A DNA stretch of 64,000 nucleotides from Actinomycetota bacterium (GCA_017856385.1 JAFMFD010000001.1:1-64000), one strand, 5' to 3'. Shown: positions 1-64,000, counted from the first letter of the stretch. Translations and numbers: made by a program. Notes: generated from the letters alone by a model not told the origin.

Positions 1-507
1 CGGGCCGATGCGCCAGGTGGCCAGCATGAGGGGTGCGTTCCACGGCGTGATGATCACGGTGACGCCGGACGGGTCCCACGACACGTGGTTGTCGTGTCCG
101 CGCGTCTGGAACACCGGGTGGCTGAGCTGGTTGATGGCGAAGTCCGCGAAGAAGCGGATGTTCATGGCGACCCGCGGCATGACCCCGCGCCGGTGGGAGC
201 GCAGGAGGGAGCCGTTGTCGGTCGTCTCGAGGATCGACAGCTGCTCGAGGTGCTCCTCGACGAGGTCGGCGAGCCGGAACAGCACTTGACCCCGCTCCTC
301 GGTGGTCATCCGCGCCCACCCCGGGAAGGCGTCGCGCGCCGCGGCGATGGCCGCCTGGGCCTCGTCGCGACCGCCGCGGCTCACCTTCCCGAGCAGGCTT
401 CCGTCGACCGGGGAGATGTCCTCGAAGGTGTCGGCCGAGGCCACGCGCTGCCCCCCGATCCAGTGCCGGGTGTCGACGTCGACTCCCGCAACGGTGATGA
501 CGGACAT
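1..507 (-). CDS. Aldehyde dehydrogenase, N-terminal part (cut by window edge)
   Basis: Reading the minus strand from an ATG at 507 gives 169 residues without a stop, running off the left edge. The reading frame has the N-terminal NAD-binding half of an aldehyde dehydrogenase: an early segment WIGGQ near residue 16, SPVDG near 32, and the strand-turn motif TPWNAPLMLATW at about 154-165, which is the typical ALDH 'PWN' region. The motif context is closest in my memory to semialdehyde dehydrogenases such as HpaE of homoprotocatechuate breakdown. The catalytic Cys and Glu lie outside the window. It is divergent from the GS-like gene at 693, with a palindrome between them. The substrate is unknown; family assignment is firm. 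Confidence 0.85.
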   Translation of the reverse strand, partial: MSVITVAGVDVDTRHWIGGQRVASADTFEDISPVDGSLLGKVSRGGRDEAQAAIAAARDAFPGWARMTTEERGQVLFRLADLVEEHLEQLSILETTDNGSLLRSHRRGVMPRVAMNIRFFADFAINQLSHPVFQTRGHDNHVSWDPSGVTVIITPWNAPLMLATWRIGP

Positions 508-549
508 GCGGCTCCTCGGACAGTGGTTCGGCGCGCGACATCATAGATT

Positions 550-563
550 GTTCGGATCCGAAC
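550..563. promoter_or_regulatory. 14-bp perfect palindrome between divergent genes
   Basis: GTTCGGATCCGAAC is identical to its reverse complement. It lies between the ALDH start (507) and the GS-like start (693), so it may be an operator controlling both. No regulator is assigned; the rest of the 185-bp gap shows no gene. Confidence 0.4.
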
Positions 564-692
564 GGACAGCCCCCGGGCAGATTCCGCGGATGAATTGGCG
601 CCGCGGCATTGTCGACGGGCGTACCCTCGCCGTAGTATCCGGGAATTCGTTGGGGGCCGAACGATCAACGGCGGCCGCGTCCGAGGAGAGTC

Positions 693-2045
693 ATGCAGCC
701 CGATCTGGCCGAGACCCGTCGCGTCCTCGAGGAGCAGGGCATCGATGTCGTGCGGCTCGTCTTTCCCGACCTGCTCGGGATCACCCGGTCTAAGGACCTC
801 CTCGTCTCGCAGCTCGAGCGTGCCGCTGGCCATGGCCCGGCGTTCTGCCAGGGCACATGGGTGACCACCACGCGGGGCGGCGTGCTCGATGCCGGTTCAG
901 GCAGCTTCGGCGACGGCCTGCCCGACATGATCTCCCGCCTCGACACCGGTACCCTCCGCCCGATCCCGTGGGTCCCTGGAGTGGCGTACGGGATCGCCGA
1001 CATCGACAACCCCGATGGCACGCGCAGCACGGTGGCGCCGCGCGCGGTGCTCCGCTCCGTGCTCGACGGCTATGCGGCTCTCGGCCTGACGCCGATCTGC
1101 GGCCCGGAACTGGAGTTCTACTTCGCGCAGCGCACCGATGACGGCTGGTCGAGGATCCTCGACAAGACGGGCCGGGTCTACACCACGGGTGCGCAGGTCG
1201 ATCCGGACGGCCACTACCTGCACCTGCTGCGCATGCTCGATCAGCTTGACATCGGCATCTTCGCGGGCAATCACGAGTTCTGCCCGTCGCAGTACGAGAT
1301 CAACCTCTGGCACAGCGAGGCGATGGACGCCGCCGATCGCACGTTCCTGTTCAAGACGGCGATCAAGGACGTCACGGCGATGCGCGGCATCCTCGGCACC
1401 TTCCTCGGCAAGCCGTGGAACGACGAGGGGGGCAGCGGGTTCCACCTGCACTTCTCGGTAAACGACGCCGACGGCGTCAACCGCATGCATGACGGCAGTG
1501 ATGGCCTGTCGGATGTCGCGCTGCAGATGATCGCCGGCGTAATCGAGCACGCCGATGCCATCGCCGCCTTCACCAACCCCACGGTCAACGCCTACAAGCG
1601 CCTGGGCCCGGACACACTCGCGCCGTACCGCTCCAACTGGGGATACGACAACCGCTCCACGATGATCCGCATCCCACCAGAGCGCGGACAGGGCACGCGC
1701 CTGGAGCTGCGCATCGGTGATGGCTCCGCGAACCCGTACATCGTCATGGCCGTGGTGCTTGCCGCTGCGCTCGATGGTATCCGACGCGGACTGGTGCCGC
1801 CGGACGCCGCAGAGGGATGGGCATACGAGGACGAGGCGCGTCCTGTCCTGCCCATGTCGCTCAAGGACGCGCTCGATGCACTCGATGCCGATCCCGGCCT
1901 GCGTGACCTGCTCACAGGCGACTTCATCGACGTGTTCATCACCATGAAGCGCGACGAGGTGGCCCGCTACGAGGAGTCGGTCGAGGATCCGGCGACCCGA
2001 GACGTCACGCGGTGGGAGCTCGAGGAGTACATCGAGGACTACTAG
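693..2045 (+). CDS. Glutamine-synthetase-like gamma-glutamyl ligase (1 of 3)
   Basis: A 450-residue protein of the glutamine synthetase fold. GS metal-site landmarks are present: GPELEFYF at about 137-144, two glutamates in NHEFCPSQYEIN at about 193-204, and GSGFHLHFS around 255. The C-terminal part has an NPTVNAYKRL segment and RLELRIGDGSANPY. The adenylylation loop of housekeeping GS (NLYDLPP) is not visible. Proteins of this type (PuuA, IpuC, gamma-glutamylanilide synthases) use ATP to join glutamate to an amine rather than to ammonia, so a catabolic amine ligase is inferred. The ATG follows GAGGAG by 4 nt. The next gene is a P450 on the opposite strand, 20 bp away tail to tail. Confidence 0.85.
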   Translation: MQPDLAETRRVLEEQGIDVVRLVFPDLLGITRSKDLLVSQLERAAGHGPAFCQGTWVTTTRGGVLDAGSGSFGDGLPDMISRLDTGTLRPIPWVPGVAYGIADIDNPDGTRSTVAPRAVLRSVLDGYAALGLTPICGPELEFYFAQRTDDGWSRILDKTGRVYTTGAQVDPDGHYLHLLRMLDQLDIGIFAGNHEFCPSQYEINLWHSEAMDAADRTFLFKTAIKDVTAMRGILGTFLGKPWNDEGGSGFHLHFSVNDADGVNRMHDGSDGLSDVALQMIAGVIEHADAIAAFTNPTVNAYKRLGPDTLAPYRSNWGYDNRSTMIRIPPERGQGTRLELRIGDGSANPYIVMAVVLAAALDGIRRGLVPPDAAEGWAYEDEARPVLPMSLKDALDALDADPGLRDLLTGDFIDVFITMKRDEVARYEESVEDPATRDVTRWELEEYIEDY

Positions 2046-2065
2046 GCCTCTGGCTGCGCGTGCGC

Positions 2066-3238
2066 CTACCAGCGCACATGCAGTGACGCGGGTGCCCGGA
2101 ACTCCCACCCCCGGAACTGGACCTCGTGAGCGGGGTCGAGCTCGATGTCCGGCAGGGCGCTGACCAGCATCTCCAGGGCGATGCGCTCCTGACCGCGGGC
2201 GAAGGCGTGGCCGGCGCAGAAGTGGGGTCCGTAGCCGAAGGCTGCATTGGGCTTGCGGGGGCGCCGGATGTCGAAGCGGTCGGGCTCGTCGAACTCCCGC
2301 TCGTCGCGGCATGCACTGGCGACCACGGCGCCGACGGGGGCGCCGGCGGGAATCACCGCGCCACCCACCTCGACGTCGGTGACGGCCTGGCGGGTCTGGG
2401 TGCCGATCGGCGCGACCCACCGCAGCCCCTCGTGCACGGCGTCGTCCCAGCGCTCGGGCTCGTCTCGGATGAGCCTCCACTGGTCCTCGTCAGCGAGGAG
2501 TCCGTAGAGGCACGAGCCAGCACCGTGGCCCGGCTCCTGCATCCCGCCGAGGATGATCACTTTGAGCGATGGCAGGACCTCCTCGATCGTGCGCATGCGC
2601 TCGACGGTGAGCATCGAGGCGATCGTCGATCCGTCAGGGTCGCGCTGCAGCCGCTCCATCAGCGGACGCAGCTCCGCATCGATGCGCACGGCGGTCTCGT
2701 CATTGATGCGCTGCTTCTCCGGATCACCCTCGAAGTTGATCGCACCCATGGCCAGGCCGTGGAACCAGTCCTGCAGCGTGGCTGCCGACAGGTGGCCCAG
2801 GCCGAGCACGGCACCGAGGCTCAGCACGGATATCGGCTCGAAGTACGCGGCCATGAGCTCCGCACTGCGCCGACCGTCGGCGCGGAGGGCGTCCAGCGCG
2901 GCCTGCGCGATCGGTGTCACGAGGTCGTCGATGTATGAGGCCACGACGCGCGGCTTGTAGGCGGCATCCAGGCTTCGGCGAAGGTCCAGATGCTGCTCGC
3001 CATCGACGGTGAGGATGGTCGGGCCGCCGAAGGAGCGGTCGAGGGGCGTCGCGTCGACCTTGGCGCAGAACAGCTCCGGGTGGGTCGTCACGAACTCCAC
3101 GTCGTCGGCTCGAGTGACCAGCCACAGCCCGACCGCCGGGACCCAGGCCACGGGCTGCTCCGCCCTCAGGCGTGCGTAGATGGGGTAGGGATCCCGTTCG
3201 AGGTCCTCTACCGTGATCGACTCGGCGAAGGTCGCCAT
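2066..3238 (-). CDS. Cytochrome P450 with atypical I-helix
   Basis: A 390-residue soluble bacterial P450. The heme-thiolate loop FGYGPHFCAGH places the Cys at about 341, and the K-helix ExxR is EGLR at about 270-273. The I-helix reads GGMQEPGHG at about 231-239: the acidic residue is present but the usual Thr that follows it is Pro, so proton delivery to oxygen may differ from standard monooxygenases. Start chosen at the ATG giving MATFAES; the longer reading frame upstream runs into the divergent TetR promoter and has no P450 similarity. No ferredoxin gene is next to it. Divergent from the TetR regulator (114 bp gap), which may control it. Substrate unknown. Confidence 0.9.
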   Translation of the reverse strand: MATFAESITVEDLERDPYPIYARLRAEQPVAWVPAVGLWLVTRADDVEFVTTHPELFCAKVDATPLDRSFGGPTILTVDGEQHLDLRRSLDAAYKPRVVASYIDDLVTPIAQAALDALRADGRRSAELMAAYFEPISVLSLGAVLGLGHLSAATLQDWFHGLAMGAINFEGDPEKQRINDETAVRIDAELRPLMERLQRDPDGSTIASMLTVERMRTIEEVLPSLKVIILGGMQEPGHGAGSCLYGLLADEDQWRLIRDEPERWDDAVHEGLRWVAPIGTQTRQAVTDVEVGGAVIPAGAPVGAVVASACRDEREFDEPDRFDIRRPRKPNAAFGYGPHFCAGHAFARGQERIALEMLVSALPDIELDPAHEVQFRGWEFRAPASLHVRW

Positions 3239-3340
3239 GGCGGCAAGGGTGTCACGCTCCGGACGTGAGCGCGACGGATTCCCCCGAGGGCCGGCGGGCC
3301 CGTTCCCGGACGCGTCGGGAACGCGCTGGCGCCCGGCGGC

Positions 3341-3346
3341 TAGCCT
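3341..3346 (+). promoter_or_regulatory. -10 box TAGCCT for the TetR gene
   Basis: TAGCCT ends 6 nt before the GTG start, so the transcript should be leaderless. Confidence 0.55.
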
Positions 3347-3352
3347 TCCGGC

Positions 3353-3997
3353 GTGCCCGCCAAGCCCGTGCGACCGCGCCTCAACCGCGATGTCATCTGC
3401 GAGGCAGCCCTCGAGCTCCTTGCCGAGTCGGGTGCCGACTCCTTCAGCATGCGTGCCCTCGGTGACCGGCTCGGTGTCGACGCCTCCGCCTTCTACCGGC
3501 ACTACCCGGACAAGGACGCCCTTCTCCGCGAGGTGGGCGACCGCGCACTGGCGCCGGCGACGAGGGGCTTCACCACGTCCGAAGACCCCAGTGACGACGT
3601 GCGTCGCATGTGCCTCGGGGTCCGCAAGGCGCTGCTGCGCAGTCCCGTCGCACTGCAGCTCACCCAGGCCGGCCCGACGCGCTACCCCAACGAGCTGCGC
3701 ATCACCGAGGTCATGCTCGACGCCTTCGACCGCGCGGGCATGGCTCCCGAGGACGCCGTCCTCGCGTATCACGTGTTCATCGAGTACACCGTGGGCTCGG
3801 CGGCCCTCGACGCTCCACTGGCGGTCAGCGCCCAGTTGCGCCGTGAGACCTACCGGCGGTGGCGGGCCGACTATGCGCAGCTTCCCTCAGACGACTACCC
3901 GGCCATCCGCGCCCACGCGGCGCACCTGTACCCCAGCAGCGACACCGTCTTCCGCACCGGGCTCGAAGCCCTGCTCGCCCGACTCCTCGGCACCTGA
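3353..3997 (+). CDS. TetR/AcrR family transcriptional regulator
   Basis: A 214-residue protein with an N-terminal TetR helix-turn-helix: the segment SMRALGDRLGVDASAFYRHY at about 38-57 is the classic recognition helix plus the FYRHY/LYxHF motif. The C-terminal two thirds would be the ligand-binding helical domain. It starts with GTG preceded by a leaderless-type -10 box. It is divergent from the P450 at 2066-3238 and convergent with another P450 at 4037-5269. A repressor of one or both P450 units that responds to their substrate is the likely role, but this is inference from position only. Confidence 0.88.
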   Translation: MPAKPVRPRLNRDVICEAALELLAESGADSFSMRALGDRLGVDASAFYRHYPDKDALLREVGDRALAPATRGFTTSEDPSDDVRRMCLGVRKALLRSPVALQLTQAGPTRYPNELRITEVMLDAFDRAGMAPEDAVLAYHVFIEYTVGSAALDAPLAVSAQLRRETYRRWRADYAQLPSDDYPAIRAHAAHLYPSSDTVFRTGLEALLARLLGT

Positions 3998-4036
3998 TCG
4001 GGGTGCACTCGACAGTGCGGGCAGCCGTGCCGTGCC

Positions 4037-5269
4037 TCAGCCGACCGTCCACGTGAGGGTCATCGACGGCGGCCGGCGGAACGCGAACCCGCGGGGCGCG
4101 TCGCAATCGGCCAGGAGCAGGCCGGGCAGACGGTCGAGCAGCTGCTCGACGGCGATCGCCGTCTGCATCCGGGCCAGGTGGACGCCGAGGCAGTGGTGCT
4201 CGCCGAAGGAGAACGACAGTCCCTGCTTGGCATTGTCACGATGGATGTCGAAGGCAAGCGGATCGGCAAACACCGCCGGATCGCGATTCGTGGCGAGAGT
4301 CGAGACCCCGATGAACTCCCCAGGGCCGATCTCGATGCCGCCGATCTCGACCGCCTGCGCCGTCCAGCGCTCCACGAAGGCGACGGGCGGCATCAGGCGG
4401 ATCGACTCGTCGACCGCGCCGTGGACGAGAGTCCGATCGGCGAGCACCTCGGCCAGCTGCTCGGGACTCTGCAGCAGGAACATCATCGTGTTCATCACGC
4501 TCGCCTGGATGGTCTCGATGGCCCCGAACATCACCACGCGAAGCTGGTCGACGACCTCCTCATCGGTGAGGTCGTTCGCCGGGTCGCGAAGCACGTGCGC
4601 GGCCAGGGACGTTGCGCCGACAGCCCTCGCCTGCTGCAACTGCGGCAGGAGGAGGGCATTGAGCCGCGCCCGGGCGGCCTCGGCGCGCTGCAGCGGGGCA
4701 GGATCACCGTCGTAGACCATGGCGTCGGCGAAGGCGCTGTAGATGCCGTCGATGAGGTGCACGTCGTCGAGCGGCAGGCCGATCACGTAGGCGGCCATCT
4801 GCACGGCGAAGGGGCTGGCGAAGGCGGGCCCCAGACTGCAGGTGCCGTCCGCGGCGAAGCCATCGATGAGCTCCTCGGCGATGCGGCTGATCTCGTCGGC
4901 GAACAGGCTCGTCGCCTCTCGTGCCCGGAACGACTGCTCGAAGGGTGCCCGCTGGCGTCCGTGCTCCGGCTCATCGACCGTCAGCATGTGGAAGCCTGTG
5001 GAGGCCCGCACCATGTTCTGCTCGACGAGCACGGTCATGCCGGACTTGGGCATGAGGACCGTGCGGCCGAGATCACGGCTCGTCACGAGCCAGCCGCCCA
5101 GGTCGGGCATCCACGTGATCGGCTCCTGCGCTCGCAGGTCGTCGAGCAGGTGCTCGCTGCCAGGTGTCTCCATGTCGACGAGCGTGAGCGCGGCTCCGTA
5201 CGGGAACCGTGCGCGCCGACGCGAGTCCTCGGCCTCATCGATGACGACTTGGGTCGTGAGCTCGGGCAT
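4037..5269 (-). CDS. Cytochrome P450
   Basis: A 410-residue P450. The heme loop is SFSFGEHHCLGVHLARMQ with Cys at about 360, the K-helix ExxR is ESIR at about 288-291, and the I-helix GAIETIQAS (about 249-257) keeps the Glu-Thr pair needed for oxygen activation, unlike the neighbouring P450. Start taken at the ATG giving MPELTTQ because AAGGAGG lies just upstream; a longer frame exists but overlaps the divergent amidohydrolase. Family resemblance is to the large actinobacterial group around CYP125/CYP142/CYP107. No dedicated redox partner is adjacent. Divergent from the amidohydrolase gene, 63 bp apart. Confidence 0.9.
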   Translation of the reverse strand: MPELTTQVVIDEAEDSRRRARFPYGAALTLVDMETPGSEHLLDDLRAQEPITWMPDLGGWLVTSRDLGRTVLMPKSGMTVLVEQNMVRASTGFHMLTVDEPEHGRQRAPFEQSFRAREATSLFADEISRIAEELIDGFAADGTCSLGPAFASPFAVQMAAYVIGLPLDDVHLIDGIYSAFADAMVYDGDPAPLQRAEAARARLNALLLPQLQQARAVGATSLAAHVLRDPANDLTDEEVVDQLRVVMFGAIETIQASVMNTMMFLLQSPEQLAEVLADRTLVHGAVDESIRLMPPVAFVERWTAQAVEIGGIEIGPGEFIGVSTLATNRDPAVFADPLAFDIHRDNAKQGLSFSFGEHHCLGVHLARMQTAIAVEQLLDRLPGLLLADCDAPRGFAFRRPPSMTLTWTVG

Positions 5270-5297
5270 GCCGCCTCCTTGGCGCGGAGCGTAGTCG

Positions 5298-5326
5298 TTG
5301 ACCTTCAGGTCGGGTGGCAGAACGAT
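5298..5326 (+). promoter_or_regulatory. Promoter TTGACC-17-AACGAT for the amidohydrolase
   Basis: TTGACC at 5298-5303, a 17-bp spacer, then AACGAT at 5321-5326, ending 6 nt before the ATG at 5333. A leaderless start is predicted for the operon that begins here. Confidence 0.5.
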
Positions 5327-5332
5327 GAGGTC

Positions 5333-6982
5333 ATGACCACCGCCATCCTGAACGCGGACCTGCGGCCGCTCGGCGCATCGGACTGTCTCGTCATCGTCGA
5401 TGACGGGCGGTTCAGTGCCGTCCTCCCGATGCACCAGCGTGACCAGATCGCCCTGGCAGGTGCGACCGTGGTCGACGCGCACGGATGCACCGTCCTGCCC
5501 GGCATCGATGACTCGCACCTGCACGGATACGAGTACGGCCGTTCGCTCACGGCACATGACATGCGCGGCTGTACGTCGATGGCCGAGTTCCAGGCCCGAC
5601 TGCGTGAAGCCCGCGCCGAGGCGGGCGGCTGGATCCGCGGAATCGGGTGGGACGGCTCCCTGCTTCACGGGAGCGGACCGGACGGCACGGTCAGCGTTGC
5701 CGATCTCGATGCCGTCCACCCTGAGATCCCGGTGCTCCTCAACGACGTCACCGGCCACATGGCGGTGTGCAACACCGCTGCCCTCCGCAGGGCAGGCATC
5801 GATGCGTCAACGAGGGATCCGGACGGGGGTCGGGTGGTTCGCGATCCCTCGGGAGCTCCGACGGGGCTCCTGCTCGAGGCGGCGGTCGGACTGGTCAACG
5901 ACGTCATGCCTGCCATAACGGTCGACGAGCAGCGTGCTGCCATCGTCGCCGCCCAGTCCGCCCTGCTGTCCCAGGGCATCACGGCATTCACCGATCCCGG
6001 CCTTGGGCCGGGTGGCCGAACTGTGCTCGACGGCACTGGTGGCCTCGGTGCCGTAGAGGCCTACCGCCGACTCGACGCGGACAGTGCCCTCCTCGTCCGG
6101 GTGAACGTGATGCTGCTCTTCGGGGGACTGGGCGGAACGCGTGCCAGCGACGTCAGCGCCGGTCTCGATGCATGGGGCGCCCCATCTCGCGGGGGAGCAT
6201 TCGGTCACCTCGACATCGCGCAGGTGAAGGTCTTCGCCGATGGCATTCCGCGCAGCCGCACCGCCTGGCTGAGTGAACCCTACGACGACTGCAGCTGCGG
6301 CCGCCTCCAGGTCGCGGGTCGCAATGACGACGAGCGGGTGGCTGAACTGCATGCGATCGTCGCTGCAGCGGCGAGTCGCGGGTGGCAGATCGGCGCCCAC
6401 AGCATCGGCGACCGAACGATAACGGCGTACCTCGATGCCATCGAGGCCACCGGAACGTCGCCGGATCGGCGCCACTACGTGATCCATGGAGATCTGGTCA
6501 TGCCTCGCGACCTTGAGCGGATGGCACGCCTGGGCATGACGCTCAACACCAATCCGAGCATCCGCTGGATGGTCGGCCGCACGGTCTCGCCGATCCTCGG
6601 TGACGCACGCAATGTCGCCAAGCAGCCGCTCCGCCGCGCCCTGGATCTCGGCGTGCCGCTCGCCACGTCCTCCGATGCCCCTGTCATGGCCCCGGACTGG
6701 CGCCTGATCATCGCGGCTGCGATGACCCGGGCGCTGCGGACTGATCCTGACTACTCGGACGATCAGCGCATCGATGCGCGAGCTGCCGTGAAGTCCATGA
6801 CCGCGGCAGGGGCGTGGCAGAGCCATGCTGAGTCCTGGCGCGGGGAGATCAGGCCGGGGCTGGCCGCCGACCTGGTGATGCTGGATGCGCCCGTCGACTG
6901 GACCGACCCGTGGTCCCTGACCGAACGATCGGTGGTCGCGACGTTCGTCGATGGCAACCTCGTTCATGGCACAACCTCGTAG
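5333..6982 (+). CDS. Amidohydrolase family protein (YtcJ-like)
   Basis: A 549-residue member of the amidohydrolase 3 group. It begins with a short beta-sandwich segment, then the metal-binding HxH in DDSHLHG at about residues 60-65. Later metal or base positions are visible as GAHSIGDR, YVIHGDL and SSDAPVM. The C-terminus returns to the beta-sandwich (LAADLVMLDAPV). Such enzymes hydrolyse C-N bonds in cyclic or linear amides and related compounds; the actual substrate is unknown. The frame continues upstream antisense to the P450, but the promoter spacing and the start of the conserved fold support the ATG used here. Ends 10 bp before the sulfatase start and probably shares its mRNA. Confidence 0.85.
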   Translation: MTTAILNADLRPLGASDCLVIVDDGRFSAVLPMHQRDQIALAGATVVDAHGCTVLPGIDDSHLHGYEYGRSLTAHDMRGCTSMAEFQARLREARAEAGGWIRGIGWDGSLLHGSGPDGTVSVADLDAVHPEIPVLLNDVTGHMAVCNTAALRRAGIDASTRDPDGGRVVRDPSGAPTGLLLEAAVGLVNDVMPAITVDEQRAAIVAAQSALLSQGITAFTDPGLGPGGRTVLDGTGGLGAVEAYRRLDADSALLVRVNVMLLFGGLGGTRASDVSAGLDAWGAPSRGGAFGHLDIAQVKVFADGIPRSRTAWLSEPYDDCSCGRLQVAGRNDDERVAELHAIVAAAASRGWQIGAHSIGDRTITAYLDAIEATGTSPDRRHYVIHGDLVMPRDLERMARLGMTLNTNPSIRWMVGRTVSPILGDARNVAKQPLRRALDLGVPLATSSDAPVMAPDWRLIIAAAMTRALRTDPDYSDDQRIDARAAVKSMTAAGAWQSHAESWRGEIRPGLAADLVMLDAPVDWTDPWSLTERSVVATFVDGNLVHGTTS

Positions 6983-6985
6983 GGT
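6980..6985 (+). promoter_or_regulatory. Possible internal -10 box TAGGGT
   Basis: TAGGGT overlaps the stop codon of the amidohydrolase and ends 7 nt before the sulfatase ATG. It may drive a second, leaderless transcript of the sulfatase and the transport genes. It could be coincidence. Confidence 0.3.
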
Positions 6986-6992
6986 TGTGGCC

Positions 6993-8549
6993 ATGAGCAT
7001 CGTCGTCATTGTTGCTGACCAGTTGCGTGACTCGCACCTCGGATTCAGACGGATGGTGCCGGTCCGCACCCCCCACATCGATCGTCTCGCCGAAAGCGGG
7101 CACGTATTCGACAGGGCCTACGCGGCCAATCCGATCTGCATGCCGAACCGCGCCACGATCATGACGGGGATGTGGCCCTCCGCCCACGGCCTGCGCACCA
7201 ACGGACTGCCGCTCGATCCGCGCATCGGCACCTTCGCAAGGGTCCTCCGCAGTCGTGGCTGGCGCACTGCGGCAGTCGGCAAGCTGCACTTGCAGCCGAT
7301 GGGATACCCGTACGAGGACTACCAGCTCGACCAGATCCGCGCTGCGATGCCGGCACTGTGGGAGCGTGCCGTTGCCGGACCCTTCGGCGAGCACTTCGAG
7401 TCCTGGGAGGCCTTCGAGCGCCACGCGGAGGGCGAGCTCGTGCTGCCGCCCGACTACTACGGCTTCGATGATGTCGCGCTCGTCGTCGGGCACGGTGACC
7501 GGGTCTCCGGCAACTATGTGAAGTGGGCACGGGCGCGCGGCATCGACCCGCGAACGGTCGGTGGCCACGAGGCGGCACGCTCGACGTATGCCGGCTGGAA
7601 CCATGTCTGGGAGTCGTCCATCCCGGCCGAGCTCCACGCGACGAGCTACATCGCTGAGGAGTCCGTCACTCGCCTGCAGGACTATGCGCGCACCGGGGAG
7701 GAGTTCCTGCTTTTCGTCTCCTTCCCCGACCCGCACCATCCCTTCGCCCCGCCGTCGGAGTACTTCCACCGGCACAGCCCGGCAGACATGCCCCTGCCCG
7801 TGACGTTCGACGACGACCATGCATCGTCGCCTGACTACATCCAGCAGATCGTCGCGCGTCGCGGCAGCCCGGACATCGACCCGATGATGCTGTGGTCCCC
7901 GACCGCCGACCAGTACCGCCACGCGCTGGCCGCCGAGCTCGGCGCCATCGAGTTCATCGACGACGCTGTCGGGCGCATCATGTCGGCCATCGACGGCCTG
8001 GGCCTTGCCGAGGACACCCTCGTGCTCTTCACCGCTGACCACGGGGACGTCTTCGGTGACCACGGCCTCATGCTCAAGCACTTCACGCACTACGACCCGG
8101 TGATCCGAGTGCCACTCATCCTCGGGGGTGCCGGCATCGGCAGCGGCTCGCACCGAGCTCTCGCCAGCAGCGCCGACATCGCGCCGACCCTCCTCGACCT
8201 CGTCGGGGCACCCGCGCTCGCAGCAGCGCAGGGTCGAAGCCTGCGCCCACTGCTGGAGGGCGGCAGCGACTCCTGGCGTCGGGCGGTGCTCGTGGAGGAG
8301 GACCAGCCTTACGGGCTGGAGTCCCTGCCCGGTCCGGTGCGCCTGCGCACCGTCGTCACGGACGCCCTGCGGTACACCCGGATCTCCGGAACGGACGTCG
8401 CCGAGCTTTACGACCTTCGCGCCGATCGTGACGAGCGCGTGAACGTAGCCGCCAGCGATCCGGACCTGCGTCATGAGGCGGATGCGGTGATGGTCGCGGA
8501 GCTCATGCGGGTGGTGGACGACTCCCACGTCCCTTTCCACGCTGCCTGA
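6993..8549 (+). CDS. Sulfatase (type I, formylglycine-dependent)
   Basis: A 518-residue alkaline-phosphatase-superfamily sulfatase. The Cys-type signature C-M-P-N-R at about 49-53, followed by ATIMTGMWPSAHG, is the site where the Cys is converted to formylglycine. Metal ligands are seen in VADQ near the N-terminus and in FTADHGDVFGDHG in the C-terminal half. There is no signal peptide, so it should act in the cytoplasm on an imported sulfate ester or related compound. The ATG at 6993 is preferred to one 42 bp upstream because the conserved fold starts directly there. It sits between an amidohydrolase and a SsuA/TauA-type importer, which suggests a shared sulfur- or amine-containing substrate. 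No sulfatase-maturing enzyme is in view. Confidence 0.88.
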   Translation: MSIVVIVADQLRDSHLGFRRMVPVRTPHIDRLAESGHVFDRAYAANPICMPNRATIMTGMWPSAHGLRTNGLPLDPRIGTFARVLRSRGWRTAAVGKLHLQPMGYPYEDYQLDQIRAAMPALWERAVAGPFGEHFESWEAFERHAEGELVLPPDYYGFDDVALVVGHGDRVSGNYVKWARARGIDPRTVGGHEAARSTYAGWNHVWESSIPAELHATSYIAEESVTRLQDYARTGEEFLLFVSFPDPHHPFAPPSEYFHRHSPADMPLPVTFDDDHASSPDYIQQIVARRGSPDIDPMMLWSPTADQYRHALAAELGAIEFIDDAVGRIMSAIDGLGLAEDTLVLFTADHGDVFGDHGLMLKHFTHYDPVIRVPLILGGAGIGSGSHRALASSADIAPTLLDLVGAPALAAAQGRSLRPLLEGGSDSWRRAVLVEEDQPYGLESLPGPVRLRTVVTDALRYTRISGTDVAELYDLRADRDERVNVAASDPDLRHEADAVMVAELMRVVDDSHVPFHAA

Positions 8550-8585
8550 CGGGCTCAACGCCAGCGCTGACGACCGGTGAGACTG

Positions 8586-8673
8586 CTTTCCGAGTGTTCC
8601 GGTCGGAAAGGTCGAGAGTGCGCGCCGAGTCAGATCGTTCAGGCCCGAATGGATTTTCGGAATGCGCCTTCCG
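8586..8673. promoter_or_regulatory. Cluster of TTCCG/CGGAA inverted repeats
   Basis: Upstream of the transporter operon, CTTTCCG (8586-8592) pairs with CGGAAAG (8604-8610), and TTCCGgtCGGAA nests inside it (8597-8608). A third pair, CGGAA-6-TTCCG, lies at 8658-8673. They could be a regulator's binding sites or, for the first pair, a weak terminator of the sulfatase. Confidence 0.3.
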
Positions 8674-8689
8674 CGAGAAGTTTGCGCGC

Positions 8690-8695
8690 TAATCT
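8690..8695 (+). promoter_or_regulatory. -10 box TAATCT for the ABC transporter operon
   Basis: TAATCT lies about 48 bp before the substrate-binding-protein ATG, leaving room for a short leader with a GGAGGA ribosome site. No clear -35 box was seen. Confidence 0.4.
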
Positions 8696-8743
8696 GCAGG
8701 CTCTGGTCGCTCGACCCCGTGAGTGACCCACGTTGGAGGAGCA

Positions 8744-9760
8744 ATGAACATCAGGAAGTACGCCGCAGCCGGCATCGTGGGTGTCGTTGCTGCATCAGCC
8801 GCACTCGCCGCCGTGGCAGCACCAGCGGCCGCAGCCACGGACATCAAGATCGGCACCGTGGGCATCAACGCGATGGGCGTGGTCCCGTGGGCACAGTCCG
8901 CCGGCATCTTTGCCAAGAACGGCCTCGACGTCACGGACATCCAGATCTACCCGGCCCCGCCGCCGTCGCTTGCGGCCCTCGCTGCCGGTGCGGTGGACTT
9001 CGTCTACTCACCGTCCATCCCGATCATCAACGCGTACGCCAACGGGGGCATGGCACTGAAGGTGGTCGCTCCTGCGGACGGGTTCGCTCCAGGGCGACTC
9101 GCTGCTGCGAAGAAGGATGCGGTCCTCGCTGCGAAGCTCGACGACACTGGCGTCTGCGTCTCCCCGACGTCGGGCATCACCAGGTGGAAGGACCTCGCGG
9201 GCAAGACCGTCTCTGTGCCGGCCCGTGGGGCTCAGGGTGAGGTCACCGTGGCCTACTCCGTCAAGCGCGATGGCGGCAATCCGGCCTCCATCAATTTCGT
9301 CACCCTTCCGTTCGGCGCCGCACTCGATGCGGTGGAGTCCGGCAAGACTGACGCTGCCTTCACGGTCGAGCCCTTCACCTCGCTGTGCAAGGACAACGGC
9401 CTGAAGAACCTCGGCTCACCGGCCATCGGGTTCTTCACGACCGAGACGGCGGTCGGCATGTGGGTCACCACGGCGAAGTTCGCGGCTGAGAACCCGACTG
9501 CCGTGAAGGCATTCCAGAAGTCCATCGCCGAGGTCAACCGGTTCGGCAACACCAAGAAGGGCTGGGACCTCATCCTCCAGTCCGCGAACCCGACCTACAC
9601 CGAGGTGGACCTCGATACGGCCCGGAAGTCGTCGCCGTCGTTCCTGCCGTCGACCATCGTGAAGAACGACCTGAGCAACCCCGCGTCCAAGATGCTCGAA
9701 CTCGGCTACCTGAAGAAGCCGGTCGACGTCGCTGGGCTGCTGCTCAAGCAGTACCGCTAG
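8744..9760 (+). CDS. ABC transporter substrate-binding protein (SsuA/TauA/NMT1 type)
   Basis: A 338-residue exported binding protein. The N-terminus has a signal peptide (basic MNIRKY, a long Ala/Val core, cleavage near AAAA-TDIKIG at about 33). The mature part begins with the IKIGTVG strand and has the two-lobed pattern of the nitrate/sulfonate/taurine/thiamine-precursor binding family. The stretch LAALAAGAVDFVYSPSIPII is the typical ligand-loop region. The ATG at 8744 follows GGAGGA by 3 nt; an upstream start would spoil the signal peptide. It lacks a lipobox, so it is either free or held by the permeases. First gene of a four-gene importer; substrate probably an organic sulfonate, amine or heterocycle, not determined. 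Confidence 0.88.
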   Translation: MNIRKYAAAGIVGVVAASAALAAVAAPAAAATDIKIGTVGINAMGVVPWAQSAGIFAKNGLDVTDIQIYPAPPPSLAALAAGAVDFVYSPSIPIINAYANGGMALKVVAPADGFAPGRLAAAKKDAVLAAKLDDTGVCVSPTSGITRWKDLAGKTVSVPARGAQGEVTVAYSVKRDGGNPASINFVTLPFGAALDAVESGKTDAAFTVEPFTSLCKDNGLKNLGSPAIGFFTTETAVGMWVTTAKFAAENPTAVKAFQKSIAEVNRFGNTKKGWDLILQSANPTYTEVDLDTARKSSPSFLPSTIVKNDLSNPASKMLELGYLKKPVDVAGLLLKQYR

Positions 9761-9782
9761 TCCGGCCCTCGAAGGAGTCGCC

Positions 9783-10541
9783 GTGCCAGCAGTCCTCCGA
9801 CGCATCCCCGCAGGGATGCTCTCGGCGGTCGTCGCACTCATCGTGTGGCAGATCATCGGGTCGGTTGGACCGCTGGCCGGCGACTCCTTCGCCACCGCGA
9901 CCGAGGCCATCTCGGCGTTGTGGGTCCTCGTGCGCGAGGCGACGTTCTGGCTCGCCTTCTGGGAGACCGTCCAGATGGCCGCCATCGGCTTCGCCATCTC
10001 GATGGTGATCGCCATCCCCCTTGGCATGCTCATCGGCCTGTCCCGCTTCTCCTACCGCTCCTCGAAGTTCACGTTCGACTTCCTCAAGGTGATCCCGCCG
10101 ATCGTCCTCATCCCGATCGCCATCCTGGTGATCGGGCCGACGCTGGCTATGGGCGTGGCACTGGTGGTCTTCGCCAACGTCTTCTCCATGGCGATCCAGA
10201 CGGCGTACGGGGTCCGGGATGCCGATCCGGTCCTGCTTGAGACCATGCGGTGTTTCCGGATGGGCCTGGCCAAGCAGATCCGCTACGCACGGCTTCCCTC
10301 GGCTGCGGTCCAGATCGGCATCGGCATGCGCCTGGCCCTGGCGGCGTCCCTCGTCGTGGCCGTCGTCGCCGGACTCGTCGGGGGGGCGGGCGGCCTGGGG
10401 ACGTTCCTGGCCCTCACGCAGTCGGCCGGCAACGCGGACGACACCTACGCGGTCATCCTGTTCCTCGGGGCCATCGGAGTTGCGCTGTCGCGCCTGCTGG
10501 TCCGCGGCCATCGCCGCCTGGTGTTCTGGGTGGGGCGATGA
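9783..10541 (+). CDS. ABC transporter permease (SsuC/TauC type), first
   Basis: A 252-residue membrane protein with about six hydrophobic helices, the first directly at the N-terminus. The cytoplasmic coupling loop shows the usual EAA-like pattern in the region of DPVLLETMRCFRMGLAKQIR. It starts at GTG preceded by AAGGAG. The next permease overlaps its stop by ATGA, and two different permeases with one ATPase indicate a heterodimeric membrane channel, which is less common than a homodimer in the SsuC/TauC family. It works with the binding protein just upstream. Confidence 0.87.
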   Translation: MPAVLRRIPAGMLSAVVALIVWQIIGSVGPLAGDSFATATEAISALWVLVREATFWLAFWETVQMAAIGFAISMVIAIPLGMLIGLSRFSYRSSKFTFDFLKVIPPIVLIPIAILVIGPTLAMGVALVVFANVFSMAIQTAYGVRDADPVLLETMRCFRMGLAKQIRYARLPSAAVQIGIGMRLALAASLVVAVVAGLVGGAGGLGTFLALTQSAGNADDTYAVILFLGAIGVALSRLLVRGHRRLVFWVGR

Positions 10542-11320
10542 TCGCGCGGCGCATCTGGCACTGGCTCCTCGCGATCCTCATCGGCGGCTGGCTGCCGGTG
10601 CTGCTGGTCACGCTGTGGTGGAATGCAAGCGCCTCGTCCGAGAATCCGTTCTTCCCCCCGCTGGAACTCATCTGGGAGCAGTTCAAGCTCAACTGGGTCT
10701 TCCTCAATGTTCCGATCCACCTGGTTCCCAGCCTGCAGAACCTGTTCCTCGGCTTCGCCATCGGGGTGGTGGCAGGAATCGGGTTGGGCGCCCTGGTCGG
10801 GGTCAGCGGAGCAGTCTCCCGGTACGTGGAGCCCGTCGTCGACTTCTTCCGCTGCATTCCGCCGGTCGCACTCGTGCCGATCTTCATCCTCTTGTTCGGC
10901 CTGGACTCCGCCATGCGCGTGGCGTCGATCGCCTTCGCCACAACATTCCCCATCCTCATCGCCACCATCGAGGGCATCCGAGGTACGAATCTGGTCCTGA
11001 TCGACACGGCCTCCGTGTTCGGCCTCAGCCGTGCGCAGATGCTCTGGCGGGTGCGGCTGCCGAATGCGATGCCGGTGATCTTCGGAGGCCTGCAGGTCGG
11101 CTTCCAGATCGCCTTCATCGTCACGGTCGCCTCCGAGTACCTGGGCTCGGGCTTCGGGCTCGGCGCCTTCACCCTGATCGCGACGGACTCCTTCCTGATC
11201 CTCGACGCCTGGACCGGAGTCCTGCTGCTCGGGCTCCTGGGCTACGCGCTGAGTCTCGTCTTCGACATCGTGGAGCGCCTGACGCTCCGCTGGTACTACG
11301 GACAGAAGCAGCTGGCCTGA
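10538..11320 (+). CDS. ABC transporter permease (SsuC/TauC type), second
   Basis: A 260-residue permease with about six membrane helices. The coupling-loop motif lies around NLVLIDTASVFGLSRAQML, where the Gly after the EAA-type helix is retained. It overlaps the first permease by four bases (ATGA), a sign of translational coupling, and is followed 12 bp later by the ATPase. The C-terminal end (RLTLRWYYGQ) matches the usual tail of this family. Partner of the preceding permease in one importer. Confidence 0.87.
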   Translation: MIARRIWHWLLAILIGGWLPVLLVTLWWNASASSENPFFPPLELIWEQFKLNWVFLNVPIHLVPSLQNLFLGFAIGVVAGIGLGALVGVSGAVSRYVEPVVDFFRCIPPVALVPIFILLFGLDSAMRVASIAFATTFPILIATIEGIRGTNLVLIDTASVFGLSRAQMLWRVRLPNAMPVIFGGLQVGFQIAFIVTVASEYLGSGFGLGAFTLIATDSFLILDAWTGVLLLGLLGYALSLVFDIVERLTLRWYYGQKQLA

Positions 11321-11332
11321 GATGGAGACGAG

Positions 11333-12103
11333 ATGACGACCGCGATTGCGATCAACGGCGTGAGCATGGAGTACGTCACTCCCGAGGGCACCACGCACGT
11401 CCTCGACAACGTCAGCTATGAGGTCAGCGAGGGAAGCTTCGTCGCCATTGTCGGTCCCTCCGGAGTCGGGAAGACCACCTTGCTGCGCCTGCTCTCCGGG
11501 CTCCAGAAGCCCACGGCTGGCGAGATCCTCATCCGTGGCGAGCGGATCAGCGGCCCCCCGGCCGGCCTTGCCGTCGTCCTGCAGGACTACACCCGCTCGC
11601 TGATGCCATGGCTCACGGTTGAGCGGAACATCGCGCTGCCCCTTAAGAACCAGAAGCTGTCGAAGGCCGATCGGAGCGAGCGCATCGAGTCCTCGCTCGA
11701 GGAGGTCGGACTCTCCGGACAGGGTGGGAAGTACCCCTGGCAGATGTCAGGCGGGATGCAGCAGAGGGCCTCGATCGCGCGTGCGCTCGCCGTGCGCCCG
11801 AGCATCCTGGTCATGGACGAGCCGTTCGCCTCGGTGGATGCGCAGACCCGCTTCGATCTCGAGGACCTCGTACTGAAGGTCCGTGATGACTTCGGTATCA
11901 CCACACTCATGGTGACTCACGACATCGACGAGGCTGTCTACCTGAGCGATGAGATCGTCGTGCTCCATGGGAGGCCTGCCAAGGTGCGCGATGTGGTGAC
12001 GGTCGATATCCCTTTCCCGCGCTCGCAGATCCAGACCCGGAACGCTCCGCGCTTCGCGGAGCTGCGTACGCACGTGTACGCCATGGTGCGTGGACTGGAG
12101 TAG
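11333..12103 (+). CDS. ABC transporter ATPase (SsuB/TauB type)
   Basis: A 256-residue nucleotide-binding subunit. Walker A is GPSGVGKTT near 42-50, the Q-loop is around VLQDY, the ABC signature is MSGGMQQR, Walker B with the catalytic Glu is ILVMDEPF, and the switch His is in MVTHDIDEA. It has no extra C-terminal sensor domain. It completes the importer of binding protein, two permeases and ATPase, and is followed by a convergent operon end, so transcription should stop in the 58 bp after it. Substrate is inferred only from family: sulfonates, taurine, nitrate or pyrimidine-like molecules. Confidence 0.9.
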   Translation: MTTAIAINGVSMEYVTPEGTTHVLDNVSYEVSEGSFVAIVGPSGVGKTTLLRLLSGLQKPTAGEILIRGERISGPPAGLAVVLQDYTRSLMPWLTVERNIALPLKNQKLSKADRSERIESSLEEVGLSGQGGKYPWQMSGGMQQRASIARALAVRPSILVMDEPFASVDAQTRFDLEDLVLKVRDDFGITTLMVTHDIDEAVYLSDEIVVLHGRPAKVRDVVTVDIPFPRSQIQTRNAPRFAELRTHVYAMVRGLE

Positions 12104-12161
12104 GTCGCTCTTCCCAAACTGATTCGCCCTGCGTCGGGCAACCTCGATGGGACGGACGCGT

Positions 12162-13103
12162 TCAGGATGTCAGCGCGGCTACGCGCTCGACGACCTCCCG
12201 GCAGAACGTGGCATGCCGGTCACGCTCATCGATGAAGATGCTCGGCTTGATGCAGAACGTCGTGAAGCCCAGGGCCTGCTGCCGTGGGATCTCCTCGAGC
12301 GCCGGCCCGAGCGGCGCGCAGGAGTCGTCATCGGGGAACTCCACACGAGTGCCCCCCACGAGCTCGAACTCCTCCCACGAGCGTCCGACATCGGCGAGAC
12401 CGGCCTTCAGGCGTGCGACGTCGTCCCCGTGCACGCGCCCGACCGGGTGGAAGCCGCTGCCGTACTTCGCCAGTCTCTCGATGATCTTGTCGTGCACGGT
12501 CTCGCCGCCGAACCACATCGTCGGCCCCCCCGGGTGCATCGGCTTCGGCTCGAGGTAGACGTCGGTGAAGTCGTAGAAGTCCCCGTGGAACGAGGCGGGA
12601 GACTCGGCCCACACGCGCTTCCAGATCTCCAGCTCCTCGTCGAGGATGCGCCCACGGCGGGTGAAGGGCACACCGAGGGCCTCGTACTCGTCGACATGCC
12701 AGCTGACGGTGGGCTGGATGACCAGGCGTCCCTCGCTGAGCAGGTCCAGCGTGGCGAGGTCCTTCGCCAGGACCAGCGGGTGGCGCAGGGGGGCGATGAG
12801 CGCGATGGCGCCGACGCGGATGCGCGAGGTGGCTGCGGCGATCGCACTCAGGAGCACCATCGAAGACGGCCAGGCGGTCGCCGGATCCTGGTTGCCGGGC
12901 ATCGCGTAGTCGCGGGGATTGGCCATGCGCCCGGTGCTGCCCGCGCTCGGCCCCAGGAGGACGTGGTCGCTGACCATGACCATGTCGAAGCCGGCGTCCT
13001 CGGCCTCCTGGGCCATGCGGACAAGGCCGCGGATGTCGCGGGGATCGGTCATCGTCCAGTTCTCGGTGAGCACGCTCACCAGCCGCGGGGCGTGGTTCAC
13101 CAT
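12162..13103 (-). CDS. Luciferase-like (LLM) flavin/F420 oxidoreductase
   Basis: A 313-residue luciferase-family TIM barrel. The N-terminal beta strand SVLTENW, the segment AGFDMVMVSDHVLLGP (about 38-53) and ATSRIRVGAIALI in the middle are typical of F420- or FMN-dependent monooxygenases and dehydrogenases of this class. Last gene of the minus-strand operon hydrolase - NicX-like - GS-like - LLM. A 39-bp gap and a TAGGCT -10 box 8 nt before its ATG suggest it may also have its own promoter. A role in hydroxylating the ring that the NicX-like enzyme later opens is possible but not shown. Confidence 0.85.
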   Translation of the reverse strand: MVNHAPRLVSVLTENWTMTDPRDIRGLVRMAQEAEDAGFDMVMVSDHVLLGPSAGSTGRMANPRDYAMPGNQDPATAWPSSMVLLSAIAAATSRIRVGAIALIAPLRHPLVLAKDLATLDLLSEGRLVIQPTVSWHVDEYEALGVPFTRRGRILDEELEIWKRVWAESPASFHGDFYDFTDVYLEPKPMHPGGPTMWFGGETVHDKIIERLAKYGSGFHPVGRVHGDDVARLKAGLADVGRSWEEFELVGGTRVEFPDDDSCAPLGPALEEIPRQQALGFTTFCIKPSIFIDERDRHATFCREVVERVAALTS

Positions 13104-13111
13104 GGCCGCGG

Positions 13112-13117
13112 AGCCTA
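13112..13117 (-). promoter_or_regulatory. Possible -10 box TAGGCT for the LLM gene
   Basis: On the minus strand TAGGCT ends 8 nt before the LLM ATG, close to the leaderless spacing seen elsewhere in the window. An internal promoter in the operon is possible. Confidence 0.35.
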
Positions 13118-13142
13118 GCGGTCGGGTGCCGGAGTTCGCCGC

Positions 13143-14411
13143 CTAGTAGACGCGCGAGTACTCGTTCTGCTCCCAGTCGGTCACCGCAGCGGCCCACCGT
13201 GCGCACTCGCGGCGCTTGAGCTCGAGGTAGACCTCGATGAGGTCCGGGTGGAAGTACGACTGCAGGACGGTGTCCGCCGCGAGAGCATCGAGCGCCTCGA
13301 GCAGGGACTCCGGCGTGTGGCGGTCGGTGTTGGGCTCGGCATCGGCATCGCCGACCTGCGGCTCGGGAAGTGCGAGGCCGCGCTCCACACCGGACAGGCC
13401 TGCGGCGAACAGCGCCGCGGTCAGCAGGTGGGGCGAGGCGCTCCCGTCGGCCATCCGGTGCTCGATCCGGGTGCCCGACCCCCGCTGCCCCGGGACCCGT
13501 ACCGAGGAGATGCGGTTGTCCAGGCCCCAGTTGGCCCAGTAGCCGCTGAGCATTCCCGGCACCAGGCGCTTGTACGAGTTCACCGTGGGCCCGGCGAAGG
13601 CGGCGATCGCCTCGTGATGGTCGATGAGGCCGGCGATGAAGGACTTGGCCGTGGCGGAGATCCCGATCGGGTCGGTTTCGTCGATCAGGCAGTTGCGCCC
13701 CTGGGCGTCCCTGAGGCTCATGTTCACGTGCATGCCGTTGCCGACGGCGTCGCCGAAGGGGCGGGCCATGAAGGTGACGTCGATGCCGTTCCGGCGCGCC
13801 ACCTCGCGCGCGATGATGCGGAACAGGAAGGCGTTGTCTGCAGCGGTCATGGCGTCCTGGTGCTGCAGGGAGACCTCGACCTGACTCGGCGTGAACTCGC
13901 TGTTGACACCCTCCACCTTCAGGTCGGCCGCCTCGGCCGCCTCTGCGATGGCCTCGAGGGTGCCGGTGGGGTCCGCACCTGGCCCGATGCCGTAGACGCG
14001 GTGATCGGGAACGGGGAGCTTCGTCAGAGGCTGCCGTCCGGCGAGCAGGAAGAACTCCATCTCGTAGCCACTGACCGGCGTCAGCCCGCGCTCGGCCCAT
14101 CGATCCATCACGCTGCGCAGGGCGCGGCGGGAGTCCAGGGGCAGCGGGCGTCCGTCGGCGAAGTGCAGGTTCGCCAGGCCCACCTGGCGCGCACCCCAGG
14201 GTCGCAGGGTGCCCGGCTCGAAGCGGGCCTCCATGTCGGGGAATCCTGCGCTGGTGGAGTAGTGGTCCGTCTCGAGGAACTCCAGGTCCAGGCCCTGAAC
14301 CATCACGGTGATGGCGTAGTGGGTGGGATGCTCGAGCCGGGCGTCCGGCACCGTCTTGCCATGCGCGAGCCCGAGCAGGTCGGGGAAGAGGATGTCTATC
14401 AGCGATGTCAC
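13143..14411 (-). CDS. Glutamine-synthetase-like gamma-glutamyl ligase (2 of 3)
   Basis: A 422-residue GS-fold protein, shorter at the N-terminus than its two relatives in this window. GS landmarks: SGYEMEFFL at about 114-122, two glutamates in NSEFTPSQVEVSL, GNGMHVNMSL for the ATP-site His, NSYKRLVPG, and RIEHRMADGSASPH for the C-terminal Arg cluster. No adenylylation loop. It begins with GTG only 3 bp after the NicX-like gene, so the two are almost certainly translated together. The likely reaction is ATP-dependent gamma-glutamylation of an amine, or activation of a carboxylate, formed in the NicX-like pathway. The exact acceptor is unknown, and the pairing with a NicX-like enzyme is unusual. 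Confidence 0.85.
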   Translation of the reverse strand: MTSLIDILFPDLLGLAHGKTVPDARLEHPTHYAITVMVQGLDLEFLETDHYSTSAGFPDMEARFEPGTLRPWGARQVGLANLHFADGRPLPLDSRRALRSVMDRWAERGLTPVSGYEMEFFLLAGRQPLTKLPVPDHRVYGIGPGADPTGTLEAIAEAAEAADLKVEGVNSEFTPSQVEVSLQHQDAMTAADNAFLFRIIAREVARRNGIDVTFMARPFGDAVGNGMHVNMSLRDAQGRNCLIDETDPIGISATAKSFIAGLIDHHEAIAAFAGPTVNSYKRLVPGMLSGYWANWGLDNRISSVRVPGQRGSGTRIEHRMADGSASPHLLTAALFAAGLSGVERGLALPEPQVGDADAEPNTDRHTPESLLEALDALAADTVLQSYFHPDLIEVYLELKRRECARWAAAVTDWEQNEYSRVY

Positions 14412-14414
14412 GCC

Positions 14415-15470
14415 TCAGGCCTCCTCGCCGGCGGCGACCCCCACCAGGCGCCCCTTGTTCACGACCTGGTGATCATCGAGGAAGACGCTGCAGTCGCGCA
14501 TGGGAATGTCAAAGTGGCAGACGCTGAACCGCTCGGCGTTCTCGTTCGCGCCGGTGCTGTACATGAAGTTGCCCTCGAAGGCGCGCGCCTCGGTGCCGTT
14601 GAACTGCGAGCGGTCGTAGAGCTCGAGGTAGTCCCATCGTGCAGCGGGGTTCATGCCCCACCCGATGTGCGAGGTCGCGTAGGCGTCGGAGTCGAAGGCC
14701 GACATGTAGGACTTCAGCATCTCCGCCTGGTAGCCCTTGCCCTCGATGGCCACGACGTAGTCGTCCTCGATGGTGAGCGTGATCGGATCCTGCACATAGT
14801 GCTTGAACGTGATGTTGATGTCGCCGGGAGCCAGCACGATCTGGCCGTTCACGCGGTGCCGTGCCGGGAAGGCGAGCACGAGGCCGCCGGGCCAGTGCGC
14901 GATCTCGCCCGGTCCCTGGATGACTCCTGTGGAGCCTGCCGTGAAGGCGTCGGCCAGCTGCACCTCGATATCGGTTCCGATGTCGCTCGTCGCGCGCATT
15001 ACGCGGGCGGAGCGCATCACGTCGTGGGAGGCCGCGACCCGACGGGCCATGTCCTCGCTGTGGGGCAGGCGCTCGAAGATCTCCGGATGCTCGTTGCTGA
15101 TCATGAAGACCGATGTGCCGGCGCCGAGGATGTCGCGGAGCTCGCGCGAGTGGAGCAGGCCCTCCACGGTGAGGTCGATGACCAGTGGCACCGACGACAC
15201 GGCAGCGACTGCGCCGGTGTGACCGTTGAGCGCGAGCGAGGTGCCGGTCGAGCGGAGGGCCACCGGACCACCGTTGGCCGGAGTCCGCATGATCACCTCG
15301 AAGGGGCGTGCCCCCAGGGACTCCGCGGCCAGGATGGACGTCGCGACGAGTTCCGGGCGGCTGGAGCTCTCGGAGAGGATGACGACCTCGTCGCCGTCCT
15401 TCATGCCGTTCAGCGCGAACTGCTGGGCGAAGCGCTGGACCCAGCGCCATTCGGTGTTGCCCGTCCTCAT
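14415..15470 (-). CDS. NicX-like Fe(II) dioxygenase (2,5-dihydroxypyridine 5,6-dioxygenase family)
   Basis: A 351-residue protein matching NicX of nicotinate breakdown (a dioxygenase built on the M29 aminopeptidase fold) along its length as I recall that sequence. NicX iron ligands His265, His318 and Asp320 correspond to His268 (SHIGWG), His319 and Asp321 (CHFDIP) here; the proposed base His105 corresponds to His107 (LLHSRE). Other shared blocks are ARAFEGNFMYSTGAN and DIPMRDCSVFLDD. NicX opens the 2,5-dihydroxypyridine ring to N-formylmaleamate. Here the true substrate may be another hydroxylated N-heterocycle. It overlaps the hydrolase upstream by 4 bp and is followed by a GS-like ligase, an order I do not know from nicotinate clusters. 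Confidence 0.82.
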   Translation of the reverse strand: MRTGNTEWRWVQRFAQQFALNGMKDGDEVVILSESSSRPELVATSILAAESLGARPFEVIMRTPANGGPVALRSTGTSLALNGHTGAVAAVSSVPLVIDLTVEGLLHSRELRDILGAGTSVFMISNEHPEIFERLPHSEDMARRVAASHDVMRSARVMRATSDIGTDIEVQLADAFTAGSTGVIQGPGEIAHWPGGLVLAFPARHRVNGQIVLAPGDINITFKHYVQDPITLTIEDDYVVAIEGKGYQAEMLKSYMSAFDSDAYATSHIGWGMNPAARWDYLELYDRSQFNGTEARAFEGNFMYSTGANENAERFSVCHFDIPMRDCSVFLDDHQVVNKGRLVGVAAGEEA

Positions 15471-16252
15471 GGCAGGACCGCCTTCCAGTGTCGTGCGAGG
15501 GCCTCGTTCACAGCATCCTCCGCCTCGAGATTGAGCAGGTGCCCGGCCCCCGGGATCACCTCCAGGCGCCCGTTCGGGAGCAGGTCGACGATCGCCTGCC
15601 CGTAGGCGACCGGAGTCTCCTCGTCGAGCTCGCCGACGAGGACGAGGGTCGGCACCTCGATGCTCGGCAGGATCGCCCGGGTGTCATGGCTGGCGATGGT
15701 CGCGAGGGAGTCGAGCAGCCCTTGGAGCGGAACCCGTGACATCGCCTCGATCGCCTCGGGCACCACGTGGGCGCCGTTCGGCCCGGCGAGGGTCGGCAGG
15801 ATCAGGGGCGCTGCCGCCGCGGGTGAACCCATCTGCTCGAGGCCGGCGAGTCGGTTGGCCCGCCACTCGTCGGGATCGGTCCCGTCGAGGCCGAACTTCG
15901 GGCTCGTGCAGAGCAGGGTGAGCGAGCGGACGCGCTGCGGGGCACGGGCGGTCGCGTACTGCGCGATCATCCCGCCGAACGACATGCCGACGAGATCCAC
16001 GGGCGCATCGGGGGACACGGTTTCGATGAGGGCGACGGCTGCCCGCGCGTAGGCGTCGAACGACCGCTCCGTCACGGGCGCGGACGCGCCGTAGCCCGGC
16101 GCGTCCCAGGCGATGCAGCGGCGCAGGGCCGACAGGGCCGCCAGTTGCGGACGCCAGGCGGTGCGCCCACCGCCGAGGCCGTGCAGCAGGACGGCCACCT
16201 CGCCGATGCCCTCCTCCCGCCAGGCGATGGGCTGGGCGTCGACGTCGAGCAT
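15467..16252 (-). CDS. Alpha/beta hydrolase, candidate deformylase or lactonase
   Basis: A 261-residue alpha/beta hydrolase. The oxyanion HGLGGG motif is near 25-30, the nucleophile elbow is GMSFGG (Ser), the acid is in VGELDEETP, and the catalytic His is in GAGHLLN near the C-terminus. It resembles the PcaD/MhpC type. As the first gene before a NicX-like dioxygenase it may act as an N-formylmaleamate-deformylase-type (NicD-like) enzyme on the ring-opened product, though overall similarity to NicD is not close. Start chosen at ATG 16252, which lies 6 nt after a -10 box fed by a -35 inside the upstream operator; a longer frame reaches into the operator and is rejected. Confidence 0.83.
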   Translation of the reverse strand: MLDVDAQPIAWREEGIGEVAVLLHGLGGGRTAWRPQLAALSALRRCIAWDAPGYGASAPVTERSFDAYARAAVALIETVSPDAPVDLVGMSFGGMIAQYATARAPQRVRSLTLLCTSPKFGLDGTDPDEWRANRLAGLEQMGSPAAAAPLILPTLAGPNGAHVVPEAIEAMSRVPLQGLLDSLATIASHDTRAILPSIEVPTLVLVGELDEETPVAYGQAIVDLLPNGRLEVIPGAGHLLNLEAEDAVNEALARHWKAVLP

Positions 16253-16258
16253 CTGGGC

Positions 16259-16287
16259 ACGGTAGGGCGTGGGACTGAAGGAGTCAA
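16259..16287 (-). promoter_or_regulatory. Promoter TTGACT-17-TACCGT for the NicX-like operon
   Basis: On the minus strand, TTGACT (16287-16282) and TACCGT (16264-16259) are 17 bp apart and end 6 nt before the ATG at 16252. The -35 box sits inside operator copy 1. A leaderless transcript is predicted. Confidence 0.6.
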
Positions 16288-16319
16288 CAGTGTTGACGAT
16301 TGTGGTCAACACTGTTGAC
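16283..16319. promoter_or_regulatory. Twin operators GTCAACAnTGTTGAC between divergent operons
   Basis: GTCAACAGTGTTGAC (16283-16297) and GTCAACACTGTTGAC (16305-16319) are near-perfect palindromes and exact reverse complements of each other, with centres 22 bp apart (two helical turns). Each covers the -35 box of one divergent promoter, so a dimeric repressor could block both. The pattern fits a GntR-type or similar regulator, not identified; the GntR gene at 27651 is one candidate. Confidence 0.7.
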
Positions 16320-16342
16320 AAGCGGTAGAGCGCGCCTATCCT
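16315..16342 (+). promoter_or_regulatory. Promoter TTGACA-16-TATCCT for the acyl-CoA-dehydrogenase-like gene
   Basis: A consensus TTGACA (16315-16320), partly inside operator copy 2, a 16-bp spacer and TATCCT (16337-16342), ending 6 nt before the ATG. This is one of the strongest promoters by eye in the window. Confidence 0.65.
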
Positions 16343-16348
16343 CGTGCC

Positions 16349-17611
16349 ATGCCTCCCACCACCACCGTCACCGCACACGAGGGCGCCGCAGTCACCACCG
16401 GCAGCCCCACCGGCAGGACCGCCACCGTCGGCAGGCCGGATGCCACGATGACCCGCGAGCAGATGGTCGCCGTCATCGCCGAGCTGGGCCCGAAGTTCGA
16501 GGAGCGTGCCGTCCAGGTCGATCGGGAGGCGGTCTTCCCGTGGGGCAACTTCAACGATCTCCGAGAGCGGGGCTTCCTCGCCCTCTGCGTACCCAAGGAG
16601 TACGGCGGCATGGGTGCCTCCTACACCGACTACATGCGGGTGTCCGAGGAGATCGGCCGCCACTGCGGCTCGACCGGCCTGACTTTCAACATGCACAACG
16701 CGACGATGATCTGGGCCGGTGAGGTCGCCGACAAGCTCGACATGCCCGCCGAGGTCCGGGCCGAGCACGAGCGCCGCCGCGCCGAGATGTTCCGTGGTGT
16801 GGTCGAAGACGGCGAGATCCACTCTCAGCCGTTCTCGGAGGGACTGAACCCCGGCGCGCTCGCCGGCATTGCCACCCGGGCCCTTCCGGTCGACGGCGGC
16901 TACCTCGTCACCGGACGCAAGATCTTCGCCTCACTGTCCGGCGCTGCCGACCGCTACAACGTCACGTGCCAGGTCGAGGGCGAGGACTTCCTGCGACTGC
17001 TCTCCGTCCGCGCGAATGCCGACGGCGTCGAGATCGTCGACGACTGGGATCCCCTCGGCATGCGCGGCACCGTGTCCCGCACGCTGCTCCTGAAGGACGC
17101 CTTCGTGGCAGCCGATGACGAGATCCTGCCCGGCGGGATGTACGACCAGGCGGCGCGGAGGTACCCCTACCTGTTCATGTCGCTGGCGCCTACCTACCTC
17201 GGCCTGACCAAGGGCATCCTCGACTTCACGCGCGCCTACCTGCGCGGTGAGCTGGCAGGTGCGGCCAAGGGAACGGCACGTCGCGACAATCCGATCAAGC
17301 AGGTGGGCTGGGCGGAGATGCAGATCAAGTACGAGCAGAGCCGTGCCTTGCTCTACGGCGTGGCCGACAGCGCCACCCTCGATCCCACCGAGGAGCAGAT
17401 GATCGCGGCCTGGGCCGCGGTCTACACGACGATGGAGCACGCGAACGAGGTCGCGGCGGCGGCCGTGCGCGTCTGCGGCGGCCAGTCCATGCTTCGACAC
17501 CTGGCCCTCGAGCGCATGTACCGGGACTCCAGGCTTGGCTCGACCATGCTTCCGTGGAGTGCCGAGGTGGCCATCGAGCGCATCGGGAAGGCCAGGCTCT
17601 ACGACGAGTAG
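16349..17611 (+). CDS. Acyl-CoA-dehydrogenase-fold flavoprotein
   Basis: A 420-residue member of the acyl-CoA dehydrogenase fold. An approximately 30-residue Thr/Gly-rich leader precedes the helical N-domain; VPKEYGGMGASY (about 82-93) is the usual signature and GRKIFASLSGAADRY is the middle beta-domain. The C-terminal helical domain ends in a VRVCGGQSML segment. The usual Glu base of mitochondrial-type dehydrogenases cannot be located confidently. Relatives include acyl-CoA dehydrogenases and flavin monooxygenases (DszC/HpaB-like sulfur and ring oxidisers), so either dehydrogenation or N/ring oxygenation is possible. Divergent from the NicX-like operon and sharing its operator pair, which links it to the same pathway. 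Confidence 0.83.
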   Translation: MPPTTTVTAHEGAAVTTGSPTGRTATVGRPDATMTREQMVAVIAELGPKFEERAVQVDREAVFPWGNFNDLRERGFLALCVPKEYGGMGASYTDYMRVSEEIGRHCGSTGLTFNMHNATMIWAGEVADKLDMPAEVRAEHERRRAEMFRGVVEDGEIHSQPFSEGLNPGALAGIATRALPVDGGYLVTGRKIFASLSGAADRYNVTCQVEGEDFLRLLSVRANADGVEIVDDWDPLGMRGTVSRTLLLKDAFVAADDEILPGGMYDQAARRYPYLFMSLAPTYLGLTKGILDFTRAYLRGELAGAAKGTARRDNPIKQVGWAEMQIKYEQSRALLYGVADSATLDPTEEQMIAAWAAVYTTMEHANEVAAAAVRVCGGQSMLRHLALERMYRDSRLGSTMLPWSAEVAIERIGKARLYDE

Positions 17612-17624
17612 GGAATTTTCCCCC

Positions 17625-17636
17625 GCCGGATCCGGC
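17625..17636. promoter_or_regulatory. 12-bp palindrome before the APC permease
   Basis: GCCGGATCCGGC reads the same on both strands and follows GGGAATTTTCCC, another short inverted repeat (17611-17622). They could be an operator for the permease or a terminator of the flavoprotein gene. Confidence 0.3.
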
Positions 17637-17723
17637 CAAGGTGCTTGATCTCGAGGCCCGGTTGGTCGAGGATTCCGGCATCGTTCGCTCCCGCATGACC
17701 TCGGACGTCCCATTGGAGGAGAC

Positions 17724-19265
17724 ATGTCGCAACGGGAGAATCTCCCGAAGTCGGATCAGGCCCTCGGCGCCGGTGATCCGGAAACATCGAGCACGAGCCT
17801 GAGGAAGGGCACTCTCGGCCTCTTCGGGATCATCTTCTTCGTCGTCGCGGCCGCCGCGCCGGTGGCAGGCATGACCGGTGCCTTCCCCGTCGCCCTGGGC
17901 ATCGGTGACGGAGCGGGTGCGGCCGGCATGTACGTCGCCGTCGGCATCATCCTGCTCATCTTCTCGGTCGGGTACGCGACGATGAGCCACTACGTGACCA
18001 ACACGGGTGCGTTCTTCGCCTACGTCGGACGTGGCCTTGGCATCACGTGGGGCGTCGGCTCGGCCTTCGCCTCGGTGCTTGCCTACCTGACGGTCCAGTG
18101 GGGCGTCATCGGCTTCCTGTCCGGTCAGCTCGACTTCTACCTGCAGGGCAAGTTCGGGCTCGACCTGCCGTGGTGGATCTACGGCATCATCCTGATCGTC
18201 ATCGTCTGGGTCCTGTCGGCGCTGCGTGTTGATATCGGAGCCAAGGTGCTCGGCATCCTCCTGGCCATCGAGATCCTCGCCCTCATCATCGTGTCGATCG
18301 CCATCCTTGCGAGCGGCGGCCCCGAGGGCATCAACATCGGCGCCTCCTTCAGCCCGTCGGCGATCTTCGCGGGCGGATTGGCCGGCGGCGCGGGCATCGC
18401 CTTCGCCTTCGCGCTTGCGTCCTTCATCGGCTTCGAGGCGACGGCGATCTACGGCGAGGAGTCGAAGGATCCCAAGCGCACGGTGCCGAAGGCGACCTAC
18501 ATCTCGGTCGTCTTCATCACCCTGCTGTTCGGGCTGGTCGGCCTAGCGCTGGTCACCGGGCTCGGAGCGACGGATATCCAGAACAAGGTCTTCGAGGTCA
18601 CGGCCATCGAGGGTGTCCCACTTTCCGATCCATCGGCTGTCCTCTTCAGCCTCACGGGAGCCAATGTCGGCCAGTGGATGGTCGAGCTGTTCTCGATCAT
18701 CGTCCTGACCTCGCTCTTCGCGGCCACGCTCGCCTTCCAGAACTCGGCGGCGCGCTACCTGTTCGCGATGGGTCGCGCTGGGGTGCTGCCGAAGAAGCTC
18801 GACGGTGTGAACTCGCGCCAGGCGCCGATGCGGGCCACGACAGTGGTCTCCATCCTCGCGATCGCGCTCGTGGTGGTCGGCATCATCTTCAACTGGGATC
18901 CGATCCTGAACATCTTCTACTGGTTCGGCGCAGTTGCCGTGATCGCGATCGTCCTCACCGAGATCTTCGTGAGCATCGCGGTCATCGTGTACTTCCGCCG
19001 CACCAAGGAGGACACCCGTGTCTGGCACACCCTGATCGCGCCTCTCATCGCGATCATCGGCCTGGCCATCGGGGAGTACATGCTCATGAGCCGCTTCAAC
19101 CTCTTCTCCGGCACTGCGTCGGGCGAGGGCGGTCCATGGGAGATGAACACCACTGGGTGGATTCTCGTCCTGTCTCCGTTCGTGCTCTTCGTCATCGGCC
19201 TCATCGTCGGTGCCCTGCGGAAGAACAAGGAGAACTACGACGCGGTCCACAACTTCGTGAGCTAG
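17724..19265 (+). CDS. APC superfamily amino acid/amine permease
   Basis: A 513-residue membrane protein with about 12 hydrophobic segments. After a soluble 28-residue leader, the first helix contains the APC pattern GLFGIIFFVVAAAAPVAG, and helix 6 lies around FALASFIGFEATAIYGEESKD, where GFE and EESKDPKRTVP are the typical APC landmarks. The ATG follows GGAGGAG. It should import an amino acid, amine or polyamine using the proton gradient. Lying just downstream of the flavoprotein and beside the GS-like genes, it is a good candidate for uptake of the amine substrate of the region. A hairpin follows the stop. Confidence 0.9.
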   Translation: MSQRENLPKSDQALGAGDPETSSTSLRKGTLGLFGIIFFVVAAAAPVAGMTGAFPVALGIGDGAGAAGMYVAVGIILLIFSVGYATMSHYVTNTGAFFAYVGRGLGITWGVGSAFASVLAYLTVQWGVIGFLSGQLDFYLQGKFGLDLPWWIYGIILIVIVWVLSALRVDIGAKVLGILLAIEILALIIVSIAILASGGPEGINIGASFSPSAIFAGGLAGGAGIAFAFALASFIGFEATAIYGEESKDPKRTVPKATYISVVFITLLFGLVGLALVTGLGATDIQNKVFEVTAIEGVPLSDPSAVLFSLTGANVGQWMVELFSIIVLTSLFAATLAFQNSAARYLFAMGRAGVLPKKLDGVNSRQAPMRATTVVSILAIALVVVGIIFNWDPILNIFYWFGAVAVIAIVLTEIFVSIAVIVYFRRTKEDTRVWHTLIAPLIAIIGLAIGEYMLMSRFNLFSGTASGEGGPWEMNTTGWILVLSPFVLFVIGLIVGALRKNKENYDAVHNFVS

Positions 19266-19274
19266 CTGCGCGCA

Positions 19275-19308
19275 GGGGGATGGGTCGCCAGCCGGTGGCT
19301 CATCCCCC
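19275..19308 (+). terminator. Hairpin terminator after the APC permease
   Basis: GGGGGATG (19275-19282) pairs with CATCCCCC (19301-19308) around an 18-nt loop that can fold further. It starts 9 bp after the stop codon. There is only a short T tract, so termination may rely on the hairpin. Confidence 0.55.
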
Positions 19309-19378
19309 TTCGTGCGTCCTGGGGGAGGGCCGCTCGACGGCGCTTCCGCCTCCGCCCCTCCCCCTAGGCCCCCATACC

Positions 19379-19402
19379 CGTTTCTCCCGCGTCGCGGGAC
19401 AA
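19379..19402. repeat. Hairpin repeat, copy 1 of 2
   Basis: A 24-bp unit beginning CGTTTCTCCCGCG and ending CGCGGGACAA; its core TCCCGCG-T-CGCGGGA is a perfect 7-bp inverted repeat. Copy 2 lies exactly 60 bp downstream in the same orientation. It sits in a convergent intergenic gap, like REP elements or bidirectional terminators. Confidence 0.75.
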
Positions 19403-19438
19403 GTGAGCGAAAAGCCCTGCTTTGGCGCCCGTTTGACT

Positions 19439-19462
19439 CGTTTCTCCCGCGTCGCGGGACAA
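19439..19462. repeat. Hairpin repeat, copy 2 of 2
   Basis: Identical over 24 bp to copy 1 at 19379. It ends 10 bp before the stop of the minus-strand P450 gene, so it may act as that gene's terminator. The 36 bp between copies are not similar to anything else noticed. Confidence 0.75.
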
Positions 19463-19472
19463 ACGAGGCTGG

Positions 19473-20705
19473 TCAACTGGAGGTGAGGTGGGCGGGGAAT
19501 GCGGCGATGCCGTTGACGAAACTTGAGCGGGTGCGCAAGACGGGCCCGGTGCGGTCAAGGCAGATGCGCCGGTTGATCATCTCCTCGAGCAGCACCCTGA
19601 TCTCCATGCGAGCGAGCGGGGCTCCGAGGCAGTGGTGCGGGCCCTTGGCGCCGAACGACACCTGCGGCGGCTTGATCGGCCGGGTGATGTCGAATCGCAG
19701 CGGGTCGGGGAACTCGTCATCGTCGAAGTTGGCCGAGCAGTAGAACATGACGACTTTGTCGTCCTCGCGGATCGGCACGCCCGCAAGCTCGGTGTCGCAG
19801 GTCGCGGTGCGGCGCATGTGCAGCACCGGAGTGGCCCAGCGGATGATCTCCTCGACCGCGTTCTCAACAAGTTCGGGCCGGCGGTAGAGCAGGTCCAGCT
19901 GGTCGGGATTCTCAGTGAAGGCCAGCAGGCCGTTGCTGATCGCTGTACGAGTCGTCTCATTGCCGGCGAAGACGAGCACATGGAACATGTTCTTGAAGTC
20001 GAGGTCCGAGAGTGCCTCACCCTCGTAGCGCGCCTCCACCAATGCGGTGGTGAGGTCGTCCTTGGGATTGCGCGTGCGCTCGTCGCGCATCATCCGCCCG
20101 TACTCGAAGAGTGCGTGCGACGCCGGTGCGCTGAAGGGAAGGAGCTCCAGCGGCGTGGTGTTGCCGTAGGCGTCGGCAGGGACCCCGGTGGAGTCGATCA
20201 GCTCATCGGACCACTGGACGAGCATCGCGGCATCATCCTCGGGCACGCCGAGGATGTTGATGATGACGCGGATCGGCAACGGTGCACTGAGAGCCTGAAC
20301 GACGTCGATCGAGCCCTGCTCGCTCGCCGCCTCCAGCAACTCGACGGTGATCTCCCGCGTGACGTCCTCGTAGGACTTGACGCGGTGGCTGGTGAAGGCG
20401 GGGATGCCGAGCTTGCGCAGCCTGACGTGCTCGGGAGCGTCGGTGTCGATGATCGACCGACGGGCGGTCATCTGCTCCTCGGTGAGGTCAGGGAGGTTCG
20501 TCATCCCGCGTGCACTGGAGTAGGTCTGCGGGTCTCGGGTCACCGTGACGACATCGCGGTAGCGGGTGATGGCCCAGTAGGGCCTGCCCTCGTACATGCG
20601 CAGGGCGACGGGGTCGGTGCGGCGCATCTCGGCGAACACGGCGTGCGGGATGCCGTCCGCGTAGGCGCCCGGTTCGGTGATGTCGATGGACTCCAGGGTC
20701 GTCAT
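19473..20705 (-). CDS. Cytochrome P450 (CYP125/142-like)
   Basis: A 410-residue P450 with all standard elements: I-helix AGNETTR at about 247-253 (the acid-Thr pair is complete), K-helix EIIR at about 286-289, and heme loop FGAKGPHHCLGAPLAR with Cys at about 359. The AGNETTR and FGxGxHxCLG pattern, with an HMRRT segment, resembles actinobacterial steroid- and terpene-type P450s such as CYP125 and CYP142, but the substrate here is not known. Its ATG overlaps the stop of the upstream alcohol dehydrogenase by four bases, so the two form an operon: a P450 may make an alcohol that the dehydrogenase oxidises. Confidence 0.9.
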   Translation of the reverse strand: MTTLESIDITEPGAYADGIPHAVFAEMRRTDPVALRMYEGRPYWAITRYRDVVTVTRDPQTYSSARGMTNLPDLTEEQMTARRSIIDTDAPEHVRLRKLGIPAFTSHRVKSYEDVTREITVELLEAASEQGSIDVVQALSAPLPIRVIINILGVPEDDAAMLVQWSDELIDSTGVPADAYGNTTPLELLPFSAPASHALFEYGRMMRDERTRNPKDDLTTALVEARYEGEALSDLDFKNMFHVLVFAGNETTRTAISNGLLAFTENPDQLDLLYRRPELVENAVEEIIRWATPVLHMRRTATCDTELAGVPIREDDKVVMFYCSANFDDDEFPDPLRFDITRPIKPPQVSFGAKGPHHCLGAPLARMEIRVLLEEMINRRICLDRTGPVLRTRSSFVNGIAAFPAHLTSS

Positions 20706-21676
20706 GCGCGAGCTCCCGGGGTGATGACGAAGCGACCGGAGACATCGCCACGGTGCAGCCGGTCATGGGCGGAGGCGACGTCGTCGAGCCCGATCACCTC
20801 GACGGGGGAGTGCAGGGGGTGTCTCTGCGCCAGGGCCACCATGTCGTGCATCTGCGCGAGCGATCCCCAGACGGAGGTCATGAAGCGTGCCTCATGCGGC
20901 ACCGCGCCGAATCCGAACGGGATGGTGCCGCCGTAGAGGCCGACGACGACGACGAGGCCCTGGCGGGCGATGTGGTCGCGCGCGGTGACGAGGGTGGGCT
21001 CGGCCCCGACGAAGTCGATCACGGCCGTGAACGTGCCCTCGACCTCTCCGGGGGCGGCGACGGCGTCGGCCCCGAGCTCACGCGCGACCGCGCGCTTCTC
21101 CTCGGAGGCATCGACCACGGTCACCTCCGCGTCGGAGCGGATCTTCAGCCACTGCAGGCCGAACTGGCCCAGGCCTCCGGCCCCGATGACGAGGGCGCGG
21201 GGGCGTGTCGCATGAGCCAGGGTCTCGAGCACGTGGTCGACGGCCCGGTAGGCCGTCAGGCCTCCGCAGGCGAGGGGAGCCGCGTGCACGGGATCGAGGT
21301 CGCCCAGGGGCACCAGATAGCCCTCATCGGGCACCGCCAGCCGCTCGGCGTAGCCGCCATCGCGGAACAGGCCGGCCTCTGTGGCATTCGGGCAGATCAT
21401 CTCCTGCCCGGACGCACAGGCCCAGCAGTCCGGCTTCCGGCAGCCCCAGCACGCGTAGACGAGCACGGGTCCGAGTCGCTCGTGCCGGGCCGCCACCTCG
21501 TGGCCCAGCACAACGGGCAGGACGGTCGGGTAGTCGCCGGCCGCGGCATGGAGGTCCGAGTGGCAGATGCCGCAGGCCAGCACATCGACCACGGCGCCGC
21601 CCGGGGGGGCCGTGGGCTCGGCCACGTCGCGGACGGTCAGGGGGTCGCCGGGGGCGGTGAGGACGACGGCGCGCAT
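20702..21676 (-). CDS. Zinc-dependent alcohol dehydrogenase (MDR family)
   Basis: A 324-residue medium-chain dehydrogenase. The catalytic zinc region shows CGICHSDLH (Cys and nearby His) and GHE; the structural zinc loop is an unusual CWGCRKPDCWAC stretch with four Cys. The Rossmann motif is GAGGLGQFGLQWL. It oxidises an alcohol or reduces an aldehyde with NAD(P). It is the first gene of a two-gene operon with the P450, with a four-base overlap. It is divergent from the GS-like gene at 21775, and the 98-bp gap holds an AT-rich motif shared with another divergent promoter at 26139. Confidence 0.9.
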   Translation of the reverse strand: MRAVVLTAPGDPLTVRDVAEPTAPPGGAVVDVLACGICHSDLHAAAGDYPTVLPVVLGHEVAARHERLGPVLVYACWGCRKPDCWACASGQEMICPNATEAGLFRDGGYAERLAVPDEGYLVPLGDLDPVHAAPLACGGLTAYRAVDHVLETLAHATRPRALVIGAGGLGQFGLQWLKIRSDAEVTVVDASEEKRAVARELGADAVAAPGEVEGTFTAVIDFVGAEPTLVTARDHIARQGLVVVVGLYGGTIPFGFGAVPHEARFMTSVWGSLAQMHDMVALAQRHPLHSPVEVIGLDDVASAHDRLHRGDVSGRFVITPGARA

Positions 21677-21733
21677 GGAGCCTCCCGATCGGGTCCGGGC
21701 GGAAAACCCGGACGAGCACGTCTGGGCAGACTA

Positions 21734-21743
21734 CATTTATCAA
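21734..21743. promoter_or_regulatory. Shared motif CATTTATCAA, copy 1
   Basis: This AT-rich block stands out in GC-rich DNA between the divergent alcohol dehydrogenase and the GS-like gene. The same 10 bases occur in the divergent promoter at 26139-26148. It is a candidate binding site of a common regulator, possibly the GntR protein encoded at 27651. Confidence 0.5.
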
Positions 21744-21774
21744 GTATCCGAAATCTATCCCTTGGGGAGGCGCG

Positions 21775-23118
21775 ATGACCGGGTGGGACCCGCAGGAGCA
21801 CGACCGGGTGGCCGCGCTGTGCGAGGAGCACGGCATCCACACCGTCGAGTGCGTCTTCGTCGACACCTGGGGCATGCCCCGTGGCAAGCGGCTGCCGGTG
21901 CGGCAGTTCCTGCGGGGCAAGGGCTACGCGATCGCCAACGTCGTGTACTCATGGGATCCGACGTGCGGCATCTACGACACACCTTGGACGTCCGTCGGCG
22001 AGGGTGTGCCGGACATGCACGCCGTGCCCGACCTCTCGAGCTTCCGGATCGCGGGCTGGACCGAGGGCGTGGGCATTGTCATGTGCGACACCGTGCACCC
22101 CGACGGCCGCACGATCGAGATGGACGCGCGCGCGATGCTCAAGCGCCAGCTCGCTCGCGCTGCTGATCTCGGCTTCGGCGTCGACGCTGCGTCCGAACTG
22201 GAGTTCCATGCCTTCACGGAGGACTGGACTCCGCTCTACAGCGACATCAACTGCTACTCGATCTTCCGCGGCTGGGAGATGGAGCCGTTCATGCTCGACA
22301 TTCGCGAGTCCCTGCGCAAGACCGGTATCGAGGTCGAGGCCTGCAACGTCGAGTACGGTCCCGGGCAGACCGAGATCAATGTGCGCTACGGCCCGCTGAT
22401 GAAGATGGCGGACGACACCGTGCTGTTCAAGTACATCGTGCGCCTGTGCGCCAAGCGCCACGGCATCAATGTCACGTTCATGGCCAAGCCCTATCTGCTC
22501 GAGGCAGGCAATGGCTTCCATGTCCACCAGTCCCTCACCAGGGACGGCGTCAACGCCTTTGCGGAGCAGGATGAGGACTCTCCCCTCGGCAGCAGCCTCA
22601 TGCGCCGGTACCTCACCGGCCTGCTGGCCCACCACAAGGAGCTCCAGCTGGTGATGACGCCGACCATCTCCGGCTACAAGCGCGTGCAGGACTACTCCTT
22701 CTCCCCAACCCAGGTCACCTGGGGACTCGATCACCGGCTCGTGGGCGTCCGCTCGATCGTGGGCGAGGGCAGCGGCAACCGGCTCGAGGCCCGCTGGGCG
22801 GCTGCGGATGCGAACCCGTACCTCGTGTTCGCCAGCATCCTCGCCGCCGGGCTCGATGGCCTGGAGAACGACTACGAGCTCATGCCGCAGGTCATCACCG
22901 ACCCGCACACGGACGACTCGTGGGACCGCCTGCCCAGCGACATCGAGGGAGCCATCGAGAACTTCGACACGCCATTCAACCGCAGTGTCTTCGGCGATGT
23001 CTTCGTGGACAACTTCCTGATCATGCAGCGACGCGAGGCCGAGGCCTTCCGGGCAGAGGCGGATCAGGGCGAGGACGTCAGCCAGTGGGAGATCACGCGC
23101 TACCGGGCGGTCATCTAG
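21775..23118 (+). CDS. Glutamine-synthetase-like gamma-glutamyl ligase (3 of 3)
   Basis: A 447-residue GS-fold ligase. GS landmarks: ASELEFHAF (about 142-150), NVEYGPGQTEIN with its two metal glutamates, EAGNGFHVHQSL for the ATP-site His, and RLEARWAAADANPYL near the C-terminus. No NLYDLPP adenylylation loop is seen. It starts at an ATG after GGGGAGG. The next gene, a glutamine amidotransferase, begins at the very next base. A GS-like ligase next to such a hydrolase is the order of aniline operons (TdnQ-TdnT, AtdA1-AtdA2), where the pair makes and disposes of gamma-glutamyl amide. By analogy it probably glutamylates an amine substrate; an ordinary glutamine-forming role is unlikely. Confidence 0.87.
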   Translation: MTGWDPQEHDRVAALCEEHGIHTVECVFVDTWGMPRGKRLPVRQFLRGKGYAIANVVYSWDPTCGIYDTPWTSVGEGVPDMHAVPDLSSFRIAGWTEGVGIVMCDTVHPDGRTIEMDARAMLKRQLARAADLGFGVDAASELEFHAFTEDWTPLYSDINCYSIFRGWEMEPFMLDIRESLRKTGIEVEACNVEYGPGQTEINVRYGPLMKMADDTVLFKYIVRLCAKRHGINVTFMAKPYLLEAGNGFHVHQSLTRDGVNAFAEQDEDSPLGSSLMRRYLTGLLAHHKELQLVMTPTISGYKRVQDYSFSPTQVTWGLDHRLVGVRSIVGEGSGNRLEARWAAADANPYLVFASILAAGLDGLENDYELMPQVITDPHTDDSWDRLPSDIEGAIENFDTPFNRSVFGDVFVDNFLIMQRREAEAFRAEADQGEDVSQWEITRYRAVI

Positions 23119-23817
23119 GTGGCACGGATCCTGCTGATCAGTCATGAGCCGCAGGCCGCGCCAGCGCTCATCGGCGAGATCCTGCGCGAGCAGGGGCACG
23201 CCATCGTGCTGCACGTGGTCCTCGCAGACCCTGAGGACCCCGACACCGACTTCCCCGATCCGCACTCCTTCGACGCGGTGATCGCCTTCGGGTCCTTCGC
23301 GAATGCGTACGACGCTGAGGTGCAGGCGTGGGTCGAGCCCGAGCGACAGCTCATCAGCGGCATGGTCAAGGACGACATCCCCTACCTCGGCGTCTGCTTC
23401 GGCGGCCAGCTGCTCGCCCAGGCGGTCGGCGGCAGCGTCGAGCGCGCGCCGGTGGACGAGCAGGAGATCGGGCTGGTCACCTTCGACGAGGATGCGGGCC
23501 TGCCCGTGCCGGCGGGTCCGTGGTTCACGTGGCACGAGGACCGCGTCGTGGTGCCGCAGGGCATCGAGGTCCTGGCGCATAACGGCAAGGCCGTCCAGCT
23601 CTTCCGCACCGGTCGTGCCGTGGGCACCCAGTTCCATCCCGAGGCCGACGTTCACGTGGTCGGGTCGTGGGTGAGCATCGGCCCCGATCACATCCCGACA
23701 CACACGAGCGGACCGGAGATCCTGGAGGATCTGACGACGAATGCGGATGAGCTTCGGCGCAACTGCGAGCAGCTGGTCGACTGGTTCCTCCGCGAGGTGG
23801 CCGAGGTGTCCGCATGA
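23119..23817 (+). CDS. Class I glutamine amidotransferase-like hydrolase
   Basis: A 232-residue GATase-1 domain protein. The nucleophile Cys is at about 93 in GVCFGGQ, and the catalytic His and Glu are at about 173 and 175 in QFHPE. There is no synthetase domain, so it should hydrolyse a gamma-glutamyl amide on its own. It begins with GTG immediately after the GS-like ligase stop, with no gap, and overlaps the CoA transferase by four bases. The pairing resembles AtdA2/TdnT, which remove gamma-glutamylanilide, and PuuD in putrescine use. A role in releasing the product amine or preventing build-up of the glutamyl adduct is inferred. Confidence 0.87.
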   Translation: MARILLISHEPQAAPALIGEILREQGHAIVLHVVLADPEDPDTDFPDPHSFDAVIAFGSFANAYDAEVQAWVEPERQLISGMVKDDIPYLGVCFGGQLLAQAVGGSVERAPVDEQEIGLVTFDEDAGLPVPAGPWFTWHEDRVVVPQGIEVLAHNGKAVQLFRTGRAVGTQFHPEADVHVVGSWVSIGPDHIPTHTSGPEILEDLTTNADELRRNCEQLVDWFLREVAEVSA

Positions 23818-24977
23818 CAGCTCCCCTGGCCGGCATCGTCGTCGTCGCCCTCGAGGCCGCGATCTCCGCTCCCTTCGCCACACGGCAGCTGGCGGACCTC
23901 GGGGCGACGGTGATCAAGGTCGAGCGGCCGGAGGGGGACTTCGCGCGGCACTACGACTCCGTCGTGCAGGGCGAGTCAGCGTTCTTCGTCTGGGCCAATC
24001 GCGGCAAGCAGTCCGTCGCGCTCGACGTGAAGGACGCGGACGCCGTGGCGACGCTGCGTGGCCTGATCGCGGGTGCGGACGTGTTCATCCACAACATCTC
24101 GCCGGCCGCGGCGAAGCGATTGGGCCTGGATGCCGCCGCGCTCTTGGCCCGCCATCCGCACCTCATCGCTGCCGAGATCTCGGGCTACGGGCATGGTGGC
24201 CCGCGCACTGACGACAAGGCCTACGACCTTGCCATCCAGGCCGAAGCCGGAGTCTTCTCGGTGACCGGTGCCGAAGAGATGAGCAAGGTCGGCTTCTCCG
24301 TCGCCGACATCTGCGCCGGAATGTATGCCTTCTCGTCAATCCTGGCGGCCCTCGTGCGCCGAGAGCGCACCGGCGAGGGTGCCGCGATCGAGGTGTCGAT
24401 GCTCGACTCGCTGGCGGAGTGGATGTCCGCGCCGCTCTACAACACCGTCTACAGCGGCGCCCAGGCGCCGCGTACCGGGCGCAGACACCATGCGATCGCC
24501 CCCTACGGCACGTTCGCGCTCAGCGACGGCAGCACCATCCTCATCGCGGTGCAGAGCGACGGAGAGTGGCGCAGCATGGCCGAGCACCTCATGGGCGATA
24601 CGGGCCTTGGCACCGATCCGAGGTTCGCCACCAACAGCGACCGGCTTGCGAACGTCGACGATCTCGAGGCCTTGATCCGGGAACGGCTTGCGTCCTTGAG
24701 CGTCGACGAGGCTCGCGCAGGCCTGGCCGCCGGCCGGATCGCGCATGCGCGCGTGAACGACCTGCAGGCCCTGTGGCGCCATGAGCAGCTGCGTGCCCGC
24801 GATCGCTTCGTCGAGGTCCAGACGCCCAGCGGGCCGGTGGAGCTCCTGCGCACGCCGTTCGACATATCCGGATGGACGCCGCTCGATGGCCCGATCCCCG
24901 CACTCGACGAGCATGACGACGATGTGTTGAACGCGGTGCTCGATCGCGGCACCCGCCGCGGGGACCCCGGTCAGTAG
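23814..24977 (+). CDS. CaiB/BaiF family CoA transferase
   Basis: A 387-residue class III CoA transferase. The N-terminal LAGIVVVALEAAISAPFATRQLADLGA region, KVERPEGDFAR (about 32-42) and the segment FFVWANRGKQSVALD are the usual signature of the family. The Asp nucleophile expected in the middle third cannot be pinned precisely. It moves CoA between an acyl-CoA and a carboxylic acid, activating a substrate for beta-oxidation-type steps. It overlaps the GATase by an ATGA junction. Its 3' end overlaps the convergent acyl-CoA dehydrogenase-like gene by 7 bp. Acting with that enzyme on the acid left after amine removal is a reasonable inference. Confidence 0.88.
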   Translation: MTAPLAGIVVVALEAAISAPFATRQLADLGATVIKVERPEGDFARHYDSVVQGESAFFVWANRGKQSVALDVKDADAVATLRGLIAGADVFIHNISPAAAKRLGLDAAALLARHPHLIAAEISGYGHGGPRTDDKAYDLAIQAEAGVFSVTGAEEMSKVGFSVADICAGMYAFSSILAALVRRERTGEGAAIEVSMLDSLAEWMSAPLYNTVYSGAQAPRTGRRHHAIAPYGTFALSDGSTILIAVQSDGEWRSMAEHLMGDTGLGTDPRFATNSDRLANVDDLEALIRERLASLSVDEARAGLAAGRIAHARVNDLQALWRHEQLRARDRFVEVQTPSGPVELLRTPFDISGWTPLDGPIPALDEHDDDVLNAVLDRGTRRGDPGQ

Positions 24978-26125
24978 GACTTGGGGAGGCCGAGGACGTG
25001 CTGCCCGAGGTAGGCGAGGACGAGGTTGTTGTTGATCGGCGCGACCTGGTACAGGCGCGTCTCGCGGAACTTGCGCTCGATGTCGTACTCGACGGCGAAG
25101 CCGAATCCGCCGTGAGCGTCGAGCGCCGCATTGGCTGCCGCCCACGAGGCGTCGGACGCCAGCAGCTTGGCCATATTGGCCTCGGTCGCGCACTTCTGGC
25201 CGGCGTCGAACTTCGCGGCTGCCTCGAAGCGCACGAGATTGGCGGCGCTGAGCTGCGCGTAGGCCCGGGCCAGCGGGAACTGCACGCCCTGGTTCGCGCC
25301 GATCGGGCGGCCGAACACCTCGCGGTCGCTCGCGTAGCGGACGGCGCGCTCGAGCACGAAGCGTCCGTCGCCGATGCACTCGGCTGCGATGAGGATGCGC
25401 TCGGCGTTCATGCCGTCGAGGATGTAGCGGAAGCCTCTGCCCTCCTCGCCGATGAGCGAGTCGGCGGGGATGACCACGTCGTCGAAGAAGACCTCGGTCG
25501 TGTTGTGGTTCATCATCGTCGGGATGGGCTTGATCGTCAGGCCCGGCAGGTCGCGCATGTCGAAGATGAACACCGACAGGCCGTCGGTCTTGCGCTCGAG
25601 GTCGTCGTAGGGGGTCGTGCGTGCGAGCAGGAGCATCAGGTCGGAGTACAGGGCGCGGGAGGTCCAGATCTTCTGGCCGTTGATGCGCCATCCCTCAGGG
25701 ACTCGCTCCGCGCGGGTGCGGATGCGGGTGGTCTCGGAGCCTGCGCCCGGCTCGGTGACGCCGAAGGCCTGCAGGCGCAGCTCTCCGCTCGCAATGGCGG
25801 GCAGGTACCGCTGCTTCTGCTCGTCGGACCCATGGCGCAGCAGCGTGCCCATGACGTACATCTGGGCGTGGCAGGCACTCGGATTGCCGCCGGATGCGGA
25901 GATCTCCTCGAGGATGACGGACGCCTCGGTCAGGCTCGCCCCGCCGCCGCCGTACTCCTCCGGGATCAGCGCGGCGAGGAAGCCGGCCTCGGTGAGGGCC
26001 GTGACGAACTCCTCGGGGTAGCGGTCCGGCTCGAGCCCGCGCCAGTACGCGCCGTCGAACCGCTCGACCACGGCGCGCACCCCGGCGCGCAGGTCGTCGT
26101 GCTCCGATCCCTGGATGAGGTCCAC
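24971..26125 (-). CDS. Acyl-CoA dehydrogenase
   Basis: A 384-residue acyl-CoA dehydrogenase of typical length. The signature FGVTEPGAGSETTR (about 127-140) covers the FAD-binding first signature, and the KIWTSRA segment follows in the beta domain. ALDAHGGFGFAVEYDIERKFR near the C-terminus is the second signature, with IERKFR of the C-helix. The likely reaction is alpha,beta-dehydrogenation of an acyl-CoA with FAD. Start is GTG; a TACAAA -10 box ends 6 nt before it, so a leaderless mRNA is likely. Divergent from the ALDH at 26170 and tail-overlapping with the CoA transferase. Confidence 0.88.
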   Translation of the reverse strand: MDLIQGSEHDDLRAGVRAVVERFDGAYWRGLEPDRYPEEFVTALTEAGFLAALIPEEYGGGGASLTEASVILEEISASGGNPSACHAQMYVMGTLLRHGSDEQKQRYLPAIASGELRLQAFGVTEPGAGSETTRIRTRAERVPEGWRINGQKIWTSRALYSDLMLLLARTTPYDDLERKTDGLSVFIFDMRDLPGLTIKPIPTMMNHNTTEVFFDDVVIPADSLIGEEGRGFRYILDGMNAERILIAAECIGDGRFVLERAVRYASDREVFGRPIGANQGVQFPLARAYAQLSAANLVRFEAAAKFDAGQKCATEANMAKLLASDASWAAANAALDAHGGFGFAVEYDIERKFRETRLYQVAPINNNLVLAYLGQHVLGLPKSY

Positions 26126-26130
26126 GGGCT

Positions 26131-26150
26131 ATTTGTATCATTTATCAAAT
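26131..26150. promoter_or_regulatory. AT-rich divergent promoter with motif CATTTATCAA, copy 2
   Basis: The 44-bp gap between the acyl-CoA dehydrogenase (26125, minus) and the ALDH (26170, plus) contains CATTTATCAA (26139-26148), also found at 21734. TATCAT at 26136-26141 could be the -10 of the ALDH and TACAAA on the minus strand the -10 of the dehydrogenase. TTTG and CAAA flank an 18-bp imperfect inverted repeat. Confidence 0.5.
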
Positions 26151-26169
26151 CGAGCCGCAGGAGAGTCGC

Positions 26170-27654
26170 ATGACCGCTATCGCGCCCGACTGGCGGGCCC
26201 TCGCCGGGACCGTCCGCTACCCCACCGACCTGCTCATCGACGGCTCCTGGTCACGGGGGGCCGCCCGCCACGAGGTCATCAGCCCGATCGACGGGCAGGT
26301 GGTCGCCGACGTCGCGTTCGCGGACGCCGTCGACGTTGACCGGGCGGTCGCTGCCGCGCGGGCCAGCTTCGAGGACGGACGCTGGTCGGGCCTTGCCCCC
26401 GCGGAGCGCAAGGAGGTGCTCGTCCGATGGGCGCACCTGGTCAACGAGCATGCCGAGCAGCTCGCCGTGCTCACGGCCCTGGAGATGGGCAAGCCCGCGC
26501 GGGAGGCGAAGGCCATCGATGTGCGTGCGTGCCATCGCACCCTGCGGTGGTTCGGCGAGGCGATCGACAAGGTGCTCGACGAGATGCCGAGCGTCGACCC
26601 TTCGGCGTGGGCGATGATCGAGCGCGAGCCCGCCGGTGTCGTGGGCGCGATCACGCCGTGGAACTTCCCGCTCACACTGGAGACCTGGAAGATCGCGCCG
26701 GCGCTCGCGGTCGGCTGCTCCATGGTCCTCAAGCCCGCTGAGCTCTCGCCGCTGACCGCGCTCTACGTTGCCGAGCTCGGCCTGCAGGCAGGCCTGCCCG
26801 AGGGTGTCCTCAACGTCGTCAACGGCACCGGCGCGGAGGCGGGGGCGGCGCTCGCTGGGCATCCCGACGTCGACGTGATCACCTTCACCGGCTCCACGGC
26901 GACCGGCCGCGCGATCATGACGGCGGCGGCGCAGTCGAACCTCAAGCGCACGTACCTCGAACTGGGCGGCAAGGGAGCCAACATCGTCTTCCCCGACGCC
27001 GACCTCGAGAAGGCGGCCGCGACGATCGCGTGGGCTGTCACCTACAACGCCGGCCAGATGTGCACTGCTGGGTCACGGCTCCTCGTGCATCAGTCGGTGA
27101 AGGACGAGGTCCTCGACCGCGTGCTCGCGAAGATGGCGCAGATGCAGCCAGCGCATCCCCTCGACGACGCCGCGCCGATCGGTGCGATCGCGAGCCAGCG
27201 ACAGCTGCAGAACATCCACTCGATCGTGAGCGAGGGCCTTGCGGAGGGTGGCCGCCTGCTGATGGGCGGCGCCCCGGTGATGACGGAGACGGGTGGCTGC
27301 TACTACCCGCCCACCGCGGTCGACGACCTGCAGCCCGACTCGCTCCTCGCGCAGAAGGAGGTCTTCGGCCCCGTCCTCTCCGTGCTGACGTTCGCCTCCG
27401 ACGACGACGCGATCCGCATCGGCAACGCGACGCCGTACGGACTGGCCTCGGGGGTGTGGACCAACGACCTCAGCCGCGCCCGTCGCGTGTCCAAGGGCCT
27501 GCGCATGGGGACGGTGTGGGTCAACTGCTACGAGGAGGGCGATCTCACCGTCCCGTTCGGCGGGGTGAAGCAGTCCGGCTTCGGCAGCGACAAGTCCCTG
27601 CACGCCATGGACAAGTTCACCTCGCTCAAGACGACGTGGATCGAGCTGTCGTGA
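26170..27654 (+). CDS. Aldehyde dehydrogenase (NAD-dependent)
   Basis: A 494-residue ALDH. The PWN strand is ITPWNFPLTLETWK, the NAD-binding Gly motif is FTGSTATGRAI, the catalytic Glu is in LELGGKGAN, the nucleophile Cys is in NAGQMCTAGSR, and EVFGPVLSVL is the usual C-terminal motif. The C-terminal VPFGGVKQSGFG pattern resembles PuuC-type gamma-glutamyl-gamma-aminobutyraldehyde or betaine-aldehyde dehydrogenases, which fits the nearby glutamyl ligases. A ribosome site GGAGAG precedes the ATG. Its stop overlaps the GTG of a GntR regulator by four bases, so it is the first gene of an ALDH-GntR-ALDH operon. Confidence 0.9.
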   Translation: MTAIAPDWRALAGTVRYPTDLLIDGSWSRGAARHEVISPIDGQVVADVAFADAVDVDRAVAAARASFEDGRWSGLAPAERKEVLVRWAHLVNEHAEQLAVLTALEMGKPAREAKAIDVRACHRTLRWFGEAIDKVLDEMPSVDPSAWAMIEREPAGVVGAITPWNFPLTLETWKIAPALAVGCSMVLKPAELSPLTALYVAELGLQAGLPEGVLNVVNGTGAEAGAALAGHPDVDVITFTGSTATGRAIMTAAAQSNLKRTYLELGGKGANIVFPDADLEKAAATIAWAVTYNAGQMCTAGSRLLVHQSVKDEVLDRVLAKMAQMQPAHPLDDAAPIGAIASQRQLQNIHSIVSEGLAEGGRLLMGGAPVMTETGGCYYPPTAVDDLQPDSLLAQKEVFGPVLSVLTFASDDDAIRIGNATPYGLASGVWTNDLSRARRVSKGLRMGTVWVNCYEEGDLTVPFGGVKQSGFGSDKSLHAMDKFTSLKTTWIELS

Positions 27655-28331
27655 CCTCCGAGGTGGCCGAGCTCCGCCCCAGGCGGCGGGCGAACCTCGC
27701 CGATGAGGTCGCGGCCCACATCCGGTCCGAGATCCTCGCCGGACGGCTCCGGCCGGGCCAGCGGATCGACCAGGACGCCATCGCGGACGGCCTCGGAGTC
27801 AGTCGGCTCCCGGTACGTGAGGCACTCATCTCGCTCGATCGCGAGGGACTGATCCAGACCATCCCGCGCAAGGGCTCGTACGTCTCGCGCATCGACCGCG
27901 AGGACATCGTCGACCACTACCAGATCCTCGGGCAGGTCGCGGGACTGGCGGCGGCGCGTGCCGTGGCGCGCCTGCACGAAGAGGATCTCGCTCAACTGGT
28001 CGACCTCCACCGCAGGATGTCGGAGTCGGCAAGTCTGGAGGAGCAGCAGCGGCTGAACCACGAGTTCCACCGCATGATCAACCTCGCCGCGGAGAGCCCG
28101 AGGATGACGAGCGTGCTCCTCCTCCTCGCCCGTTCGCTGCCCATGCCCTACGCCGACTTCCCCGCGGAATGGCTCGACGAGGCGAACCACCAGCACCGCG
28201 ACATCATCGACGCCTTCGCGCGACGCGACACACTCGCCGCGCAGCGGGCGATGGAGCAGCACATCAATGCCAGCGCCCGACATGCCATCGAGGTGCTCGA
28301 ACGCCTCGACTTCTTCGACACTGCTGAGTGA
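27651..28331 (+). CDS. GntR family regulator, FCD/FadR subgroup
   Basis: A 226-residue regulator. The N-terminal winged helix shows the GntR pattern: LRPGQRIDQDAIADGLGVSR (about 37-56) then PVREAL and the wing with G-S-Y-V. The C-terminal FCD helical domain has His and Asp/Glu positions (NHEFHRMI, HQHRDIIDAF, HINASARH) that usually bind a metal and a small carboxylate effector. It begins at a GTG overlapping the ALDH stop; a much longer frame upstream is antisense-type noise. It is probably autoregulated with the flanking ALDH genes. The shared CATTTATCAA motif or the twin GTCAACAnTGTTGAC operators are candidate targets. Confidence 0.88.
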   Translation: MTSEVAELRPRRRANLADEVAAHIRSEILAGRLRPGQRIDQDAIADGLGVSRLPVREALISLDREGLIQTIPRKGSYVSRIDREDIVDHYQILGQVAGLAAARAVARLHEEDLAQLVDLHRRMSESASLEEQQRLNHEFHRMINLAAESPRMTSVLLLLARSLPMPYADFPAEWLDEANHQHRDIIDAFARRDTLAAQRAMEQHINASARHAIEVLERLDFFDTAE

Positions 28332-28339
28332 GGAGCACG

Positions 28340-29818
28340 ATGACTTACGCGCGCTACGACCACTGGATCGACGGCAGGATCGCTGCCCCGGTGTCGGGGG
28401 ACTACGTGCCGACGCTGGATCCCATGACGACGCAGCCGTGGGCCGAGATCGCCCGGGGCACAAGTGCGGACATCGAGGTGGCGGTCGAGGTGGCGCAGCG
28501 GGCATTCGGGTCCTGGCGTCGGGTCGGCCCGACGCGACGCGCGGAGATCATCTGGCAGCTCGGCGACCTCATCGCTCAGCATGCCGATGAGCTCGCCGCG
28601 CTCGAGGCGCGCGATGCGGGCAAGGTCGTCCGCGAGGTCCGTGGTCAGATGCTCTCGCTGCGCTCGTGGTACCACTACTACGCATCGCTGGCGTACCAGC
28701 TCGAGGGGCGCACGATCCCGCAGGATCGCGGCAGCCTGCGGGTCCTGACCGAGCGGATCCCCTTCGGCGTCGTCGGCGTCATCCCGGCGTTCAACTCCCC
28801 GATGCTCCTCGGCGGCATGGGCCTGGCTCCGGCGCTGGCCGCAGGCAACACCGTCGTGGTCAAGCCGCCGGAGGTGAACTCGCTGTCGCTCCTGCGCCTG
28901 GGCGAGCTGGCGCGCGACGCCGGGCTGCCCGACGGGTGCCTGAACATCGTCACCGGCCTGGGCCATGAGGCGGGTGACGCCCTGGTCGCGCATCCCCTGG
29001 TGCGCAAGATCTGGTTCACCGGAGGCCCCGAGAGTGCTCGACACGTGGCCGCTCGTGCCGCCCAGGGGCTCAAGCCGCTGGTGCTCGAGTTGGGCGGCAA
29101 GAGCGCGAACATCTTCTTCGACGACGTGCGCGTCGACGACGTGCTGAACGGCGTGATCGCGGGCATCTTCGCTGCCGCGGGGCAGACATGCGTGGCCGGC
29201 TCGCGGCTTCTGGTGCAGTCGCGGGTGGCCGACGAGTTCGTCGAGAAGATCGCCGCTCGGGCCCGCGCCATCCGACTCGGCAACCCCACGTCCGAGGAGA
29301 CCGACATGGGCCCCATGTCGCAGGAGAAGATCCTCGACGGTGTTGCGTCGCGCGTGCAGGAGGCGCTCGGTGAGGGAGCGGCTCTCGTCTATGGCGGTGC
29401 CGAGGCGAGCCGACCCGATCAGGGCTGGTTCTACGCGCCGACCGTGCTCGACAACGTGCGCAACGACATGTCGGTCGCACGTAACGAGCTGTTCGGCCCG
29501 GTCCTGTCGGTCATCCGATTCGACACCGAGGACGAGGCCGTCGCGATCGCCAATGACTCGCCCTTCGCCCTGGCCGCGGGCGTGTGGACGCGCGATCTTG
29601 GACGTGCACACCGCCTCGCATCCGAGCTGGACACCGGGACGGTCTGGATCAACACCTACCGGGCCCTGCAGTTCGCGACGCCGTTCGGCGGCAACAAGCT
29701 GTCGGGCTACGGACGAGAGAACGGCATGGACGGCTTTGCGGAGTTCACCCAGCCGAAGGGCGTGTGGATCGAGTCCAGCGATGAGCCGGTGGGGGACCCC
29801 TTCGTCCTGCGCGCCTGA
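28340..29818 (+). CDS. Aldehyde dehydrogenase (second in operon)
   Basis: A 492-residue ALDH. Motifs: VIPAFNSPMLLGGMG in place of the usual PWN strand, WFTGGPESARHV at the NAD site, the Glu in LELGGKSAN, the nucleophile Cys in AAGQTCVAGSR, and ELFGPVLSVIRF. The PAFNSP variant is seen in ALDHs acting on bulkier or branched aldehydes. The ATG at 28340 is preferred over a GTG 12 bp upstream because GAGGAG lies directly before it. It follows the GntR gene by 8 bp. The substrate is unknown; different from its operon partner at 26170 since the motifs diverge. Confidence 0.9.
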   Translation: MTYARYDHWIDGRIAAPVSGDYVPTLDPMTTQPWAEIARGTSADIEVAVEVAQRAFGSWRRVGPTRRAEIIWQLGDLIAQHADELAALEARDAGKVVREVRGQMLSLRSWYHYYASLAYQLEGRTIPQDRGSLRVLTERIPFGVVGVIPAFNSPMLLGGMGLAPALAAGNTVVVKPPEVNSLSLLRLGELARDAGLPDGCLNIVTGLGHEAGDALVAHPLVRKIWFTGGPESARHVAARAAQGLKPLVLELGGKSANIFFDDVRVDDVLNGVIAGIFAAAGQTCVAGSRLLVQSRVADEFVEKIAARARAIRLGNPTSEETDMGPMSQEKILDGVASRVQEALGEGAALVYGGAEASRPDQGWFYAPTVLDNVRNDMSVARNELFGPVLSVIRFDTEDEAVAIANDSPFALAAGVWTRDLGRAHRLASELDTGTVWINTYRALQFATPFGGNKLSGYGRENGMDGFAEFTQPKGVWIESSDEPVGDPFVLRA

Positions 29819-29821
29819 CCC

Positions 29822-30784
29822 CTACGTCCGGTAGCGCTCGGCGAGGTACACCCCGACGAGCACCACGACGGCTCCAGCGATCTGGGCGGGCGCAAGGACC
29901 TCGCCGAGGGCGACCCACGCGATCAGCGACGCCAGCAGCGGCTCCGTCATCCCGATGACCGAGGCGTTCGAGGCGCGGATGTGGTGCAGCGCGACGACGA
30001 TGAGCCAGAAGGGCAGGACGGTGCCGAGGACGATCATGTAGCCGACGAGGCCGAGCACGGGAATGCCGCCGGATCCCTCGCCGAGCGGGTAAGCGTCACC
30101 CGCGAGCGCTGACCACGGATAGCTCCACCACGGCTGGACGATCGCCCAGAAGAGCGCTGCGGCACCGAAGGCCCACATGGTCATGGACACCGGGTCGCGT
30201 GGCTCCGGCCTTCGCACCATCGCATCGCCCACCAGGAAGTAGATGGCGAGGGCGGCCCCCGCCCCGAAGGCGGCGATGACACCGAGGGCGTTCAGCGTGA
30301 ATCCCTGCCACACCTGGGCGACCATGGCCAGCCCGATCAGCGCGGTCGCCAGCCCCAGCCACACCAGGCGCGGGGTGTGGTGTCTGAGTACGAAGTGGAA
30401 CCACAGCGCCACCATGATCGGCGAGGTGAACTCGATGAGCAGGGCGATCCCGACGGGCATCAGCTCGATGGCGACGAAGTACAGGTACTGCGTCATCGCG
30501 ACGCCGAGGATGCCGTAGGCGAGGAGCATTCCGATCTCGGATCGGCGGATGCGCAGCGCGCGCGGCCTCGTGAGTGCCACGACGACGAGCAGGATGAGGA
30601 ACGCTCCCGTGACGCGGAGCTGGGACAGCCGGCTTGCCTCGATCCCGGTCAGCAGGATCGACTTGGCGATCGTGCCGTTCAGCGCGAAGACGGTGGCCGC
30701 GAGGATGTAGAGCACGTAGCCGAGGGCTGGCCGCGGGTGGCGGCCGGGGGCAATCCCTGCGATCGGCTCGGCGACGTCGCTCAT
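29822..30784 (-). CDS. EamA/DMT family transporter
   Basis: A 320-residue membrane protein with about ten hydrophobic segments and the two tandem EamA halves of RhaT/YdcZ-like drug/metabolite transporters. After helices in the first half (for example LGYVLYILAATVFALNGTIA near residue 20-40), the second half contains GMTEPLLASLIAWVALGE, a common EamA motif. Export of a metabolite is most likely; the substrate is unknown. The ATG overlaps the stop of glgM (four bases), so it belongs to the glgM transcript and is core-type, not part of the catabolic region next to it. Confidence 0.85.
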   Translation of the reverse strand: MSDVAEPIAGIAPGRHPRPALGYVLYILAATVFALNGTIAKSILLTGIEASRLSQLRVTGAFLILLVVVALTRPRALRIRRSEIGMLLAYGILGVAMTQYLYFVAIELMPVGIALLIEFTSPIMVALWFHFVLRHHTPRLVWLGLATALIGLAMVAQVWQGFTLNALGVIAAFGAGAALAIYFLVGDAMVRRPEPRDPVSMTMWAFGAAALFWAIVQPWWSYPWSALAGDAYPLGEGSGGIPVLGLVGYMIVLGTVLPFWLIVVALHHIRASNASVIGMTEPLLASLIAWVALGEVLAPAQIAGAVVVLVGVYLAERYRT

Positions 30785-31938
30785 CCGCGCAGCGCGGCCC
30801 GGTAGACCTCGATGGTCTGGTCCGCGATGGCTTCCCAGCTGAAGTCGCTCACCGCACGCGCGCGCCCCCGGGCACCCATGACCCTCGCCCTGGCCGGGTC
30901 GGCGGCGAGCACATTGATCGCGTCCGCGAAGGCGTGCTCGAAGGCTCGCGGCTCGTCAGCGTCGTACGGGACGAGCAGGCCGGTCTCGCCGTCGACCACG
31001 ACCTCGGGGATCCCGCCGACCGCCGATGCCACGACCGCCGTCTCGCAGGCCATGGCCTCGAGGTTGACGATCCCGAGCGGCTCGTAGACCGACGGGCAAG
31101 CGAAGGCCAGCGCATGGGAGAACACCTGGATCAACCTGGGCCGATCGAGCTGCTCCTTGATCCACACGACGCACTCCGGTCCCCGCTCCTCCCGCAGGCG
31201 ATCGACGGCCGCTGCCGTCTCGGCGCCGAGCTCGGGAGTGTCCGGTGACGATGCGCAAAGCACGAGCTGGACGTCGTCGGCGAATCGTCGCGCGGCGCTG
31301 AGCAGGTGGACGATGCCCTTCTGGCGGGTGATGCGCCCGACGAACAGCACGTACGGCCGACGGATGCCCAGCTCGGTCAGGACGCTGTCATCGGGATCGG
31401 GTCGGTAGACCGCGGTGTCGATGCCGTTGTGCACGACGACCACCCTGTCCGGGGCGACCGAGGGATACGCGGCCAGCACATCCGCGCGCATGCCGTGGCT
31501 GACGGCGATGATCCGTGACGCTGCTTCGTAGGCCGTCCGCTCCACCCATGATGAGACGCGGTAGCCGCCGCCGAGCTGCTCGGCCTTCCACGGCCGAAGG
31601 GGCTCGAGGGAGTGGGCGGTGATCACGTGGGGGACACCGTGCAGAAGGCCGCCGATATGTCCCGCGAGGTTGGCGTACCAGGTGTGCGAGTGCAGCAGAT
31701 CGACCCCGTCGGTGGCCGCGACCATCGCCAGATCGACCCCCAGGGTCTGCAGCGCCGGGTTGGCGTCGGCGAGGGCCGCGGGCACCGGATGCGCCTGGGC
31801 GTCCGGGCGGGGCTGACCGAAGCAGTGGACATCGACCTCGATGCTGCGCCGCAACTGCTGGACGAGGTGCTCGACGTGCACCCCGGCGCCGCCGTAGATG
31901 TCCGGCGGCCACTCTCGCGTCAGCATGCCTGTGCGCAC
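30781..31938 (-). CDS. glgM: GlgM-type glycosyltransferase (alpha-maltose-1-phosphate / glycogen synthase, GT4)
   Basis: A 385-residue GT4 enzyme. The N-terminal TREWPPDIYGGAGVHVE motif binds the acceptor, and the C-terminal VYEPLGIVNLEAMAC with its Glu pattern is the GT4 nucleotide-sugar site. It matches mycobacterial Rv1212c-type GlgM, which uses ADP-glucose to make maltose-1-phosphate for the GlgE pathway and glycogen. It is divergent from glgC, which supplies ADP-glucose; this gene pair is the actinobacterial standard. GTG start with TAGGCT 6 nt upstream, so leaderless. No glgE or glgB is in view. Confidence 0.92.
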   Translation of the reverse strand: MRTGMLTREWPPDIYGGAGVHVEHLVQQLRRSIEVDVHCFGQPRPDAQAHPVPAALADANPALQTLGVDLAMVAATDGVDLLHSHTWYANLAGHIGGLLHGVPHVITAHSLEPLRPWKAEQLGGGYRVSSWVERTAYEAASRIIAVSHGMRADVLAAYPSVAPDRVVVVHNGIDTAVYRPDPDDSVLTELGIRRPYVLFVGRITRQKGIVHLLSAARRFADDVQLVLCASSPDTPELGAETAAAVDRLREERGPECVVWIKEQLDRPRLIQVFSHALAFACPSVYEPLGIVNLEAMACETAVVASAVGGIPEVVVDGETGLLVPYDADEPRAFEHAFADAINVLAADPARARVMGARGRARAVSDFSWEAIADQTIEVYRAALRG

Positions 31939-31944
31939 TCGTGA

Positions 31945-31950
31945 AGCCTA
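31945..31950 (-). promoter_or_regulatory. -10 box TAGGCT of glgM
   Basis: On the minus strand TAGGCT ends 6 nt before the GTG of glgM. The block from -10 to start codon is nearly the same as at glgC, in inverted orientation. Confidence 0.6.
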
Positions 31951-31992
31951 GGGGTTGCGTCCATGAGGGGTACGCACGGCGGCCTGCCCGGC

Positions 31993-31998
31993 TAGGGT
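31993..31998 (+). promoter_or_regulatory. -10 box TAGGGT of glgC
   Basis: TAGGGT ends 6 nt before the GTG of glgC. The sequence TAGGGTTCACGCGTG mirrors TAGGCTTCACGAGTG of glgM on the other strand (13 of 15 bases equal). Confidence 0.6.
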
Positions 31999-32004
31999 TC
32001 ACGC

Positions 32005-33228
32005 GTGGGCGTTGATCCGCACGTGCTGTCGATGGTCCTCGCGGGCGGTGAGGGCAAGCGACTGATGCCCCTGACCGCGGATCGCGCCAAGCCCGCGGTT
32101 CCGTTCGGCGGCTCATACCGGCTCGTCGACTTCGTGCTGTCCAACCTGATCAACGCAGGGCTGCGGCGCGTGTGCGTCCTCACCCAGTACAAGTCGCACA
32201 GCCTCGACCGCCACGTGACGCAGACGTGGCGGATGCCGACCCTGCTGGGCGACTACGTGACACCGGTGCCGGCCCAGCAGCGCCTCGGGCCGCGCTGGTA
32301 CACGGGGAGCGCCGACGCCATCTTCCAGAGCCTCAACCTCGTCTACGACGAGCAGCCGGACTACGTCGTGGTGTTCGGTGCCGATCACGTGTACCGGATG
32401 GATCCCATGCAGATGATCGAGGCGCACATCGACAGTGGAGCCGGAGTCACCGTCGCCGGGATCCGGATGCCCAAGTCGATCTCCCACCAGTTCGGCATCA
32501 TCGAGGCGGGGCCGGACGGGCGGCAGATCTCCCGCTTCCTCGAGAAGCCTGCGGACCCGCCGACCATCCCGGGGGACGACGAGCACTGCTACGTCTCGAT
32601 GGGCAACTACGTGTTCTCGACCAGCGTGCTCATCGACGCGCTTCGGTCGGACGCTGCGGACCCGTCCTCCGTCCATGACATGGGAGGGAACATCCTGCCC
32701 ATGCTCACCGAGCAGGGGCTTGCACAGGTCTACGACTTCGACACCAACGTGGTCCCCGGTGCCACCGAGCGGGATCGCGGGTACTGGCGCGATGTCGGGA
32801 CACTCGACAGCTACCACGATGCCCACATGGACCTGGTGTCGGTTCACCCCATCTTCAACCTCTACAACCGGCGCTGGCCGATCCTGTCCAACCTCCCGCC
32901 CATGCCGCCCGCCAAGTTCGTCGAGGGCGGCAACGCTCACGAGTCGATGGTCGGCGCGGGAACGGTCATCTCCGGCGCCCATGTGCGCACCTCGGTCATC
33001 GCCTCCGCCGTGAACGTCGAGGCGGGTGCCTACGTCGAGGGCAGCGTGGTGATGCCGGGCGTGCGGATCGGGCGCAATGCGGTGGTCCGCCGCGCCATCC
33101 TGGACAAGAACGTCGAGGTGCCGGACGGGGCCCAGATCGGCGTCGACCTCGAACGCGATCGCGAGCTCTACACGGTGAGCGAGGGGGGTGTGGTGTGCCT
33201 GGGCAAGGGGATCCTCGCAGCCCGATGA
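32005..33228 (+). CDS. glgC: Glucose-1-phosphate adenylyltransferase
   Basis: A 407-residue ADP-glucose pyrophosphorylase. The catalytic N-terminal nucleotidyltransferase has [20 protein letters not shown] at about 13-32, including the Gly-rich loop and the Arg/Lys of the ATP site, and [10 protein letters not shown]. The C-terminal left-handed beta-helix repeats start around residue 300 (hexapeptide-like [16 protein letters not shown]). It makes ADP-glucose from glucose-1-phosphate and ATP, feeding GlgM. GTG start, leaderless promoter. A Tat-exported oxidase gene overlaps its stop by four bases. Confidence 0.95.
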
Positions 33229-34979
33229 GCCTCGGTCGTCGGGGGTTCCTGGGCCTGCTGGCAGGCGGCCTCGCCTCGCTTGCCCTCCCGGGCACCGCTC
33301 CCGCCCAGGCTGCTGCGGCGCGCGCCGGATGGCCCGCGCCGGCCGAGTGGGCCGCACTGCGCAGGAGGGTCGGGCGGCGGCTGGTCCGGCCGCGTCAGCC
33401 CTGGGCCGACCTCGGCCCCGGACCCATACCCCGCCGCCTGCTCAACCCCTGGTACCTCGAGGAGCACTCGGGCGCCACGCAGTCGACCGGCATGTACCGG
33501 GCATGGACCTCCACCGCGAGCAGCTACGCGATCGCCGCGCGGAGCGCCGACGACATCGTCGCCGGAGTCGACTTCGCCCGGGAGAACGGCGTCCGACTCG
33601 TCGTGAAGGGCACGGGCCACGACTACTACGGGCGCTCGTGCGGGCCCCGCGAGTCACTGCTGATCTGGACGCACCACATGCGCGGGATCACCGTGCACCG
33701 GGCCTTCGTGCCGGCCGGCGCCCCTGCGGGCACGCGGCCCGTCCCGGCTGTGACGACGACCGCAGGCAACCGTTGGCTGGAGGCCTACAAGGCGGCGTCG
33801 GCCGCAGGCCTGTACATCCAGGGAGGCGGCTGCACCAGCGTGGGCGCGTGCGGCGGCTTCGCGCTCGGCGGCGGGTTCGGCTCGTTCAGCAAGCGCTACG
33901 GGTCGGGCGCCGCGGGCGTGCTCGAGCTTGAGGTCGTCCTGGCCGACGGCTCCGTCATCACGGTGAGCGAGCACCAGCACGAGGACCTCTTCTGGGCCCT
34001 GCGCGGAGGGGGTGGCGGGACGTTCGGCGTCGTGACGCGCATGACGCTCCTCGCCCACCCGGAGCCGTCGATCTCGGGCTGGATCTCCGGGCCGATCACT
34101 GCGAAGTCCGACGCGGCGTTCCGCGACCTGCTCGAGTCGTACGTGCGCTTCTGCGCGAGCACCCTCAGCACGCCGACCTGGGGCGAGGGCGTCATCCTGA
34201 ACCCCGACTACGGCATGGCCTCGCAGATGGACACCGGCCTGAACGTGATGCAGGTGGGCACCACATTCCTCGACATCCCGACTGCGCAGGCGCAGGAGGC
34301 GTGGGAGGCCTTCCTCGGTCCGCTTCGCGCACGCCCGGAGGACTACGCCGTCGACGTCTCCTTCAGCGAGGAGCCCTTCTCCCAGCGGTGGCGGCCGACC
34401 GAGCGCGAGGCGATCTTCGACGATCGACCGGGCGCACCCAAGGGGTATTTCTGGTGGAAGGGCAACGCCAGCGAGGTCGCGGCCTACTGGGGCGCCTATG
34501 ACGGACGCGGCGTGCCCTTTGCCATGACCCAGGGTGATCGGGCGGAGGAGCTCGCGCAGGCGCTCTTCGACGCCTCTCGCACGAGCCTCATCCTGTGGCA
34601 GACCAATAAGGCCCTCTACGGCGAGCATCCCTCAGCCCGTGCTCGCGACCTGACCACCTCGATCAATCCGGCGGTCTTCGACAACATCGCGTTCATCACC
34701 ATCGGTGCGTGGAAGCAGGGCAGGTACGTCGGTGTGGCAGGGCATGAGCCGGTCGAGGCGGAGTCGATCGCGCAGTTCGACGGCGTGACCGCCGCCGCCG
34801 CGCGACTGCGACCGGTGACGCAGGAGGGCGGGTCGTACTCCAACGAGGGCAGCTACTTCGAGGAGGACTGGCGGCGCCAGTTCTGGGGCAGCAACTACCC
34901 CAGGCTGCTTCGCGTCAAGCGGCGGTACGACCCGACGAACCTGTTCCGCGTCCACAAGGGCGTCGGCAGCGGCGACTGA
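33225..34979 (+). CDS. Tat-exported FAD-linked oxidase (berberine-bridge type)
   Basis: A 584-residue secreted oxidase. The N-terminus has a twin-arginine signal, [11 protein letters not shown], then an Ala-rich cleavage region (TAPAQAAAA, about residue 25). The FAD_binding_4 (PCMH) domain shows [13 protein letters not shown] and [11 protein letters not shown], giving a His and a Cys well placed for bicovalent FAD as in berberine-bridge enzymes. The BBE C-terminal motif is [19 protein letters not shown]. It would oxidise an alcohol, sugar or amine outside the cytoplasm with oxygen. ATG overlaps the glgC stop (ATGA). The link to glycogen synthesis is unexplained. The start within glgC's frame is rejected in favour of the Tat signal. 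Confidence 0.87.
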
Positions 34980-34988
34980 GTAGCGCCA

Positions 34989-35918
34989 TCAGTCCTTGTC
35001 GATCTGATGTCGCTCGACATCGATCGCGTGGAGACGCCCATCGGCACCGAGTACTCGATGGAACACCAGGAAGCCCCCCGGAGGCAGCCGCGGATCGAGG
35101 ACGGAATGCCAGCGCTCCATCGTGGGATCCACGCCGAGCGCGCGAGCTGCCGCTGGGATGATCGTGCCGAAGACGGGCCGGTGCGAGCACACGACCATGG
35201 GGACGTCCACCTGCGCCAACTCGGTGATGCGCGCGTCCGCGGCATCCGGATCCGCACGATGGGCCTCCTCCGTCAGCGTGTCCTCGTGGATGACACCGAC
35301 GGACAGGGACTTCGCGAACTTGCTGACCGACTGGTGGCAGCGGGTCGACGGGCTGGAGCGGACCTCGCTGACGCCGAAGGCGTCGAGGATCGGCAGGAGG
35401 GCCTTGGCCTGTGACCTGCCCTTGCCGCTCAGCGGGCGCTCGGCGTCGACCTTGCCGTCGAACTGCGAGCGCTTGAGCGCCTGGGTGTGGCGCAGCAGGA
35501 TGAACGGGCTCGTGTCCGGGAGTGCAGCGGCGTCGGCGACGAGGCTGGCCTCGGAGGGGTAGGTGAGTCGCTCGGCGGCCTCGCTGACGGGCAGCCACAG
35601 GACCTCGTCGACCTCGTCGTCGGGTGCGAAGCCGTTCTCCTCACGCACGCGCGCCCGCCAGTAGTGGACGATCTTTGGCCGGCTGCCCACGCTGTACGTC
35701 TGCGCCGGCAGGGGGGACTGGAGCAGAGGCCAGTACCCCGTCTCCTCGTCGCACTCGCGCAATGCTGCGGTGAGGACGTGCTCGCCGGTCTCGACCTTGC
35801 CCTTCGGCAGCGACCAGTCCTGACGACCGGGCCGGTGCACCACGGCGAACTCGGGCCCGTCCTCACCGTCGCGCATGAGAACCACGCCGGCAGCGAGGAT
35901 GAGGGAGTCTCCTGCCAC
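34989..35918 (-). CDS. mutT1: MutT1-like Nudix and histidine-phosphatase fusion
   Basis: A 309-residue two-domain protein. Residues about 1-130 form a Nudix hydrolase with a perfect box: G40-x5-E46-x7-R54-E55-x2-E58-E59-x-G61. Residues about 135-300 form a histidine phosphatase starting LLRHTQALKRS, with the second catalytic His around CSHRPVFG. This is the architecture of mycobacterial MutT1, which cleans oxidised nucleotides (8-oxo-GTP, Ap4A) in two steps. It starts at GTG one base after the stop of the CYTH-CHAD gene, in an operon with ppk1, the same association as Rv2984-Rv2985 but with CYTH-CHAD inserted. Confidence 0.87.
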   Translation of the reverse strand: MAGDSLILAAGVVLMRDGEDGPEFAVVHRPGRQDWSLPKGKVETGEHVLTAALRECDEETGYWPLLQSPLPAQTYSVGSRPKIVHYWRARVREENGFAPDDEVDEVLWLPVSEAAERLTYPSEASLVADAAALPDTSPFILLRHTQALKRSQFDGKVDAERPLSGKGRSQAKALLPILDAFGVSEVRSSPSTRCHQSVSKFAKSLSVGVIHEDTLTEEAHRADPDAADARITELAQVDVPMVVCSHRPVFGTIIPAAARALGVDPTMERWHSVLDPRLPPGGFLVFHRVLGADGRLHAIDVERHQIDKD

Positions 35919-35919
35919 C

Positions 35920-37455
35920 TCAGGCCACCCCGGCCTCGCGCGCGCACTTGACGGCGTGCGACCACGCCGTGCCGAAGCGGAGGCGGTCCTCGATCTCCAC
36001 CTCGGTCTCGTAGGCGTGCAGGAGTCCCAGCGAGAGACCGGTCGCCCCGTCGATGTCGGGCAGCCCCGCGAACTCGCGCAGGAGGGTCTGCGCGACGTAG
36101 GCGTCCTGATGGTCGCCCAGTACCTCCGTGATCTCCGCGAGGGCCTGCGAGAGGCGGCGCATCCGCTTGCCGAAGATCTCCTCGACGGCCTCGGCGGCGT
36201 ACCGCGCCCGTTTCGCCTTGATGCGTGCCTCGTGCCAGGGGACGCTCGGGCCGTCGAGGTCGAGCTCGTTCACCGCCTTCGCCAGGCGTCGCCAGGTGCG
36301 AGACACCAGCGGCGGCAGGGCAACGGCACAGCTGGCATACGCCTCATCGGTGACGGGAGGGTCGACGGCAAGCCGCATCAGGTCGTCCACGAGGTCCTGG
36401 TGACGGTCACTGCGCAGGGCGGCGAGTGCGCTGGCACGAGCAGAGACCAGTCGGGCGTCGAGCAGTGCATCGATCGCCGTGCGGCAGCGATCGGTGTCGT
36501 CCCGGTCCGCGAGGCGCCCAGCGTGCTCGTCGAGCCGGGACTCCATGACCTCGGTGTCGCGGATCGCACCGAGCTCGCTGGCCATCCAGCGCAGTTCCTC
36601 GCGGATGTCCTCGACGTCGACCGGGTCGAGGAGTGGAGCGAACGTGGTCAGCGTGCTGCGCAGGCGACGGGCGGCCACACGCATCTGGTGCACGGAGTCC
36701 GGCAGGTCGCGGCGGACCCCGATGTCGGCCATGAGCAGGTGGCGGACATGGCGCGAGAGCACCGCGCGGATGGCGTCGACGGCGAGCCCGTCCGGACCGG
36801 GCACGGGAAACTCGGGGACGTCCGGCGGCTGGGCCGTCTGGGGGCCGAGGGCGCTTGCGGCCTTGCTCACCGAGTTCGGCTCGGCCCCACGGGCCAGCAG
36901 GAGCGCACTGACCGAAGCCATGACCTCGTCGGTGAGTGGATGGTCCCCTGCCAGGGCCTCGACCTCCACCTCACGGAACACGCTCACCACGCGGCCGGAG
37001 TGCCGCACGGTCACGACGTCGTCAACGATCTCCACGAGGGCAACCCCCTCGTCGTCCCGGATCACGGTCGGGGCACGCACGGTCTGGAGGGTGACCACGG
37101 GTGCCAGGGGAAGCTCGTGCAGGAGCGGTGAGACGACCTCCACCAGTGAGCCGGGCACCGAGCCTGTTGGGCCGGCGTCGAGGGGCAGTTGCATCTCGTC
37201 GCGCGACGTGCCATCAGCGCCGGCGACCGGGAGCTTCATGTGCCATCCGGCGTCCGGACCCCCCTCGCGGCGACGCAGCGTGATGCCCCACCGGAAGAGC
37301 GTCAGTTCCCGGGTGTCGTGGTAGACCGCCTCCATCTCGAAGGGCTCGCCCGTCGTCGTGGTGGTCGAGTTGCCGATGGTGAGGGCGGGCAGCTCGAACA
37401 GCGCATGCACGCGGAACTTGCGCTCGACCTCGCGGTGCGTGCGAGGTGCGCTCAC
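35920..37455 (-). CDS. CYTH-CHAD domain protein, polyphosphate-associated
   Basis: A 511-residue fusion. The N-terminal CYTH (triphosphate tunnel) domain begins EVERK at residues 9-13, the diagnostic ExExK. The CHAD domain covers roughly residues 240-500 with conserved basic helices; [14 protein letters not shown] and [14 protein letters not shown] are characteristic CHAD motifs. CYTH domains hydrolyse triphosphates or PPPi, and CHAD binds polyphosphate granules. It overlaps ppk1 by four bases (GTGA). Start is GTG after CTGTGAGC; a longer frame inside ppk1 is rejected. Likely function: cleavage or binding of polyphosphate made by PPK1. Confidence 0.88.
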
Positions 37456-39608
37456 GGCGCGAAGCCGTGCTTGCGCTTGTACTCGATGAGCGTCTCCTGG
37501 TAGTCCCGCAGGTGGCGCCCCTCGGCGTCGTAGAGTCGACGGGTCCATGCGCCATCGGCATGCAGGTCCCAGGCGGAGGTGTCGGGGTCGAAGGCGAGGT
37601 CGAAGAGCGAGTCGAGGTCCGCGACCTGATCCGGGTGGATGAGGCTGACGAGCGTCTCGACCCGTCGGTCGAGGTTGCGGTGCATGAGGTCGGCGGACCC
37701 GATCCATGCCTCGTGGCTCCCGCCGTTCTCGAACATGTAGATGCGCGAATGCTCGAGGAACCGGCCGAGGATGCTGATGACGCGGATGTTCGCGCTCAGG
37801 TCGGGCACACCGGGCCGAACGGCGCAGATTCCGCGCACCCAGATGTCGATGGGCACCCCTGCCCGGCTCGCGCGGTAGAGCGCATCGATTAGCTCCTCGT
37901 CGACGATCGAGTTGCACTTGAAGCGGATGCCGGCGGGTCGCCCCGCGCGCCTGTGGTCGATCTCGCGCTCGATCCGCTCGATCAGGCCAGTGCGCACCGA
38001 ATGCGGCGCCACCAGGAAGCGCTCGTACTCGGTGTTCATCGAGTACCCGGACAGCACATTGAAGATGTTCGAGACGTCCTCGCCGACGGCCGGGTCACAC
38101 GTCAGCAGCCCGAGGTCCTCGTACAGTCGCGCGGTCTTGGGGTGGTAGTTGCCCGTCCCGATGTGGCAGTAGCGGCGCAACTGGTCGCCGTCGTTGCGCA
38201 CCACCATGGAGAGCTTGGAGTGGGTCTTGAGGCCCACCAGGCCGTACACGACGTGGACGCCGGCCTCCTCGAGCTTGCGCGCCCACTCGATGTTGTTCTG
38301 CTCGTCGAATCGGGCCTTGATCTCGACCAGGGCCAGCACCTGCTTACCTGCCTGGGCCGCCTTGATGAGGGCGTCGACGATGGGCGAGTCGCCGGAGGTC
38401 CGGTAGAGGGTCTGCTTGATGGCCAGGACGAGGGGGTCGCGGGCGGCCTGCTCGAGGAACAGCTGGACGCTCGTCGAGAAGGAGTCGTACGGATGGTGGA
38501 CGAGCACGTCGTGCTCGCGCATCACCGAGAGGATGTCGGGCTCCAGCGCGCTCTCGACCTCGCTCAGCTGGCGTGAGGTGCGCGGGACGAACCTGCGCTG
38601 CTTGAGGTCGTCGCGATCCATCCCGACGATCGTCCAGAGGCCTGTGAGGTCGAGGGGGCCGGAGAGCCGGAAGACCTCGTGAGGGTTGACGTCGAGCTCG
38701 TCGATGAGCAGTTCAAGCACGTGCGGGTCGATGGACTCCTCGACCTCCAGCCGCACGGGTGGCCCGAAGCGGCGGCGCATCAGCTCGCGCTCAAGGGCCA
38801 GGAGCAGGTTCTCGGCGTCGTCCTCCTCGACCTCGACGTCCTCGTTGCGCGTGACCCGGAAGGTGTGGGTCTGCTGGATCTCCATGCCCGGAAAGAGGGC
38901 GTCGAGATGGGCGGAGATGACGTCCTCGAGGGGGACGAAGCGCGCGGGCCCCACCTCGACGAACCGCGGGAGCAGGGGCGGCACCTTGACGCGGGCGAAG
39001 AGCTCGTTGCCGGTCACGGGGTTGCGCACGACGACGGCCAGGTTCAAAGACAGGCCGCTGATATACGGGAACGGGTGCGAGGGGTCGACCGCCAACGGGG
39101 TGAGCACAGGGAACACCTGGGTGTCGAAGAAGGCGCCGACCTCGCTGCGCTCGTCGGGGGTGAGGTCGTCCCAGCGGAGCAGCTGGATCCCCTCGGCCTC
39201 CAGCTCGGGCAGCACGGAGTCGTGGAAGAGGCGGGCCTGCTGGAGCTGGAGCTCGTACGCGCGCCACCAGATGCTCTCGAGCACCTCGCGCGGGGTGTAC
39301 CCGCTGGCGGAGCGCACGGCGATGCCTGTGGCGATGCGGCGCTTGAGCCCGGCGACCCGCACCATGAAGAACTCGTCGAGGTTGCTGGCGAAGATGGCCA
39401 GGAACTTGGCGCGGTCGAGGATGGGCAGATCGACGTCCTCGGAGAGCTCGAGCACCCGCTGGTTGAAGGCCAGCCAGGAGAGCTCGCGGTCCAGGAAGCG
39501 GTCGGCGGGCAGCCCATCGGACGCAGCGGACGCGGCGGGCAGGATGCGCAGCTCGGTCGTCTCGTCCCCGAGGCTGCCGCCTGCGCCCGCCACTGAGGTC
39601 TGGCTCAC
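37452..39608 (-). CDS. ppk: Polyphosphate kinase 1
   Basis: A 718-residue PPK1, a normal length. It has the N-terminal helical domain with [14 protein letters not shown], the catalytic phosphohistidine in GLKTHSKL and a second conserved His in FLEHSRI, plus [17 protein letters not shown]. It makes long-chain polyphosphate from ATP. Start is GTG with no clear ribosome site, 60 bp after mshD; the exact start is uncertain by a few codons. It is the first gene of the operon ppk1 - CYTH-CHAD - mutT1-like. Confidence 0.94.
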
Positions 39609-39668
39609 CCCGGGATGGTCCCACAGTCAGGTGAACACCGGGAGGCTGGAGGACGGACGTTCAGGGCG

Positions 39669-40613
39669 TCAGCGCTGGAAGAGCACGTCGGTGTCCCACC
39701 GGGCGAAGCCCAGCCCCTCGTAGAGGCTGATCGCCGGGGTGTTTCGGGCATCCGCGTAGAGCATCGCCTGGTCCAGCCCCAGGGACCGCAGGTGGTGCAG
39801 CCCCGACAGCGTGAGTGCCCGGCCCAGACCCGACCCACGCTCCCCGGGATCGACGGCCACCACGTAGACCTCGCCGATGGCGGTATGGTGGTGGTCGCGC
39901 CCCGTCCCGCCACCATGGACCTTCGTCCAGTGGAAGCCGACCAGCCGATCGGCACGCCATGCCAGCAGGAAGCCGGCGGAGGAGAACCACGGCTCGCGCA
40001 GCCGCCGGTCCAGGTCGGCGCGGGTCCACGAGCCCTGGTCCGGCAGGTGGGTGAAGGCCCGGGCGTTGAGGTCCAGCCATGCCTCCTCGTCGGCACCCGG
40101 CACGAACGGCCGGATCTCGACGCCCGCCGGGACGATCGCGCGGGGCAAGGGGGCGTACAGCGACCGACGCATCTGCCACAGCACGCGGCTGCGCCGGAAG
40201 CCGAGCCGCTCGGCGAGTTCGCCCGCACCCGCCTGCTCGCCGTGCGCCCACAGGCGCAGCCGGCCGTCCGGGGCCAGCGACATCAGGTGCTCGATCAGTG
40301 CCGTGCCGATGCCGCGCCGCCGGAAGGCGGGCGCGACCGTGAACTCGGCACTGGACCCCTCGACCTCGTCGGTGATGTCGATGTGGGCGTAGCCGATGAG
40401 CCGACCTGTTCCGGCGTCGCGCGCGAGCACGTGCAGGCCGGGCTCCTCGCCACCCTCCTTGGCATGCAGCCACACGTGCTCCGACAGTGGCCGGAGTCCG
40501 TCGTGCTCGGTGATCTCCTCGAGCATCCCGGTCAGCTCGTCGATGTCCTCGTCGGCGAGGCGCGCCTCGATCGCGTAGTTGACGGTGGGGGCCATGTTGA
40601 TGGGGGAGGCCAT
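39669..40613 (-). CDS. mshD: Mycothiol synthase (two GNAT domains)
   Basis: A 314-residue protein of two GNAT acetyltransferase domains. The acetyl-CoA loop of the first is VAPAFRRRGIGTALIEHL (about 92-109), and of the second VAVDPGERGSGLGRAL. MshD adds acetyl to Cys-GlcN-inositol, the last step of mycothiol formation; mshA in this window carries out the first step. It follows a GlnR-like regulator by 5 bp, the same order as Rv0818-Rv0819 as I recall. Two in-frame ATGs (40613 and 40595) are possible; the first gives a short extra N-terminus (MASPIN). Confidence 0.9.
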   Translation of the reverse strand: MASPINMAPTVNYAIEARLADEDIDELTGMLEEITEHDGLRPLSEHVWLHAKEGGEEPGLHVLARDAGTGRLIGYAHIDITDEVEGSSAEFTVAPAFRRRGIGTALIEHLMSLAPDGRLRLWAHGEQAGAGELAERLGFRRSRVLWQMRRSLYAPLPRAIVPAGVEIRPFVPGADEEAWLDLNARAFTHLPDQGSWTRADLDRRLREPWFSSAGFLLAWRADRLVGFHWTKVHGGGTGRDHHHTAIGEVYVVAVDPGERGSGLGRALTLSGLHHLRSLGLDQAMLYADARNTPAISLYEGLGFARWDTDVLFQR

Positions 40614-40618
40614 GGCGC

Positions 40619-41338
40619 TCAGGCGAGCACGTCGGCGTCCGCGGTGCGGGCTGAGGGGTCGGCACCGTCGGGCACGAATCGGTAGCCGACATTGCGGACG
40701 GTGCCGATGAGGCTCTCGTGCTCTGGGCCGAGTTTGGCGCGGAGACGACGGACGTGGACGTCGACGGTGCGCGTGCCGCCGAAGTAGTCGTAGCCCCACA
40801 CCTCCTGCAGCAGGATCGCCCGGGTGAACACTCGGCCGGGGTGCTGGGCCAGATACTTGAGCAGCTCGAACTCCTTGAACGTCAGGTCGAGCGTGCGACT
40901 GCGCAGCCGCGCCGAGTAGGTGGCCTCGTCGATGTGCAGGTCTCCGCTGCGGATCTCACCGGGGGCGTGGTCGTCGGGCGCGGCACTGCTGCCCACCGAC
41001 GCCGCGGCGAGTCGCAGCCGCGCCTCGACCTCGGCCGGTGAGCTGGTGTCGAGCAGCACCTCGTCCATGCCCCAGTCGTGCTGCACGGCGGCGAGCCCGC
41101 CCTCGGTGGTGACGAGGATCAGGGGGACGTCGACACCGGTCTGGCGGAGCAGGCGGGTCAAGCCGCGGACGGCCGGCAGGTCGCGACGGCCGTCGACGAG
41201 CAGGGCGTCGCACGCGGGCGCCCGCAGCAGGGCGGTCGCCTCCGCGGGCATCGTGTGGACGTGGTGGCCGAGCAGCGCGAGCGCAGGGAGCACCTCGGCG
41301 GAGGGCTCCATCGCCCGCGTCAGGAGGATCAGGCGCAT
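40619..41338 (-). CDS. GlnR-like winged-helix response regulator
   Basis: A 239-residue OmpR-type regulator. The receiver-like N-terminal domain keeps an Asp in [12 protein letters not shown], and the C-terminal winged helix shows [18 protein letters not shown] and [14 protein letters not shown]. No histidine kinase lies nearby. Its position before mshD matches Rv0818, the mycobacterial GlnR, an orphan regulator of nitrogen assimilation. GlnR family members lack full phosphorylation chemistry. If this is GlnR it could control nitrogen uptake genes and possibly the catabolic glutamyl-ligase genes of this window, but no GlnR boxes were checked. Confidence 0.83.
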
Positions 41339-41425
41339 GTCACCCCCAGCGGCCGGCGCGCCGCCTGTCGGAACGCGGAGGACCCAAGGCTACGGCACGG
41401 TGCCATGAGGTCCTCTCCGGTCGGG

Positions 41426-41431
41426 CACAAT
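41426..41431 (+). promoter_or_regulatory. -10 box CACAAT before the hydrolase
   Basis: CACAAT ends 6 nt before GTG 41438, the leaderless spacing common in this window, and supports that start over an ATG at 41405. Confidence 0.4.
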
Positions 41432-41437
41432 GCTGCG

Positions 41438-42268
41438 GTGCGCTCGTGGCTGGATCCCTCATGGGATGCGACGACCCTGACGACGGCCGATGGGGTCGCG
41501 ATCAGTGCCGTCCACGTGCCGGCGACCGGGCCGGCGTCCGGGCGAGACCTCGCACTGGTGGTGGTCCACGGCTTCACCGGTAACTGGCGGCACGAGCGCG
41601 TCCAGCGGGTGGTGGCCCGGCTGCGCGCCTTCGGCGGTGTGGTCGCGCTGGACATGCGTGGGCATGGGCAGTCGGGAGGCGCCACCACCGTGGGCGATGA
41701 GGAGGTCCTCGATGTCGAGGCGGCCGTGGCCTGGGCGCGGGACCTCGGCTACCGCCGGGTCGCCACCGTGGGCTTCTCCCTCGGCGGCGCGGTGTCTCTG
41801 CGCGAGGCGGCGCTGGCGGCCGGGACCCCGGGAGCAGTCGATGCGGTCGTCAGCGTGAGTGCGCCGGCGTTCTGGTTCTACCGCGGCACGCGCATCATGC
41901 GAGTGGCCCACTGGATGGTCGAGACGGCTCCCGGTCGTACTCTCATGCGGTTCCGTCGCACCCGGGTGAGCGGTCGCGGATGGCCCGACCCGCACCCGAT
42001 CCAGCCGTTCGAGGCGGCTGCCCAGCTCCCGGGCATCCCGCTGCTCGTCGTCCATGGCGACGCCGACCACTACTTCCCACTCGAGCACCCGGAAGCGATC
42101 GTCGACGCGGCCTGCGGTTCCGCGTCACGCGTGGACCTGTGGGTGGAGCCCGGTGTGGGGCACGCCGAGTCGGCCATCCCGCCCGCCACGGTCGACCGCA
42201 TCGGCGCATGGGCGCGCGAGGCCTGCGGCCTCACAGTCGCCGATCCACAGCGGGTGAGGTTGGCGTGA
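41438..42268 (+). CDS. Alpha/beta hydrolase
   Basis: A 276-residue alpha/beta hydrolase. The HGF motif (VVHGFTGNW) is near the N-terminus, the nucleophile elbow is VGFSLGGAVS, the acid is in HGDADHYFP, and the catalytic His is in GVGHAES near the C-terminus. The ATG 33 bp upstream is possible, but the -10 box supports GTG at 41438. Its stop overlaps the thioredoxin-like gene by four bases. The function is not specific from sequence; it may hydrolyse an ester or thioester in the cell. Confidence 0.8.
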   Translation: MRSWLDPSWDATTLTTADGVAISAVHVPATGPASGRDLALVVVHGFTGNWRHERVQRVVARLRAFGGVVALDMRGHGQSGGATTVGDEEVLDVEAAVAWARDLGYRRVATVGFSLGGAVSLREAALAAGTPGAVDAVVSVSAPAFWFYRGTRIMRVAHWMVETAPGRTLMRFRRTRVSGRGWPDPHPIQPFEAAAQLPGIPLLVVHGDADHYFPLEHPEAIVDAACGSASRVDLWVEPGVGHAESAIPPATVDRIGAWAREACGLTVADPQRVRLA

Positions 42269-42795
42269 ACGGCATGACCGGGCTGTGGGTCCTCGTCATC
42301 GTGCTCGTCGCGGCGACGGCCTTCGGGCTGTGGTACCGCCGCGTCAACGGTCGGGTGCGGGATGCGGCAGCCCCATCAGCGCCCGCGAGCGGCCCCATGG
42401 TGCCGATGGCAGGCCCGGACGATCCGCCGGCCGAGGTGCAGCCCGAACAGCCCTCCGCCCAGACCGAGGCACTGGCGGTCGCCCTGGCGGGACGCCTGGG
42501 GGAGAAGGCGACCCTCGTGCAGTTCTCCAGCGCGTTCTGCCAGCCCTGCCGCGCCACCCGGCGGATCCTGGAGGAGGTCTCTGTGATGGTGCCGGGGATC
42601 TCGCACGTCGAGATCGATGCCGAGGAGAATCTCGAACTCGTCCGGGCGCTCGACATCCGCCGCACTCCCACCGTGCTCTTCCTCGATCGGGGCGGGGTCG
42701 TGCGCAAGCAGGCCAGCGGTCAGCCGCGCAAGGCGGATGTGATCGCCGCGCTGGGCGACCTGCTGCCCGAGGATCGACCCGACTTCGAGATCTAG
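42265..42795 (+). CDS. Membrane-anchored thioredoxin-like protein (ThiX-like)
   Basis: A 176-residue protein with an N-terminal membrane helix (LWVLVIVLVAATAFGLWY, about 7-24), a Pro/Ala linker and a thioredoxin domain. The redox motif is CQPC at 92-95, and the cis-Pro is in RRTPTVLF. It would reduce or oxidise thiols at the membrane. In mycobacteria a similar gene (Rv0816c) lies next to a DUF4395 gene, a GlnR-like regulator and mshD, and the same set occurs here on both sides of the hydrolase. GTG start overlaps the hydrolase stop. Confidence 0.85.
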   Translation: MNGMTGLWVLVIVLVAATAFGLWYRRVNGRVRDAAAPSAPASGPMVPMAGPDDPPAEVQPEQPSAQTEALAVALAGRLGEKATLVQFSSAFCQPCRATRRILEEVSVMVPGISHVEIDAEENLELVRALDIRRTPTVLFLDRGGVVRKQASGQPRKADVIAALGDLLPEDRPDFEI

Positions 42796-42868
42796 CCCTG
42801 CGAACACCTTGCAGCTACGACTCATGCGTTGCTGCGGAGCCCGGTGACGGCTGTTGCCCGGCCACTTC

Positions 42869-42874
42869 TAGCGT
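42869..42874 (+). promoter_or_regulatory. -10 box TAGCGT before the DUF4395 gene
   Basis: TAGCGT ends 7 nt before the ATG at 42882, so the gene may have its own near-leaderless promoter apart from the thioredoxin-like gene. Confidence 0.45.
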
Positions 42875-42881
42875 CTGGCTC

Positions 42882-43343
42882 ATGCCCGACAACTCCACGA
42901 CCTCGAACACGGGCCGCCAGGCCATAGACCCGCGCGGCCCCCGCTTCGGCGCCGTGCTGACCACCGTCGTGCTGGCGCTCGCCCTCCTGCTGATCTCGAC
43001 GCCGGCCGGACTCGTCCTGGTGGCGTGGCAGACCCTCGTCTTCGGCCTGGGCGCCATCGTCGGCCTGCAGGCTCAGCCGTACGGCATCGTGTTCCGTCGC
43101 CTCGTGCGCCCGCGCCTTGCGCCTCCCCGCGAGCTCGAGGACTCGGCTCCGCCGCGGTTCGCGCAGGCGGTCGGCCTGGTCTTCCTGGTCGTCGCACTGG
43201 TCGCCCTTCTGGCCGGGGCCACCCTCGTCGCGACGATCGCGGTGGCCATGGCGCTGGCGGCCGCGTTCCTGAACGCGGCGTTCAACTTCTGCCTCGGGTG
43301 CGAGATGTACCTGCTGTGGGCGCGTGTGCGCCCGGCGCGCTGA
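42882..43343 (+). CDS. DUF4395 membrane protein
   Basis: A 153-residue integral membrane protein with about four helices. Near the C-terminus NFCLGCEMYLL has a CxxC pair within or next to a membrane helix, the family signature. The middle FRRLVRPRLAPPRELE is cytoplasmic and basic. The DUF4395 family has no settled function. Its placement beside a membrane thioredoxin-like protein suggests a thiol-redox partner, as in the Rv0816c-Rv0817c pair. The start ATG gives MPDNSTTS; a longer frame upstream covers the thioredoxin-like gene and is rejected. Confidence 0.8.
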   Translation: MPDNSTTSNTGRQAIDPRGPRFGAVLTTVVLALALLLISTPAGLVLVAWQTLVFGLGAIVGLQAQPYGIVFRRLVRPRLAPPRELEDSAPPRFAQAVGLVFLVVALVALLAGATLVATIAVAMALAAAFLNAAFNFCLGCEMYLLWARVRPAR

Positions 43344-43375
43344 CGCTCGCACGGATGCCGTCCCAGCGCGCTCGG

Positions 43376-43381
43376 TAGGCT
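43376..43381 (+). promoter_or_regulatory. -10 box TAGGCT of the nitrobindin-Fur-YgfZ operon
   Basis: TAGGCT ends 6 nt before the ATG of the nitrobindin-like gene. A leaderless operon of three overlapping genes is predicted. Confidence 0.55.
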
Positions 43382-43387
43382 GCGGCC

Positions 43388-43948
43388 ATGGTCGAGGGCG
43401 TCGAAGTCGACGGGTCGGGGGTTGAAGTCCCTGAGGCCCTGCGTCCGCTCTCCTGGCTGATCGGCCACTGGGTCGGCGTCGGTACGGGCCAGTACCCGAC
43501 GATCGACGACTTCCGCTTCGGGCAGGAGGTCGTCATCTCGACGGACGGTCGGCCGTTCCTGTCCTACCACTCGCGCAGCTGGCTGCTCGACGACGCCGGC
43601 GAGCGGGTGCGCCCCCTGGGCACGGAGTCGGGGTACTGGCGCCCGCGGCCGGACAACGCGATCGAGCTGACGCTCGCCCACCCGACCGGCTACGCCGAGA
43701 TCTGGGTCGGCACCCTCGAGGTCACCGGACTCGAGAACGCCACCATCACCGGTGCGCGGGCTACCCTGCACACCGACTGCGTCGCCCGCACGGAGTCCGC
43801 CAAGGACTACTCGGCGGGTGAGCGCCTGTACGGCCTGGTGGACGGACGTCTGCTGTGGACATTCGACATGCGCGCGGTCGGCGAGCCGATGACCAACCAC
43901 CTCGCCGCCACGCTGCAGCCCGTCGAGGGCAGGACGGAGGCGTCATGA
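43388..43948 (+). CDS. Nitrobindin-like heme-binding protein
   Basis: A 186-residue beta-barrel protein of the DUF1794/nitrobindin type. The GxWxGxG motif is GHWVGVG at about 26-32. Near the C-terminus MTNHLAATL has the His expected to bind heme from the proximal side. Relatives (Rv2717c, Arabidopsis nitrobindin) bind heme and may isomerise peroxynitrite or carry nitric oxide. It overlaps a Fur-family regulator by four bases, giving a plausible heme/metal-responsive operon. Confidence 0.83.
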   Translation: MVEGVEVDGSGVEVPEALRPLSWLIGHWVGVGTGQYPTIDDFRFGQEVVISTDGRPFLSYHSRSWLLDDAGERVRPLGTESGYWRPRPDNAIELTLAHPTGYAEIWVGTLEVTGLENATITGARATLHTDCVARTESAKDYSAGERLYGLVDGRLLWTFDMRAVGEPMTNHLAATLQPVEGRTEAS

Positions 43949-44391
43949 CAGCGGACTGGGAGGAGCGCCTCCGCGAGCACGGCTTCCGCATCACGCCCCA
44001 GCGCCAGCTGGTGCTCGAGGCCGTGGAGGCCCTGCGTCATGGGACCCCGGAAGAGATCCTCGTCGAGGTCCAGCGCACCGCGAGCGGGGTCAACCTGTCG
44101 ACGATCTACCGGACCCTCGAGGTGCTCGAGGACGTCGGCCTCGTGACGCATGCCCACATCGGGCACGGAGCCCCGACCTATCACGCAGTCGACGAGCATG
44201 TGCACATCCACCTTGTCTGCGATCGCTGCCGTGCCGTGCAGAGCATCCCGGCAGGCGTTGCCGCATCGTTCGTGGCGGCGCTGCGGGACGACTACGGCTT
44301 CCGCACCGACATCTCGCACGTGTCGGTCCACGGCCACTGCCGGGACTGCGAGGAGGCGCCGCGCCACCACGAGGCCGACGACCCGCTGTGA
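43945..44391 (+). CDS. Fur family metal-responsive regulator
   Basis: A 148-residue Fur-type regulator of standard size. The DNA-binding helix is around FRITPQRQLVLEAVEAL and the segment NLSTIYRTLEVLE is the Fur signature. The metal-binding half has HVHIHLVCDRC and CRDC (two CxxC) with the His-rich loop, so a structural zinc site is retained. It senses iron, zinc or peroxide; the exact metal is not clear. It lies between nitrobindin and YgfZ with four-base overlaps on both sides. The ATG at 43945 is used because translation coupling is clear and upstream in-frame ATGs lie in the nitrobindin gene. Confidence 0.88.
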   Translation: MTADWEERLREHGFRITPQRQLVLEAVEALRHGTPEEILVEVQRTASGVNLSTIYRTLEVLEDVGLVTHAHIGHGAPTYHAVDEHVHIHLVCDRCRAVQSIPAGVAASFVAALRDDYGFRTDISHVSVHGHCRDCEEAPRHHEADDPL

Positions 44392-45419
44392 CGCCGACAC
44401 CTGTCGCGGCACCGGCCGGCTCCCCGGACGAGGGAGTCCCGTGGCACTACGGCGAGCCGCTGCGCGAGCAGCGCGCGCTGGCCGCGGGCACGGCAGCCGT
44501 CGACCTCTCGCACCGCGGCGTCGTCAGCGTCACCGGGCCCGACCGGCTCGGCTGGCTTCACAGCCTCACCACGCAGCACCTCGATGCGCTGCAGCCGGGG
44601 GACTCGGCGCTCGCGCTGATCCTCAGCCCACACGGGCACGTCGAGCATGAGCTCCACCTTGTCGACGACGGCACAACGACGTGGATCACTGTCGAGCCCG
44701 GTTCGGCGGGCGCCCTCGTCGACCACCTGCGCTCGATGCAGTTCCTGCTGCGCGTCGACGTCGCCGACCGCACCGAGGACTGCGCGGTGGTGTGGGAGCC
44801 GGTGCGCGAGTCGGACCCGAACGTGCCCACGTGGCTCGTGCCGGTCGACTTTGCAGGGCTGGGATCCACTGATGCCGGCAGCGACCGGGGAGGCGATGCC
44901 GCGCGGTACGTGCCCGAGCGGCCGGCAGCGCTCGTCGGGCGCGAGGTGATCGTGCCGCGCGCTCAGCTCGCGGATCGGCTGGCCGCTTGGCCCGAGCGGG
45001 CCGGCACCTGGGCGCTGGAGGCGCAGCGCGTCGCAGCCGCCGTGCCGCGCATCGGTCTCGAGACCGACCACCGCACCCTGCCGCACGAGGTCGGCTGGGT
45101 GGGCCCGGGCGTGCACCTGGCGAAGGGGTGCTACCGGGGCCAGGAGGCGGTCGCGCGCGTGCACAACCTGGGCCATCCCCCGCGCCGACTCGTGCTGCTT
45201 CACCTCGACGGGAGTCGGGAGGAGCTGCCGGCTCACGGTGACGCCGTCGTCAGCGAGGGTCGCGAGGTCGGATGGGTCGCGTCGTCGGCCTGGCACGTCG
45301 AGGAGGGCCCGATCGCGACGGCCGTCGTGAAGCGCTCGACCCCGCTCGATGCAGAGCTCGTGGTGCGAACGACGGGCGGCGACGCACCGGCGACACAGGT
45401 GCCGGTGGTCGTCGGCTGA
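44388..45419 (+). CDS. ygfZ: YgfZ-type folate-binding Fe-S assembly protein
   Basis: A 343-residue protein related to GcvT/YgfZ. The signature KGCYRGQEAVAR (near residue 245) is the hallmark of YgfZ/IBA57, which helps build or repair Fe-S clusters in radical-SAM and other enzymes using tetrahydrofolate. The N-terminal GcvT-like part has the DRLGWLHSLTTQHL segment. GTG start overlaps the Fur stop by four bases. Together with nitrobindin and Fur it forms a compact iron/heme-linked operon. Confidence 0.87.
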   Translation: MTPTPVAAPAGSPDEGVPWHYGEPLREQRALAAGTAAVDLSHRGVVSVTGPDRLGWLHSLTTQHLDALQPGDSALALILSPHGHVEHELHLVDDGTTTWITVEPGSAGALVDHLRSMQFLLRVDVADRTEDCAVVWEPVRESDPNVPTWLVPVDFAGLGSTDAGSDRGGDAARYVPERPAALVGREVIVPRAQLADRLAAWPERAGTWALEAQRVAAAVPRIGLETDHRTLPHEVGWVGPGVHLAKGCYRGQEAVARVHNLGHPPRRLVLLHLDGSREELPAHGDAVVSEGREVGWVASSAWHVEEGPIATAVVKRSTPLDAELVVRTTGGDAPATQVPVVVG

Positions 45420-45424
45420 TCCGC

Positions 45425-45889
45425 TCAGCAGTCAAGGACGAGGGTGATCGGCCCGTCGTTCACGAGGGCCACATGCATGTCGGCACCGAAGACGCCCGTG
45501 GCGACATCGGCCCCGCGCTCGCGCAGCCGATCGACCACGGCCGCGACCAGCGGCTCGGCCACGGGCCCCGGAGCTGCTGCGTCCCACGTCGGGCGTCGGC
45601 CCTTGCGGGTGTCGCCGTAGAGCGTGAACTGGCTGACGACGAGCACGGGGAGCCCGAGGTCGCTGGCCGAGACCTCGCGCGGAAGGCCTTCCACGTCGGC
45701 CTGCTGCGCATGCTCGGGACCGAAGATCCGCAGGTCGTAGACCTTGTCCGCCAGTCGCACCGCCACGGCAGGGGTGTCGTCATGGGTGACGCCGACGAGG
45801 ACGACAAGGCCGGGGCCGCTGAACGAGCCCACCACCGCACCGTCGACGCTCACGCTTCCGTCCCGCGCGCGCTGCACCACCGCTCTCAT
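45425..45889 (-). CDS. dtd: D-aminoacyl-tRNA deacylase
   Basis: A 154-residue DTD. Its motifs SQFTLYGD (about 84-91) and the chirality-checking loop NDGPITLVL near the C-terminus are diagnostic; most DTDs read NSGPVT, so Asp replaces Ser here. It removes D-amino acids from tRNA. It is convergent with ygfZ and divergent from the asparaginase. Start is ATG giving MRAVVQRA; a longer frame that crosses the asparaginase gene is not supported. Confidence 0.92.
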
Positions 45890-45915
45890 GCCGACCAGCC
45901 TTCCATCCCGCGTGC

Positions 45916-45921
45916 CATCAT
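45916..45921 (+). promoter_or_regulatory. -10 box CATCAT before the asparaginase
   Basis: CATCAT ends 6 nt before the GTG at 45928. It is a weak -10 but at the exact leaderless spacing. Confidence 0.35.
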
Positions 45922-45927
45922 GCGGCC

Positions 45928-46908
45928 GTGGCCATCGATCCGGTCGTCCTCGCGTCGTACGACCGCACCGGCTTCGTCGAGGGCGTCCACCTCGGGCACG
46001 CCGTGGTCCTCGATCCGGGCGGCGAGGTCGCACGCGCGTGGGGTGACCCGGGCCTGGAGCTGATGGCGCGCTCGTCGGCCAAGCCCATGCAGGCGACGGC
46101 GATGGTGCGCCTGGGCCTTGACCTGCCGGACGACCTGTGCGCGCTGGCGGCGTCGTCGCACAGCGGCGAGGCGATGCATCGCGACGGCGTGCTGCGCATC
46201 CTGGCCGGGGCCGGCCTGACGGCAGGGGCGCTGCAGACCCCGGCGGACCTGCCGCTGGATCCCGTGGCTCGGGACGCATGGGTGCAGGGCGGGCACCGCG
46301 CGACGCCACTGGCCATGAACTGCTCGGGCAAGCACGCGGCGATGCTCGCCACCTGCGTGGTGCGGGGCTGGTCCGTCGGCGACTACCGGGATCCGGAGCA
46401 TCCCCTGCAGCAGGCGATCCTCGCGGAGGTGCGTCGACTCACCGGTGATCCGATCACGCGCGTGGGTGTCGACGGATGCGGCGCCCCGGTGCACGTGATG
46501 ACCCTGCGCGGCCTGGCCCGGTCGCTCACTCACGCGGTGACCGCACCCGCCGACGCCCCGGAGAGGCGCGTCGTGGATGCCATGCGCGCGCATCCGCAGC
46601 TGGTCGGTGGATCACGTCGTGACGTCACGGAGCTCATGCAGGCGGTGCCGGGCCTGGTCGCGAAGGACGGTGCGGAGGGCGTGTTCGTCGGGGCGCTCGC
46701 CGACGGCCGGTCCTTCGCGGTGAAGGTGCTCGACGGGTCGGGGCGCGCCCGTCAGGTGGCCGTGGCAGCGATCGTCCAGTGGCTCGACCCGCCGGGTGCC
46801 GATCACCGGCGGCTGAGTGCCCTGGCCAGCATTGCGACACTGGGCGGTGGTCGGCCCGTCGGTGCCGTGAGGTCCCCGCTGGCGTCGGCTCCCGCAGGGC
46901 CGGCATGA
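45928..46908 (+). CDS. Asparaginase (Rhizobium etli type)
   Basis: A 326-residue asparaginase II family (PF06089-type) protein. The conserved [24 protein letters not shown] and DGCGAP blocks include the Ser/Lys nucleophile-activating residues of this family, which is unrelated to E. coli AnsA/AnsB. It hydrolyses asparagine to aspartate and ammonia in the cytoplasm; no signal peptide is seen. Start is GTG, giving MAIDPVVL. The next gene, an APC permease, overlaps it by ATGA, so uptake and hydrolysis of an amino acid may be coupled. Confidence 0.88.
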
Positions 46909-48077
46909 CCGAGGATCCGCCTTCGCGGCTGCGGCGGGGGCTGGGGATCCCCGGGGCGGTGGTGGTGGGCCTGAGCGCGATGCTCGGCACCGGTGTCTTC
47001 GCGGTGTGGACGCCGGCATGGCAGTGGGCGGGCCCGCTTCTCCTGCTCTCCCTGCTCGCCGCCGCGTCGGTGGCGATGCTCAATGCGGTGTCGACCGCAC
47101 GCCTTGCGAGCCGCCATCCGGAGTCGGGCGGCGTCTACGCCTACGGGCGTCTCCGACTGAACCGGCCCGCTGGCGTTGCTGCGGGAGTGGCCTTCCTGGT
47201 GGGCAAGAGTGCGAGCGCAGCAGCGGCCGCGCTGACCATCGGCGCCTACGCCTGGCCGGGGCAGGAGCGAGCGGTCGCCTGGGCGGCCATTGTCATCGCG
47301 CTGCTCGTGGACCTTCGCGGGATCGTCCGCTCGGTGCGCGTGAACGCGGTGCTGGTCGGTGCACTGATCGTGATCGTGATGGTCGTCGTCTTCTGGGGTG
47401 CCACGCACCTGCCCGCGCCGACGCCGGTCGACCTGCCAATGACGACGCCGGTGACCGTGCTCGCCGCTGCCGGACTGCTCTTCGTCGCGTTCGCGGGATA
47501 TGCGCGCATCGCCGTCCTCGGCGAGGAGGTCAAGGATCCGTCCCGCACGATCCCCATTGCGATGGCGGTGTCGTTCGCGGTGGTGCTCGTCCTCTACGCG
47601 GTCGTGGGCGGGGTGGTCACCGCCGCGGCCGCGCGCGGGATGCCGCTAGGACCGGCACCCCTGGAGTCGCTCGTCTCCGGTTCCTCGGGCCTGAGCGTCC
47701 TGGTGGTGCTCGGGGCCGTGCTGGGTGCCGGTGCGGTGCTCCTGTCGCTCCTTGCCGGGATGGGTCGGACACTCTTCGCGATGGCGGCACGCGGCGATGC
47801 GCCCGGCGCCCTCGCCGCGGTCTCGTCGCGCAGGGTGCCGCACCGGGCGGCCATCGCGGTTGCCGTGGTGGTCGCCCTGCTGGTCGTGCCCGGGCGACTG
47901 TCCTGGGCCCTCGCCCTCTCAGGAGGCAGCGTGCTCCTCTACTACGCCGTGGCGCATGCCGCGTCGTTCACCGTCCCGGGTCCGTGGGCGATCCGGCGCC
48001 TTGTCCCGGTGGCGGGGCTGGTGCTGTGCGTGGCGATCGTGGCGGCGCTGCTGGTCACGGCCCTCGGCATAGGGTGA
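46905..48077 (+). CDS. APC family amino acid permease
   Basis: A 390-residue permease with about 11-12 hydrophobic segments. The first helix contains GLSAMLGTGVFAVW, the unwound-helix motif typical of APC carriers, and the segment AVLGEEVKDPSRTIPIAMA matches the helix 6-7 region of the family. It is somewhat short for the superfamily. ATG overlaps the asparaginase stop, suggesting import of asparagine or a related amino acid. It is followed by a 64-bp gap and an XRE regulator with its own promoter. Confidence 0.86.
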   Translation: MTEDPPSRLRRGLGIPGAVVVGLSAMLGTGVFAVWTPAWQWAGPLLLLSLLAAASVAMLNAVSTARLASRHPESGGVYAYGRLRLNRPAGVAAGVAFLVGKSASAAAAALTIGAYAWPGQERAVAWAAIVIALLVDLRGIVRSVRVNAVLVGALIVIVMVVVFWGATHLPAPTPVDLPMTTPVTVLAAAGLLFVAFAGYARIAVLGEEVKDPSRTIPIAMAVSFAVVLVLYAVVGGVVTAAAARGMPLGPAPLESLVSGSSGLSVLVVLGAVLGAGAVLLSLLAGMGRTLFAMAARGDAPGALAAVSSRRVPHRAAIAVAVVVALLVVPGRLSWALALSGGSVLLYYAVAHAASFTVPGPWAIRRLVPVAGLVLCVAIVAALLVTALGIG

Positions 48078-48129
48078 GGTCCGCTAGCGGGCGCTAGCAG
48101 GTGCGTTTGCAATTGCAAGCATCTCGGCG

Positions 48130-48135
48130 CATACT
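48130..48135 (+). promoter_or_regulatory. -10 box CATACT of the XRE regulator
   Basis: CATACT ends 6 nt before the ATG at 48142. The region just upstream, GTGCGTTTGCAATTGCAAGCATC, contains the short palindrome TTGCAATTGCAA, a possible operator. Confidence 0.45.
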
Positions 48136-48141
48136 GGCGGC

Positions 48142-48549
48142 ATGGCACGCATCGGCGACCTCGGCGGCTTCATCCGCGAGCAGCGGGACCAGGCCCATAT
48201 GTCGCTGCGGCAGCTCGCCCAGGCCGCGGGGGTCTCGAACCCCTACCTGAGCCAGGTCGAGCGGGGCCTGCGCAACCCCAGCGCGGAGATCCTCAAGCAG
48301 ATCGCCCAGGGGCTGCGGATCTCGGCCGAGACCCTCTACGTCCGGGCAGGCATCCTCGACGATCGCACCGGCGATGAGTCGGTGACCACCGCGATCGCGT
48401 CCGATCCCACGCTCACCGAGCGCCAGAGGGCGACGCTGCTGCAGATCTACGCCGCCTTCCAGGCCGAGAACCAGGCCGCCACGCACGAGTCCACCACGCA
48501 CCAGTCCACCCCGGACGAGTCCACCACGCACCAGTCCACCACGGAATGA
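48142..48549 (+). CDS. XRE-type helix-turn-helix regulator
   Basis: A 135-residue protein. An HTH_3 DNA-binding domain lies at about residues 10-65, with the characteristic SLRQLAQAAGVSNPYLSQVERG. The C-terminal tail is Thr/His/Ser-rich with STTHQST-type repeats and low complexity. It corresponds in position to Rv0474, which precedes the heparin-binding hemagglutinin gene in mycobacteria; here it precedes a lysine-repeat protein. It probably regulates the downstream genes, but the target is inferred only. Confidence 0.86.
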   Translation: MARIGDLGGFIREQRDQAHMSLRQLAQAAGVSNPYLSQVERGLRNPSAEILKQIAQGLRISAETLYVRAGILDDRTGDESVTTAIASDPTLTERQRATLLQIYAAFQAENQAATHESTTHQSTPDESTTHQSTTE

Positions 48550-48559
48550 GGGAATGACC

Positions 48560-49036
48560 ATGACCACCGACGACACCACGGCGACGAGCACGACGGCCAA
48601 GGCGACCAAGGCCGCCAAGACCACGACGGCGAAGGCCACGAAGGCCGCGAAGACCACCACGGCCAAGGCGACCAAGGCCGCCAAGACCACGACGGCGAAG
48701 GCCACGAAGGCGGCCAAGACGACGACGGCCAAGGCCGCTGCCGCCGCCTCGAGCACGACCTCGTCACGCCCCTCGGTCGACCTCGGCCGCCTCGGCCTGC
48801 CGAAGGTCGAACTGCCCAAGCTGGACCTGCCGAAGCTGGATCTGCCGAAGGTCGAGCTCCCGAAGGTCGAGCTCCCGAAGCTGGACCTGCCGAAGGTCGA
48901 GCTCCGACGCGTCGACCTGGCAGAGCTGGCCGCCTGGGCGGGGCAGGCGCGCACGCGCGTGCACGACACCGCGGCCTCCGTGCGCGGCACGGTGACGCAC
49001 ACCGTCACGCTGCTGCGCGAGGTCGTCGGCGCCTGA
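48560..49036 (+). CDS. Lysine-repeat, LPK-repeat protein in the HbhA position
   Basis: A 158-residue low-complexity protein. Residues about 12-58 hold four copies of the 11-residue unit TTAKATKAAKT (histone-H1-like, strongly basic). About residues 80-115 hold seven pentapeptides LPK-(V-E or L-D) and one degenerate copy LRRVD. A short amphipathic helical tail follows (LAAWAGQARTRVHDTAASV). It lies between an XRE regulator and a DUF2516 gene, the place of heparin-binding hemagglutinin (Rv0475), whose lysine-rich repeats are at the C-terminus. So it may be a rearranged HbhA analogue or a nucleic-acid-binding protein. The ATG at 48560 is preferred because GAGGGA lies before it. Confidence 0.75.
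   Translation: MTTDDTTATSTTAKATKAAKTTTAKATKAAKTTTAKATKAAKTTTAKATKAAKTTTAKAAAAASSTTSSRPSVDLGRLGLPKVELPKLDLPKLDLPKVELPKVELPKLDLPKVELRRVDLAELAAWAGQARTRVHDTAASVRGTVTHTVTLLREVVGA
48593..48724 (+). repeat. Tandem 66-bp duplication in the lysine-repeat gene
   Basis: Two 66-bp units (48593-48658 and 48659-48724) differ at only a few bases near their ends. Each encodes two 11-residue TTAKATKAAKT units. The bases, not only the amino acids, are repeated, suggesting recent duplication. Confidence 0.8.
48797..48916 (+). repeat. Eight 15-bp repeats encoding LPK pentapeptides
   Basis: Eight 15-bp units encode LPKVE, LPKLD, LPKLD, LPKVE, LPKVE, LPKLD, LPKVE and a degenerate LRRVD. Codons vary at third positions (CTG or CTC, AAG) more than the peptide does, suggesting older repeats than the 66-bp block upstream. 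Confidence 0.8.
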
Positions 49037-49079
49037 TCGAGCGCAGGGGCGTCCGGCGGCAGGACCTCCGGGTGTGCGT

Positions 49080-49085
49080 TAGCGT
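49080..49085 (+). promoter_or_regulatory. -10 box TAGCGT of the DUF2516 gene
   Basis: TAGCGT ends 6 nt before the GTG at 49092, so the DUF2516 gene may have its own leaderless transcript. Confidence 0.45.
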
Positions 49086-49091
49086 GGAGAG

Positions 49092-49382
49092 GTGTTCGAC
49101 ACCTTCCAGGGCATCCTGCTGTTCGGCCTGTGGGTCGTGATGCTCGGTGTCAAGGGCTTCGCGTTCATCGACTGCCTGCGCCGGCCGGCAGCTGCGTTTC
49201 CGGCCGTGGGCCGCAAGAGCAAGGTGCTGTGGCTGATCCTCACCGGACTGGCCGCCGGCACCGGCCTGCTGCTCAACGTCGTCTCCCCGGTTGGCCTGAT
49301 CGGTCTCGCGGGCATCGTCGTCTCGCTCGTCTACCTCTTCGACGTGCGTCCCCGCATCGCGGAGATCACCGATCGGCGCTGA
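49092..49382 (+). CDS. DUF2516 membrane protein
   Basis: A 96-residue protein with two to three hydrophobic segments: an N-terminal helix LFGLWVVMLGVKGFAFI, a second around LWLILTGLAAGTGLLLNVV and a third LIGLAGIVVSLVYLF. It matches Rv0476-type DUF2516 proteins, which sit after hbhA. Function unknown; small actinobacterial membrane proteins of this group are often conserved. It ends exactly one base before the convergent alaX-like gene. Confidence 0.8.
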   Translation: MFDTFQGILLFGLWVVMLGVKGFAFIDCLRRPAAAFPAVGRKSKVLWLILTGLAAGTGLLLNVVSPVGLIGLAGIVVSLVYLFDVRPRIAEITDRR

Positions 49383-50105
49383 CTAGTCCTCGAGGGCGAC
49401 CCGGATCCGCCGGAAGCCCTTGCCCTTGTTCTCGACCTTCAGCACCCTCATGGCGCCGATCTGGCGCGTGGATGCCACGTGCGTGCCGCCATCGGCCTGC
49501 ACGTCCAGTCCGCGGATGTCGACGATCCGCACGATCTCGATGCCGGCGGGCAGCAGGTTCGTGGCGGTGCGGATGACGTCCGGGATCGCGAAGGCCTCCT
49601 CGCGTGGGAGTTCGTACGCGACGATCGCCCGGTCAGTATCGACCTCGATCGCGCAGGCGGCCTCGACGGCCTCCTTGAAGCCCTCAGGCACCTCCTCGAG
49701 GTTGAAGTCCAGGCGCCCGCTGAGCGGATCCATATTGGAGCCGGTCACCAGTGCGCCGAAGTCGCGGAAGACCACGCCCGAGAGCAGGTGCAGGCCTGAG
49801 TGCGTGCGCATGAGCGCCGTGCGCCGCGCGTCCTCGATGGCGCCCGTCACGCTCGTGCCGACCGGGGGGAGAGGCGCCCCCTCGGCAGGGATCAGGCAGT
49901 AGTCGTCGCCCCGGCGCACGTCGATGATCGGCGTCTGGACGCCGCCCCAGAGGAGCACCCCGTGGTCCGGCGGCTGACCGCCGCCGCCGGGGTAGAACGC
50001 CGACCGGTCGAGCACGATGCCGAGCTCCGGGTCGCTGGCGAGGACGGTCGCGTCCCACTCGCGGACCGTCGCGTCGGCGAGGTCCAGCCGGTCGGTGCGC
50101 GCCAC
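49383..50105 (-). CDS. Alanyl-tRNA editing protein (AlaX type)
   Basis: A 240-residue free-standing AlaX-type editing protein. The first zinc motif is HSGLHLL (HxxxH) and the second is the GGTHV segment near the C-terminus. In the classic AlaX site a Cys precedes GGTH, but here the residue is Asp (QADGGTHVAS), so one zinc ligand may be missing or replaced; I recall similar AlaX proteins with DGGTHV. It removes serine or glycine wrongly charged to tRNA-Ala. GTG start, 2 bp after gpmA, last gene of the phoU-mshA-ybjN-gpmA-alaX run. Confidence 0.83.
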   Translation of the reverse strand: MARTDRLDLADATVREWDATVLASDPELGIVLDRSAFYPGGGGQPPDHGVLLWGGVQTPIIDVRRGDDYCLIPAEGAPLPPVGTSVTGAIEDARRTALMRTHSGLHLLSGVVFRDFGALVTGSNMDPLSGRLDFNLEEVPEGFKEAVEAACAIEVDTDRAIVAYELPREEAFAIPDVIRTATNLLPAGIEIVRIVDIRGLDVQADGGTHVASTRQIGAMRVLKVENKGKGFRRIRVALED

Positions 50106-50107
50106 GG

Positions 50108-50869
50108 CTAGCCGCGACCCTGCGCCGCGACGGCGGCGGCCGCTGCGGCGGCCGCGTCCGGGTCGAGGTACTCCCCGCCCGGCACGAGGGGGTGCAGGTC
50201 CGCGTCCAGCCGGTAGACCAGCGGGATCCCGGTCGGGATGTTCAGGGCCGCGATGTCCTCGTCCGAGATGCCGTCGAGATGCTTGACCAGGGCACGCAGG
50301 GAGTTGCCGTGCGCGGCAACGAGGACGGTCCGGCCCGAGCGGAGGTCCTCGCCGACGATCACGTCCTCCCAGTACGGGATGAGGCGGCGGACGACGTCGG
50401 CCAGGCACTCGGTCGCAGGTCGGGCCTCGGGCGGAAGCGCGGCGTAGCGCGGGTCGTGCGTCTGGGCCCACGGGTCGTCCGGGTCGATCGGCGGGGGCGG
50501 GGTGTCGTACGACCTGCGCCAGAGCATGAACTGCTCCTCGCCGTACGCGTCGAGGGTCTCCTTCTTGTTCCGCCCCTGCAGGGCTCCGTAGTGCCGCTCG
50601 TTGAGCCGCCAGTTGCGGCGCACCGGGATCCACATCCGATCGCAGGCCTCGAGCGCGATCTGCGAGGTCTTGATCGCCCGCGTGAGCAGGGACGTGTGGA
50701 CGATGTCGGGCAGCAGTCCCGCGTCGGCGAGCAGTTCCCCGCCCCGGCGGGCCTCGCCGCGGCCCTTGTCATTCAGGTCGACGTCGACCCACCCGGTGAA
50801 GAGGTTCTTCGCGTTCCACTCGCTCTCGCCATGGCGGAGGAGGATCACGGTGTAGGGCGCAGAGGTCAT
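50108..50869 (-). CDS. gpmA: 2,3-bisphosphoglycerate-dependent phosphoglycerate mutase
   Basis: A 253-residue dPGM. The catalytic RHGESEWN is at about residues 12-19, [10 protein letters not shown] is near the middle, and the second His is in VAAHGNSLR. It interconverts 3- and 2-phosphoglycerate in glycolysis. The C-terminus ends in an Ala-rich tail ([15 protein letters not shown]). Start at the ATG giving MTSAPYT; a longer frame adds residues not seen in the family. It lies 4 bp after ybjN in an operon that includes mshA and ybjN, the order Rv0486-Rv0487-Rv0489. Confidence 0.94.
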
Positions 50870-50873
50870 GGCG

Positions 50874-51392
50874 TCATCCTGCCGGACCGTCCGCGGCATC
50901 GGCGGGTCGGGCGACGAGGTGCTCGAAGGCGCGCAGATTGTCGGTCGGCAGGCCCCGCTGGGTGCGCCATGCCCACTCGGTGCGAATGCTCGACGCGAAG
51001 CCGAGCTCGAGCAGGGTGTTGAAGGAGCCGTCGGAGTACTGCAGCACCGCGCCCATGAGGCGGTCCAGCTCCCCCTCGGTCACCGCGTCGAGGGGCACGC
51101 GGCCGACCAGGTAGATGTCGCCGAGGTGGTCGATGGCGAAGGCCATCCCGTACATGCGGCGATTGCGCTCGAGCAGCCACCGGTAGACCGCCTCGTGGTT
51201 CTCGTCGGGGTTCCTCGCGACGAACGCGTTGAGCGTCATGGCGTGCTCGCCGATCGAAAGGGCGACCGTGGTCATGAGCTTGTGCTCCCCGGGCAGGGTG
51301 ACGACGACAGTTCCGTCCGACCCCTCCTCCCACGGCAGGCCCGAGGTGGTGACGAACTGCTCGATCGCCCGGCGCGCCGCCTCGCGGCTCAT
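50874..51392 (-). CDS. YbjN domain protein
   Basis: A 172-residue protein with a YbjN/type III secretion chaperone-like fold, seen as [42 protein letters not shown] in short stretches (the family motif is the VAR-N-P-x-E-N region). The function is not settled. It overlaps mshA by four bases (ATGA) and sits where mycobacteria have Rv0487, between mshA and gpm1, so it is core-type and conserved in context. Confidence 0.83.
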
Positions 51393-52714
51393 GACGTGCG
51401 GCTGGCCGGCAGCCGGTCGTGGGCATTCGCGAGAGCCGCACGGTAGCTGTCGAGCAGGCCGGCGGTCGTGGCCGACCAGCCGAATGCGGCGGCATGCATG
51501 CGTGCGCCGTGCGAGAGCTCGTCCTGGAGCCCGGGGCGCTCGAGAATGCTGCGGATGGCGACGGCGTAGTCCCGGGGATCGTGGCCCTCGACAAGCAGCC
51601 CGCTCACCTGGTGGGCGACGGCGGTGCGCAGGCCGCCCACGGCCGCTGCGACGACGGGGGTCCCGCACGCCTGGGACTCCACGGCCACCAGGCCGAACGA
51701 CTCCGAGTGCGACGGCACGACGGTCACGTCGGCGGCCCGGTACCAGTCGGCGAGCGACTCGCGGTTCGAGGGCGGCACGAAGCGCACGAGCCCGGTGATG
51801 CCCAGGTGGTCGGCAAGGTCGATGAGCGCAGCCGGACGGTCGAGCCCGCTGCCCGAGGGCCCCCCGCACACGACGATGCGCAGGCGCGACCTCAGGCCGG
51901 GATCGCCGTCGGCGAGCAGGGCCGCTGCGTGCAGCAGGACGTCCGGTGCCTTGAGCGGCTGGATCCGGCCGACGAACAGCAGGACCTCGGCGTCCTCCTC
52001 GATGCCGTGGCGGCGCCGAGCGGCTGCACGGTCACCGGGGGTGAAGGTCTCGAGGTCGACGCCCGGGTGCACGACGTCAACAGCCGACTCCCGTGCCCCG
52101 TACAGGTCGATGAGCTCGTCCGCCTCGGTCGTCGTGTTGGCGATCAGCCGGTCGGCCGCGGCGACGACCTGCTCCTCGCCGAGGACGCGCATGCGCGGCT
52201 CGGGCTGATCGCCGGGCGACAGGTCGCGGTTCTTCACCTTCGCCATGGTGTGCATGGAGTGGATGAGCGGGACGTTCCAGCGCTCGGAGGCGAGCCAGCC
52301 GACCTGGCCGGAGAGCCAGTAGTGCGAGTGGATCAGGTCGAACCAGCCCTCGGGGCGGGCGGCCTCGGCGCGCAGCACGCCGGCCGTCATCGCGCAGAGC
52401 TGGCCGGGCAGGTCCTGCTTGGGCAGGCCCTCGAACGGCCCTGCCGTCACATGGCGGACCAGGACGCCGGGCGCGAGCTCGACCGTGGGCGGCAGGTCGG
52501 AGGAGGTGGCCCGCGTGAAGATCTCGACCTCGACGCCGGACTCGGCGAGCCGGGTGGCCGTCTCGACGATGTAGACGTTCATGCCGCCCGCATCACCGGT
52601 GCCGGGCTGGTCGAGCGGGGACGTGTGCACCGAGAGGACGGCGACCCTGCGCGGCTGGCGCGCACGGCGGGAGTCAAGGGGGGTCGGACCCGGCACGGGG
52701 CGAGTCTTGCGCAA
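51389..52714 (-). CDS. mshA: D-inositol-3-phosphate glycosyltransferase
   Basis: A 441-residue GT4 enzyme that starts mycothiol synthesis. The N-terminal half has [21 protein letters not shown] and the middle has [18 protein letters not shown]; the C-terminal GT4 motif is [15 protein letters not shown]. It adds GlcNAc to inositol-3-phosphate. The longest frame starts at TTG 52714; a GTG some codons later (giving VPGPTPLD) is an alternative. It follows phoU by 30 bp and overlaps ybjN. With mshD at 40 kb it shows that the organism makes mycothiol. Confidence 0.9.
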
Positions 52715-52744
52715 CCGGCGGCCGGGGGCCAGCCCGGGGAGCGA

Positions 52745-53401
52745 CTAGAGGGACACCCCCACGTACGGCTCCCCGGTGACGATGGTGACCACCCGGCGGG
52801 TGACGGACACCGCATGGTCGGCATAGCGCTCGTAGTAGCGGGACAGCAGCGTGACGTCGATGGCCGCCTCGACCCCGTGCGGCCACGAGGGTGAGAGCAC
52901 GATCGTGAAGAGCTCGCGGTGCAGCCGGTCCACCTCCGCGTCATGGCGGCCGATGTCGCCGGCGAGCGCGACGTCCTGCGAGGCGATCACCGAGCCGGTC
53001 TTGGAGACGATCGCCTCCGCCAGGCCGCCCATCTCGGCGAAGGTGCCGCGGAGCTCCTGGGGGATCGACAGCCGGGGGTACCGCAGCCGGGCCTGCTTCG
53101 CGACGTGCTCGGCGAGGTCGCCCATCCGCTCCAGCGAGGCCCCGATGCGCAGGGCGCCGATGATCTCGGGCAGCTGGTCCGGCCCGGGGTGGTTCACGGC
53201 GATCGCGTCGAGGCACTGCTCCTCGATGTCGCTGGCCAGCAGGTCGATCTGGGCATCGGCGGCGATGACCGCCTCGGCCATGGCGAGATCGGCGTCGAGC
53301 AGCGCCTGGGTAGCCCGGTTCATGGCCGAGCCGACGAGCTGGGTCATCCGGATCAGGTCACCCTTGACAACGTCGAGTCGCTGGGTGAGTTCGATGTCCA
53401 T
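52745..53401 (-). CDS. phoU: Phosphate transport system regulator
   Basis: A 218-residue PhoU made of two three-helix PhoU repeats. The metal-binding motif E-R-M-G-D appears in SLERMGDLAEH (about 92-102) and E-R-Y-A-D in SRYYERYADHAV. It is a negative regulator of phosphate sensing with the SenX3-RegX3 pair. It lies divergent from senX3 with a 185-bp promoter region between them, and upstream of mshA. No pst genes are in view. Confidence 0.92.
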   Translation of the reverse strand: MDIELTQRLDVVKGDLIRMTQLVGSAMNRATQALLDADLAMAEAVIAADAQIDLLASDIEEQCLDAIAVNHPGPDQLPEIIGALRIGASLERMGDLAEHVAKQARLRYPRLSIPQELRGTFAEMGGLAEAIVSKTGSVIASQDVALAGDIGRHDAEVDRLHRELFTIVLSPSWPHGVEAAIDVTLLSRYYERYADHAVSVTRRVVTIVTGEPYVGVSL

Positions 53402-53542
53402 GCAGCCCCTTGCTCGTGGTCTCGGGGCAAGGCTACGCGCGATCGGCAACGGCCCCATGCTCCGACATGAACGCCACGCTGCCGGAGCATGAATTCCGGG
53501 TGTTCTCGTCAGAACCCTTCATGAATCATGCGGCCTTCGCGG

Positions 53543-53549
53543 GTTCACC
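53543..53549. promoter_or_regulatory. Possible PHO box between phoU and senX3
   Basis: GTTCACC followed by TCCA resembles one 11-bp PHO-box unit of actinobacteria. Nearby GTTCTcgtcAGAAC (53503-53516) is an inverted repeat. A second unit at a regular spacing is not clear, so control by RegX3 is only a guess. Confidence 0.3.
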
Positions 53550-53574
53550 TCCATGCGGGCCGCTCCTCGCCTCC

Positions 53575-53580
53575 TATCCT
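53575..53580 (+). promoter_or_regulatory. -10 box TATCCT of senX3
   Basis: TATCCT ends 6 nt before a GTG at 53587 that is in frame with the senX3 reading frame, supporting that start over the ATG at 53608. Confidence 0.5.
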
Positions 53581-53586
53581 GAGCAT

Positions 53587-54729
53587 GTGCTGAGGTCGGA
53601 GGGAGCCATGGACGAGTTCGCCTCGGCTCCCGGGCTGCCCGACGTCCCCGACGAGGTCGTCAGGGTGCTGAGCGTCCTGCCGTCCGCCTCCATGGTGGTC
53701 GCGCCCGACGGCACCGTCCTGCGAGCGAATGCCCGTGCCACGGGCCTGGGCCTGGTGGCCAGGGAGGCCGTGACCGTCGCGGACATCCGCCACCTGATCC
53801 AGCGCGCGGCCGACGACGGCCACGCCCGCGAACTGGAGATGCGGGTCCGGCGCCCACCGCTGGGACGCGAGCTGCTCGAGCTCCGCGTCCGCGTGGCACC
53901 CCTGGGATCCGGGGCGATCCTCGTGATCATCGACGACCTCGCGGAGGAACGCCGCGTCGACGTCGTCCGCCGCGACTTCGTGGCGAACGTGAGCCACGAG
54001 CTGAAGACGCCCGTCGGAGCGATCTCGCTGCTCGCCGAGGCGGTTCTCGCTGCCGCCGATGACGCGGAGCAGGTGCGTCACTTCGCCGAGCGCATGCAGG
54101 TCGAGGCGGCCCGACTGAGCACGCTGGTCCAGGACGTCATCGACCTCTCGCGCCTCCAGGGCGACGATCCCCTGACCCGGGCCGAGGTCGTGTCCGTCGA
54201 CGACCTCGTCATGCGCGCGGTCGACGAGGTGCGGACGCTGGCCCTGCGCAGCCAGATCGAGATCGAGGTGGGAGAGCCGTGCGGCAGCCTCGTCTACGGT
54301 GACGAGCGGCAGCTGCTCGCGGCCCTGCGCAACCTGCTGATGAACGCGGTGGCGTACTCCGCCAGCCACACCCGAGTGGCCGTCGGTACGCGGGTGTCGG
54401 ACTCGCTGGTCGAGATCGCCGTGAAGGACCAGGGCATCGGCATCTCGGCGAACGACCTCGACCGGGTCTTCGAGCGTTTCTACCGGGTCGATCCCGCGAG
54501 GTCCCGCGTGACGGGCGGCACCGGCCTGGGCCTGGCGATCGTGAAGCACGTGAGCCAGAACCACGGTGGCGAGTGCACCGTGTGGTCCGAGGTCGGGGTC
54601 GGCTCGACGTTCACGATCCGCCTGCCCATCTACACCCCCAGCCAGACGTCCAATGAGAGCGTGCTGGAGGTCGAGATGTTCAGTGAAGCACCCCGACCCG
54701 TCGGTACATCAGGAGAGGCCCAGTCGTGA
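53587..54729 (+). CDS. senX3: SenX3-type histidine kinase lacking a membrane anchor
   Basis: A 380-residue histidine kinase. A PAS-like sensor covers about residues 25-125 (SASMVVAPDGTVLRANARA), and the H box is FVANVSHELKTPVG with His at about 139. N and G boxes are NLLMNAV and KDQGIGIS, then RSRVTGGTGLGLAIV. The closest relative known to me is SenX3, which has two N-terminal membrane helices. Here none is visible, even with the upstream frame, so a cytoplasmic kinase is predicted. It pairs with RegX3 (overlapping GTGA) and is divergent from phoU, so phosphate sensing is its role. Confidence 0.9.
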   Translation: MLRSEGAMDEFASAPGLPDVPDEVVRVLSVLPSASMVVAPDGTVLRANARATGLGLVAREAVTVADIRHLIQRAADDGHARELEMRVRRPPLGRELLELRVRVAPLGSGAILVIIDDLAEERRVDVVRRDFVANVSHELKTPVGAISLLAEAVLAAADDAEQVRHFAERMQVEAARLSTLVQDVIDLSRLQGDDPLTRAEVVSVDDLVMRAVDEVRTLALRSQIEIEVGEPCGSLVYGDERQLLAALRNLLMNAVAYSASHTRVAVGTRVSDSLVEIAVKDQGIGISANDLDRVFERFYRVDPARSRVTGGTGLGLAIVKHVSQNHGGECTVWSEVGVGSTFTIRLPIYTPSQTSNESVLEVEMFSEAPRPVGTSGEAQS

Positions 54730-55406
54730 CGAGGATCATGGTCGTGGAGGACGAGGAGTCGTTCTCGGAGGCGCTGTCCTTCATGCTCCGGCGTGAGGGA
54801 TACGAGGTCGAGGTGTCCGCGGACGGCAACGAGGCGATCGAGGCGTTCGAGCAGCGCGGCGCCGACCTGATCCTCCTCGACCTGATGCTGCCGGGCGTCT
54901 CCGGCCTGGAGGTGTGCCGCACCATCCGCACGAAGTCCGCGGTCCCGATCATCATGCTGACCGCGAAGGACGGCGAGATCGACAAGGTCGTCGGCCTGGA
55001 GCTCGGGGCGGACGACTACGTCACCAAGCCCTTCTCCTCGCGCGAGCTCCTGGCGCGGGTGCGATCGGTCCTGCGCCGCCACGGTGAGCCGGAGGAGCTG
55101 CTGGCGACCACGGTCGAGGCCGGGCCGGTGCGCATGGATGTCGACCGCCATGTCGTCACGGTGCGAGGCGAGGCGGTGGCCATGCCGCTGAAGGAGTTCG
55201 ACCTGCTCGAGCTGCTGGTGCGCAATGCCGGTCGGGTCCTCACCCGTGCGCAGCTGATCGATCGGGTGTGGGGGGCGGACTACGTCGGCGACACCAAGAC
55301 CCTCGATGTGCACGTGAAGCGCCTGCGCGCCAAGGTCGAGGAGGACCCGGGCAACCCGGTGCACCTGATCACGGTGCGTGGTCTGGGGTACAAGTTCGAG
55401 CCCTGA
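54726..55406 (+). CDS. regX3: OmpR-type phosphate response regulator
   Basis: A 226-residue response regulator. The receiver has the acid pair in VVEDEES, the phosphoacceptor Asp in LILLDLMLPG, and the Thr/Lys in MLTAKD and VTKPFSS. The C-terminal winged helix shows FDLLELLVRNAGRVLTR and TLDVHVKRLRAKVE. It is the partner of the kinase upstream, starting at GTG 54726 with a four-base overlap. Likely regulates phosphate genes and phoU. It is convergent with a lipoprotein gene. Confidence 0.94.
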   Translation: MTRIMVVEDEESFSEALSFMLRREGYEVEVSADGNEAIEAFEQRGADLILLDLMLPGVSGLEVCRTIRTKSAVPIIMLTAKDGEIDKVVGLELGADDYVTKPFSSRELLARVRSVLRRHGEPEELLATTVEAGPVRMDVDRHVVTVRGEAVAMPLKEFDLLELLVRNAGRVLTRAQLIDRVWGADYVGDTKTLDVHVKRLRAKVEEDPGNPVHLITVRGLGYKFEP

Positions 55407-55443
55407 CGAGGAGTGAGCGCAGCGAGCCGCGGAGGCAGGGGTC

Positions 55444-55953
55444 CTACGGAAGGATCGTGACGTCCTCGTAGATGCCGGCCTGGGGGACGACCAGGACGGA
55501 GAGCGGTGCGAGGCCGGCGGTGGCGAAGCCCAGTTCGATCGGGACGTAGGTGGCCACCTCGGCGTCCAGCGCGCCGAGGTCGATGCGCAGGTCGGAGTTC
55601 CAGCCGAACGAGGTCGAGGAGCCGGGCGGCAGGTCGACCGCGACCTCCTCGGTCCCGATGATCTCGGCAGGCGTGCCGTTGATGCTCGCGTAGGTCAGCG
55701 CGTCCGGCTCGATGCCGTCGTTGAAGATGCGCACCAGGAGGGTCGCCTCTGCGCCGTCGGCGGACTTCACCACGGTGGCGTTCTCGATCCTGATGGGGCC
55801 CTGCTGGGCCTGGACCCCGTTGCCGGAGTTCATCTTCGCCTGCATGGTCGTGGTGGCCTGCTGGCCGCTGAAGCAGCCGGAAAGCGGCAGCACGGCGATG
55901 CAGACGGCGGCGATGGCGAGCGAGGGGCGCAGGGCGTGGGAGGTGCGGATCAC
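55444..55953 (-). CDS. Lipoprotein of unknown function
   Basis: A 169-residue exported lipoprotein. The N-terminal signal has a hydrophobic core with lipobox LSGC at about 24-27, so Cys27 should carry the lipid. The mature part has a Gln-rich linker and a beta-rich C-terminal domain ([31 protein letters not shown]), possibly immunoglobulin-like. Position between regX3 and carD is core-type. No close function could be assigned. Confidence 0.78.
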
Positions 55954-56021
55954 GTCGTCAGCCTATCGAAGGGCGCCGCTGCCCTGACCGAGCGCCCGGT
56001 CGGGGCCCGAGAGGCCCGTGC

Positions 56022-56027
56022 TAGCCT
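56022..56027 (+). promoter_or_regulatory. -10 box TAGCCT of carD
   Basis: TAGCCT lies about 30 bp before the carD ATG, followed by AAGGGG as a likely ribosome site at 56041-56046, so carD should have a short leader rather than a leaderless mRNA. Confidence 0.45.
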
Positions 56028-56055
56028 TGAGGTCCTCGGAAAGGGGTCCCCCTCT

Positions 56056-56538
56056 ATGGCGTTCAACGTCGGCGACACGGTTGTCTACCCGCACCACGGA
56101 GCAGCGGTCATCGAGTCCGTGGAGATCCGCAAGGTCAAGGGGGAGGACCGCGAGTACCTCGTACTGCGGGTCGCCCAGGGCGACCTGACGGTTCGGGTGC
56201 CCTCCGACAACGTGGATCTCGTGGGTGTTCGCGACGTGGTCAATGCCGAAGGCCTCGACAAGGTGTTCACGGTGCTGCGCCAGCCCTACACCGAGGAGCC
56301 GACCAACTGGTCCCGTCGTTACAAGGCCAACCTCGAGAAGCTCGCCTCGGGCGATGTCATCAAGGTGGCGGAGGTCGTGCGCGACCTGTGGCGCCGTGAG
56401 CGCGAGCGGGGCCTGTCCGCCGGCGAGAAGCGCATGCTGGCCAAGGCCCGCCAGATCCTGGTCAGCGAGCTTGCCCTCGCCGAGAAGACCAACGAGGACA
56501 AGGCCGAGGCCATCCTCGACGAAGTCCTCGCGTCCTAG
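56056..56538 (+). CDS. carD: RNA polymerase-binding transcription factor CarD
   Basis: A 160-residue CarD of normal size. The N-terminal RNA-polymerase-interacting Tudor-like domain starts [18 protein letters not shown], and the C-terminal helical DNA-binding part contains [17 protein letters not shown] with a conserved Trp. CarD stabilises the open promoter complex in actinobacteria. It is followed by ispD and ispF, an order shared with Rv3583c-Rv3582c-Rv3581c. Confidence 0.95.
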
Positions 56539-56550
56539 GAGTACTCCTCC

Positions 56551-57288
56551 GTGGCGTCCTCGGGCGCGACAGGAGACCTGTCGCAGCGGACCGGTCGCAC
56601 AGCAGCGATCGTTCCTGCCGCAGGGCGCGGTGAGCGCCTGGGCCCGGGAGCCCCGAAGGCCCTACGACTCCTCGGCGGCCAGCCCATGCTCGTCCACGCC
56701 GTCCGAGCCCTGGCCGCGAGCCGAGTCGTCGACCTCGTGGTCGTCGCGGCACCCGAGGAGAGCGTCGACGAGGTCGCAGCCCTCCTGAACGACCACGATC
56801 TCGGCGCCGACGCGAGCGTCGTGCAGGGCGGCGAGACCCGGCAGGACTCTGTCGCGCGTGCGCTGCTCACCCTTCCCGACGACGTCGACATCGTGCTCGT
56901 GCATGATGCGGCGCGACCGCTCGTGCCGGTCGAGGTGGTCAACGCCGTCGTGGCGGCGGTTGCGGACGGGCATCCCGCGGTCGTCCCGGCACTGGCGGTG
57001 GTCGACACCGTCAAGGAGGTCGATGAGGGGTCCGTCGTCACCCGCACGATCGAGCGAGATCGGCTGCGCGCGATCCAGACCCCGCAGGGATTCGCCCGGG
57101 CCGTGCTGCAGCGTGCGCATGCCGAGGCCGACCTCGGGGTCACCGACGACGCCGGGCTCGTCGAGGCACTCGGCATCCCTGTCCTCGTGATCCCGGGGCA
57201 CGAGGAGGCCTTCAAGGTCACCCGCCCCTTCGACTTCGTCATCGCGGAGGCCGTGCTGGCCCGGCGGAGGGAATCCCGTGGCGGCTGA
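56551..57288 (+). CDS. ispD: 2-C-methyl-D-erythritol 4-phosphate cytidylyltransferase
   Basis: A 245-residue cytidylyltransferase of the MEP isoprenoid pathway. The CTP-binding loop is [18 protein letters not shown] near residues 21-38. [10 protein letters not shown] and the C-terminal DAGLVEALG and [12 protein letters not shown] motifs are typical. It makes CDP-methylerythritol. GTG start, 12 bp after carD. Its 3' end overlaps ispF by 11 bp. Confidence 0.94.
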
Positions 57289-57766
57289 CATCCCGCGTGT
57301 GGGTCTCGGGACCGACGTCCACGCCTTCGAGCCCGATCGTCCGCTGTGGCTCGCTGGCCTGCTGTGGCCCGACGAGGTCGGCCTGGCAGGGCATTCGGAC
57401 GCCGACGTCGCCGCTCATGCCCTTTGCGATGCACTGCTGTCGGCTGCCGGCCTCGGCGACCTCGGGGCGGTGTTCGGCACGGACGACCCGCGCTGGGTGC
57501 GCGCCTCGGGGGTCTCGCTGCTCTCGCACTCAGCGGATCTCGTGCGAGCCGCGGGCTTCGTCGTCGGGAGCGCGAGCGTCCAGATCATCGGCAACCGCCC
57601 GCGCATCGGCACGCGCCGGCAGGAGGCCCAGGACGTCCTCGGTGCCGCGATCGGTGCACCCGTGAGCGTCTCCGGCACCACGACCGACGGCCTCGGCCTG
57701 ACCGGGAGGGGCGAGGGCATCGCGGCGATTGCGGTAGCGTCGCTCGTCTACGTCCCCCGCTCCTGA
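57278..57766 (+). CDS. ispF: 2-C-methyl-D-erythritol 2,4-cyclodiphosphate synthase
   Basis: A 162-residue IspF. The metal-binding pattern D-x-H in [10 protein letters not shown] and the [14 protein letters not shown] segment hold the zinc and substrate residues; [13 protein letters not shown] is near the C-terminus. It forms the cyclodiphosphate of the MEP pathway. GTG start, overlapping ispD by 11 bp. In mycobacteria cysS follows directly; here two extra genes intervene. Confidence 0.95.
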
Positions 57767-57775
57767 GGAGGGTTC

Positions 57776-58492
57776 ATGCGCCGTCACCGAGTCCTGGTCG
57801 CCGCTGCAGCGTCAGCCCTGGTTGTCGGGATCGCGGCGCCCGCGGCACAGGCCTACGACCGCGAGGCCTACGAGTACGCGGCCGGGCACATGATCGAGCG
57901 CGATGACATCCCCAGGAGTCTCGGCGACTTCGACTCCGTCCTGCGGTTCAGCGCGGGGCCCTCCTTCAAGTCCAGCCTGTGCTACCTGCCGTCAGCGATC
58001 GACGGCGACCCGGGCACCGACATCTTCATGCGCAAGGGCACGCTGCAGTACACAGCCTCCTACGACCGCAACATCGATGGTGGCGGAAGCATCAGTGTCC
58101 AGATCACCCAGTACACCAGCGCGACCGCGGCGATCTCGGCCTACGGGGCACTGCAGAAGCAGGCACGCCGTTGCAGCGCCACGGGATCGAGCTCGTACTC
58201 GGGCGAGGACGGCACGTTGTATACGAACGCCTGGTCGGTGAGCAACGCCGTCGTGCCTATGGACTCTGTCGTGGGTGTCGAGTCGATCTCGATCACGCAG
58301 AACAACGCTTCGACCAACAGCGGGTCGGACAAGCGCTACCTGAACGACGACTACAGCGTGTTCAGCCTGGTCGACAGCGTCATCATCGAGACCACGTACT
58401 TGACCGGCTCGACCAAGGACATGAGCAAGGCGCAGCGCAAGGCGGTCAACGAGTTGGCGTTTCGCGCCATCGGACGCTGGGTGGGCCAGTGA
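57776..58492 (+). CDS. Secreted protein of unknown function
   Basis: A 238-residue exported protein. A classic signal peptide (RRHR, Val/Ala core, cleavage near AQA-YDRE at about 25). The mature part has two Cys (SLCYLP and RRCSAT) that could form one disulphide, and a beta-rich alternating pattern (ISVQITQYTSATAAISAYGAL). It faintly resembles the extracellular sensor domains of PknH-type kinases and mycobacterial LppH-type proteins, but this is weak. SD GAGGAGG precedes the ATG. It overlaps the PPOX gene by one base. Confidence 0.72.
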   Translation: MRRHRVLVAAAASALVVGIAAPAAQAYDREAYEYAAGHMIERDDIPRSLGDFDSVLRFSAGPSFKSSLCYLPSAIDGDPGTDIFMRKGTLQYTASYDRNIDGGGSISVQITQYTSATAAISAYGALQKQARRCSATGSSSYSGEDGTLYTNAWSVSNAVVPMDSVVGVESISITQNNASTNSGSDKRYLNDDYSVFSLVDSVIIETTYLTGSTKDMSKAQRKAVNELAFRAIGRWVGQ

Positions 58493-58884
58493 TGGCCGCG
58501 CTGCCGGAGAGGGCGAGGGAGTGGCTCGACGCCGCCGAGTTCGCCACGCTCGCCACGATCCTGCCGAGCGGGCAGCCGCACCTGTCCGTCGTCTGGGTCG
58601 AGCGCGATGGCGACGACATCCTCGTGTCGACCGTCAAGGGCCGGCGCAAGCACCTGAACCTCGTGGCGGACCCCCGGGTCTCCCTGCTCGTGTATCCGAA
58701 GTCGAACCCCTACTCGTACGTGGAGGTCCGTGGGGTCGCCGAGATGACGGAGGAGGGCGGCCGCGAGCTGATCGACCGGCTCGCGCGGCAGTACACGGGA
58801 GCAGACCGCTACACGATGGACGACGGGACGGACAACGTGCGCGTGGTCGTGCGCATCCACCCCGAGAAGGTCGTGCTGCTCTAG
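58492..58884 (+). CDS. PPOX-class F420-dependent oxidoreductase
   Basis: A 130-residue split-barrel flavin/F420-binding protein. The segment [20 protein letters not shown] (residues about 17-36) and [13 protein letters not shown] match the PPOX class F420-dependent family in actinobacteria. It may reduce a small substrate or act in quinone or redox balance. ATG overlaps the upstream stop by one base. It sits between ispF and cysS with the secreted gene, an insertion compared with mycobacteria. Confidence 0.83.
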
Positions 58885-58927
58885 CCTGAACGTCGACGCG
58901 TGCGTCAGCGCGTCCAACAGCGGTGGG

Positions 58928-58933
58928 TACTGT
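58928..58933 (+). promoter_or_regulatory. -10 box TACTGT of cysS
   Basis: TACTGT ends 6 nt before the GTG of cysS, predicting a leaderless cysS transcript that also carries rlmB. Confidence 0.55.
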
Positions 58934-58939
58934 TCACCC

Positions 58940-60337
58940 GTGGCTCTGCGCTTCTACGACTCGGCATCCCGCTCGGTGCGCGACTTCGTCCCGCTGAACG
59001 AGGGGCGTGTCGGCATCTACCTGTGCGGCGCCACGGTGCAGGCGCCGCCCCATGTCGGGCACATCCGCAGCGGTGTCGCGTTCGATGTCATCCGCAGGTG
59101 GCTCATGGCCCGCGGCTACGAGGTCACGTTCGTCCGCAACGTGACCGACATCGACGACAAGATCATCGCGCGAGGAGTGGAGCAGGGCGTGCCCTACTGG
59201 GACGTCGCGATGCGCAATGAGCGCGCCTTCGCCCGTGCGTACGACGTGCTCGGCTGCCTTCCGCCGACCTACGAGCCGAGGGCCACGGGCCACATCCCCG
59301 AGATGATCACGCTGATGCAGCGCCTGATCGACTCTGGGCACGGGTACTCCGCCTCGGGCGACGTCTACTTCGATGTGTCGTCGTTCGCCGAGTACGGGGC
59401 CCTGAGCGGGCAGCGTCCCGAGGACATGAAGGATGCCGCCGACGCCGACCCGCGGGGCAAGAGGGATGCGCGCGACTTCGCGATGTGGAAGTCGGCCAAG
59501 CCGGGCGAGCCGCTGTGGGACACCCCGTGGGGGCCGGGTCGGCCGGGCTGGCACATCGAGTGCTCGGCGATGGCGGCGAAGTATCTCGGGCCGGCGTTCG
59601 ACATCCATGGCGGTGGCCTGGATCTGGTCTTCCCGCACCATGAGAACGAGATCGCGCAGTCCAAGGCGGCGGGCGACGGCTTCGCCCAGTACTGGATGCA
59701 CAACGCCTGGGTCACCACGGCCGGGGAGAAGATGAGCAAGTCGCTCGGCAACTCTCTGCTCGTCGACGAGGTCGTCACGCGCGTGCGTCCGGTGGAACTG
59801 CGCTACTACCTCGCAGGCGCCCACTACCGGTCGATGCTGGAGTACTCCGACGAGCACGTGACGGAGGCCGGCCAGGGCTACCGGCGAATCGAGGGGTTCC
59901 TCTCCCGGGCGCACGAGTCCCTCGGACTGTCGGGTGCACCGCAGGTGCGCGCGGAGGCGCGACCCTCGGCGTTCGACGATGCCATGGACGACGACGTGGC
60001 CGTGCCCCAGGCCCTTGCCGTGGTGCACGAGACGGTGCGTGACGGCAACGCGGCGCTCGCGGCGGGTGACTCGGCAGGGGTCCAGCGCGCGTTCGATGCC
60101 GTCGTCGCGATGGTCGACGTGCTGGGACTGAATCCGTGGTCCGACTCATGGGCCGGGCAGGGCGGCGATCGCGCGACCTCCGTGATCGATGGGCTGGTGC
60201 AGGCGCTGCTCGACCAGCGCCAGCAGGCGCGTACCCGCAAGGACTTCGCCGCCGCCGATGCGATCCGCGACGGTCTCGACACCCTGGGCATCAGGGTCGA
60301 AGACACCCCGACCGGCGCCCGCTGGTCCCTGGACTGA
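58940..60337 (+). CDS. cysS: Cysteinyl-tRNA synthetase
   Basis: A 465-residue class I synthetase of normal length. The HIGH motif is HVGHIRSG near residue 37-44 after CGATVQAPP (zinc Cys), [11 protein letters not shown] and the KMSKS motif KMSKSLGN (about 259-266) follow. It charges tRNA-Cys. A length near 410 would suggest MshC, but 465 and the C-terminal DALR-type helical part fit CysS. GTG start, leaderless. rlmB follows 10 bp later. Confidence 0.93.
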
Positions 60338-60347
60338 GGCGGAACTC

Positions 60348-61295
60348 GTGGCAGGAAACTCGCAACGTCGCGGCGCCATGCGCCGGTCCGGCACCAAGAA
60401 GGGCGCCACCGTCGGCTCCGGCGGGCAGCGCCGCGCCAAACTGGCCGGTCGGGGCCCGACCCCCAAGGCCACCGAGCGCCCGCATCATCCTGCGGCGCGC
60501 AAGGAACGTGCGGCGAAGAAGAGGGCCGCGGCGGGCCGCTCCACGACGAAGGCCACCGGCGCGCGAAGGTCGCAGGCCAGCATCCTCATGGGGCGCAACC
60601 CGATCGTCGAGGCCCTGCGTGCGAATATCCCGGCGACTGGTCTGTACGTGCAGAGCAAGGCCGATGCCGATGACCGGTGGCGCGAGGCGCTGCGGATCGC
60701 GGTGTCGCGCGGCATACCGATCATGGAGGTGCCGCGCACCGAGCTGGACCGCATGACGGATGGCGGAGTGCACCAGGGGCTCGTGCTCACCGTGCCCGAG
60801 TACGACTACGCCGACCTGCCCTCGCTGACGGATGGATCCCTGGTCATCGTGCTCGACGGGGTGACCGATCCGCGCAACCTCGGGGCGATCGCCCGCTCGG
60901 CAGCGGCCTTCGGCGCCGACGGCATCGTCGTCCCCACGCGTCGGTCCGTCGGCGTGACCGCGTCCGCCTGGAAGGCGTCCGCCGGCGCACTGTCGCGCAT
61001 CCCGGTCGCCCAGGTCACGAACACGACGCGGACTCTCCAGGAGCTGCAGGAGTCGGGCTTCACCGTCGTGGGCCTGACGGCGGACGCCGATGTCGACCTC
61101 GCCGCCCTGCCCCTCGATGTGCTCGCCGACCCGGTCGTCCTCGTGGTCGGAGCCGAGGGTGCGGGACTGTCCCGCCTGGTCGCACAGACATGCGACTGGC
61201 GCGTGCGGATCCCGATGGCAGGGGGCAATGAGTCCCTGAACGCGTCCGTTGCCGCGGGCATCGTGCTCCAGGCGGTGTTCGCCGCCCGCGCCTGA
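60348..61295 (+). CDS. rlmB: 23S rRNA (guanosine-2'-O-)-methyltransferase RlmB-type
   Basis: A 315-residue SpoU/TrmH methyltransferase. A basic, low-complexity N-terminal extension of about 75 residues (rich in K, R, A, T) is followed by the substrate-binding L30e-like domain (ILMGRNPIVEALRANIP) and the SPOUT knot: DGVTDPRNLGAIARSA, VVGAEGAGLSRLV and IPMAGGNESLNASVA. It methylates ribosomal RNA. The long basic N-terminus is common in actinobacterial homologues. Start is GTG giving VAGNSQRR. Order cysS-rlmB matches mycobacteria. Confidence 0.9.
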   Translation: MAGNSQRRGAMRRSGTKKGATVGSGGQRRAKLAGRGPTPKATERPHHPAARKERAAKKRAAAGRSTTKATGARRSQASILMGRNPIVEALRANIPATGLYVQSKADADDRWREALRIAVSRGIPIMEVPRTELDRMTDGGVHQGLVLTVPEYDYADLPSLTDGSLVIVLDGVTDPRNLGAIARSAAAFGADGIVVPTRRSVGVTASAWKASAGALSRIPVAQVTNTTRTLQELQESGFTVVGLTADADVDLAALPLDVLADPVVLVVGAEGAGLSRLVAQTCDWRVRIPMAGGNESLNASVAAGIVLQAVFAARA

Positions 61296-61308
61296 CCCGT
61301 CAGGGCCC

Positions 61309-61314
61309 TAGGCT
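61309..61314 (+). promoter_or_regulatory. -10 box TAGGCT of the LacI regulator
   Basis: TAGGCT ends 6 nt before the GTG at 61321; leaderless start predicted. Confidence 0.5.
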
Positions 61315-61320
61315 TCCGTC

Positions 61321-62355
61321 GTGACCGAGAACCCCCGCGCACGGCTGGCGGACATCGCCGAGCAGGCCGGGGTCAGCGAGGCGACGGTCTCGCGCGTGCT
61401 GAACGACCGCCCCGGAGTCTCGCTGTCGACGAGGCAGGCGGTGCTGACCGCACTCGACGTGCTCGGGTACGAGCGGCCGATTCGCCTGCGAGGTCGCTCC
61501 GGGCTGGTGGGCCTGATCGTCCCGGAACTGGAGAACCCGATCTTCCCGGCCTTCGCGCAGGTCATGGAGACGCTCATCGCGCAGTACGGCTACACGCCCG
61601 TGCTGTGCACGCAGACCCCCGGCGGTGTCTCCGAGGACGAGTACGTCGACCTGCTCCTCGGCCGGGGCGTCGCCGGCATCATCTTCGTCTCGGGAATGCA
61701 CGCCGACGCCACCGCGGACCATGCGGCATACCGGGGACTCGTGGAGCGTGGTCTGCCGGTGGTCTTCGTCAACGGCTACGCCGAGGGCATCAGTGCTCCC
61801 TTCATCTCCGACGACGACGTCGCCGCGATGGATCTGGCCATCACCCACCTGGTGTCCATGGGGCACCGCCGGATCGGACTGGCCATCGGGCCCGCCCGCT
61901 TCGTGCCGGTCGTGCGCAAGCGCGCCGGTTTCATCGCGGCGATGACGCGCCTCACCGGTATGAGCGAGGAGGAGGCCTCCGGGCTCGTCACCCACTCGCT
62001 CTTCACGGTGGAGGGCGGCCAGGCGGCAGCCCACCACCTCCTCGGACTCGGCGTCACGGCCATCGTCTGCGGGTCCGACCTCATGGCACTGGGCGCGATC
62101 CGCACGGTGCGCCAGCGTGGGCTCGCGGTTCCCGCGGACGTCTCGGTGGTCGGGTACGACGACTCCCGGCTGATCGCCTTCACCGATCCGCCGCTGACCA
62201 CGGTGCGGCAGGCGGTGACCGCCATGGGCACGGCCGCCGTGCAGGCCCTCCTCGACGGCATCAACGGCACTCCTGCGCCCGAGGACGAGTTCGTCTTCCG
62301 GCCCGAGCTCGTCGTCCGCGGATCCACTGGGCCCGCTCCGCAGCACGGAGGCTGA
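61321..62355 (+). CDS. LacI family transcriptional regulator
   Basis: A 344-residue LacI-type repressor. The N-terminal helix-turn-helix ARLADIAEQAGVSEATVSRV with the hinge VLNDRPGVSLSTR is complete. The effector domain starts GLVGLIVPELENPIFPAFAQ, a periplasmic-binding-protein fold. The sugar or metabolite sensed is unknown. GTG start with a leaderless -10 box. No sugar transport operon is adjacent, so it may act at a distance or on itself. Confidence 0.9.
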   Translation: MTENPRARLADIAEQAGVSEATVSRVLNDRPGVSLSTRQAVLTALDVLGYERPIRLRGRSGLVGLIVPELENPIFPAFAQVMETLIAQYGYTPVLCTQTPGGVSEDEYVDLLLGRGVAGIIFVSGMHADATADHAAYRGLVERGLPVVFVNGYAEGISAPFISDDDVAAMDLAITHLVSMGHRRIGLAIGPARFVPVVRKRAGFIAAMTRLTGMSEEEASGLVTHSLFTVEGGQAAAHHLLGLGVTAIVCGSDLMALGAIRTVRQRGLAVPADVSVVGYDDSRLIAFTDPPLTTVRQAVTAMGTAAVQALLDGINGTPAPEDEFVFRPELVVRGSTGPAPQHGG

Positions 62356-62368
62356 TCGCGCACGCGGC

Positions 62369-62374
62369 TACGGT
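62369..62374 (+). promoter_or_regulatory. -10 box TACGGT of the CcdA-like gene
   Basis: TACGGT ends 6 nt before the ATG at 62381. Confidence 0.5.
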
Positions 62375-62380
62375 GGACCC

Positions 62381-63154
62381 ATGCCCGTGCCGACGGATGT
62401 CGCCTCGACCGTGGTCGAGGGCTCTTTGGTCCTGGCACTGCTCATCGCGCTCGCCGCAGGGTTCGTGTCGTTCCTGACTCCGTGCGTGCTGCCGCTGGCC
62501 CCGGGCTACCTGTCCTACATCACCGGACTCACCGGCGAGGAGCTCGCGGGCGGCGGGCAGGGCACGACCACCCGGGTCAAGTCGCGCGTGCTGCTGGGCA
62601 GCATCCTGTTCGTCCTCGGGTTCTCGATCGTCTTCGTCTCCTACGGGGTGCTGTTCGGCGGCCTCGGCGCGCTGCTGCTGGAGTACCAGCAGCCCATCAA
62701 CATCGTGCTCGGCGTCATCGTCATCGCCATGGGCCTGTCGTTCATGGGCGTGCTGCCCGGCATGAACCGCGAGTGGCGGATGCACCGCGCGCCGCGCTTC
62801 TCGCTCTGGGGGGCACCGCTGCTCGGGATCGTGTTCGGCCTGGGATGGACGCCCTGCATCGGGCCGACCCTCACCGCCGTGCAAAGCCTGGCCTTCGCGG
62901 AGGCGAGCGCACTGCGCGGCGCCCTGCTGAGCCTGGCCTACTCCCTGGGCCTGGGCATCCCGTTCGTGCTGCTCGGCCTGGCCTTCCGGCAGCTCGCCGG
63001 AGCGCTGGCGTGGGTCAAGTCGCACTACGCGCTCATCATGCGAATCAGCGGCGGCCTGCTCGTCCTCATCGGGCTGCTGCTCGTCACGGGGCTGTGGAAC
63101 GAGGTGACCATCTGGATGCGCACCACGATGCCGGTGGTGGAGTCGCCCATCTGA
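62381..63154 (+). CDS. CcdA/DsbD-like membrane thiol reductase
   Basis: A 257-residue membrane protein with six to seven hydrophobic helices. Two single-Cys motifs TPCVLPL and TPCIGPT lie in the first and fourth helices, the redox pair of CcdA. It passes electrons from cytoplasmic thioredoxin to outer thiol proteins, often for cytochrome c maturation. No ResA/CcsA gene is in view. Followed at once by tRNA-Thr on the other strand. Confidence 0.88.
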   Translation: MPVPTDVASTVVEGSLVLALLIALAAGFVSFLTPCVLPLAPGYLSYITGLTGEELAGGGQGTTTRVKSRVLLGSILFVLGFSIVFVSYGVLFGGLGALLLEYQQPINIVLGVIVIAMGLSFMGVLPGMNREWRMHRAPRFSLWGAPLLGIVFGLGWTPCIGPTLTAVQSLAFAEASALRGALLSLAYSLGLGIPFVLLGLAFRQLAGALAWVKSHYALIMRISGGLLVLIGLLLVTGLWNEVTIWMRTTMPVVESPI

Positions 63155-63155
63155 G

Positions 63156-63227
63156 AGCCCCCGGTCAGGTTTGAACTGACGACCTACCGCTTACAAGGCG
63201 GTTGCTCTACCACTGAGCTACAGGGGC
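63156..63227 (-). tRNA. tRNA-Thr (anticodon TGT)
   Basis: On the minus strand this folds as a 72-nt tRNA: acceptor GCCCCTG/CGGGGGC (one U-G pair), anticodon stem ACCGC/GCGGT with loop CTTGTAA giving anticodon TGT (threonine), and T-arm GTCAG-TTCAAAC-CTGAC. CCA is not encoded. It begins 1 bp after the CcdA-like stop on the opposite strand. Confidence 0.93.
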
Positions 63228-63279
63228 GTGCGCGCATGCGATCCGCGAGGTCACTCATGGTATCGGTGGCACTTCGTGG

Positions 63280-63285
63280 GACACT
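63280..63285 (+). promoter_or_regulatory. -10 box GACACT of the MNT gene
   Basis: GACACT ends 6 nt before the ATG at 63292; weaker than the other boxes but at the same spacing. Confidence 0.3.
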
Positions 63286-63291
63286 CCAGCC

Positions 63292-63657
63292 ATGGTGGCG
63301 ATGACGGAGCTGTGCGAGGCGCTGCGCCACTCCGGGGCCAGGTTCGCGTACCTGCACGGCAGTCAGGCCAGCGGTGCGGCGGGACCCGAGTCCGACTTCG
63401 ACGTCGCCGCCTACTACGAGGATCCGGTTCCGGTGGGCTTCGAGGTCGCGCTTCCCTCCGGGGTCGACCTGCTGGTGCTCAACGATGCCCCGCTGGAGGT
63501 CGCCGGCCGGATCGGACCCGACGGTCGGCTGATACTCGAGGTCGACGAGGTGGCCCGGGTCCGCTGGCAGTCGACCACCCGCAAGATCTACCTCGACGAG
63601 CGGTATCGCATCGAGCGGTCGCATCGCGAGTTCCTCGAGAGCCTCGGCAATGGTTGA
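63292..63657 (+). CDS. Minimal nucleotidyltransferase (MNT antitoxin type)
   Basis: A 121-residue MNT-type nucleotidyltransferase of the MenA/MntA kind. The signature G-S-x9-D-x-D is seen in HGSQASGAAGPESDFDVA, with both metal Asp residues. Such proteins neutralise HEPN RNase toxins by AMPylation and usually overlap them at the 3' end. Here the overlapping HEPN reading frame is strongly shortened (see next feature). A leaderless start is suggested. Confidence 0.85.
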   Translation: MVAMTELCEALRHSGARFAYLHGSQASGAAGPESDFDVAAYYEDPVPVGFEVALPSGVDLLVLNDAPLEVAGRIGPDGRLILEVDEVARVRWQSTTRKIYLDERYRIERSHREFLESLGNG

Positions 63658-63790
63658 CGAGGTCCGCATCGCGCGGCGCGGCACCCCTGCCAGGAGTGGC
63701 GACGCGATGTGGCGCGCTAGTCGCCCGGCAGACCATCGTGATCTGCATGACTTCGTGCGGCAGGTCGGTCAGTGGATCCAGCAGCACTGA
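63650..63790 (+). pseudogene. Collapsed HEPN (DUF86) toxin gene, 46 codons
   Basis: An ATG overlapping the MNT gene by 8 bases, as in MNT-HEPN pairs, opens a 46-codon frame. Its start (MVDEVRIARR) and its end (HDLHDFVRQVGQWIQQH-like) look like the two ends of a DUF86/HEPN protein of about 140 residues. The central part with the R-x4-6-H RNase motif is absent, so an in-frame internal deletion is likely. It may be a short intact gene instead. Residues 18-46 contain the DFVRQVGQWI segment. Confidence 0.5.
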
Positions 63791-64000
63791 GCGCGGCCAC
63801 GACTGTCCTGGTGGCCAATCCGCATGCGGGTGGCGGACGTGCACGTCGTGTCGCCGAGGGGGCGGTGCAGTCCCTGCAGCGGGCCGGCATCGACATCCGA
63901 CTGCTGCTGCCCGATGGCCTGGATGCGCTCCATCGGGAACTCGGCGAGGCCTGCGCGGACGGGCCGACCACCTTGATCGCCTGTGGTGGCGACGGCACTG
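63772..64000 (+). CDS. Diacylglycerol kinase family protein, N-terminal part
   Basis: The first 76 or so codons of a DAGK-catalytic-domain protein run off the right edge. The glycine-rich NPHAGGGRARR and the CGGDGT motif of the nucleotide site are clear. A GTG at 63772 in frame gives MDPAALSAATTVLVANP and overlaps the HEPN remnant by 19 bases; a GTG at 63811 is a shorter alternative. It phosphorylates a lipid such as diacylglycerol, or a sphingoid base in other kingdoms; the exact lipid is unknown. Confidence 0.75.
   Translation, partial: MDPAALSAATTVLVANPHAGGGRARRVAEGAVQSLQRAGIDIRLLLPDGLDALHRELGEACADGPTTLIACGGDGT

Follow-up and report, generated by a model that had tools for sequence, protein, structure and literature searches.

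Gene organization of the locus

The window, i.e. the whole stretch of 64,000 bp analysed here, derives from a lake-type actinobacterium. Inspection of its open reading frames verified five genes at positions 12162-17611 (Table 1), and Pfam and NCBIfam profiles confirmed the LLM, GS, ABH and ACAD assignments. The gene for an alpha/beta hydrolase (ABH) is the first of a minus-strand operon. It overlaps by 4 bp with the gene for a NicX-like dioxygenase, which in turn is separated by 3 bp from the gene for a GS-like ligase. The gene for a flavoprotein with the fold of acyl-CoA dehydrogenases (ACAD) is divergently oriented. The operon structure described in the initial annotation was thereby confirmed, except for the gene for an LLM-class flavoenzyme located 39 bp downstream of the GS-like gene. 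It had been listed among the operon's enzymes but lies outside the conserved core, and in relatives it belongs to a separate unit together with an acetoacetate-decarboxylase-like gene. As it is not kept in distant loci, it was rejected as a core enzyme and is peripheral to the module.

Table 1. Features of the locus and basis of their assignment; positions are counted from the first nucleotide of the window.
Feature	Position	Strand	Basis
TetR-family regulator, candidate repressor for operators	3353-3997	+	66% orthologue of TetR adjoining GS in relatives
NMT1/SsuA-like ABC importer	8723-12103	+	Binding protein (SBP) 8723-9760; permeases 9783-10541, 10538-11320; ATPase 11333-12103
LLM-class flavoenzyme, F420_Rv2161c subfamily	12162-13103	-	TIGR03619 over cut-off; peripheral
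GS-like ligase; gamma-glutamyl transfer to amine predicted	13143-14411	-	Gln-synt_C, E 9.5e-92
NicX-like non-haem Fe(II) ring-cleavage dioxygenase (predicted), 351 aa	14415-15470	-	PDB 7cn3, E 6.7e-59; AlphaFold2 model; iron ligands
Alpha/beta hydrolase (ABH)	15467-16252	-	Pfam Abhydrolase_1/6
Two 15-bp palindromes (putative operators), GTCAACA[GT/CT]GTTGAC	16283-16297, 16305-16319	.	Between ABH and ACAD
ACAD-fold flavoprotein, predicted class D flavin monooxygenase	16349-17611	+	Catalytic Glu replaced; nearest folds
APC-family permease, candidate importer	17724-19265	+	Same operator at its promoter in relatives L125, L126

The 96-bp gap between the ABH and ACAD genes contains two perfect 15-bp palindromes, GTCAACAGTGTTGAC and GTCAACACTGTTGAC, for which the chance expectation within the window is 0.05. 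No further copy with at most one mismatch was found in the 2.6-Mb genome. Related loci totalling 1.44 Mb contain 22 copies of GTCAACANNGTTGAC as compared with 0.013 expected from composition, and the sequence is located at the ABH/ACAD or the ABH promoter in more than 20 actinomycete loci. The operator is also present upstream of the APC permease gene in locus L126 and, with one mismatch, in L125. Operators shared by the divergent genes, as postulated initially, are indeed found in the window, where they are common to both promoters. A tetR gene adjoins the GS-like gene in many related loci; the product of its orthologue in the window is predicted to bind the palindromic site and is a candidate repressor.

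In L004-L006, the genes for the NMT1/SsuA-like importer immediately precede ABH-NicX-GS and share its strand. A second case of an NMT1-type importer beside a NicX-family gene is L121 (7699-9671), where an outlying NicX homologue (38%) starts 17 bp after a gene for an NMT1-type ABC binding protein. Loci L004, L005, L006 and L060, whose cluster is actinobacterial and 75-81% identical to that of the window, come from metagenome-assembled genome records titled Bifidobacterium breve; these titles look wrong.

Further genes of related type are present in the window. Region 693-3997 comprises a third GS-like gene (693-2045), a P450 gene (2066-3238, minus strand) and the tetR orthologue; the third GS-like gene and the P450 gene adjoin the NicX module in relatives L002 and L123. 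Region 19473-24977 codes for a P450, an alcohol dehydrogenase (ADH), a second GS-like protein, a class-I GATase and a CaiB-type CoA transferase, and the aldehyde dehydrogenase genes at 26170-27654 and 28328-29818 go with this set. In gene content, this region is similar to the ipuC cluster for gamma-glutamyl-isopropylamine on plasmid pTC1, which comprises GATase, P450 and GS genes.

The NicX-like protein: fold, iron site and a changed residue

A profile search assigned the NicX-like protein to no Pfam or NCBIfam family. A PDB sequence search yielded NicX (7cn3) as full-length match with approximately 34% identity. The iron ligands of NicX are His265, Ser302, His318 and Asp320 (PMC7910607). They align with H268, S305, H319 and D321 of the window protein, and all four are invariant across 61 aligned loci. 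Further, R296 corresponds to NicX Arg293, H192 to His189, and L106-H107 to Leu104-His105. The initial placement of His268, His319, Asp321 and His107 at the positions of the NicX metal ligands and base was therefore correct, with Ser305 added as fourth ligand.

An AlphaFold2 model built from 31 relatives (mean pLDDT 88) superimposed on NicX 7cn3 with a TM score of 0.88 and an rmsd of 2.3 Å, as opposed to TM scores of 0.55-0.62 and 6.6-8.9 Å for M29 aminopeptidases. Homologues are annotated as 'peptidase M29' in public records, and such an aminopeptidase amid unrelated neighbours was considered as a competing assignment. Given the fold comparison and the invariant NicX ligands, this assignment was rejected and retains next to no probability. 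Judged by the model, both the fold and the iron site of the protein are of the NicX type.

For the small family defined by NicX, a single type of substrate is known. Glu177 of NicX forms hydrogen bonds with N1 and O1 of 2,5-dihydroxypyridine, and an E177A variant keeps 2.7% of the activity (PMC7910607). The equivalent position is Ser180 in the window protein, a change that the initial annotation had overlooked, and every locus of the window clade has Ser, Gly, Thr or Val there; the classical loci, i.e. those linked to nicD/E/F, all have Glu. The O1 contact His189 is kept (His192). In the tree, the window clade is set apart with full support from NicX of P. putida and from every nicD/E/F-linked locus. 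Given the loss of Glu177 throughout the clade, the group bound at the N1/C2 side of the substrate is likely to be different.

Conservation and rearrangement of the neighbourhood

Sixty loci from GTDB genomes, plasmid records and further genomes were compared. Those with sufficient flanking sequence comprised 42 loci of the window clade and 17 classical loci; as these include many close relatives, the counts given below are not independent. In the window clade, the NicX-like gene is accompanied by genes for ACAD (28/42), ABH (26/42), the GS-like ligase (20/42) and TetR (16/42). Genes nicD/E/F are near it in none of the 42 loci, as compared with all 17 classical loci; the latter have no ACAD, ABH, GS-like or tetR gene, and of the further genes compared only two flavin reductases. 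Homologues of the window protein are hence not regularly found next to classical nicotinate genes.

These data bear on the possibility that the protein is an ordinary 2,5-dihydroxypyridine dioxygenase of a plain nicotinate or hydroxypyridine pathway whose neighbours merely differ. Such a role would agree with the overall identity to NicX, the same iron site and the conserved His189 and Arg293, and three genes with MoCoBD domains (xanthine-dehydrogenase type), i.e. of the hydroxylase type, are present elsewhere in the genome. The clade-wide absence of Glu177 and the lack of nicD/E/F in 42 of 42 loci argue against it, as does the finding that neither NicE nor NicF has a match in the window genome. 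We consider this possibility quite improbable, and a classical nicotinate operon was rejected because of the neighbourhood and the loss of Glu177. The same three findings make it probable that the substrate differs from that of NicX. The initial annotation had reached this conclusion from the absence of nicotinate hydroxylase genes; the conclusion stands in part, on the residue and the neighbourhood, but the absence of the hydroxylase is not clean in view of the MoCoBD genes.

In actinomycetes, the gene order is ABH-NicX-GS, with the ACAD gene divergent. Acidimicrobiales show the order ABH-ACAD-NicX-GS, rhizobia NicX-ACAD-ABH-TetR-GS-flavin reductase-APC, and marine alphaproteobacteria NicX-ABH-ACAD-CoA ligase. 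A gammaproteobacterium has the rhizobial order, with the last two genes (flavin reductase, APC) undetected. As gene orders differ between lineages, the set was kept together through rearrangement. It is present in several bacterial phyla, and its distribution is scattered: NicX-like matches were obtained for 21 of 99 relatives, with a patchy occurrence even inside the genus, and for eight of 396 genomes of the phylum, two of which are classical. All eight marine acidimicrobial genomes tested that lack a neighbouring ACAD gene possess an ACAD homologue (51-55%) elsewhere.

The ABH showed no measurable closeness to NicD. The rhizobial ABH of L070 (17371-18660) comprises about 430 aa, with an additional N-terminal part of about 150 aa that appears SRPBCC-like by eye.

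Marine alphaproteobacterial and acidimicrobial loci have no GS-like gene and carry a CoA ligase gene instead. The ligases are of differing types (benzoate/anthranilate in L002; FadD/feruloyl in L018, L026 and L047), so that the final steps seem to vary from one lineage to another, a point against the scheme proposed below. A CoA ligase as universal step was dropped from the core, since an automatic cluster had lumped unlike ligases. Two other candidates were discarded: a 705-aa gene near L018, suspected to code for an aminobenzoyl-CoA monooxygenase, encodes a helicase, and a 301-aa gene adjoining ACAD in L127, considered as hydrolase, encodes a CHAD protein.

The GS-like ligase

The GS-like protein contains the motifs with E117, E119, E172, E179, H228, R282, E317 and R319, i.e. 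the metal- and glutamate-binding residues are kept. The DGSS motif of the ammonium site is absent (both read by eye). The enzyme is predicted to gamma-glutamylate an amine.

A tree that included PuuA, IpuC, TdnQ-type, GmaS and GlnA as references resolved the GS-like genes located beside NicX-like genes into at least three groups, the separation of which is clear while the deep branches are weak: (i) the window type; (ii) an Acidimicrobiales/Kineosporia type, which is sister to P450-linked GS-like genes; (iii) a rhizobial type with just 26% identity to the window protein. The window protein grouped with none of PuuA, IpuC, TdnQ and GmaS; it represents a lineage of its own with 29-31% identity to each. 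The pairing of a NicX-like with a GS-like gene, singled out in the initial annotation, is therefore recurrent, and since at least three distant GS lineages are involved, it probably arose repeatedly and not by common descent alone. Such repeated recruitment to one core is the best evidence here for gamma-glutamylation as a real step. A literature search returned no paper on the combination of NicX-like and GS-like genes, with subscription journals largely outside its coverage.

A ligase for amines would suit an N-alkylated pyridine, e.g. trigonelline, homarine or another betaine, as substrate: ring opening and hydrolysis would free an alkylamine, which the GS-like enzyme would capture as gamma-glutamyl amide. 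Ligases of the GS-like type that act on alkylamines are known, the hosts are marine, lake and rhizobial bacteria, and loss of Glu177 would remove the N1-H contact while the O1 contact His189 stays, which fits an N-substituted 2-pyridone. The literature search found no gene-level paper for homarine and the other leads. We regard such a substrate as rather unlikely, because no amidase or maleate isomerase is conserved in the module and the GS-like genes branch apart from the GmaS reference.

The ACAD-fold flavoprotein and flavin supply

Throughout the family of the ACAD-fold protein, the segment with the catalytic Glu of acyl-CoA dehydrogenases (YEGT) is replaced by MLP(W/Y), and no Glu is present at the isovaleryl-type position (both read by eye). 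In fold comparisons, the protein came closest to 5gj7, 5z8t (flavin-containing monooxygenase), DszC and indole-bound TdsC, with true ACADs ranking close behind the monooxygenases. The protein is predicted to be a class D flavin monooxygenase. Hydroxylation of a ring is suggested by the fold, the lost dehydrogenase Glu and a partner reductase gene: a flavin reductase is encoded near the module in L013-L019, L070, L071, L074, L075 and L125-L127. In the window genome (96% complete), no flavin reductase of family PF01613 was found, with a control that was positive in 13 of 14 genomes. This lack of an identified flavin supply counts against the pathway proposed below.

LLM genes are located beside the module in the window and in L002, L003, L010, L060, L123, L124 and L128, and flavin reductase genes in L013-L019, L125-L127 and the rhizobial loci. 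The two types of genes are apparently mutually exclusive at this place, and the LLM protein may stand in for a flavin reductase. In L123, the LLM gene is directly followed on the opposite strand by a gene (14104-14949) for a protein with a formyl-transferase domain (PF00551), possibly linked to a released formyl group.

An alternative, in line with the fold resemblance to indole-bound TdsC, is an indole-type pathway. The ACAD-fold protein would form 3-hydroxyindole or a substituted derivative, the NicX-like protein would cleave C2-C3 to yield N-formylanthranilate, and the hydrolase would release anthranilate, to be activated with CoA or gamma-glutamylated in an aniline-like manner. ACAD-like proteins that work with a flavin reductase are among the indole oxygenases listed in a review (PMC6221969). 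In addition, the CoA ligase gene that adjoins ACAD in close relatives encodes a protein of the benzoate/anthranilate-CoA ligase type (best PDB match 4wv3, E 1.8e-91), and a product with both amine and carboxylate would explain the two alternative ligases. In Aminobacter pAA02, the genes immediately upstream, which are on the same strand, code for a cupin similar to gentisate-1,2-dioxygenase and for an FAH hydrolase; such genes would be expected where the pathway leaves a benzene ring. However, other lineages have another CoA ligase type, the window genome contains no close copy of that ligase family (best 36%, with the L047 member as query), none of the loci of the clade is known as an indole locus, and the conserved importers suggest a polar substrate whereas indole diffuses. 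On balance, an indole-type pathway seems unlikely.

Proposed pathway

The reading we rather favour is a TetR-regulated catabolic module for an N-heteroaromatic compound, or another ring compatible with a NicX-type enzyme, that differs from 2,5-dihydroxypyridine and is processed by hydroxylation, cleavage, hydrolysis and glutamylation. The APC or the NMT1-type ABC importer would bring in the compound. The ACAD-fold protein would hydroxylate the ring with reduced flavin, which in several relatives could be provided by the reductase encoded beside it. The NicX-like Fe(II) dioxygenase would then cut the C-C bond next to the hydroxyl group and the ring nitrogen, as its fold and its iron site suggest. 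The ABH, to judge by its position, may hydrolyse the N-formyl or acyl product, perhaps by deformylation, which is the role of NicD in the nicotinate pathway. Finally, the GS-like enzyme would form the gamma-glutamyl amide of a substrate amine or of the freed amine. Of this scheme, the analysis established the gene content, the iron site, the changed contact residue and the conservation of neighbours and operators, and it supports a module for oxidation, ring opening and hydrolysis; glutamylation, the N-heterocycle as substrate and the sequence of the steps are inferences.

As to the substrate, a ring without free NH-C=O at the N1/C2 side, such as an N-substituted or 2-carboxylated hydroxypyridine, is tentatively put first; 3-hydroxyindole or a similar fused ring, which would yield N-formylanthranilate, is a doubtful second possibility, and 2,5-dihydroxypyridine itself is very improbable.

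The locus brings together known enzyme families in a conserved combination for which the literature search gave no description, and a single residue supplies the reason to expect a new substrate. The chances are about even that it represents a previously undescribed cross-phylum pathway composed of a NicX-family dioxygenase with new ring specificity, a gamma-glutamyl ligase and an ACAD-fold hydroxylase of the two-component type. In that case, the GS-like ligase would have been acquired on at least two or three separate occasions, and glutamylation would be integral to ring-opening catabolism.

Solved structures are known for few enzymes that open N-heteroaromatic rings. A clade that has the NicX iron site but another substrate contact, and that occurs in bacteria of seas, lakes and soils, would broaden the chemistry known so far and would mark the use of nitrogen heterocycles by abundant uncultured bacteria. 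The operator together with TetR offers a direct route to the inducer.

Comparison with known systems

NicX and Hpo (7cn3, 7cup) share with the window protein the fold, the length, the His/Ser/His/Asp ligands, Arg293, His189 and Leu104-His105, and their genes are likewise adjoined by one for an alpha/beta hydrolase. The window protein differs by Ser in place of Glu177 and belongs to a separate clade. Its module includes a GS-like ligase but no NicD, NicE or NicF, and the hydroxylase is of the ACAD fold instead of a NicC-type FAD monooxygenase.

In the kpi pathway for 4-hydroxypyridine in Arthrobacter IN13, a flavin monooxygenase, a ring-opening dioxygenase and a deformylase-type hydrolase follow in the same order. 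However, KpiA (FAD_binding_3) and KpiC (an amidohydrolase-fold dioxygenase) belong to other families than the ACAD-fold and NicX-like proteins (PMC7356986). The iif/ind indole operons of Acinetobacter and Cupriavidus also employ a two-component flavin oxygenase on an N-heteroaromatic; in place of the iif short-chain dehydrogenase and cofactor-free oxygenase (PMC6221969), the present module has a NicX-like dioxygenase and a GS-like ligase. PuuA (putrescine), IpuC (isopropylamine), TdnQ/AtdA1 (aniline) and GmaS (methylamine) are GS-fold ligases of amine or aromatic catabolic operons with the same catalytic Glu/His/Arg set, but the partner here is a NicX-like dioxygenase and not a P450, a Rieske protein or an amine oxidase.
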